Virus record (IMG/VR): IMGVR_UViG_3300037189_007631
Span: 1-32,550 of that record
Source: a virus
Strand: one strand, 5' to 3'
Length of the DNA: 32,550 bases
In this document: piece after piece, positions 1 through 32,550 of the stretch
Layout: the number at the start of each line of letters is the position of its first letter
How positions within the stretch are numbered: position 1 is the first letter of the stretch
Notes under the pieces: generated by a model
What the model saw: the letters and a program-made list of their open reading frames with translations, nothing else
The model's database searches: none
Told to the model about the DNA's origin: nothing
Made by a program: the position numbers and the translations under genes

Positions 1-156
1 CAAAACACTAGAATCGTTCCTAAGAAAAATAAACTGTTAATATGGCCTGCAGACTGGACTCATACTCACAGGGGGAATCCTCCTATTGGAACTACAGACA
101 AATACATATTGACTACTTGGTTGGTAGAAATAGACGACGATAAAGCTACTCGATGA
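1..156 (+). CDS. 2OG-Fe(II) oxygenase, C-terminal fragment (5' truncated by window)
   Basis: An open frame enters from the left edge in frame 1 and gives 51 residues before a TGA at 154-156. The peptide contains LLIWPADWTHTHRGNPP followed by DKYILTTWL. This is the end of the double-stranded beta-helix of many phage Fe(II)/2-oxoglutarate oxygenases. The His of the WxHxHRG segment is the expected distal iron ligand, and the last strand (KYILTTWLVE) closes the barrel. The proximal HxD motif must lie outside the window. Its stop overlaps the start of the next gene (ATGA), so it belongs to the same operon. The family call rests on the C-terminal motif alone; the substrate is unknown. Confidence 0.72.
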   Translation, partial: QNTRIVPKKNKLLIWPADWTHTHRGNPPIGTTDKYILTTWLVEIDDDKATR

Positions 157-890
157 AAATTAAATTTACTATAGATGATAAAACTGCTCTAACACATTGG
201 AAACCAATCCCAGCTCGAGATTGTTTACCAGAGTGGTATGCTAATATGAGTAAGGCCAAGGATACTTATAGTTTTGATGAAAATGTACTAAAAAGTGTTC
301 GGGCTTGTATTCCTGTAGAGGATTTTTTAACAGCTGGGTATATTCTCAAAGCAACTTACGAAGTTAGAGTAAGTGAAAAGATTGAAAATTTTGTTCCTAG
401 AATGAATATTTTAACTTCTAACACAGTAAGCAATAAAATAAACGACACTAATAAGACCGACGAGATGCAAGGTCTTCATCCTAATAACGCTGTTGGAATT
501 TATGCTGAAAACATGTGTCCGATGCGGTCAACAGAAAAGAAACATCTTGGAAATTATTTTAGATTCGATTCTGAGTGGTCTATACAAACGCCACCCGGAT
601 ATAGTTGTTTAGTGGTACAACCTTACTACTTATTCCAAAACGAATTCAGCATTCTACCTGCTATTATCGATACTGATAAATTTAATCAAAAAATTCCAGT
701 AGTAGGATACTTGACTAAACCTAACACTGAGGTTCGATTCTTTTGTGGTGATCCGTTAGTTCAGATTATACCATTTAAGCGAGACGACTGGGAGTCCGAA
801 TTTACTGCAAATACTATATTAAACAAATCAAAATACTATTTGTTTAATGCTTATAAAAAATTATTTCATTCTAAAAAACAATTTAAATGA
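153..890 (+). CDS. conserved phage-type protein of unknown function, paralogue A
   Basis: A 245-residue protein with no signal peptide or membrane segment. I do not recognise a named family with confidence. It is clearly paralogous to the next gene. Shared elements, in order, are an N-terminal P.PA...PEWY (about residues 18-29), a C(I/V)PV.D....GYI..ATYEV block (52-71), W.I.TPPGYSC (142-152), (I/V)(I/V)DTDK (171-176), GDPLV...PFKRDDW (199-213) and a terminal LFHSKK (237-242). Compared with paralogue B it has about 20 extra residues in the middle (roughly 75-130). The mix of short beta-rich motifs with conserved W, D and R suggests an enzyme or binding barrel, but no catalytic class can be assigned. 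The ATG overlaps the previous stop (ATGA), so the start is probably set by translational coupling. Confidence 0.85.
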   Translation: MKIKFTIDDKTALTHWKPIPARDCLPEWYANMSKAKDTYSFDENVLKSVRACIPVEDFLTAGYILKATYEVRVSEKIENFVPRMNILTSNTVSNKINDTNKTDEMQGLHPNNAVGIYAENMCPMRSTEKKHLGNYFRFDSEWSIQTPPGYSCLVVQPYYLFQNEFSILPAIIDTDKFNQKIPVVGYLTKPNTEVRFFCGDPLVQIIPFKRDDWESEFTANTILNKSKYYLFNAYKKLFHSKKQFK

Positions 891-1597
891 CCAACTTGAT
901 AACATTTTCTACTAGTGATCTGGAAGCAATTGATATGTTTCCGCCAGTGCCTGCTGGAAAAATAATTCCAGAGTGGTACAAAGATACTCCTATTGAAATT
1001 CCAGAAATTGAACCGTATACTAAACCTCACACTCCTACAATTAAGCGGTGTGTGCCAGTGCTGGATTATATGACTACCGGATACATAATACGTGCGACAT
1101 ATGAGGTACAAGTTAAAGAATATGTCGATTCAAATTTTATTACAGACTTTGATTATCGATGCCGGCACACTGATAAACACGTAGGCAAGCACCCGTGGTA
1201 TCAGGCTCAATTTAAAGCCGAGGACGATAAGAAACATCACTATTTTAAAATCAATCAACCGTGGCATATTAAAACACCGCCAGGGTATAGTTGTATGTTA
1301 TTCGATCCTTATTATAGGTTTAGAAAAGAATTTTCAATTTTTCCAGGAGTAGTTGATACAGATAAGCACGACGAACCTATTGGTCTTGTCAGTCTGGTTA
1401 AAGAAAAGTCATTTACAATATCCCCCGGAGATCCATTAGTAGTAGTTTTTCCATTTAAACGAGATGATTGGCAGATGGCTGTTAATCATATTTCAACTAA
1501 AGACGAATGGACTAGATCTAGTTACAAATATCGTCTTAGCACTTACTGGGCTGGAATATATTCTCAATTATTTCATTCTAAAAAAACTTATAGGTAA
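887..1597 (+). CDS. conserved phage-type protein of unknown function, paralogue B
   Basis: A 236-residue soluble protein sharing all the marker segments of the preceding gene: PPVPAG..IPEWYK (19-32), RCVPVLDYMTTGYIIRATYEV (54-74), WHIKTPPGYSC (126-136), GVVDTDK (154-160), GDPLVVVFPFKRDDW (181-195) and LFHSKK (228-233). It also has a His-rich stretch (RCRHTDKHVGKHPW, about 91-104) that could bind metal, but this is speculative. Start and previous stop overlap by four bases (ATGA), the same junction as upstream, which fits origin by tandem duplication. Function is unknown. Its place between 2OG oxygenase genes and a halogenase suggests a role in the same modification process. Confidence 0.85.
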   Translation: MTNLITFSTSDLEAIDMFPPVPAGKIIPEWYKDTPIEIPEIEPYTKPHTPTIKRCVPVLDYMTTGYIIRATYEVQVKEYVDSNFITDFDYRCRHTDKHVGKHPWYQAQFKAEDDKKHHYFKINQPWHIKTPPGYSCMLFDPYYRFRKEFSIFPGVVDTDKHDEPIGLVSLVKEKSFTISPGDPLVVVFPFKRDDWQMAVNHISTKDEWTRSSYKYRLSTYWAGIYSQLFHSKKTYR

Positions 1598-1602
1598 TAA
1601 TC

Positions 1603-2298
1603 ATGTTTTCGTTCTTTTTTAAAAAACCAAAAATTGTTCTTGATTGTTTTACTGCGCATCCGGAAGTAGAAACACTATTTCCTATTTTATACGCAGAAGA
1701 AAGACTTCCTAGTTTTTGGAAAAATTTACCAACTACTATTAAGCACCAGGGGCCTATGCGAGGTACTATGAAAACTTGCCCTGGCGTAAGTACTCTATAC
1801 CGAACTGGATTTATATTGCAAAGTTGGGAAGAGTACTGGATCGGAATAGAAGGTGGCATGTTAAAATGGTTTCCGGAAGAGGAGGCAGAAGGACACCACC
1901 CGAAGCAGTGGGGAGAGTATCTCAAAGGATTTCATCATGTAAAATTAAATAGTCCTTGGAAAATAAAAGAAAAAACAGGCGTTAATTTTCTTTACACTAA
2001 TACATTCTGGCACGATGACGAATTTAAACCATTTGTAGTTAACGGCGTGGTCGATTACAAATATCAACATACTACCAGTGTAAACCTATTAATACCTAAA
2101 ACTATGTTTCCTAAAGATATTACAATTCCTGCAGGTAAAGAATTGGCTCATGTAGTCCCGTTATCAGAGTCGGACATAAAAATTTCAATGCACACTGTAT
2201 CACACGCTGAATATATTAAACAAGTTGGAATTACTCCATTTACACTCAACGGGCAATACTTTAAACGTAGAAAAATTTTAAAAGATAAAGGACTGTGA
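1603..2298 (+). CDS. conserved phage-type protein of unknown function, divergent paralogue C
   Basis: A 231-residue protein. It is the most divergent of the three neighbouring paralogues but keeps the same order of elements: LPSFWK (35-40) in place of PEWYK, a TCPGVSTLYRTGFILQSWEE block (58-77), HHVKLNSPWKIKEKTGVN (111-128) in place of the W.I.TPPGYS segment, VNGVVDYKY (146-154) in place of VVDTD, and PAGKELAHVVPLSESD (176-191) in place of GDPLV..PFKRDDW. The KRDDW and FHSKK ends are lost. The start is supported by AGG overlapping the previous TAA (AGGTAATAATCATG). No signal peptide or membrane segment is seen. Homology to A and B is inferred from motif order and would need a profile comparison. 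Confidence 0.83.
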   Translation: MFSFFFKKPKIVLDCFTAHPEVETLFPILYAEERLPSFWKNLPTTIKHQGPMRGTMKTCPGVSTLYRTGFILQSWEEYWIGIEGGMLKWFPEEEAEGHHPKQWGEYLKGFHHVKLNSPWKIKEKTGVNFLYTNTFWHDDEFKPFVVNGVVDYKYQHTTSVNLLIPKTMFPKDITIPAGKELAHVVPLSESDIKISMHTVSHAEYIKQVGITPFTLNGQYFKRRKILKDKGL

Positions 2299-2299
2299 T

Positions 2300-2932
2300 A
2301 TGCCGGTTAAATCATTATTTCCTACAATAATATACGAACACCAGGGTACAATGCAGGAAATTTTTCTAATACAGGACGAGATTAAAAAAAAGTTACCTCT
2401 AATAGAGCAGACTGACCCGTTTAACAATCCGCCGGGGTGGGAAGACGGAGTACAAACAAATATTAAAGCTCGTTCTAACTCAATTAAAGATTTTGAGCTA
2501 TCCCATTTAAAAAAATATATCGAAAAACACGTTAAAAAATATATCGATCAGACACAAGCTCGACATCCTGTTCCTATTGCTTTACGACATAGTTGGTTTA
2601 ATAAGACAGGTCGGGATCAAGGACAAGATTGGCATCAACACGAAGACGCATATATTTCAGGTACATATTATTATCAGACCACTGGCAACGATGGTATGTT
2701 TATTATTTCAAATCCTACACCGTGGATGCGTCAGGAACTGTTTCCGTTTGGCAATATAGCTGATAGACAATATGACATTAAACCAGCAGTGGGCAAATTA
2801 TTACTATTTCCTGGCTGGCTGCAACATTCTGTAGAAAAAAATAAAACGGATGACTTACGTATTTCTATATCTTTTAATCTCCACAGAGATTACTGGAAGA
2901 ATGGCGAAAGCCAGGATGTAGGCTACATCTAA
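2300..2932 (+). CDS. putative 2OG-Fe(II) oxygenase (2OG-FeII_Oxy_5 / TIGR02466 type)
   Basis: A 210-residue protein, the normal size for this family of small phage Fe(II)/2-oxoglutarate-dependent oxygenases. It begins with the usual LFPTIIYEH strand. The centre has W-H112-Q-H114-E-D116-A followed by I-S-G-T-Y-Y-Y (119-125), matching the HxHxxAxxSGxYY iron-binding signature. The end has GKLLLFPGWLQH (165-176), with H176 as distal iron ligand, and R187 in LRISISFN as the likely 2-oxoglutarate-binding arginine. All expected catalytic residues are therefore present. An AAAGGA Shine-Dalgarno lies just upstream, and the gap to the previous gene is one base. Members hydroxylate or otherwise oxidise unknown substrates. 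The position directly before a halogenase suggests they act on related targets, which is inference. Confidence 0.87.
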   Translation: MPVKSLFPTIIYEHQGTMQEIFLIQDEIKKKLPLIEQTDPFNNPPGWEDGVQTNIKARSNSIKDFELSHLKKYIEKHVKKYIDQTQARHPVPIALRHSWFNKTGRDQGQDWHQHEDAYISGTYYYQTTGNDGMFIISNPTPWMRQELFPFGNIADRQYDIKPAVGKLLLFPGWLQHSVEKNKTDDLRISISFNLHRDYWKNGESQDVGYI

Positions 2933-2941
2933 AACACACAA

Positions 2942-2949
2942 CTAAATAT
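2942..2949 (+). promoter_or_regulatory. weak late-promoter-like CTAAATA element before the halogenase gene
   Basis: The 41-base gap before the halogenase holds CTAAATAT, about 25 bases upstream of the ATG and followed by AAGGA. It resembles the T4-type late promoter box (TATAAATA) with two mismatches. It is the only real gap in the + strand operon, so a secondary promoter here is plausible, but in AT-rich DNA this match is weak. Confidence 0.22.
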
Positions 2950-2973
2950 CCAAAGAGGGATCAAGGACAATTT

Positions 2974-4596
2974 ATGAAAAAACCAATTAAACGTATTATT
3001 ATTGCAGGCGGCGGCAGCTCAGGATGGATGAGCGCAGCCATGCTGTCAAAACAGTTTCCAGACATGGAGATTGCATTAGTTGAATCTCCCGATGTGCCAA
3101 TTATCGGAGTGGGTGAATCTACACTAGGAACTATTAATCAGTATCTAGGATTGTTAGGGCTCAAAGACGAAGATTGGATGGAGTACTGCAACGCTACATA
3201 TAAATTAGCTATTAAATTTAGAAATTTTTATAAAAAAGGCGAAACCTTTTATTATCCGTTTGGCATTAAAGACTTGCAGAATACACAACAAGGTGCTACA
3301 GACTGGTATGTCAAGAAAATAATGAATCCTGAATTGGATGTCAACGATTTTTACGAAAGTGTATACAGTTCAATGCCTATGATCTATCAAAGTAAAATAT
3401 TTGATAATAAAGACGGACAACTTCCTGGATTCAGTTGGCGCAATGATTCTGCCTATCATATGGATGCTACATTGTTTGGTAATTTTTTAAGAGATAAGGT
3501 GTGTATTCCGGCAGGAGTTGTACATGTGATGGCACACATTAAAGAGGTTATTAAAGAGGACGATGGTTATATCAGTGGTCTTAAATTAGATAACGGTGAT
3601 ACGTTAGAAGCTGACTTGTTTATCGACTGCACTGGATTCAGATCACTGTTACTAGAACAAGCCATGGGAGTACCGTTTGAATCATATTCAAGTCATTTGC
3701 CAAATACGCATGCATGGGTAACACATGTTCCTTACTCTATTAAAGAGATAGAAATGGAAAACGTCACTAACTGTACAGCGCACAACAACGGATGGGTTTG
3801 GAACATACCATTATACAATAGAATCGGCAGTGGATATGTATTTTGCAACAAATTTATCAGTGAAGAAGATGCATTGCAAGAGTATAAAGACTATCTAGAC
3901 AGTGAAGAAATGACTGTGCATAATCCAGTAAGAAGCAAACTTTGCGAATTTAGATTAATTCAAATTAAGAATGGCGCTCATGATAGAGCATGGGTTAAAA
4001 ATTGTGTCGGAGTTGGTTTATCTTATGCATTTGTGGAGCCTTTAGAAAGTACAGGCCTGCTAAGTGTTCAAGAACTGTTATTAAAACTATGCGAAACATT
4101 GCACAATAAACAGATCAATAAAATCCATATCGATCATTTTAATTACATAGCCAACTATGTTATGGAAAGTTTCAAGAATTTTGTAACGTATCATTATGTG
4201 TTTAGTTCACGCAGAGATACTCCATACTGGCAACATGTTACTGAAAATATAGAAATGGATCCGTTGATGTTTGATAAAAAATTCAACCAACTACCTCCTA
4301 CTGCTGCCGGTGACTTGGCAATTAAGTTACTTCAAACGCATAGCTTACCAGCAGACCAGAGCATGGGAGGCATGCCTGACATTTTAGTAGGCATGCATAC
4401 ATTACCAATAAGCCCAACACAGATGTCAGTTGTTAAGATGTTGATAGAATCTCGTCATGGTTCAGTTCCTGAGTTTTACACTAGCCAGACACAGGATTAT
4501 TGGGATCAAAAGAAAGAGTATATTAATTCTTTAATGGAGTCTGCTCCATCACATTATCAATATCTTAAAGAAAATATCTATAACGGTAAAGAATAA
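2974..4596 (+). CDS. flavin-dependent tryptophan-halogenase-type enzyme
   Basis: A 540-residue FAD-dependent halogenase of the PrnA/RebH superfamily, at the usual length. It needs reduced FAD, oxygen and halide and makes a hypohalous acid that is passed to a lysine. Visible motifs: the FAD dinucleotide-binding GGGSSGWMSA (12-21), GVGEST (45-50), K77 in TYKLAIKF at the place of the catalytic lysine (K79 in PrnA/RebH), AYHMDA (160-165), FIDCTGFRS (216-224), the halogenase signature WVWNIP (274-279) and VEPLESTGL (354-362), whose E358 matches the active-site glutamate. The enzyme therefore looks intact. AAGGA sits upstream at good spacing, and the stop overlaps the next ATG by one base. A marine phage member, VirX1 from cyanophage Syn10, was reported to halogenate, preferring iodide. 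The natural substrate of the phage enzymes is unknown, and no separate flavin reductase gene is seen here. Confidence 0.93.
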   Translation: MKKPIKRIIIAGGGSSGWMSAAMLSKQFPDMEIALVESPDVPIIGVGESTLGTINQYLGLLGLKDEDWMEYCNATYKLAIKFRNFYKKGETFYYPFGIKDLQNTQQGATDWYVKKIMNPELDVNDFYESVYSSMPMIYQSKIFDNKDGQLPGFSWRNDSAYHMDATLFGNFLRDKVCIPAGVVHVMAHIKEVIKEDDGYISGLKLDNGDTLEADLFIDCTGFRSLLLEQAMGVPFESYSSHLPNTHAWVTHVPYSIKEIEMENVTNCTAHNNGWVWNIPLYNRIGSGYVFCNKFISEEDALQEYKDYLDSEEMTVHNPVRSKLCEFRLIQIKNGAHDRAWVKNCVGVGLSYAFVEPLESTGLLSVQELLLKLCETLHNKQINKIHIDHFNYIANYVMESFKNFVTYHYVFSSRRDTPYWQHVTENIEMDPLMFDKKFNQLPPTAAGDLAIKLLQTHSLPADQSMGGMPDILVGMHTLPISPTQMSVVKMLIESRHGSVPEFYTSQTQDYWDQKKEYINSLMESAPSHYQYLKENIYNGKE

Positions 4597-5138
4597 TGGT
4601 AGCTTGCGCAATTTCAATTCCTCTGTTTACACCTGCCGAGTGTGATGAAATTGTGCAAAACTCATCTCGATGGGTTGAAGGAACTGTTCATAAGTTTGGA
4701 CAGTTCATCACTCAAAAACAGTTTAGAAGTGTGCAGATATGTAACGAAGGTCTATCTGAACAACTGGAAGATCAAATTTTTAGAACAGTGTTTTTGACAA
4801 ATTCTTCAACTTACCGCTATCATTTTGAAGGATATAATAAAAAAGATCCGCCTTTGGTGTTTAGATATTCAGCTGACAGGCAAGATCATTACACATGGCA
4901 CACCGACTCTTTGTCGGGTAACAGCGTTAGAAAATTATCTTTTACTATACAGTTAACTGATCCTGCAGAGTATGACGGCGGTGATTTAGAATTTATGCCG
5001 GCTGTTACTGATAAAAAAATTCGAGAACAGGGTACAATGACTATTTTTCCATCTTATACTGTACATCGTGTGGCACCAGTAACTCGCGGAGTTAGATATA
5101 CCATAGTGGGTTGGATATACGGTCCAGATTTTAGGTAA
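4596..5138 (+). CDS. 2OG-Fe(II) oxygenase, prolyl-4-hydroxylase / PKHD type
   Basis: A 180-residue Fe(II)/2-oxoglutarate dioxygenase. Its N-terminus (IPLFTPAECDEIV) is the typical first helix of the prolyl 4-hydroxylase alpha-subunit fold. The facial triad is H102 and D104 in YTWHTDS, and H157 in FPSYTVHRVAPV. R167 in GVRYTIVGWIYGP is the 2-oxoglutarate-binding residue. The YDGGDLEFM strand (126-134) is also characteristic. Members hydroxylate proline or other residues in proteins, or small molecules; the substrate here is unknown. The ATG overlaps the halogenase TAA (TAATG), so expression is probably coupled to the halogenase. It is the last gene before a strong hairpin terminator. Confidence 0.9.
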   Translation: MVACAISIPLFTPAECDEIVQNSSRWVEGTVHKFGQFITQKQFRSVQICNEGLSEQLEDQIFRTVFLTNSSTYRYHFEGYNKKDPPLVFRYSADRQDHYTWHTDSLSGNSVRKLSFTIQLTDPAEYDGGDLEFMPAVTDKKIREQGTMTIFPSYTVHRVAPVTRGVRYTIVGWIYGPDFR

Positions 5139-5152
5139 TACAAATAACAATT

Positions 5153-5178
5153 AAAAAAGCACCCAAAGGTGCTTTTTT
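5153..5178. terminator. bidirectional intrinsic terminator between convergent operons
   Basis: AAAAAAGCACC - CAAA - GGTGCTTTTTT forms a perfect 11-bp stem with a 4-base loop. Read on the + strand it ends in a six-T run; read on the - strand it also ends in a six-T run. It lies 15 bases after the + strand oxygenase stop and 24 bases beyond the end of the - strand operon, so it can terminate both. Confidence 0.92.
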
Positions 5179-5201
5179 ATTATTGCATTACTCTTTAATC
5201 T

Positions 5202-5831
5202 TTAAGTATTAGAGTTATGATGCTTGTAAGTCATAAAAGGAATAGTAGGGGGCAAATATGGTTCGCCTCCATCTGTGGCCATATTTTCCTGTAGCATTGC
5301 CATCGCCTCTGTGGTTTCTGCCAAGTGCTGAGCAACAGTTTTTAGTTCTACAAGATCAATTAGTGCAGCTGGATCAGTTGGTATTGGATCAGTCCAGGTA
5401 GGATCAGCTAGTAAGTCTTTAAAAATTACATCTGCTTTTTCTTTAATAGCTGTCTGGCAACGTTCTGTGATCCAATTTCGAATATGCGTATGTGGATTTT
5501 CATACATCCAAGCTAGCATTTTGATATCGTCTTCTTCTATATCAAACGTATATTCAGCTACTAAATCGTCTGTAGGGTCGTCTCGCTCAACTGGCGTCCA
5601 GTTAGGATCTTTAGGTGGTAAATTTACTGCTAGAATAATAGCATCACGAGTTGCTGGGATAACAGTAGCACCGCTAGCTTTGAGCTGTTCAATTGCTGTT
5701 GGAAGATATTCATCTTGTGCAATTCTAACTCTCCATTCAACTAGATTATCTATCCAATCTGACGGATCAGCCACTGTGTGCTCCAGCATCTTGCTTTCTA
5801 GTGCTGTTAAAAAAACTGAAAATTGAGGCAT
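5202..5831 (-). CDS. hypothetical protein at the end of the fibre operon
   Basis: A 209-residue acidic protein that I do not recognise. It has no signal peptide or membrane segment. The N-terminal 60 residues look helical (LESKMLEHTVADPSDWID.. LPTAIEQLKASG). The middle is rich in D, E and P (PPKDPNWTPVERDDPTDD). A helical stretch from about 150 to 190 (ALIDLVELKTVAQHLAETTEAMAML, broken here at 20 residues: ALIDLVELKTVAQHLAETTE then AMAML) could form a coiled coil. It is the last gene after three C1q-type fibre genes, the place where phages often carry a fibre-assembly chaperone or an extra fibre-tip protein. That role is inference from position only. A GGAG Shine-Dalgarno lies 11 bases before the ATG, with a late-promoter-like box further upstream. 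Confidence 0.8.
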   Translation of the reverse strand: MPQFSVFLTALESKMLEHTVADPSDWIDNLVEWRVRIAQDEYLPTAIEQLKASGATVIPATRDAIILAVNLPPKDPNWTPVERDDPTDDLVAEYTFDIEEDDIKMLAWMYENPHTHIRNWITERCQTAIKEKADVIFKDLLADPTWTDPIPTDPAALIDLVELKTVAQHLAETTEAMAMLQENMATDGGEPYLPPTIPFMTYKHHNSNT

Positions 5832-5850
5832 GTTTTTGTATTCTCCGTTA

Positions 5851-5858
5851 TATTTATC
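5851..5858 (-). promoter_or_regulatory. late-promoter-like GATAAATA upstream of the 209-aa gene
   Basis: On the - strand this reads GATAAATA, one base from the T4 late consensus TATAAATA. It overlaps the stop codon (TAA) of the previous fibre gene and lies 20 bases upstream of the next ATG, followed by GGAG. The same GGATAA stop context occurs at other fibre gene ends, so part of the match follows from conserved coding sequence. Confidence 0.35.
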
Positions 5859-6822
5859 CTATCAAGTAACCGTTAAAAAACGAGTGACTTGCGTGGAATC
5901 TATTGTTATTGCTGGTCCAGCAGGCATACACGGCGGCATATTCGCCGGCGTTGTAGTAAGTGTCAATCTGCCAACTTAATCCGTGCGGATATGGGCTACC
6001 GTTACCGTGACTCCAAATTCCGTGTGGAGTTCTGCCGCCGCCTGAATTTATGGCGCCGCTTTTACTTAGACCCATGTGCATGTGTCCGGTTGCACTGGTC
6101 CAACTAGTGTCGTTGTGTTGATATGCTAACCATTGGAAATTATAGAAGCCTGAAACTGGAATAGTGTATCTTCCATTGCCGTAATTAAAATTGCTCCCGC
6201 CACGCTCATATCCAGTCCAGCCAAAGCCGCCGTTAATTTCTTGCCAGCCAGTGCCTGCACCTAGTTGATTATTATACAACCAGCCTCCAGTTCCAGTACT
6301 TTGAAACATTGGACTTCCGCTAGCTTGGGCAGTACCTTGCAAGAAACGACCATTAGGGTCAAATCTTGCTCGTTCTACTCCTGCTGTACTAATACGCACA
6401 GTATTATCGTTACCAAAGAAAATTCCAGTATTGGTGTTTCCGCTCAGTGCTATAGCCGGTGCGGACGCACTTCCAGCAGTGGTTCGTAACGGACCACCCA
6501 TAGAAGTACCATTAATGTTTAACGGAGTATATCCCAAATTAGTTGTGGCTGCACCGCTAGCCAATTTATCAGCTCCTATGTTTGCCGATGCACTGATATC
6601 CGTATTGCCTATAGTACGATAGGTCACAGTTCGTGTGCTGAGGTCAACTGCGGCTGCTAATTGACTTGCGCCAATAGCAAGTGGAGCAATGTCAGCTTGT
6701 ACCACTGAGTCAGGCGCCAGTTTTCCGTTGGTCACTGCTCCGTCAGAAATATCCGCTGAGGTAATTGTGTTAGCAACAAACGAATCTGACGCTATTCTTT
6801 TAAAACTGTTGTAGGTTGCCAT
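5854..6822 (-). CDS. tail fibre protein with C-terminal C1q-like domain, copy 3
   Basis: A 322-residue fibre protein and the third of three tandem paralogues. The N-terminus MATYNSFKRI (1-10) is shared with the other two and probably anchors the fibre. A repetitive beta/Ala-rich stalk follows, with DLSTRTVTYRTIGNTDIS (60-77), LGYTP.N..G..MGG.L (96-112) and GNTNTGIFF (128-136). The last ~110 residues look like a C1q/TNF-type trimeric jelly roll: GRYTIPVSGFYNF (217-229), NAGEYAAVYA (291-300) and the closing HSFFNGYLIG (313-322). Such domains form fibre tips that bind host surface structures. The 8-base gap to the previous gene has AGGA overlapping that gene's stop, though at long spacing (AGGATAATAAGATAAATG). 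Confidence 0.85.
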   Translation of the reverse strand: MATYNSFKRIASDSFVANTITSADISDGAVTNGKLAPDSVVQADIAPLAIGASQLAAAVDLSTRTVTYRTIGNTDISASANIGADKLASGAATTNLGYTPLNINGTSMGGPLRTTAGSASAPAIALSGNTNTGIFFGNDNTVRISTAGVERARFDPNGRFLQGTAQASGSPMFQSTGTGGWLYNNQLGAGTGWQEINGGFGWTGYERGGSNFNYGNGRYTIPVSGFYNFQWLAYQHNDTSWTSATGHMHMGLSKSGAINSGGGRTPHGIWSHGNGSPYPHGLSWQIDTYYNAGEYAAVYACWTSNNNRFHASHSFFNGYLIG

Positions 6823-6830
6823 TTATCTTA

Positions 6831-7799
6831 TTATCCTATTAAGTATCCACACCATAGACTATGATCACCGTGTATTCGAAAGTTTGCTGAAAAATAACTC
6901 AACGGAATACAATAGTCACCGGGATTCATGTACACTTCTAAAGTGGACATAATTCCTGGAATATGATTGGCACTGACGGCGTGGCCGTATAAAGTATGGG
7001 GAGATCTGCCCGTTACCCTATCTGTACCAGTGCTACCATTAAGTCCAATGTTCCAGTGAGTGTATCCTCCGCTGTTGTTAGTATCGTTATAAGCATAACT
7101 TTGACTATAAAAGCTGTACCATCCGGCCACGGGTGCTGTAAAACGGCCGTTGGAACTGCAATTATTACCGCCTTTTTGAACCACTTGCCATGCCCAACCG
7201 CCTCCGGACTGTAGATTATTAATCTCAGTCCATCGATTTACGCCGCCAAAGCTATTGCCGTAATACCAACCGCCGTTACCGCTACAATGAAATGCTGGCA
7301 GATTCGGCTGCGTGTGCATGATGTTACTGCCGCTTCTTACAAAATTATTTGTATTACCGGCTGCTGTGCTGATTTGTACTTGATCAGCAGCCGCAAAGTG
7401 TATACCCGTATTAGTGTTTCCGTCACTGACTAAAGATGGAGCACCTGCACTGGCACTAGGCAATCTTAATGAACCAGTTAGTGTAGCTCCTGCGCGATTA
7501 GCAGGAGTGTATCCAAGGGTTGTGGTGATGGCACCACTGGCCAGCTGACTGCCTGCAATAGCGCCATTGGCAAGATCGTTATTGATAATTGCTCTGTAAG
7601 TAACAGTTTTTCCGCTGAGGTCCACTGCACTAGCCAGTTGGGCAGTGCCCACTGCTCCGTCTTGTATGTCCGTTGTGCGAACACTGGCACTAGCAAAGTC
7701 TGCTGTCACAATTGCATTATTAGCCAATGCAGAACCAGTAACTGCTCCGTCAATGATTGCTTCGGTGTTGATTTTCTTAAAACTTGAGTACGTAGCCAT
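6831..7799 (-). CDS. tail fibre protein with C-terminal C1q-like domain, copy 2
   Basis: A 322-residue paralogue of its two neighbours. It shares MATYSSFKKI (1-10), DLSGKTVTYRAIINNDLA (60-77), LGYTPANRAGATLTGSL (95-111), GNTNTGIHF (127-135) and the GGW(Y/L)Y(G/N/A) segment before the tip domain. The C1q-like tip has GRFTAPVAGWYSF (218-230), MNPGDYCIPLSYF (291-303) and HSLWCGYLIG (313-322). Two Cys residues (C297, C318) in the tip are absent from copy 1 at these positions. The start is supported by AGGA overlapping the previous stop (AGGATAAATTATG). It probably forms trimers at the distal tail or baseplate for receptor recognition; the receptor is unknown. Confidence 0.85.
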   Translation of the reverse strand: MATYSSFKKINTEAIIDGAVTGSALANNAIVTADFASASVRTTDIQDGAVGTAQLASAVDLSGKTVTYRAIINNDLANGAIAGSQLASGAITTTLGYTPANRAGATLTGSLRLPSASAGAPSLVSDGNTNTGIHFAAADQVQISTAAGNTNNFVRSGSNIMHTQPNLPAFHCSGNGGWYYGNSFGGVNRWTEINNLQSGGGWAWQVVQKGGNNCSSNGRFTAPVAGWYSFYSQSYAYNDTNNSGGYTHWNIGLNGSTGTDRVTGRSPHTLYGHAVSANHIPGIMSTLEVYMNPGDYCIPLSYFSANFRIHGDHSLWCGYLIG

Positions 7800-7802
7800 A
7801 AT

Positions 7803-8747
7803 TTATCCTATTAACTGTCCGCTAAAATATTGGTGGGCAGCGTGATGTCGACTACTGTTGCCGTGCCATACTACGGCCAGGCTAACAAAATCTCCCGCAG
7901 CCATGTCTATCACGGCACTGTGACTGAATCCGTCATCATAGCTGTTGGTATTTTGGTGCATGGCCATCAAATATGGACTACGGCCGCCTGATGTCCATCC
8001 TCTGTTATTATTTTTTCTAAAGAAAGGATGGATGTAATTTGGCGGAGTATTAGCATCGTTTAACAAATAATACCAAGTTGAAAATCTGTAGTATCCAGCA
8101 GTAGGTGCAGTGAATCGGCCGGTGCTATCGACAAAGTTTGTACCGCCAGCTTGGTGACTAGTAGTCCACCCCATTTGACTTTGTAATTCTCTTTCTCCAG
8201 TACCTCCATAACTGCCTGCATATAACCAGCCAGCTGTTCCCCAGGCTTGAAATGCAGGGTGACTCGGTCTGGTAATAGCACCAGTACTACTCACATTAAC
8301 TGCTGTGGCGCCACCTGCTACAATGGCCACGTTGTTGGTGGTGATATTAATGCCTGAGTTAGTACTACCGCTGTTGATAATACTAGGTGTACCTACACTG
8401 CCTGCAGGCACTAGTAGTTGTCCGGTCATTGCATCACCAGCTTGATTGACCGGAGTGTATCCTAAGTTATTCGTGGCTGCACTAGCTGCCAATCTTCCAC
8501 CTACAATGCTTGCACCCGGTGATATGTCCGTGTTGGTAATTGCTCGATACGTGACAGTTTTACCGCTGAGATCAATAGTTGACGCCAGTTTTTGACTAGT
8601 AACAGTGCCACTGAATGCGGCTGCTGGTACACTATTGGCTGTTATTGCGGCTGTTGGTATGGTATTGCCAGCAATGTCTGCCGGTAGTATGGTTGCATCA
8701 ACAAGTGCATCCGAGTCAATTTTCTTAAAACTAGAGTACGTTGCCAT
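7803..8747 (-). CDS. tail fibre protein with C-terminal C1q-like domain, copy 1
   Basis: A 314-residue protein and the first of the tandem fibre paralogues in transcription order. It has the common anchor MATYSSFKKI (1-10), DLSGKTVTYRAITNTDIS (59-76), LGYTPVNQAGDAMTGQL (95-111) and the stalk segment GSTNSGINI (127-135). The C-terminal C1q-like domain runs from about 203 to 314 and contains GRFTAPTAGYYRF (210-222), MAAGDFVSLAVVW (282-294) and HQYFSGQLIG (305-314). Tip loops differ strongly from copies 2 and 3 while the framework strands stay similar, as expected for receptor-binding fibres under selection. TAAGG, overlapping the stop of the preceding gene, gives a Shine-Dalgarno at good spacing. 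Confidence 0.85.
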   Translation of the reverse strand: MATYSSFKKIDSDALVDATILPADIAGNTIPTAAITANSVPAAAFSGTVTSQKLASTIDLSGKTVTYRAITNTDISPGASIVGGRLAASAATNNLGYTPVNQAGDAMTGQLLVPAGSVGTPSIINSGSTNSGINITTNNVAIVAGGATAVNVSSTGAITRPSHPAFQAWGTAGWLYAGSYGGTGERELQSQMGWTTSHQAGGTNFVDSTGRFTAPTAGYYRFSTWYYLLNDANTPPNYIHPFFRKNNNRGWTSGGRSPYLMAMHQNTNSYDDGFSHSAVIDMAAGDFVSLAVVWHGNSSRHHAAHQYFSGQLIG

Positions 8748-8756
8748 GTGTTAACC

Positions 8757-9380
8757 TTAAATTGTAAATATTCTCCAACCCCTAGTTGCATCATAATAGA
8801 TCAAATCAAAGGCTGCTCCTTGTGTGGTCACTGTCAAGTTTCCAGATGTATCGCCGTTTATTGGTTGACCGTTTCTATTAACAGTTAGAGTGTTGGTGTT
8901 AAAAGTATTTGCCACGTCTATAATACGAATTGTATCTCCTCTAGCTGGAGCTACCGGCAATGTGACCGTTAATGCTGTACTAGTTGTATTTACCCACAGC
9001 AACTGACTGGCGGCTGCTGTATATGTTCCTGTAACGTCTACGTTGACAAATCCACCAGTCACTGCACCAGTTAAAACATAATTAGTTCCGTCAGATGTTA
9101 GAAATACTACAGACTGATTTTGCATCACAAAAGTTGTGGCTGTGTTTGCTGCCGGTCCTAGAATTCTCTGAGAAGCCGGAGTGGGCACGGCCAGCGTTAC
9201 TGGACCGCCTGCATTGTTATAAAACCCCTGTGTAACTCCAGAGGCTTGTGACGGTTGCGTTAAAGTTACAGTAAATGGAGTAGTTCCAGTCAAAGTTGTA
9301 AACAGTCCCTGTGTCGGAGAACTAAATGTAGTTGCTCCACTCACTACAGATACTGCCGCTACTGTGTTATATCGTGCCAT
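8757..9380 (-). CDS. virion structural protein, duplicated beta domain
   Basis: A 207-residue Thr/Val-rich beta protein without Cys. It appears to be two copies of one ~80-residue unit: residues 25-103 (LTGTTPFTVTLTQPS... VTLAVP... VVFLTSDGTNYVL) and 126-207 (LLWVNTTSTALTVTLPVAP... LTVNRNG... FDLIYYDATRGWRIF). Each unit has an xTVTLP-type strand, a G-x-T turn, a second TL strand and a closing aromatic strand. The second unit resembles short domains at the ends of many phage fibre and tailspike proteins. It lies between the 107-aa beta protein and the C1q fibres, so a connector or fibre role is likely, but this is inference. The Shine-Dalgarno is weak (GAGA). Confidence 0.78.
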   Translation of the reverse strand: MARYNTVAAVSVVSGATTFSSPTQGLFTTLTGTTPFTVTLTQPSQASGVTQGFYNNAGGPVTLAVPTPASQRILGPAANTATTFVMQNQSVVFLTSDGTNYVLTGAVTGGFVNVDVTGTYTAAASQLLWVNTTSTALTVTLPVAPARGDTIRIIDVANTFNTNTLTVNRNGQPINGDTSGNLTVTTQGAAFDLIYYDATRGWRIFTI

Positions 9381-9400
9381 GTGTAATCTCGCTTATCTAA

Positions 9401-9724
9401 TTAAGTTGTTGATGTTTCAATACCGTACACAGTGGCATTAACTACTGCGCCTGTACTTGCTGTTGCTACTAGAAAATACCCTGCTTGTAGCACCAGACCG
9501 GTACGTTCAAATACACCCTTAGCTACGATAGGAGTAGCATCTTCTATCCATTCGGCAGTAGCTGGGCTTGAGCTAGATGCCATTGCCAATCTAATTGTCA
9601 CTGCACTAGTGCTGGTATTAGTCAGTGATACGTTGCACACTGCATAATACCCAGTTGGTACTGTGTAAACTGTAGTGTTTCCTGTGCCCAGTTGTACTGG
9701 TGCAAATAATCTTCCTGTTGCCAT
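9401..9724 (-). CDS. small virion beta-sandwich protein, paralogue of the gene at 28120-28452
   Basis: A 107-residue protein composed almost entirely of predicted beta strands: TTVYTVPTGYYAVCNVSLTN, then SAVTIRLAMASS, an acidic WIEDATPI segment, GLVLQAGYFLVATAS and VNATVYGIE. It shares layout with the 110-residue protein at 28120-28452: a SLTN turn at the end of strand 2, xTIR/xSIR strand 3, a xIxxxxPI segment, then a LxLxxG/T strand. This layout is common in small phage neck, tail or baseplate accessory proteins. It follows the 3253-aa giant after an 18-base gap containing GGAG about 10 bases before the ATG. The exact role is unknown. Confidence 0.75.
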   Translation of the reverse strand: MATGRLFAPVQLGTGNTTVYTVPTGYYAVCNVSLTNTSTSAVTIRLAMASSSSPATAEWIEDATPIVAKGVFERTGLVLQAGYFLVATASTGAVVNATVYGIETSTT

Positions 9725-9742
9725 TTTATATATTCTCCAATG

Positions 9743-12700
9743 TTATTTTTGCATAAAGAACGCAAGGGCAACGGGAGCTCCGTCAATGCCGCCTGTGAAA
9801 TTCATTTTTGCTTTTACGTTAATCTGTACTCCAGTAGTAGTACTTATCGTATTGTTAGCCACGTAGATCACGCCCGAAGTCAGTGTATTTACGTTCAACG
9901 AGCTTTGACCACCACCAATCTGTGCAGTAATATACGATTTAATCGCTTTCTGCGTTGGAATGATGTTGTCACTGTTGGCTGTAAAGAACGGATCTGTTGA
10001 AAAGCTGGTAATAACCGCTGATCCAGCACCCACACTAACTGTACCAAGTTGCAAGCTCTGTAGACCTGACAAGTTGAAAGCTGACGCATTCAATGTAGCT
10101 GTACCAGTTGACTGTTGAACACCAAACAAGTTACCTACGTTGAAGTTACCGTCTTGGTCTGTACTTGTAAAGAAGCAACGTCCGCCGTTTGAACTTAAAC
10201 TCTGATTAGCCGTGATTGCATTTGAAATATTAACATTAGGATAGTTTGTGGCTGCAAAGCCCCCTGTACCAATGTATAAGAAGTCATGTCCTGTTAATCG
10301 TACCTGACTGTATTTCAATCTTGTAGTAACTTCATCGTTGTGCGATGGTGCATTTAGCACACTCAATGCTGGGTTAATTTGGAAGGTTGCAGTAAAGTTA
10401 CCCACATCACCTAACACGTTAGTTACACTTACTAATTTAAAGTACTCGCCAGGAATACTTGCGAACTCAACGTTTGCACCTGGGCTTGGACGTGAATACA
10501 GTCCGCTTACGTTAATGAAACTGCTGGCTTGATACAAGTCGCTATAACCGTCACCCGATGCGCTGGCTGTTGCTGTAGTGTTAGCATTACCTCTATCACT
10601 GAAACTTGGCTGACCAAGAACTCCAACACCCACCCTCACACGAGTTGGTGCAGTACGAATTCTGTTAGGATCAATTTGAGTAACTGTTGGTCCAGCAGTA
10701 TATGTTCCACTTAATGTAGCTGTTGAAATATTCAATGCTGTTCCTGCGTTAGCCAGTACCAAAGTCGAAGACACTTTAAATGAAGTGTTTGTGACAATAC
10801 TGCCGCTGGTTACAAAGTATGTGACATTTTCCACCAACCCTGCCGCTGAACAACCTGTAAATTCAACAGGTTGACCCACTGTCAAGTTAGTTGTATCTGA
10901 TGTTGTGATAACGTTGGTTGACGTTGTTGTTGCAGATACTGGACCTGCTGGATATCCTGAACCAGGTTCTATCATGCGAATTTCAGAAACAATTCCAGAT
11001 CCTACTTTCATACGTCCAATAGGAGTAGCACCAGTTCTTATGCTAGATGCAATTTGTCCAGATGTCAATGATACTGCTGAGAACACTGGAACTTTAACAC
11101 CTGCTACTGTTGGATTTCCAAATGCAATGCCTTTCCAGTTTGAGCTTGCTGACATTGCTCTTACAGTCCAAGTTTGACCGTCTGGGCTGGTAGCACATAC
11201 TGATGATCCGCTGGCCACAGCAAAGAATAATCCTTGTCCGTAAGTTACTTTAGTCCATGCGATGCTAGCTGGCAATCCAGCCGGACTTGCAATCCATGTT
11301 TCGCCTTGATCTATACTATATGCGGCATTTGTACTGCTGGCTGCAATAGCTACAAATCTACCGTTACCATATGCAACACTAATCCACGATGCACTAGCTG
11401 GTAGATTGCCTCCTGCTATCCAGCTATTTCCCGAAGTACTTGAGATAATAGACGAATTAGAACCTGATGCAACTGCCACAAAATAACCGTTACCATATGT
11501 CACTGAGCTGTATGTTCCTGCGCCCAGAGTAGGTACAGTGACCGCAGTCCATGCAGTATTTCCATCGGCGCTACGTGCGGCAGTATTTGTGCCGCCGATT
11601 GCCAGCCAATAGCCTGCACCAAATGCTATAGAAGCATATGTACCGTTTGGTAGTGAACCAGTACTTGCACTCCATGCTGAACTACTTCTAACTCCGCTGG
11701 CAGTAGTATACGCCGCTTTGGTAGTTCCGCCGGTAGCAGTAGTTGGAATTGCCACAAATTTTGCATTGCTATCTACAATAGTTACTGTAGGTGTGCTGGT
11801 ATATCCGCTACCACCATCGTTTCCAACAGCAATAGCTGAAACACCATTATTAGTTAGTTCAGCTACACCGGTTGCTTGATTTGTGGAGCCGCCACCTGAT
11901 ACTGTAATAGTTGGAGGGCTTGTATAATTTTTACCCCATGAGTTAACGGTAAATGATGTAATTATATCAGTTCTTACTTGCACTGTTGGAGTAGTAGCAT
12001 ATCCAGATCCTGGAATATCAACAATAACTCCGGTAATTGCGCCGTCTAAAACGATTGCTCTAGCTTCTGCAAGACTACCTGTAGCACTGACAAATTTAAT
12101 AGTTGGTGGAGTTAAATATCCAAAGCCGCCTCTAATGACATTAACTGCTACAACTTGACCAGATGAAACACCTTCTCCCAATACTGCTTCTAATATAGCA
12201 CTGATACCGCCTAATCCACCGACCACTGCTGTTGCAGTAGCTTGCTCACCGCCGCCGTACACAGCATCTACCCAGGTTGTTGAGCTTGGTAAGTTACCTG
12301 CACCTGCCCAAGTTATACCGTTTTCGCTGTAAGTGGTTGCAGTTGAACCTGTAGGAATAGCAAGGAATGTGTTAGCGCCATAAGTAACTGCTTGCCATGT
12401 TGCCACAGCTGACAGTGTTCTTGCAGTGGCAGTATATCCTGGAGCACTGTATGTTATTCTAGGTTCAATGATGTAAGTTGATGTTAAATCTAATGCATCA
12501 ACTGTTGCTTTGCCTGGAATAACGTTGTCCCAACCTGCCGCATACAATGTGACTGTTTGACCAGTTGTTGTAGCTGTTACAGGTTCTGCAGTTCCTCCAC
12601 TGGTTGTACTTACTGTAAATTCAGTTGCAGTAAATCCGCTTCTTACAAAGTACAATGTGTTAGCAAGTAGTCCGCCAATAGCAGTACCTAGATAAATTGG

Positions 12701-15700
12701 CATATTTGCATATAAAGTAGCAGTACTTGCCACTGTTAGCGTGTCGCCTGCATCTGTACTGCCTGTCACAGTTAAGTTAGTGAACGATTCTCTAAAGATT
12801 TTAGCAACTTTACTACCGTTGTTGTAATTTAAAATTGCAGCCGATTGACCAGCACCTGTACCAGCAGTAACTAAAATTCTCATTCCAGTATATGCTGTAC
12901 TTAATTGTCCGTCAGATGCGGCGATTGTGATATAACCCACATTACTTAACTGTGCCGCGTTGGCTGCTGTTAGATAACCACTACCGCCAAAGCCAAATCC
13001 ATTATTTAAATCGATCAATCGTGTTTCAAAAACACCATAGTCTCGGAATTCATCTCCAATTGCGGCTGCATTGAATCCTGCGCCACTGACTGTGTATGAT
13101 GCATTAGTATAATTTGAACCTGCATTGGCAAATTCAATGCGCAATACTTCTTCAGCACCGTCAGTTATCACGTTGGTAATAAATGCTTCTTCAGCTTGGT
13201 TGTTTAATCTTGCATAGATTGGAGTTTCGTATGTGTCAACACCTTCAGCAATAACACCATATGTACCATATGAACTGTTACCGTTGGTTGCACGAATACG
13301 TCCGCCTAGTTCTGCAATATAGCCAGCATAAGAATAATATGCAAACACAGACACAAGTTCTGTTAAACTGTTTGCACCTGTACACCAGCAACCAATACCA
13401 TCACTAATAAATGTTGTATAATCGTTAGCAACAATACTTCTATTTCCGCCTGCATGTAACGCACCGTCAATTTTCAATGCTGTTGCGCCAGTTCCAAATA
13501 GTGAGCAGTTCTGTACATAACAAGAACGACTGTTTACCCATGCATTTCTATCGTAAGGACCAAATCCTGGATCTAACGAAGTATAAGATCCGCCTTCTGG
13601 ACGCTTGGTTCCATATTCATTTTCCACACTCAACGGTCCTATTAGTCCTGACAAAGTCATGTTTCTAACACCAGTTGCGTTACGTACTAACCACATATCA
13701 CTGAGTTCTGATCCATTGATTGCATTTAGATATAACTGGGCCGCACGTTTAGACTTGTAGTTTCCAGTGTATTGAACATCATATATCAATGCTTTCAAAA
13801 ATTCTGCCATATCTCTACGGCATGATGCTGGATCATACGCATAACCTGTGGTCATTGCGCCTATACTGTTTGAAAGAACTTGAACTGTTGAAGAGTTTTG
13901 TACTGCGGTAACTGTGAACGAATCGATAGTTGGAGTTGACAACACATAATATGTGGTGTTGGCATTGATACCGCCCATTACTCCTCCAATTGTCACTGCC
14001 ATAATACCCGTATCATCTGAAGTAATAACTCCGGCTGCGCCACCATTAGTTAGACTGATGGTGATGTCACTGCCTGTAATGCTTTCTACATAATACACTG
14101 TTGGACTTCCACTAACTCCGCCAAATAGTGTTCCATCAAATGTAACTGGCATGCCTACTACAACACCTGCTGTGGTATTAAGTGTAATTTTCTTAGTACT
14201 TGCAGTTGTAGCTGTGGCTACAGTGGCAATAGGAGTAAACGTAAACTTAATCGGATCTCCTACTTCAAAACTGTGACTCAACACGTTAAACACATTTCCT
14301 GTGGCAGATGTTGAAGTTACAGTTCCGCCAAAATTAGCGTCAACCCATGCAGTTCCTTCGTGTGTTAGATAATCAATGTTAGCACGTAAAATTTCAACGC
14401 CTGCAATTGTCAGCACATCATTGTTATATTCAGTTGTTCCAGTCATCTCAGGAGTTTCGCCAACTCCAAACGACAATTGAGCCAATATAATTTCCATACC
14501 GCGACGTACTCGCAACGCAGCCGTTGCACTGGTATCAACTGTGTTTTGAATTGCAGTCTGTAAAGACTTTAGAGATTCACGTGTGCTTGACTGTAATCTA
14601 CCTAACAATGGTGCCGCTTGTGGACGATTGTATGCTTGCCCTGCTTTGACTGCACGGAAATTACTGTCAAACATAAAGTCATAAGCCACAGCATCAATTA
14701 CCTTGCTGGAATCGCTACGTGCTTGACTTTCGTCATAGTCTAAGTTTGCATAATTTTCGTTGATAAAATCAATTACGTCATCTTGTAGATCAGACTTAGC
14801 TGACGATAAGGTACTATATACTTGCACTAAAGTAGAGTCAACCCACCCTAGATAAGGCATACTTGTTTTGTGTACACTGATTGATAATCCAGTGCCGTTA
14901 GTAAATGTTGTTATTGCTACAGCACCGTAGGTTGCAGCCAATTTAAATGTATTAGTAGTAGCACCAACAACATAATATGTTGTGCCTAATACTAAACCAT
15001 TGGTACTGGCGTTACGCATTTCTATAAAGTCACCATCAAACAATCCATGTGCATTAGATGTAAATGTATCCGTGGTTGCAATAGCAGTAATGGTAATACT
15101 TGGTGCGCCTGCATCTAATCCAAGATCTACATAATTATAGATTTTAGTTACTAATTCATCAATAGTTGTGGCTGCAATAGCAGGACCAGCAACTTGTGCG
15201 CCATTCTTAAATATTTGACTTGTAGTGTTACCAGTCGTTGGAGTCACTGCACTGTTAGTAGCAACCAGCTGTGCCGCTGTACTTAGACGATCAATAGCAT
15301 CCAATGTAGCTGTTTTAACATAGCTTGAAATCTGACTTGTGCCAAATGTGTAATATGCTTGTCCTGTCAGCTGGCTTGCAGAGTCTCCGCCGTAAGTTAA
15401 ATCGTAATGAAGTGCATCTAAGATATAGTTACTATCACGACGTGTTAATACTTTATCGTATTCCAATGCTGGATATGTAAAATCAATGTATGCAATAACT
15501 TCGTCTAATAAGAAGTTTCTGTTGTCTTCCAATTGAATTACTGCATCTTTGATCTGTGCTACTGTTACCCTACTTACCGCACCACCTGAAATTGCCGATA
15601 CTACTAGTACGATATCATTAGCAGGAGTTACGCCGCCAATATTTGATCCTAAAATTTTGATTGTTTGACCAACACTGTATCCAGTACCGCCAGCGGATGG

Positions 15701-18700
15701 AGATGCTGTCAATGAAATTGCAGTTCGAGTAATATTGAATGTTGCTGAATTTCCTAATGCAGTTAAGTTAACACCAGCCACTGTGGAATATGTGGCACTC
15801 GGTAATACTGGATCAGGATATGAAATTCTTGGAGTTTTTCCACCAGTAATAGAATTGATAGCGTCGTCTAATGTGGTCTGCATTTGTGCAACCGCACCTG
15901 CGGCTGCAATATTTTTAACTTTATATTTGATAAAATTAATTGCACCAAGTGTTGGGGCTTTTGCACGGCCAGTTCTCAACGCTACTGCTGAGCTGGCATC
16001 GCTGAGATATCTACGTCCTGCAGATAATGAATTAAAGTTTGTACCTAGTACTAGGTCATAAGCAATTGCGTCAACTATTAATCCTGCATCTCGAGTGGTC
16101 AGTGCCAAATCTAAAACAACGTTTTGATGAAATTTTTGTACCCATGCAGTGGCATCCAATGCAATTTCAGTACGTTTTGCTTTGATTGCCGCATAAGAAG
16201 TTTGTAAACTTGCTGAAGCCCAAGAAATACTAGGCTCGACAGTTGCAGGTGTTTCTCCAGTAGTTATCCAATCAATTACATCTTGAATACGTGCTTGCGC
16301 AAATGTACTTGCTCCAGCAGAACCTGCGTCGCCTGTGGTCACACGAGTTACAGTATTGCCAGACTGTGCAGTAATAACAGTTTTTTGTATAATTTTGTCA
16401 ATCAACGATTTCATAAATGTATATGCATCGATGAGTGCAGGCTTTTCGTCTGCTGGAATATTCAACAAGAACGAACTATAATAGGCACTGCCAGCAACTA
16501 ATGACTGTATATTTCCACCATAAGTCATATCATGTTGTAACGCATCTAAAATAAAACTGATATTTCGTCTTACTTTTTCGCGACCTAATGTGTCGGTTGC
16601 AGTCCATACTGGACCGTAAGTTACACTGTTGGCATAGTACTGTGTTACATCTGCTATGATGAAACTGTAATTTTGAACAATTTGAGCCTTACCATCGCCA
16701 TAACCTGCTAAGAAGCTGGTATTATAACCTGTTGGTGCAGTAAATTGAAAACTAGGAATTGCACTATAACCGGTATTAATAATGTCTACTATGGTTTGTC
16801 CGTTGGCCATAATAACTGCGGCTGCACCTGTACTACCAACACTACCCGCTGGCAATGTTGTGACCTGTGTTTGCGTGTTACCCGCAGTTTCTGTAATATT
16901 GTTATTTGCAATTAAGTCTGGAATAATATCTTTAATACGTGTCAATGCGCTGATAGTCTTCTTTTTGTCATTGACCAGCATTGGGTTTGCACTTTTTGGC
17001 TGTACTACTGTTGAACGTAATTCGTCGCCTACTACAGCAGTATTGGAAGGAACCACAATTGGAAGAACTTCAGTATAAGTACCTGTCTTGATATTAACAG
17101 TAGTGTTAGGATTAATTCCGGCTGCGACAGCTGATGTGTTACCTTCTGAAAGTCCGTCGACTAAGATGTCAAGCAATGACTGAATGTTTGCGTTTGCATC
17201 AGCTTCTGCTGTAAGATCAGTATTGATTCTCTGAACTGCTGGTACAGATACACCGTTGAGTGTTTGATAGTTTAATGCTGGTGCAGAATTTGACAACACA
17301 TTAGCAATAACAACTTTTAAATATTGGTGACTGCCAATAAATTGTGTAATTTGATATCCAGTGTTGTCTGTAATATAAGCGGTGCCTGATGCATCGTAGA
17401 AAGACAGCGTGTTTGCTGTGGTCTTTTGTGTACCGCCATGTGTTAAATCATACACTAGACCGTCAACAATATATCCTGCATCACGTTCTGCTTTAGCAGA
17501 ATCGTAATTAAAAGTAATAACTCCAGTTCCTGTTCCAGCGGCATTTATCACTGGGCCGCCAGGAGTTGCACTTACTGTAAAGCTGGTGTTGGCTACAATT
17601 GTTTTGATGTAATAAACTGTGCTGGTATTAATTGCGCTGCCTGCCAATGTCAAAGCACCTGTCAAACTGCCAAATGTAAATGGCATGTTAACATTGATGT
17701 TTGCAGTGTTAGCAGTTAAGAATACACCCGAGGTAGTGCCAGTAACAGATGCTTTATAAGTGTAGACAATAAAATTGTTTACTTCTTTAATTAAGAACTG
17801 TTTGTTAGTTTGTAGTATTTCTTTGGATTGTGGATTTTGATATCCTTCTTCCACTTGCTTACAAGCAAAGCGAATTGTTTTCCACGGCTTATCAATACTA
17901 AACCCAGCCGCTGGATATGGCTCATCTACTCCTAACGGACCAACGAATACGGAATTATAAATCTGACCGTAAGTCGCCCAAACTGGATAGCCGTCAGAAA
18001 CACGTAAAACTTGTCCGTCAGTGCCAATTGGTAATCTTTGTGGACCGTTTGCTCCGTAATACAGCGTGTCGCCTGGTGTTGTCAGCGTAGCTGTTTCTGC
18101 ACCAGCGGCCAAGATGTTCCAATAATCCGCAGTGCTATCTGCATCTGGTCTGTTGCCTGAGCTTGCAGTATGTCCTTGAACACAGATATATGAATTTGGA
18201 CCAAAAAATACAACATCTCCAAGTACATATACAATACCATCTTTCCAAGACACTGAATTTCCAGTATGCGAAATTGCAGTAATGTTGCCTGCACTTGCGC
18301 TGTCCACTGTAATTATAATATCGTTTGCTGGAGTTAGGCCGCCTACGCTGGTTCCTAAGATTTTAATAGTATTGCCTGCAACATATGATGATCCGTCATT
18401 ATTGACAACAACTGTGTAAGCAGTACCAACTCTATTAACATCAAATGTTGCGCCAGAACCAATACCTGTCAATGTAGTAGATGCAACGTCTGTATAAGTT
18501 TCGTTGTTTACAGTCCAACGTAATCCAGAATTTAAAAGATTCCATTCTGCTGATGGCGGTTCTTCGCCGGTATTATCTACCAATGCCACATAAGTGTATC
18601 CGCCTAATCGTACCACATCGCCTACTAGGTAATCTGTACCGACATTCCAATCGCTACGGAAATTAAAGCCGGTAGTGTATACTGCCCAGTTGGCAGTGCT

Positions 18701-19504
18701 GGTTGACGGAACTTCATTGGTGTGATTAGTTTTAGAAATATAAGAATAGCCGCCGTAAGTTACTACGTCGCCAATTTGATATACTTCCGAATCAGACCAA
18801 GAATCTTCAAACTCAAAACCATTTAATAATATGCTAAATTTAGAGTTATCAAAAGATGTATCGGCTGTGTGATACGCTGTGCAAATCCATAAATCAGCGC
18901 CGTATTTAACAACGTCATTTACTCTGTATCTAACAGCATCAGTCCACTCGCCAAGATAAGTTATACCTTGATTAAATGTTTCCCATTTAGATTGATCTGC
19001 CTCTAATCCTAATTCATCAGTGGCTGAACTGATGTGTTTAGTTTTACAAATATAAACAATACCGCCGTAGGTTACTAAATCGTATACTTTATAACGTGTG
19101 CTGGTAGTCCAGGCTGCTTTCCAATCTACACTGGTAGCAAATTCGTCCCACTTGCTTTGATCATTTTCTAAACCTAACCAGGTTGGACTGACATAAGTGG
19201 CTGCGGTATGAGAAGTATTACACTGGTAAACAATGCCGCCGTATTTTACCAAATCGCCAACGTTATAATATTCGCCAGCGGTCCAATCGCCTAACCATTG
19301 TTGGCCGTCTGCAAGTAAATTCCATTTACTTAATTCTGGATTTGTACTATAATCGGTTGCAAACAACGCAGAAGATGTATGGTTAGTAATACAAATGTAG
19401 GTTTTACCACCTTGTGTGATCACATCGTCAACTACGTAAACAGTGTCAGTTTCCCAATTATTACGGTAAACGAATTTAATTCTACCTAATATAAATTCAG
19501 CCAT
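9743..19504 (-). CDS. giant virion adhesin-type structural protein, 3253 aa
   Basis: A single uninterrupted frame. Order of domains: CBM5/12-like repeats (six at 14-325, a seventh near 415-462); an inserted GSGATF module (345-403); beta-helix start (516-545 and 802-836, with TVNIKTGTYTEVLPIVVPSN); an insertion of about 1,000 residues (850-1930) with RD..IxDAxxYDLxxGGN repeats and a second GSGATF module (1247-1305); conserved beta-helix core (1935-2100, GGNRSIVAND, GGRIRATNGNSSYG); a seven-bladed Asp-box propeller (2365-2820) with a Gly-Tyr-Pro insert in blade 2 (2418-2581); and a C-terminal block (3064-3190, FTSTDQDGNFNVG, NIIPTQKAIKSY) shared with the 2722-aa protein. Carbohydrate-binding, beta-helix and propeller folds together point to a tail or baseplate adhesin. 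No protease or lyase catalytic motif is evident. AAGGA precedes the ATG. Confidence 0.88.
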   Translation of the reverse strand: MAEFILGRIKFVYRNNWETDTVYVVDDVITQGGKTYICITNHTSSALFATDYSTNPELSKWNLLADGQQWLGDWTAGEYYNVGDLVKYGGIVYQCNTSHTAATYVSPTWLGLENDQSKWDEFATSVDWKAAWTTSTRYKVYDLVTYGGIVYICKTKHISSATDELGLEADQSKWETFNQGITYLGEWTDAVRYRVNDVVKYGADLWICTAYHTADTSFDNSKFSILLNGFEFEDSWSDSEVYQIGDVVTYGGYSYISKTNHTNEVPSTSTANWAVYTTGFNFRSDWNVGTDYLVGDVVRLGGYTYVALVDNTGEEPPSAEWNLLNSGLRWTVNNETYTDVASTTLTGIGSGATFDVNRVGTAYTVVVNNDGSSYVAGNTIKILGTSVGGLTPANDIIITVDSASAGNITAISHTGNSVSWKDGIVYVLGDVVFFGPNSYICVQGHTASSGNRPDADSTADYWNILAAGAETATLTTPGDTLYYGANGPQRLPIGTDGQVLRVSDGYPVWATYGQIYNSVFVGPLGVDEPYPAAGFSIDKPWKTIRFACKQVEEGYQNPQSKEILQTNKQFLIKEVNNFIVYTYKASVTGTTSGVFLTANTANINVNMPFTFGSLTGALTLAGSAINTSTVYYIKTIVANTSFTVSATPGGPVINAAGTGTGVITFNYDSAKAERDAGYIVDGLVYDLTHGGTQKTTANTLSFYDASGTAYITDNTGYQITQFIGSHQYLKVVIANVLSNSAPALNYQTLNGVSVPAVQRINTDLTAEADANANIQSLLDILVDGLSEGNTSAVAAGINPNTTVNIKTGTYTEVLPIVVPSNTAVVGDELRSTVVQPKSANPMLVNDKKKTISALTRIKDIIPDLIANNNITETAGNTQTQVTTLPAGSVGSTGAAAVIMANGQTIVDIINTGYSAIPSFQFTAPTGYNTSFLAGYGDGKAQIVQNYSFIIADVTQYYANSVTYGPVWTATDTLGREKVRRNISFILDALQHDMTYGGNIQSLVAGSAYYSSFLLNIPADEKPALIDAYTFMKSLIDKIIQKTVITAQSGNTVTRVTTGDAGSAGASTFAQARIQDVIDWITTGETPATVEPSISWASASLQTSYAAIKAKRTEIALDATAWVQKFHQNVVLDLALTTRDAGLIVDAIAYDLVLGTNFNSLSAGRRYLSDASSAVALRTGRAKAPTLGAINFIKYKVKNIAAAGAVAQMQTTLDDAINSITGGKTPRISYPDPVLPSATYSTVAGVNLTALGNSATFNITRTAISLTASPSAGGTGYSVGQTIKILGSNIGGVTPANDIVLVVSAISGGAVSRVTVAQIKDAVIQLEDNRNFLLDEVIAYIDFTYPALEYDKVLTRRDSNYILDALHYDLTYGGDSASQLTGQAYYTFGTSQISSYVKTATLDAIDRLSTAAQLVATNSAVTPTTGNTTSQIFKNGAQVAGPAIAATTIDELVTKIYNYVDLGLDAGAPSITITAIATTDTFTSNAHGLFDGDFIEMRNASTNGLVLGTTYYVVGATTNTFKLAATYGAVAITTFTNGTGLSISVHKTSMPYLGWVDSTLVQVYSTLSSAKSDLQDDVIDFINENYANLDYDESQARSDSSKVIDAVAYDFMFDSNFRAVKAGQAYNRPQAAPLLGRLQSSTRESLKSLQTAIQNTVDTSATAALRVRRGMEIILAQLSFGVGETPEMTGTTEYNNDVLTIAGVEILRANIDYLTHEGTAWVDANFGGTVTSTSATGNVFNVLSHSFEVGDPIKFTFTPIATVATATTASTKKITLNTTAGVVVGMPVTFDGTLFGGVSGSPTVYYVESITGSDITISLTNGGAAGVITSDDTGIMAVTIGGVMGGINANTTYYVLSTPTIDSFTVTAVQNSSTVQVLSNSIGAMTTGYAYDPASCRRDMAEFLKALIYDVQYTGNYKSKRAAQLYLNAINGSELSDMWLVRNATGVRNMTLSGLIGPLSVENEYGTKRPEGGSYTSLDPGFGPYDRNAWVNSRSCYVQNCSLFGTGATALKIDGALHAGGNRSIVANDYTTFISDGIGCWCTGANSLTELVSVFAYYSYAGYIAELGGRIRATNGNSSYGTYGVIAEGVDTYETPIYARLNNQAEEAFITNVITDGAEEVLRIEFANAGSNYTNASYTVSGAGFNAAAIGDEFRDYGVFETRLIDLNNGFGFGGSGYLTAANAAQLSNVGYITIAASDGQLSTAYTGMRILVTAGTGAGQSAAILNYNNGSKVAKIFRESFTNLTVTGSTDAGDTLTVASTATLYANMPIYLGTAIGGLLANTLYFVRSGFTATEFTVSTTSGGTAEPVTATTTGQTVTLYAAGWDNVIPGKATVDALDLTSTYIIEPRITYSAPGYTATARTLSAVATWQAVTYGANTFLAIPTGSTATTYSENGITWAGAGNLPSSTTWVDAVYGGGEQATATAVVGGLGGISAILEAVLGEGVSSGQVVAVNVIRGGFGYLTPPTIKFVSATGSLAEARAIVLDGAITGVIVDIPGSGYATTPTVQVRTDIITSFTVNSWGKNYTSPPTITVSGGGSTNQATGVAELTNNGVSAIAVGNDGGSGYTSTPTVTIVDSNAKFVAIPTTATGGTTKAAYTTASGVRSSSAWSASTGSLPNGTYASIAFGAGYWLAIGGTNTAARSADGNTAWTAVTVPTLGAGTYSSVTYGNGYFVAVASGSNSSIISSTSGNSWIAGGNLPASASWISVAYGNGRFVAIAASSTNAAYSIDQGETWIASPAGLPASIAWTKVTYGQGLFFAVASGSSVCATSPDGQTWTVRAMSASSNWKGIAFGNPTVAGVKVPVFSAVSLTSGQIASSIRTGATPIGRMKVGSGIVSEIRMIEPGSGYPAGPVSATTTSTNVITTSDTTNLTVGQPVEFTGCSAAGLVENVTYFVTSGSIVTNTSFKVSSTLVLANAGTALNISTATLSGTYTAGPTVTQIDPNRIRTAPTRVRVGVGVLGQPSFSDRGNANTTATASASGDGYSDLYQASSFINVSGLYSRPSPGANVEFASIPGEYFKLVSVTNVLGDVGNFTATFQINPALSVLNAPSHNDEVTTRLKYSQVRLTGHDFLYIGTGGFAATNYPNVNISNAITANQSLSSNGGRCFFTSTDQDGNFNVGNLFGVQQSTGTATLNASAFNLSGLQSLQLGTVSVGAGSAVITSFSTDPFFTANSDNIIPTQKAIKSYITAQIGGGQSSLNVNTLTSGVIYVANNTISTTTGVQINVKAKMNFTGGIDGAPVALAFFMQK
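15590..15766 (-). repeat. GSGATF/TPAND module, copy in the long insertion of the 3253-aa protein
   Basis: Encodes residues 1247-1305: GNSATFNITR, GGTGYSVGQTIKILGSNIGG, then VTPANDIVLVV. It is the copy with the most changed first half (GNSATF instead of GSGATF). DNA similarity to the copies at 18296-18472, 20925-21194 and 21450-21707 is obvious in the part encoding IKILG..xGG.TPAND. Confidence 0.8.
18296..18472 (-). repeat. GSGATF/TPAND module, copy interrupting the seventh CBM5/12-like repeat
   Basis: Encodes residues 345-403: LTGIGSGATFDVNRVGTAY, SSYVAGNTIKILGTSVGG, LTPANDIIITV. It falls between the end of one repeat (NLLNSGLRW) and the start of the next (SWKDGIVYVLGDVVFFG), so it sits at or inside a domain boundary of the sugar-binding array. 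Confidence 0.82.
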
Positions 19505-19528
19505 TTTTTTTCATTCCTTTGATATCAA

Positions 19529-19536
19529 TATTTATC
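19529..19536 (-). promoter_or_regulatory. late-promoter-like GATAAATA in the gap before the 3253-aa gene
   Basis: The 52-base gap between the two giants reads, on the - strand, AGATAAATATTGATATC and then AAGGAATG before the ATG. GATAAATA differs by one base from T4 late TATAAATA and fits the NATAAATA form I recall for T4-like cyanophages. The distance to the ATG (about 25 bases) allows a short leader with its Shine-Dalgarno. It is the only sizeable non-coding gap in this operon. Confidence 0.5.
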
Positions 19537-19556
19537 TAAACTTAAATCTACTGCTA

Positions 19557-22500
19557 TTATCCACGGCGGTTTGCGTTCTTCAAAAAGAAGTCCATCGCCA
19601 TCAATCCGCCATCAATTAATCCCGAGTCTACCCCATCAAAATTAACCCTGTTAACCATTATCACACTGGATCCTTGTTGACCTTGTGGAATTGTATTGTT
19701 AATAATGTTGGGGCCACCTATAGTGACCTGACCTGCTGTTGTATTTCCTGTAAATGTGTTTGATCCACCTTGACTTAAACGAGCTGACAAGTAAGATTTA
19801 ATAGCTTTTTGTGTTGGTAATATTGAGTCACTGTTTGCCACAAATGTACCATCTGTACTAAACTGAGTAACAACAACACTGGATCCACCTACTGCAATAC
19901 CGCCCAAACTCAACTGACTTAATCCACTTAGTCCAAACTGGCTGGCGCTCAATGTTACAATACCGGTTGCCTGTTCAACTCCAAACAGATTACCAACTTT
20001 AAAGTTTCCGTCTTGGTCAGTTGATGTGTAAAACACACGACCGTAATTGCTTTCAATGGTCTGATCTTGAGGATTTAAAGTATTTTCAGCCGGTAGTCCT
20101 GGATATCCAGATTCGGGCTGATCTCCATAACCCACGTTTAAGAAATCGTGATTGGTCAAACGTACTTGACTGTATTTTTCACGAATAATAACATTCTTAT
20201 TGTGATCAGGACTTAATGCAATACTCATGGACGGACTGATTTGTATACTTGCTGTCAAATTAGGAGCTGATGTACCATCTAAAATGCTGGCACTAGTAAC
20301 TTTATAGATGATATCATTATCATCTATGACCAAGTTATCACCTGGGCGAGGTAGTCTTGTCAACTGTCTCAATACAATTTCTAATCCAGTCTGATATTGA
20401 TCTGCATAGCCGCTACCGTTTATTGTTACCGCTGTAGAGGAAGTATTATATCCTCGACCTCTGTTAACAAATGTTGGTGCACTGAGTACTCCGCTTCCTA
20501 GTCTAGCAGTGATTGTGGCCACACTAGTTACGTTAGGATCAAACAAAGTAATAGTAGGAGGTGCAGTGTAATTGCCGCCTGTTTCAAATTCTGTCACAGC
20601 AGTGATAATACCAGTAGTAACTGTTGGACGACCTTTAGTAGTAGCGCCTGCAAAAACTACACTGCCAGTGCCAGTTGTGCTGATAGTTACAAACTTTCCT
20701 TCGTTTTCAGTTTCACTGAATCCAAATGCAGAACCTGTATAATTTTGATTCAACACAGTACGTACTTTCCAAAATAATCCATCTTCACTGGTATGTGCCA
20801 CTGTGCTTCCTAATTTTGTGGCTAGGAATATGCCGTTACCGTACGAAACACTGCTTGCTGAAACTGCATATGGTGACTCGTACCAAGTTATTCCGTCGAA
20901 ACTATAAGCAGGTTTAGTAACTTTAGCAGTTCCTGTTACAGATATATCTACCACACCTGAACCTGAACCCAGTGCACCGCCGCCAATAGAATTAACTGTG
21001 ATAGTTAAATCATTAGCTGGAGTTGCGCCGCCCAATGCAGTTCCTAAGATTTTAATTGTGTCGTTAACTGCATATCCAGATCCTAATTGTCCAGAAATTA
21101 CAGAAGCCGAGTACAGTGTGCCGTTAGTTGACACATTGAATTGTGCTCCTGAACCTGATCCTATAATGTTAGTTCCTGACAGCGAACTAAATGTTCTACC
21201 GTCTGGTACTGCTACAAATCTTCCGCTACCGTAAGCAATGCTTGACCAGTTGGCGTTATCAGGAAGCGTACTGGCTTGCCAAGAAACTCCATTATTGACA
21301 CTGTATGCGGCTGATGTTCCAGACCTAGCTATAGCAACAAATCTATCAGATCCGTATGTTACACTACTCCAAGTTCTGCCAGTTCCTGGCAACGCACTGG
21401 CTGTCCAAGATGCTCCATAACTGGTAGAATATGCCGAAGTACCGGCAGAGTTGGCCGTGCCTGATACAGAAACTGTGGTTATACCTGGAGTAAGTGCGCC
21501 TATTGCAACTACAGTAATAGTTAAATCATTAGCTGGCGTCGCGCCGCCCAATGCAGTTCCTAGGATGCTAATAGTGTTTCCTGGTGCATAACCAGAATTA
21601 CCAGCTGTGGCCACTGTAGCAGTATAGGTAGTTCCAGTAGCTGTTACATTAAATGTTGCACCCGAGCCTGATCCGCTGATATTAGTGCCTGATAAATTTT
21701 CGTATGTTCTTCCGCTGGCCACTGAAACAAATCTACCATTTCCGTAAGCAGTACTGACCCACGGACTGGCGGTTGGCAGTGTTCCTCGCTTCCAACTTTG
21801 ACCTTTGGCAAACGAGTAAAGTGCAGTTCTGCTACGATCCGCAGTGATTACCCAAGCAGTATTTCCATATGCCACACTGCTCCAAGTTTCAGCCGCAGTT
21901 GGTAGTGTTACACTACTCCAAGTTTCGCCGTCATCTGATAATGCAATAGTTTGCTGTCCGTTAGGCACAGCCATCCAAAAGTTATCACCGTACACAATAT
22001 CTGCATAACGATTCATCATGTTGATTGCAGGTAAACTTATTGCAGTTTGACTGAATTGTGGTGGAGAATAAATTAAACGAGGTTCGATAAAATATAAACT
22101 AGTCGAATCAAGAGCAGGTTCTGCAGGAGTTCCTGAATTTACATGGTCCCAACCCACTTCACCCATTTGCATAGTACCTGCACCTTCAGTTAACTGAGCA
22201 ACTACGCCACCGAGTGTTCCGCTAATTGTAAAGCTATTAGGACTACCTGGCGTAATATCTTTGACATAGTAAGTTTGGCCTGCGTTTATTCCGCCAAAAA
22301 TTGGTGTTGAGAATATGGCATTCATAGATCCAGAACTAGTAGTCAGCGTTGTTTTGGCACTGGTTGTGGTAAATGCCATAGATCCTGTATCGTCAAGTAT
22401 GTCGGACGACTCTGGACAAGTTTTTGCCACCATGGATCCGGTTGCAGTATTCAATGCCACTGCCGAAGCACCAACAGTCGGAGCAATTGCAAATGTTGTG

Positions 22501-25500
22501 CCATCGTTAATAGCTAGAATAAAATAAGTTTGCTCAGGAATAAGACTTCCAAATGCGTTACCAGTAAATCGGATAGGATTATCTACTACAAATCCTGCGG
22601 TACTGCTACATGTTATCAAGTTTGTACCAAATTCAGTTGCAGTCACGTTGACCACTAGCAAAGTATCTGATACCTGGAATGAGGACGAAGTTGTGATCTT
22701 ACTGATGTAGTATTTTACTCCTAAATCCAATGCACCTAAAGATACTCCAGAGAACACGATCGGATTTAACGGAACTAGTGTGCTGGTGGATGTAACTCCC
22801 AGACGTTTATTAAGAGAAGTGGTTGATAAAATATTTCCAGTTATCAACAATGATGAAATTGTAAAGTTTGTTGCGTCAATAACATCGTTAATATAGTACT
22901 TGTCACCTGTGGCAACTCCGCCCAGTGCTAAACCAGTAAATTGTATTGGCATATTAGCCAACATGCTGGTAGTGCTACCTGTCATATAGCTGGTGTTAGA
23001 CGGTATGTTAATAAACATTGGACTTGTAGGAGTCACAGTTTGCAAAGTTAATGCACTACCAAACGGTGTACTGGTAATTTTAAAAGTAGTACTGTTGACG
23101 ATTTCGTATATGTAATACGTAAAGTTTTCAACTACTCCTCCAACCACAGTGCCACTAAAAGTCACAGCCATATTATAGTAAAAACCAGCTGTGCTAGTAG
23201 CTGTCATCACATTGAATAATCCGCCTGCGGCTTGTAAAATCTGTACAGAAGATTGTGAAGTGGCTGTTACTGTAGTGCTGTAATATGTTGGAATAAACTG
23301 TACTGGTTGATTAAAGTATAGTGTATTCACATCCGATTCGTTACTCAGTGTCAATGTGTCATCTATAGAAGATGTTGCAGTGATTGCCAAAGGTATAATT
23401 GATTCTTTTAATATGTATGCAATTTTAGAACTTTCGTTAAAGTCTGAAATAACTCCAAACTGACCTGCGCCTGTTCCGCTGTTAATAAACAATCGCATAC
23501 CGTTATAATTTGCAGCCGTATTAATGTCAGCACCGGCTAGTGTAATAAATGATTCGTTACCGCCTTGTGCGTTGTTACTGGCTACTAGATATCCGCTACC
23601 ACCTGCTCCTGCGCCCGGGTCTGTAATTCGCGATTCGTATACGCTTAATGATCTAGTTTCATCAGCAACAATAATTGCTTCAACTCCAGCACCTGCAATA
23701 ATATAATCAGCAAATGCTGTATACTGTCCTACTGTGGTTGACAGATAGAATCTTGGCTCGGAACCGATTTCTAATTGCGTTCCGTAAACATATGAACTGC
23801 CAGAGAAAAATACCAATCCACGAGGATACAATGTAAATCTTAATGTGTCATTTAACGCATTAGTATCGTATGTAGTAAACCAAATTCGGTACCAACCGTC
23901 TGTAAGGCTTATGACTCCGTATTCAATTGGATTTACACCGCCTGTAATTGCATACGGCGTAATAGCCAATGTATCAAAGTTGAATAAAATTCCAGAACCG
24001 TTCTGTGTTGCGCCGGTATAGTAGGCGATCAAATCAAAATACTGAGCTGTTCCTTTCTTAACATGAACACTGGCAGTGTAGTTTAATGCACTTCCTGCTG
24101 GAACAGTACCTGCTGGAGTTACAGTAATAATAGTACTACCCACAAGGCTGGCCACAGTAAGTGTGATATCATTAGTACCGTCAACACCACCAACTTGGCT
24201 TCCATATATTCTAATTCTATTACCGAAAACGTATCCAGTTCCGCCTGTGCCGCCCAACGCAATCTGCACATTGTAACTTGTGGCATTAACAGTAACATCA
24301 AATGTTGCGCCAGATCCAGAACCTGTAATATTATCTCCAATCAAGCCTGAATATGTAGCACCCGTTGGCGTGATAGATATATCTTTATAGATATAACTAC
24401 TGTCAGTGATGGAGGTTGTTCCGGTCATCATCCAGCCGTCTGCGTATCCGCTAGGACTGATAATATTTTGTTGTAATGTTACGTTGCCGTCTGTAGTCCA
24501 ACCTGCCGCTAAAAAGTCATTACTATAACCTAACAAGTTAGTAGTTGCTTGATTATATTCGACACCTGCGTTGATATATTGTAATTTTAATAAATTTGCA
24601 TCGGTACCAAACGCTTGTTGAACTGCGGCGCTGGCTTCGGTTGATTGATTATTAATCTTTGCAGTGATAGGAGATTCGTCAATATCAAACCCTTCAGCAA
24701 TACAACCGTACGAACCGTATGAGCTATTACCGTTGGTTGCACGAATGCGACCTCCGTCTTCAGCAAAATAACTGGTGTAGCAGTAGTATGTAAAAACTGA
24801 AACCAATTCTGCTTTAGATTCAGTGCCAGTAACCCATGCTCCAATACCGTCTGATATAATACAAGTAAAGTCGTTGGCAGTGATTGAGCGATTGCCGCCG
24901 TTATGTAATTCTCCGTCAACTTTCATACCACTACAACCAATACCAAACATGGTACAGTTTTGTGTGTAAGGACTACGTCTATAAATCCAAGCAGATGTAT
25001 CGTTTGGACCAGTACCAGGATCTAACGATGCAAATGCGCCGCCTGTCGGACGTTGGGTAAAGTATTCATTTTGTGCAGTTAGTGTGCCTAATAGACCTGA
25101 CAAAGTCATGTCACGCAATCCAGTGCCGTTTCTCAAACGGAACATATCTTCTATGGCGTCACCACCTACAATTTGATTAAATCCTTGTCTATCTTCAGGA
25201 GTTACGACAGCTCCACCTACCACTGTACTGACTTGGAACGAAGTAGGGGTCAGCGTAGATCCTTTTACATAGTATGTCTGTCCTGCGGTGATTGCGGCAC
25301 CTCCAACTTGTCCTGTCAAGTTAGTGACAAAACTTGATATTCTAACAAACTGTATAGGACATCCGTCGTACATTCCTTCTGTTGAATATGCGCTAAATGT
25401 CTTGTCTGTGCTGTTTGATTCTGTTGTGAATGTGTTGATAACTAGTTTAGGCTGAACTGTAACGCCGCGCAGTTCGTCTCCTACAATGGCCACTTGAGCT

Positions 25501-27725
25501 GGGACTACAATAGGAAGAGTTTCTTTATATGTTCCAGTTTTAACAAAAATAGTTGAACTGATACCTTGGTTAGGAGCCGGCAAATTCTGTGTAGTTGCAT
25601 CTGCCAATGCGTCAATGACTAAGTTTATTAAACTTTCTACTTCGTCCCTTGACGGAATTTCTGCAGAATATGTAGTATCCATTGTTAAAATATCTTCTTC
25701 TGGAACTCCCATTAATTCTTGATAGCTGATTAGCGGAGGTGTTCCAAATAGAACTCGCGTAACTACTAAATCTCTTAAAAATTCCAATGCTGCCACAAAG
25801 AACGGCATCTGTGCATCTACTTCGTCATTGAAGAACGAATCTGAACCATCTGGTTTAAAATACGACAAGGCGGCTGCTACAGTTTGACTATTACCAACTC
25901 GTGTTATATCATATACCACAGCATCAATAATGAAACCAGCGTCTCTAATTGTTTTGACTTGGCCAAACATTGAGCTAGGGCTAAACGGTGCAATGCTTTG
26001 AGATTTTTGATACAACATCCAATTGTACATCTCTGTAGTCACAAATAATTTATTGCTTTCCAGCGCCTGTCTTGCATTAGGATTTTCTGTGCCGTTACCA
26101 ACAAACTGGCAAGCATAGTTAATAGATGCCCATGGGCGATCCCACGTAATTCCGTAATCAGCTCTGTCTTCTCCGGTGGTTGCTACATAAAACACCTTAG
26201 GTGAAACTAATATCTGTGCCCATGCTGGAGTAATTGCAGTTGTTCCAGTAGCTCTTAACACTTGATCTGTGGTTCCAATAGATAAAGTAGAGTTGGTTAC
26301 TGCACTGTATGTTAAAATATCGCCTTGTAAAGTCAATGCATTATTTCTATCATGCGGGATAAAGGTGATCCAGTATTGATTATTTTCATCTGCATCTGGA
26401 CGACTCACGGTGGAATTTGTGCTGTTATCGTGTGATGCTATACACTTGTATGTGGAATTTTTCCAAACAACAATGTCACCTGCTACATAATATGTGTTAG
26501 AAGTCCAAAATCCAAACCATTTTGTACCTGGTATTACCAAGTCCCAATAAACATAATTAATTCCGTTAAATTCAAGAGCTTGTCCATCTGTAATTTCTTT
26601 GTCTAATGGAATATTTAATTCCACACTGTTCACACCTACTGTGACCACAGTTTGACCAAGACTGGCGCCTGCACCCACAATGACCATTCCCGGAACAATT
26701 CCTGAAGTACTGCTGAGATTTACAGTGGTTCCAGAACTGCCGGCGGCTACATAATTTTTTATCACTAATGCGGCAGTGGGATTTTGGCCGCTGTTATCTT
26801 GTAGAGCCGCAAACACATTACCACGTTGTCTTACAACATCACCAATTCTATAGCTGGTTCCATTGCTCCACTCGCCTCTTAGATTGTATCCAGTAGTAAG
26901 TAATTCCCAATCAGTTGCTTCAACAGATGGAACGTTATTGGTATTGTTTGCCACTAAGCTGGTGTATGAATATCCACCGTACATTACCACATCGCCTATT
27001 TGATAGATTGAACTAGAACTCCAGCTGCCTACATATTCTTGACCTGGTAACCAAATAGACCACTTGGTCTGGTCAAAATTTGTAGTAGAAGTATGTCCAG
27101 CATTAGAAATCCATAAGTCCGGACCATTCTTAACAATGTCGTTTTTCTTATATCTAAAATTCGAGCTGTTCCATGTACCAGTATACTCGATGCCTTCTGA
27201 CACAATGCTCCACAGACCAATATCGTCTTCTAATCCTAAAGTTATAGTGGAAGCAGACACATGATTTTCTGTACAAATATAAACAATGCCGCCATACTTG
27301 ACCACATCACCTATACCGTATGCAAGATTAGCAGTCCATCCGGGATGCCATTTGCTGAAAGATGCGTATATCTCAAAATTATCAGAATTAAATGAAGTTG
27401 TACTTTCGTGAGCCACTGTACAGATGTAGACAGATCCGCCGTAAACAACCATATTACCTAAATTAAGATACGTGTTTGGTGTCCATTCGCCGACCCACTT
27501 ATGACCATTGATAACAATGCTCCAGCGAGGCTGTGGTGCGCCGCCAGGAGTAAAAAAATACAATGCATCATAGAATGCCGAAGCATTAGTGTCTGATGTA
27601 TGTGGCTCTAAACAAACATAAGTTTTGCCTTCATAACTGACAACCGCATCTCTATTATAAAAGGTATCTGTAGCCCACTGGCCTAAGTAGTTGAATCGTA
27701 GTCTACTAATTTTAAATTCTGACAT
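19557..27725 (-). CDS. giant virion adhesin-type structural protein, 2722 aa
   Basis: Paralogue of the 3253-aa protein with the same plan. The N-terminus FKISRLRFNYLGQW matches FILGRIKFVYRNNW of the other. CBM5/12-like repeats (W..G.xY..GDxVxYGGxxYxC..xH) fill 14-312, with another at 400-452. The beta-helix begins at 511-540 and 725-760 (FVKTGTYKETLPIVVP); its core is 860-1035. A fibre-type jelly-roll (about 1060-1330: NLLGYSNDF, DGWYRIWFT, YGTQLEIGS) is split by a GSGATF module (1128-1195). Six FxG..GG..YY modules follow (1507-1845), then a seven-bladed Asp-box propeller (1905-2350) with GSGATF modules inside blades 3 and 5, and the shared C-terminal block (2517-2645). No catalytic motif is seen. 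TAAGGA, formed with the previous stop, precedes the ATG. Likely role is host-surface binding at the baseplate or tail. Confidence 0.88.
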   Translation of the reverse strand: MSEFKISRLRFNYLGQWATDTFYNRDAVVSYEGKTYVCLEPHTSDTNASAFYDALYFFTPGGAPQPRWSIVINGHKWVGEWTPNTYLNLGNMVVYGGSVYICTVAHESTTSFNSDNFEIYASFSKWHPGWTANLAYGIGDVVKYGGIVYICTENHVSASTITLGLEDDIGLWSIVSEGIEYTGTWNSSNFRYKKNDIVKNGPDLWISNAGHTSTTNFDQTKWSIWLPGQEYVGSWSSSSIYQIGDVVMYGGYSYTSLVANNTNNVPSVEATDWELLTTGYNLRGEWSNGTSYRIGDVVRQRGNVFAALQDNSGQNPTAALVIKNYVAAGSSGTTVNLSSTSGIVPGMVIVGAGASLGQTVVTVGVNSVELNIPLDKEITDGQALEFNGINYVYWDLVIPGTKWFGFWTSNTYYVAGDIVVWKNSTYKCIASHDNSTNSTVSRPDADENNQYWITFIPHDRNNALTLQGDILTYSAVTNSTLSIGTTDQVLRATGTTAITPAWAQILVSPKVFYVATTGEDRADYGITWDRPWASINYACQFVGNGTENPNARQALESNKLFVTTEMYNWMLYQKSQSIAPFSPSSMFGQVKTIRDAGFIIDAVVYDITRVGNSQTVAAALSYFKPDGSDSFFNDEVDAQMPFFVAALEFLRDLVVTRVLFGTPPLISYQELMGVPEEDILTMDTTYSAEIPSRDEVESLINLVIDALADATTQNLPAPNQGISSTIFVKTGTYKETLPIVVPAQVAIVGDELRGVTVQPKLVINTFTTESNSTDKTFSAYSTEGMYDGCPIQFVRISSFVTNLTGQVGGAAITAGQTYYVKGSTLTPTSFQVSTVVGGAVVTPEDRQGFNQIVGGDAIEDMFRLRNGTGLRDMTLSGLLGTLTAQNEYFTQRPTGGAFASLDPGTGPNDTSAWIYRRSPYTQNCTMFGIGCSGMKVDGELHNGGNRSITANDFTCIISDGIGAWVTGTESKAELVSVFTYYCYTSYFAEDGGRIRATNGNSSYGSYGCIAEGFDIDESPITAKINNQSTEASAAVQQAFGTDANLLKLQYINAGVEYNQATTNLLGYSNDFLAAGWTTDGNVTLQQNIISPSGYADGWMMTGTTSITDSSYIYKDISITPTGATYSGLIGDNITGSGSGATFDVTVNATSYNVQIALGGTGGTGYVFGNRIRIYGSQVGGVDGTNDITLTVASLVGSTIITVTPAGTVPAGSALNYTASVHVKKGTAQYFDLIAYYTGATQNGSGILFNFDTLAITPYAITGGVNPIEYGVISLTDGWYRIWFTTYDTNALNDTLRFTLYPRGLVFFSGSSYVYGTQLEIGSEPRFYLSTTVGQYTAFADYIIAGAGVEAIIVADETRSLSVYESRITDPGAGAGGSGYLVASNNAQGGNESFITLAGADINTAANYNGMRLFINSGTGAGQFGVISDFNESSKIAYILKESIIPLAITATSSIDDTLTLSNESDVNTLYFNQPVQFIPTYYSTTVTATSQSSVQILQAAGGLFNVMTATSTAGFYYNMAVTFSGTVVGGVVENFTYYIYEIVNSTTFKITSTPFGSALTLQTVTPTSPMFINIPSNTSYMTGSTTSMLANMPIQFTGLALGGVATGDKYYINDVIDATNFTISSLLITGNILSTTSLNKRLGVTSTSTLVPLNPIVFSGVSLGALDLGVKYYISKITTSSSFQVSDTLLVVNVTATEFGTNLITCSSTAGFVVDNPIRFTGNAFGSLIPEQTYFILAINDGTTFAIAPTVGASAVALNTATGSMVAKTCPESSDILDDTGSMAFTTTSAKTTLTTSSGSMNAIFSTPIFGGINAGQTYYVKDITPGSPNSFTISGTLGGVVAQLTEGAGTMQMGEVGWDHVNSGTPAEPALDSTSLYFIEPRLIYSPPQFSQTAISLPAINMMNRYADIVYGDNFWMAVPNGQQTIALSDDGETWSSVTLPTAAETWSSVAYGNTAWVITADRSRTALYSFAKGQSWKRGTLPTASPWVSTAYGNGRFVSVASGRTYENLSGTNISGSGSGATFNVTATGTTYTATVATAGNSGYAPGNTISILGTALGGATPANDLTITVVAIGALTPGITTVSVSGTANSAGTSAYSTSYGASWTASALPGTGRTWSSVTYGSDRFVAIARSGTSAAYSVNNGVSWQASTLPDNANWSSIAYGSGRFVAVPDGRTFSSLSGTNIIGSGSGAQFNVSTNGTLYSASVISGQLGSGYAVNDTIKILGTALGGATPANDLTITVNSIGGGALGSGSGVVDISVTGTAKVTKPAYSFDGITWYESPYAVSASSVSYGNGIFLATKLGSTVAHTSEDGLFWKVRTVLNQNYTGSAFGFSETENEGKFVTISTTGTGSVVFAGATTKGRPTVTTGIITAVTEFETGGNYTAPPTITLFDPNVTSVATITARLGSGVLSAPTFVNRGRGYNTSSTAVTINGSGYADQYQTGLEIVLRQLTRLPRPGDNLVIDDNDIIYKVTSASILDGTSAPNLTASIQISPSMSIALSPDHNKNVIIREKYSQVRLTNHDFLNVGYGDQPESGYPGLPAENTLNPQDQTIESNYGRVFYTSTDQDGNFKVGNLFGVEQATGIVTLSASQFGLSGLSQLSLGGIAVGGSSVVVTQFSTDGTFVANSDSILPTQKAIKSYLSARLSQGGSNTFTGNTTAGQVTIGGPNIINNTIPQGQQGSSVIMVNRVNFDGVDSGLIDGGLMAMDFFLKNANRRG
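20925..21194 (-). repeat. GSGATF/TPAND module inside propeller blade 5 of the 2722-aa protein
   Basis: Encodes residues 2178-2267: FSSLSGTNIIGSGSGAQFNV, LGSGYAVNDTIKILGTALGG, ATPANDLTITV, ending SVTGTA. It lies between FVAVPDGRT and KPAYSFDGITW, which are the two halves of one blade. It is the copy most like the one at 21450-21707, including at the DNA level. Confidence 0.85.
21450..21707 (-). repeat. GSGATF/TPAND module inside propeller blade 3 of the 2722-aa protein
   Basis: Encodes residues 2007-2092: YENLSGTNISGSGSGATFNV, NSGYAPGNTISILGTALGG, ATPANDLTITV, ending SVSGTA. It lies between FVSVASGRT and SAYSTSYGASW, which together form one Asp-box blade. The insertion point (after SGRT/DGRT) is the same as in blade 5. 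Confidence 0.85.
24141..24344 (-). repeat. GSGATF module inside the jelly-roll domain of the 2722-aa protein
   Basis: Encodes residues 1128-1195: LIGDNITGSGSGATFDVTVN, GGTGYVFGNRIRIYGSQVGG, VDGTNDITLTV. Its TPAND is changed to DGTND. It separates YIYKDISITPTGATYS from the continuation SALNYTASVHVKKG, which would otherwise be adjacent strands of a fibre-type carbohydrate-binding jelly roll. Confidence 0.78.
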
Positions 27726-27737
27726 TTTTCTTTTTCC

Positions 27738-28109
27738 TTATGATACTATTTGTTCTGGATCGTAAACATACGCTTGATTAATTCGTGCAACTAATTGTCC
27801 TGCGTCATTGATGTAGTAATACATATTACGTGCATCCCATCGATATTGATCAAATCTTAAATTTTCAAAGGGACGGCTGTGATCTTCAGCTAGCCGTCCG
27901 TCAAAATAATCTACCCCGTATTCAAAATCTTCAAAGTTTTGATTAGTAGGGCCTGGGATATTTATAATTATAGCTTCGTTGTCGATCAATTGATCTAACT
28001 TTTCAAAGAACAGTGTGCCTTCTTCTGTTCTACGTAGTCCGTAGAAGAATCGAGGATTGTTATTTCCTAATAGTTCTGCGGCACTGACTTGTCCAATATA
28101 ATATGTCAT
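27738..28109 (-). CDS. conserved phage-type structural protein, 123 aa
   Basis: A small, acidic, Tyr/Asn-rich protein starting MTYYIGQVSAAELLG, then FYGLRRTEEGTLFFEKLDQL, a FEDFEYGVDYFDGR segment and a final DQYRWDARNMYYYINDAGQL. From memory, proteins with the FYGLRR..xGTLFxxxxDQL pattern accompany giant structural genes in marine T4-like phages, usually annotated as virion structural or hypothetical. That is recall, not a search. There is no signal peptide or membrane segment. It has its own Shine-Dalgarno (TAAGGA using the previous stop), and its stop in turn forms the Shine-Dalgarno for the 2722-aa giant. A role in attaching or folding that giant is possible but unproven. Confidence 0.82.
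   Translation of the reverse strand: MTYYIGQVSAAELLGNNNPRFFYGLRRTEEGTLFFEKLDQLIDNEAIIINIPGPTNQNFEDFEYGVDYFDGRLAEDHSRPFENLRFDQYRWDARNMYYYINDAGQLVARINQAYVYDPEQIVS
27959..27966 (-). promoter_or_regulatory. exact T4 late consensus TATAAATA inside the 123-aa gene
   Basis: On the - strand the sequence is TATAAATA, matching the T4 late promoter box exactly, about 235 bases upstream of the 2722-aa gene and oriented toward it. It lies within codons for an Ile-Ile-Asn-Ile stretch. A chance match is likely in AT-rich DNA of this length. Confidence 0.25.
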
Positions 28110-28119
28110 AATATGTTCC

Positions 28120-28452
28120 TTAAGTTATCGAAACGTAACTCATTACTAAATCTAAGCTGTCATCTTGGCTGGCTTCTATAATAACACTGGTGTTAGTGCC
28201 AAGAATTAGTTTTTCACCACCATTAATCACACGCAAACTTTGGTTGGGCGGAATTGGAATTTCTTTAACATAATGTGCAGTGTCAGTAGTAGTGTTATTA
28301 AGAATTCTAATACTGGCTAAAATAATACTGGACGTTAAATTTGTCAAACTTAAACCGATCACTGTGACTCGTGCGTTACTAGCAGATGTCAACACTGTAG
28401 TTGGTGATATTCCCAGTTCTGAAACTAGTGAGTTGCTGAATGTAGTTGCCAT
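28120..28452 (-). CDS. small virion beta-sandwich protein, 110 aa
   Basis: A 110-residue beta-rich protein: PTTVLTSASNARVTVIGLSL then TNLTSSIILASIRILNN, VKEIPIPPNQSLRVING, GEKLILGTNTSVIIEAS, ending LDLVMSYVSIT. Its strand order and turns match the 107-residue protein at 9401-9724 (SLTN turn, SIR strand, PI segment, LxLGT strand), so the two are likely paralogues placed on either side of the giant pair. Similar small proteins are common among phage tail or neck accessory genes. The start is supported by GGATAAAACATG, where GGA-TAA is the end of the 1352-aa gene. Exact function is unknown. Confidence 0.78.
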   Translation of the reverse strand: MATTFSNSLVSELGISPTTVLTSASNARVTVIGLSLTNLTSSIILASIRILNNTTTDTAHYVKEIPIPPNQSLRVINGGEKLILGTNTSVIIEASQDDSLDLVMSYVSIT

Positions 28453-28455
28453 GTT

Positions 28456-31400
28456 TTATCCAAATGTTAATACGTATTCTATTGCAATCTGTGTTGCATC
28501 ATTAAATGTAATACCGCCGCCAGTACCTGCAACACTGGTCCAAATGACTCCGTTATAAACTTCTACCAGACCCTGCTGTGTATTGTATCGAATCATTCCT
28601 AGTTCAGGCACGCCTGGACGGCCAGAGTCAAGGCCGTTAGGAATAACAACACCGTTAGTTCCAGATATAGATATATATCCCGTTCCTGTTTCGACAAATT
28701 CAGTAATTGCTCCAGATACCACGTTGGTAATGGAGTTATTTCTAATACTGAGGTTACCTACACGAACACTGCCTGTGCCTGCCGCGGTTAAGTTAATGTC
28801 ACTATTAGTACTAATTGAACTAATAGTATCAGTTTGTATATCTAAGTTAGTTGTTTGCAAACGTTCTGCAAACAATCTAGTACTGTCGATAGTGACCATA
28901 AGATTACCATCGGCATAAAATCTCAATGTGTTATCATTAGCGCCTGGAGTTAACTCTGCACTAATATAAGTGTTACCGTCTGAGTCTGCTACTCCGCTCA
29001 GTGTCAACCAAAATCCGTTGTTATAACCTTCATAACGACCGAGATCAGTATTGTATCTAATCATTCCATTGGTAGGAGTTGCAGGTCTGTCGTCGTTATC
29101 ACCTATAGGAATAATTAAACTTTGATTGCTGTCTATCACAACACTGCCAGTGCCTTGCGGAGTTAGTATAACGTTGGCATTTGTCACAGTACTTTTAATA
29201 ATGTTATCTTGAACTTCGAGTCCTTCAAACACCACATTGCCTGTGCCGTTGGCAGTTAATTGTAAATCTAAATTGGTAACAGTTGTTTGAACAGTATTGC
29301 CTGTTACTGTGATTTGCGGTAATTGTAAATATCCTGTTGCAGTGATATTGCCAGTTACTTCTGTATTTCCGCTAGTTGTAAAATTACCAGTTTGATTAAA
29401 GTCGCCAGTTTGAGTTATTGTACCAACTACATCAACTGCTTTAAGACTAGTAGTTCCAGTTGTCACAGTCAAATCTGTAGTTACTGTTAAGTTTTGTGCA
29501 ATTTGTACATCGTTACTAGGTACATAAATTCTACCAGTACCGTTGGCTTGTAATGTCAAGTCTGTATTGGTAGTAGTGGTTTCAATAGTGTTACTGTCTA
29601 TGACTAAGCCGTCAATTTCAGCACGACTTAGATAAACATTATTCCAACGTAACGGTGTTAAGCCGCCTTGACCTAAATTATATGTTGCAGTAGCAGACGG
29701 AATAAGATCACTGCTGATTCCTCCCACAAAATTAATAGTATCAGTATTAGCATCACCGATAGTAATATTGCCGCCTAGAATAATATCTCCGGTGACATCT
29801 AAATTACCTGTGATGAATGTATTATTTTGAAGATTAATTGCACCGCTGGCTGCTGTGACATTTACATCGCCGGTTAAACTCTCAATAGTGTTTCCGCTAA
29901 TGCGAATATTTCCAGTATCGATATTTGTTGGAGTAATAGTTGTGCTGTTAACACCATCTGTAAATGTAACACCTGCCGGAGTTGTGATGCTTAACGATTC
30001 GCCGTTGAATAACACATCACCAGTTGCTTGATTAACAAAGAAAGCATCTCCAACACTGAAGTTTCCTTCATTGTCTACGCTGGTATAATAAATCTTAGCA
30101 CGGTTAAGTTTTACAACTTCATTGTCAGCAATACGATCATTAGGATCGTTTGTGGTTAATTCGCCAGATCCTATGTAGGCAAAATTTTGACTGATCAAGT
30201 ACATCAATACGCCATCGCCGTCACCATAAGCACCATAAGTACCGTATACTGCCGCCGAGCCAATACTTCGTATCTCTGCACCAAACTGTGAGTAGTCAGC
30301 AAAGTTAATTAAACTTGCTGTGCCTCCTGCACTTGTTCTCAAATCTTGTAGGGTAACACCGTCATCTAAAAATGTTGTGGAATTATTTGCACCGTTGAAG
30401 TGTAATAACAATACTGTAGATAAGTCACCAGTTAATGCCGCTGTTGGAGCAGTAAATGTTGAACTGTATCGTCCAGATCCTTTGCTAATTCTTACATCAT
30501 CAATCCAACCACTAAATGCAAAATTTCCGTTTGGATCTGCTCCTATGCGAACAGGACGGGCAGTGTAGTTATTTGTATCAACATATGTTGAACCTACTTG
30601 AGTTCCGTTAATGAATAATCTAGTGTTCCCACTAACCCTTGCTAATGCCACGTGTGTCCAAGTGGTAAGCAAAACACTGCCAACTGGGCCAACTCTAAAG
30701 TTAAAATTATAATAAAAATATAAACTATTGGTGTCCGTTAGTCCTAAAATTATTCCGCCGCCATCACTTGGTGATGCAGTTCTTAAATCAAATATTGTTC
30801 TGTAAGTTCCTGTAACAGAAGGATAGACCCATGCTTCTATACAAAAGTCACCTGTACCAAATTCAAAATCTGGCTGAGATGGGATAGATGCGTAATCACC
30901 GGTGCCATCTAAGTATAAACTTGCTGTGCCAAACTTTTTGAATGTTGTTGAAAGTTTTGCATTGCCCTGTGCGTAAACAGTTTTACCTACACGATCTGTT
31001 ATTGTTTCAAATCCAACATTCTTACCAGTTAGATTAATATAATTTCCATCAACACTAGCAATGGTACCGCTGGCTAATACTGTAGAACCATCTGTATCAT
31101 AATATGTTACAGTATTTCCCACAGCCCATGTGCCTACGCGATTGTCAATACGTAAGCGTGTTTTGCCTGCGCCAGCAAATCCAGTTGATCCGCTTACACC
31201 ATATAAACCTTTATCTGCAAAGTAACTAAATGAATTTAACCATTCAATTCTAACACCGTTAGTTGCTGTGATACATTCTTGATTTGGTGTAAAAAATGTT
31301 ACACTGTGAAATAACATAGATGCTTGATTACTCAATGCATTTACTACACTGCCGTCAACTAATACACCTTTACCTGCGTCGTTTTGTAAAAATCCGTAAG

Positions 31401-32514
31401 GATCACTAGGGCTAGTTACACTGCCGCGTGATAGCACTGTGACATTTCTAATATAAGGACTACGAGTTGTCACAGTCATTCCTGTAGCAAAACGGAATGC
31501 GTATCCTGTATTGTTTACTGCATTGAATCTAAATCCTGCAATAGTCAGATCTTCGATAGTAGTTTCACCATTGAGTAAGAACGCATCTTTATCAACTGTA
31601 CCAACTGTTGGCTGGATAGTAACTGATCTAATACCAGCGCCTTTAACTGTGATACCAGCTGATACAGTTAACGGAAATATTTCTGAATATGTTCCTGGAA
31701 ATATGTAAATGGTATCGCCTGTGCTGGCTAAGGATAGCGCATATTTTAAGGTCAACAACGGATTATGTTCGTGCTCGCCAGCATTACTGTCGCTGCCTGT
31801 TGTGGCCACATAGTAAATATTGCCTTGTACCAATGCCAAGTCAATTCCGTTAACTTGCAAATCGTTTGTGATTACAATTTCACTGATTAATTCTTTGGTG
31901 TATGTAGTGTTCCAGCGTTTTCCGTTGGGGAATCCTACTGAAGGTGTATCTGTTCCTAAATCATAAGTTGCATCTAAGTTAGGAATGATACTGCTGTTGA
32001 CATCTGCATTAAACGTGATACTATCTGTATCGTCATCGCCCAGCTGAATGTTACCGTCTGCTGTTATGGTTCCGGTGGCATGAACATCACCGTTGACTAA
32101 CACATTGCTGTTGATGTTAACTTGCCCAGTACCCAGCGTATTAATTTCTAGATCTGAGTCAAGTGCAGTGGTTTCAATAATATTTGTTGATAACTGTAAA
32201 TCGCCTGTAACTATTCGACCTTGATAGACCACAGCATTGGATCCGTTTGGCTCTAGGTTAATTACAGAATTTGTACTTGAGATTGTGTTGTTAAGGATAG
32301 TAAACGTAGCTATGTCAGCTTGCGTATCTACTATTGCATTGGTTGTTCTAGCAGTGCCGGTGATGTCTAAGTCATAATCAGGAACGCCGTTTCGAATTCC
32401 GACTCTGCCGTTATTAACATCCAAATATAATAAGTCGGTCTCAAAGGATAAATCAACCCCGTCACGAAGCAGATTAGCCTTTAAGAGCGGACCGGTAATG
32501 CGACCAACAGCCAT
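28456..32514 (-). CDS. large virion structural protein with beta-helix and LamG domain, 1352 aa
   Basis: It starts MAVGRITGPLLKANLLRDGV followed by LLYLDVNNGRVGI, a beginning I recall from marine T4-like phage structural proteins. Residues 60-230 are beta repeats (NTIxxTxxxxDLxLxxxGTGxVxI). A pectin-lyase-type beta-helix follows (233-450: YYVATTGSDSNAG, GDTIYIFPGTYSEIFPLTV). A LamG/concanavalin-A jelly roll spans about 520-690 (KFGTASLYLDGTGDY, FCIEAWVYPS, WTHVALARVSGNTRLFINGT, GWIDDVRISKG). Residues 775-840 hold YTSVDNEGNFSVGDAFFVNQ, the short form of the C-terminal block of the two giants. The tail (840-1352) repeats the NTIxTTTTNxDLxLxxNGTG unit and carries two GMIRYNT..G..E.YN...W units (1150-1172, 1306-1327). 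AAGGAG lies ideally before the ATG (32520-32525). Probable tail or baseplate fibre; LamG suggests glycan binding. Confidence 0.88.
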   Translation of the reverse strand: MAVGRITGPLLKANLLRDGVDLSFETDLLYLDVNNGRVGIRNGVPDYDLDITGTARTTNAIVDTQADIATFTILNNTISSTNSVINLEPNGSNAVVYQGRIVTGDLQLSTNIIETTALDSDLEINTLGTGQVNINSNVLVNGDVHATGTITADGNIQLGDDDTDSITFNADVNSSIIPNLDATYDLGTDTPSVGFPNGKRWNTTYTKELISEIVITNDLQVNGIDLALVQGNIYYVATTGSDSNAGEHEHNPLLTLKYALSLASTGDTIYIFPGTYSEIFPLTVSAGITVKGAGIRSVTIQPTVGTVDKDAFLLNGETTIEDLTIAGFRFNAVNNTGYAFRFATGMTVTTRSPYIRNVTVLSRGSVTSPSDPYGFLQNDAGKGVLVDGSVVNALSNQASMLFHSVTFFTPNQECITATNGVRIEWLNSFSYFADKGLYGVSGSTGFAGAGKTRLRIDNRVGTWAVGNTVTYYDTDGSTVLASGTIASVDGNYINLTGKNVGFETITDRVGKTVYAQGNAKLSTTFKKFGTASLYLDGTGDYASIPSQPDFEFGTGDFCIEAWVYPSVTGTYRTIFDLRTASPSDGGGIILGLTDTNSLYFYYNFNFRVGPVGSVLLTTWTHVALARVSGNTRLFINGTQVGSTYVDTNNYTARPVRIGADPNGNFAFSGWIDDVRISKGSGRYSSTFTAPTAALTGDLSTVLLLHFNGANNSTTFLDDGVTLQDLRTSAGGTASLINFADYSQFGAEIRSIGSAAVYGTYGAYGDGDGVLMYLISQNFAYIGSGELTTNDPNDRIADNEVVKLNRAKIYYTSVDNEGNFSVGDAFFVNQATGDVLFNGESLSITTPAGVTFTDGVNSTTITPTNIDTGNIRISGNTIESLTGDVNVTAASGAINLQNNTFITGNLDVTGDIILGGNITIGDANTDTINFVGGISSDLIPSATATYNLGQGGLTPLRWNNVYLSRAEIDGLVIDSNTIETTTTNTDLTLQANGTGRIYVPSNDVQIAQNLTVTTDLTVTTGTTSLKAVDVVGTITQTGDFNQTGNFTTSGNTEVTGNITATGYLQLPQITVTGNTVQTTVTNLDLQLTANGTGNVVFEGLEVQDNIIKSTVTNANVILTPQGTGSVVIDSNQSLIIPIGDNDDRPATPTNGMIRYNTDLGRYEGYNNGFWLTLSGVADSDGNTYISAELTPGANDNTLRFYADGNLMVTIDSTRLFAERLQTTNLDIQTDTISSISTNSDINLTAAGTGSVRVGNLSIRNNSITNVVSGAITEFVETGTGYISISGTNGVVIPNGLDSGRPGVPELGMIRYNTQQGLVEVYNGVIWTSVAGTGGGITFNDATQIAIEYVLTFG

Positions 32515-32523
32515 GAGCTCTCC

Positions 32524-32550
32524 TTAACCCCGTGTTTCACGGTTAACCAC
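32524..32550 (-). CDS. possible last eight codons of an upstream gene (truncated by window)
   Basis: The - strand from the right edge reads as eight sense codons (V-V-N-R-E-T-R-G) and then TAA, whose last bases form the TAAGGAG Shine-Dalgarno of the 1352-aa gene. This is the same stop/Shine-Dalgarno overlap as at most junctions of this operon. The fragment is too short to identify. It also spans a small imperfect hairpin (CCGTG-TTT-CACGG) without a T-run. Confidence 0.35.
   Translation of the reverse strand: MVNRETRG

Follow-up and report, generated by a model that had tools for sequence, protein, structure and literature searches.

The question raised by this locus was how one short sequence unit came to lie inside several different domains of two giant phage proteins, and whether it still moves among them. 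A 32.5-kb IMG/VR virus fragment was analysed at its full length of 32,550 nucleotides (the window), in which the first-pass annotation had described a protein module inserted at five places and had proposed that it moves between loops by recombination, as a cassette that leaves the host folds unbroken. Our reading, which we hold to be very probable, is that the unit is an autonomous plug-in beta domain of tailed-phage virion proteins, inserted in loops and spread by rare, ancient in-frame events. The features of the window on which the analysis was based were as follows.

9743..19504, minus strand: P1, giant tail-fibre protein, 3253 aa, carrying W1 and W2
15350..16093, minus strand: helical segment of P1, host of W2 (from sequence and orthologue alignment)
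15548..15793, minus strand: W2, linker in the helical segment of P1 (i-Evalue 5.5e-20)
18167..19456, minus strand: CBM5/12-like repeat array of P1, host of W1 (PF02839, E 1.9e-34, 7 stretches)
18254..18499, minus strand: W1, between two CBM5/12-like repeats of P1 (i-Evalue 2.9e-24)
19557..27725, minus strand: P2, giant tail-fibre protein, 2722 aa, carrying W3, W4 and W5
20646..22013, minus strand: beta-propeller of P2, host of W4 and W5
20925..21194, minus strand: W5, B-C loop of a later P2 propeller blade, after FVAVPDGR (i-Evalue 9.3e-25)
21453..21707, minus strand: W4, B-C loop of a P2 propeller blade, after FVSVASGR (i-Evalue 1.1e-26)
23748..24545, minus strand: jelly roll of P2, host of W3 (both halves and W3)
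24102..24356, minus strand: W3, splitting the P2 jelly roll (i-Evalue 5.1e-19)
28456-32514, minus strand: baseplate-wedge-like protein

P1 was composed of a CBM5/12-like array, a tail-fibre core, a beta-propeller without modules and a conserved C-terminus. Its paralogue P2 comprised a CBM5/12-like array, a core, the jelly roll with W3 and the propeller with W4 and W5. PF02839 (CBM5/12) matched above its cut-off in both proteins, with an E of 6.6e-25 in P2. From the sequence, an insert different from the module (GSSGTTVNLSSTSGIVPGMVIVG..., 26559..26771, minus strand) was also noticed inside a CBM5/12-like unit of P2.

Starting from the five copies already described, a module HMM was iterated over the fetched loci and converged on 83 residues; the module was about 83-85 residues long. 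Exactly five copies were detected in the window, all of them in P1 or P2. Beyond these, nothing rose above noise in either giant ORF, and the HMM found no module in the propeller of P1, which is homologous to that of P2 and encoded in the same genome. The control proteins, 266 shuffled and 266 reversed and all large, gave no match to the HMM at E<=1. Based on these controls and the i-Evalues, all five copies claimed earlier proved to be real and the sole ones in the window. Their locations held, but the spans given for W1-W3 reached only part of each module. The consensus, TYxxLxGTNxTGSGSGATF...GxGYxxGxTIxILGTxLGGxTPANDLTITV...ITxVxxxGTA, extended past the earlier motif at both ends. The host contexts were as described for W1, W3, W4 and W5, whereas W2 was found in a linker of a helical segment and not in a propeller, a jelly roll or a CBM repeat. 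The likeness of W4 and W5 at the DNA level, which had also been put forward, was weak (64% DNA identity overall, with one 61-bp stretch at 90%). An IMG/VR contig of another sample (L094), 99.99% identical to the window over 12.3 kb, carried identical insertions, so they were not assembly artefacts.

Structures were predicted by AlphaFold2 on the window's own sequence together with orthologue alignments of 30-36 sequences. The jelly roll with W3 was modelled at a pLDDT of 89.9 and a pTM of 0.84, and the propeller with W4 and W5 at a pLDDT of 83.9 and a pTM of 0.83, the module pLDDT in the latter being about 67-84. The module was predicted to fold into six strands and a one-turn, four-residue helix at PAND, with two strands after the helix, and the strand order around this helix was identical in the W3, W4 and W5 models. 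Both the propeller and the jelly roll closed around the module. In Foldseek searches, the propeller model aligned to Ycf48 (5ojr_C) with a TM by target of 0.70. The target has 301 residues and the alignment ~500 columns, and about 200 query residues or columns appeared as insertion, which is what modules bulging out of an intact propeller would give; the host propeller closed when the modules were treated as inserts. Many viral jelly rolls aligned along the length of the jelly-roll model at 12-20% identity, and the TM of about half of the query is expected if the matched jelly rolls lack the module. The structure prediction that the first-pass annotation had suggested thus gave a separate domain and not an integral part of each surrounding domain. 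In these models the module acts as a self-contained domain placed in loops, and the host fold is kept.

Orthologues were aligned and were also collected by module-free queries. The first locus set had been gathered with the module itself, and many empty sites came from the module-free queries or from gpL homologues, which were collected with a query covering module and host. Homologous empty sites were found for all five positions. The W1 site was empty in L026/L028/L049/L053/L055/L068 and in L209/L251/L083, the W2 site was a 10-aa linker in L020, L056, L008 and L032, and most relatives, the close one L107/L010 among them, had empty W4 and W5 sites. W3 was present in every P2 orthologue found, and ~24 homologous jelly rolls of other phage proteins were without it. 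Within the P1/P2 protein family, the blade B-C loop measured 7-13 aa in 67 uninterrupted blades and ~95-139 aa in 12 module-bearing blades, double-blade artefacts in the automatic list of blade inserts having been set aside. Across the fetched set, an empty homologue was available for 109 of the 190 solo (non-array) sites, and clean pairs were provided by L098 (occupied) with L096 and by L104 with L113. The distribution of the propeller modules was mapped on a tree of 32 P2 proteins from which the module columns had been left out: 26 proteins had none, 4 had one and 2 (the window and L009) had two, and well-supported branches forced at least 4 gains or losses of W4/W5. The empty sites anticipated by the insertion proposal were therefore recovered, and orthologues did not always carry the module at identical positions.

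The profile search also recovered relatives in other phage virion proteins. Module relatives were encoded in at least 451 IMG/VR stretches, and the fetched loci held 448 module copies in 231 ORFs, overlapping loci counted. Among 265 distinct copies, 145 lay in head-to-tail arrays of up to nine and 118 were solo with both flanks. The bacterial and archaeal genome collection contributed only eight loci. In cultured phages, tblastn with one window copy returned P-HM1 only, and the HMM consensus returned 61 records at E<=0.1. The host proteins also included a tail sheath (L031, phrog_23), virion structural proteins (phrog_5838, phrog_3287) and gp7 of cultured cyanophages. Among cultured cyanophages, a copy was also carried by S-CAM3, in its virion structural protein YP_009321375.1. 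In L046, a lambda gpL-like minor tail protein (Phage_tail_L), PF05100 was matched in two stretches split by the module, and ~36 gpL homologues of this protein were without it. The sheaths of cyanophages S-SM1 and QB2 had another stretch where L031 has two modules, and this site is replaced or extended in them, not strictly empty. The module is thus a new, widespread and unnamed insertion domain.

The age of the insertions was evaluated from both copies and flanks. In the module-copy tree, which had few columns and weak support, the W3 copies all fell on one side of a branch, W1 showed 4 changes and the W4/W5 copies were scattered. Synonymous codon sharing among the copies of the window was close to expectation, with synonymous sites near saturation. 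The W4-W5 pair was slightly above expectation (z 2.5 among 45 pairs), and recent copying between W4 and W5 was not supported by this test. A recent presence/absence pair was sought in two further scans and none was found, the closest occupied/empty pair having ~63% flank protein identity; no DNA-level junction signature, recent copy or mobile-element signature was seen. The insertions are old, given the flank identity of this closest pair and the synonymous sharing near expectation. W1-W3 are old insertions, mostly inherited vertically, and the insertions as a whole behave as rare in-frame events passed on vertically, with turnover at the propeller sites. Of the recombination cassette proposed earlier, the insertion in loops with an intact host fold stood, whereas ongoing movement was unsupported. 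An intein or homing insertion was also considered and rejected, the unit having 83 aa, no splicing or nuclease domain in Pfam and no motifs of that kind.

A cassette that actively hops between loops and genes today, in a site-specific or homing-like manner, would agree with the many host contexts (13 flank families), with the turnover of W4/W5 and with the window's W5 being nearer to the W4 of L009 (68%) than to the W5 of L009 (49%). We judge it improbable, since no near-identical pair with and without the module was seen, synonymous sites between copies were near expectation, nuclease and splicing domains were lacking, and the W1-W3 copies mostly grouped by site. It is very improbable that the unit was an ancestral part of each host domain, lost in some lineages without any insertion: the constant presence of W3 in P2 orthologues speaks for such an origin, but the module is shared by unrelated folds (propeller, jelly roll, CBM5/12 array, gpL, sheath) and by tandem arrays, and it is missing from the majority of homologous blades, jelly rolls and gpL proteins. 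A disordered low-complexity linker, with no domain at all, is hardly credible; the richness in Gly, Ser and Thr would suit a linker, but aromatic, Gly and Asn-Asp positions are conserved across 31 diverse members, and AlphaFold2 folded the unit confidently.

The origin of the module raises a further possibility, which concerns T4 gp18. No match above cut-off was found for the module in Pfam, NCBIfam or PDB sequences. Gp18_dom_I (PF22639) was weakly matched in 5 of the 31 members (best E 0.0076), and its gathering cut-off of 27 bits was reached by none of 12 records, so membership of PF22639 is not claimed. When 261 module sequences were compared by hhalign with gp18 domain I of 8 T4-like phages, a probability of 93.8, a P of 1.8e-7 and a score of 42 were obtained over 48 columns only, the remote similarity spanning the GxxYxVGDxIxV...GxIxxVxI half. 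The control scores were 10.6 for the reversed profile, at most 16.2 for 40 column shuffles, 8.5 for the jelly roll, 19.2 for CBM5/12 and 19.9 for the GYtsaPtV repeats. In T4, gp18 domain I, a six-stranded barrel with a helix, is inserted in domain II; it protrudes and binds the long tail fibres in their retracted state (PMC3004832). Going by description, the module and gp18 residues 98-188 would each have six strands and a helix, the alignment between them being partial. The reading that the module is a wandering relative of gp18 domain I, or that both derive from one GxGYxxGDxIxI beta unit, has in our view an even chance. The hhalign score far above all controls, the weak PF22639 matches and the published fold and placement of domain I favour it, while the failure to reach the Pfam gathering score in every record tested, the 48 aligned columns and the other strands, which may differ in order, argue against it. 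Shared ancestry with gp18 domain I is probable from the partial profile alignment. This reading is about origin and is compatible with the autonomous plug-in domain described above. Like the module, domain I is a small all-beta domain within another virion domain, and it faces outward. Differently, domain I has one copy, at one sheath position, whereas the module occurs in many proteins and in arrays and remains below the Pfam cut-off.

Ig-like decoration domains are known on the virion proteins of T5 (pb6), lambda (gpV), YSD1 and SPP1 (PMC8718954). No match to the Ig-like families Big_1, Big_2, FN3 or I-set of Pfam/NCBIfam was found in the 31 members or in P1 and P2. Phage Ig-like domains are promiscuous, exposed and often optional beta domains, and the module, which was likewise optional and was found on virion proteins of several kinds (tail fibre, sheath, gpL, gp7, virion structural), probably works alike; it lies in loops or arrays, whereas the Ig-like domains cited in PMC8718954 are C-terminal. 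Domain2 of the YSD1 major tail protein, a beta-sandwich inserted between alpha1 and beta4 of the virion domain (PMC8718954), resembles the module in lying within a virion domain; unlike the module, it makes subunit contacts and is described in one protein. Tail fibres, tail spikes and baseplate proteins show an enrichment of domain shuffling in phages (PMC10684548), a mosaicism that the module shares, although neither of the curated libraries that were tested, Pfam and NCBIfam, contains it; the main text of PMC10684548 never uses the word "nested". By analogy with Ig-like domains and gp18 domain I, the module is most likely an accessory domain that would be exposed, to judge from its insertion in loops, and would add to the surface of fibre, sheath or baseplate. 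Its role there may be weak contact with glycans or the envelope, spacing, or docking (of fibres).

As to the mechanism, the models and the empty-site comparisons support the view that the module is inserted in loops of other domains, probably because its termini lie close together, as its fit where the empty loop is 7-13 aa would indicate. Rare ancient in-frame insertions would have been followed by vertical inheritance in marine phage structural proteins, with occasional gain or loss at W4/W5 and tandem duplication into arrays. The insertions may have arisen when genes for repeat-rich beta proteins recombined illegitimately or homeologously; selection would keep the in-frame, fold-compatible products, and a dedicated mobility mechanism would not be needed. 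Since the module sits in loops and its presence varies between relatives, giant surface proteins grow by domains inside domains, and the module partly explains fibre and virion structural proteins of 2000-5000 residues. With it, the known repertoire of environmental phages gains a common domain that has no name yet, the in-frame occupied/empty pairs offer material on how whole domains enter the loops of others, and the empty sites flag loops that tolerate inserted domains.

Nested insertion, which the first-pass annotation believed to be undescribed, has a published four-level case in T4 gp18, where domain I lies in II, II in III and III in IV (PMC3004832), and it is therefore a known phage-tail architecture. 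What is new is an unnamed module that nests many times over, across unrelated host folds and protein classes, and that can in turn be the host of other domains. It is conceivable, though doubtful, that domain insertion in marine phage virion proteins is recursive and open, a few beta modules suited to insertion (this one, LamG, CBM5/12 and others) lying within one another's loops at several levels, with the module as a free-ranging relative of gp18 domain I. If so, the classic nested sheath protein would be one frozen instance of a general process, to which the gp18 link, if real, would tie this textbook protein. The module itself was split by a LamG domain in L050 (PF13385, E 1.2e-19) and L047, and by a stretch with a weak CBM5/12 match in L075/L078/L080. 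In L036, a CBM5/12 unit was found within the P2 jelly roll.

The module, a beta domain of ~83 aa, was also found to interrupt a TYYV...TxFxVS beta repeat in two orthologues of P2, one of the two giant tail-fibre proteins, and the same repeat without interruption was detected in 37 homologous ORFs of the fetched set:
L106, residue ~841, P2 orthologue, module inside the repeat
L124, residue ~905, P2 orthologue, module inside the repeat

Copies of the module were themselves interrupted at two other loci. In each, a stretch of ~180-210 aa containing a LamG domain divides the copy at its GxGY loop, which is second-level nesting:
L050, ORF 7307, residues 996-1290, split module copy
L047, ORF 5339, residues 1005-1313, split module copy
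In the propellers of the P2 orthologues of L076 and L043, a LamG-like domain was inserted near the position of W4, one of the two module copies in the P2 propeller, in a different loop. The same kind of domain as that splitting the module copies was present in the baseplate-wedge-like protein of the window:
30481-30909, minus strand, LamG domain (PF13385, E 1.3e-23)

Two further insertions involved CBM5/12 or CBM5/12-like units:
26559-26771, minus strand, insert other than the module (GSSGTTVNLSSTSGIVPGMVIVG...), interrupting a CBM5/12-like unit of P2 (from sequence), so that the array holds nested modules of more than one type
L036, ORF 1, around residues 510-560, CBM5/12 unit (PF02839, E 7e-7) inside the P2 jelly roll of an orthologue

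Other genes of the window were annotated as follows:
153-2295, plus strand, three successive phrog_7084 genes (family of unknown function; DUF6065 in one of the three)
2300-2929, plus strand, 2OG-Fe(II) oxygenase
2974-4593, plus strand, tryptophan halogenase (PF04820, E 1.7e-110)
4596-5135, plus strand, 2OG-Fe(II) oxygenase
7806-8747, minus strand, ~320-aa ORF ending in a C1q domain (PF00386, E 1e-5)
The tryptophan halogenase and the 2OG-Fe(II) oxygenases on either side of it are auxiliary metabolic genes close to the tail-fibre genes. The phrog_7084 trio is a tandem gene family. The C1q-bearing ORF was one of three ORFs of ~320 aa downstream of the giants P1 and P2.
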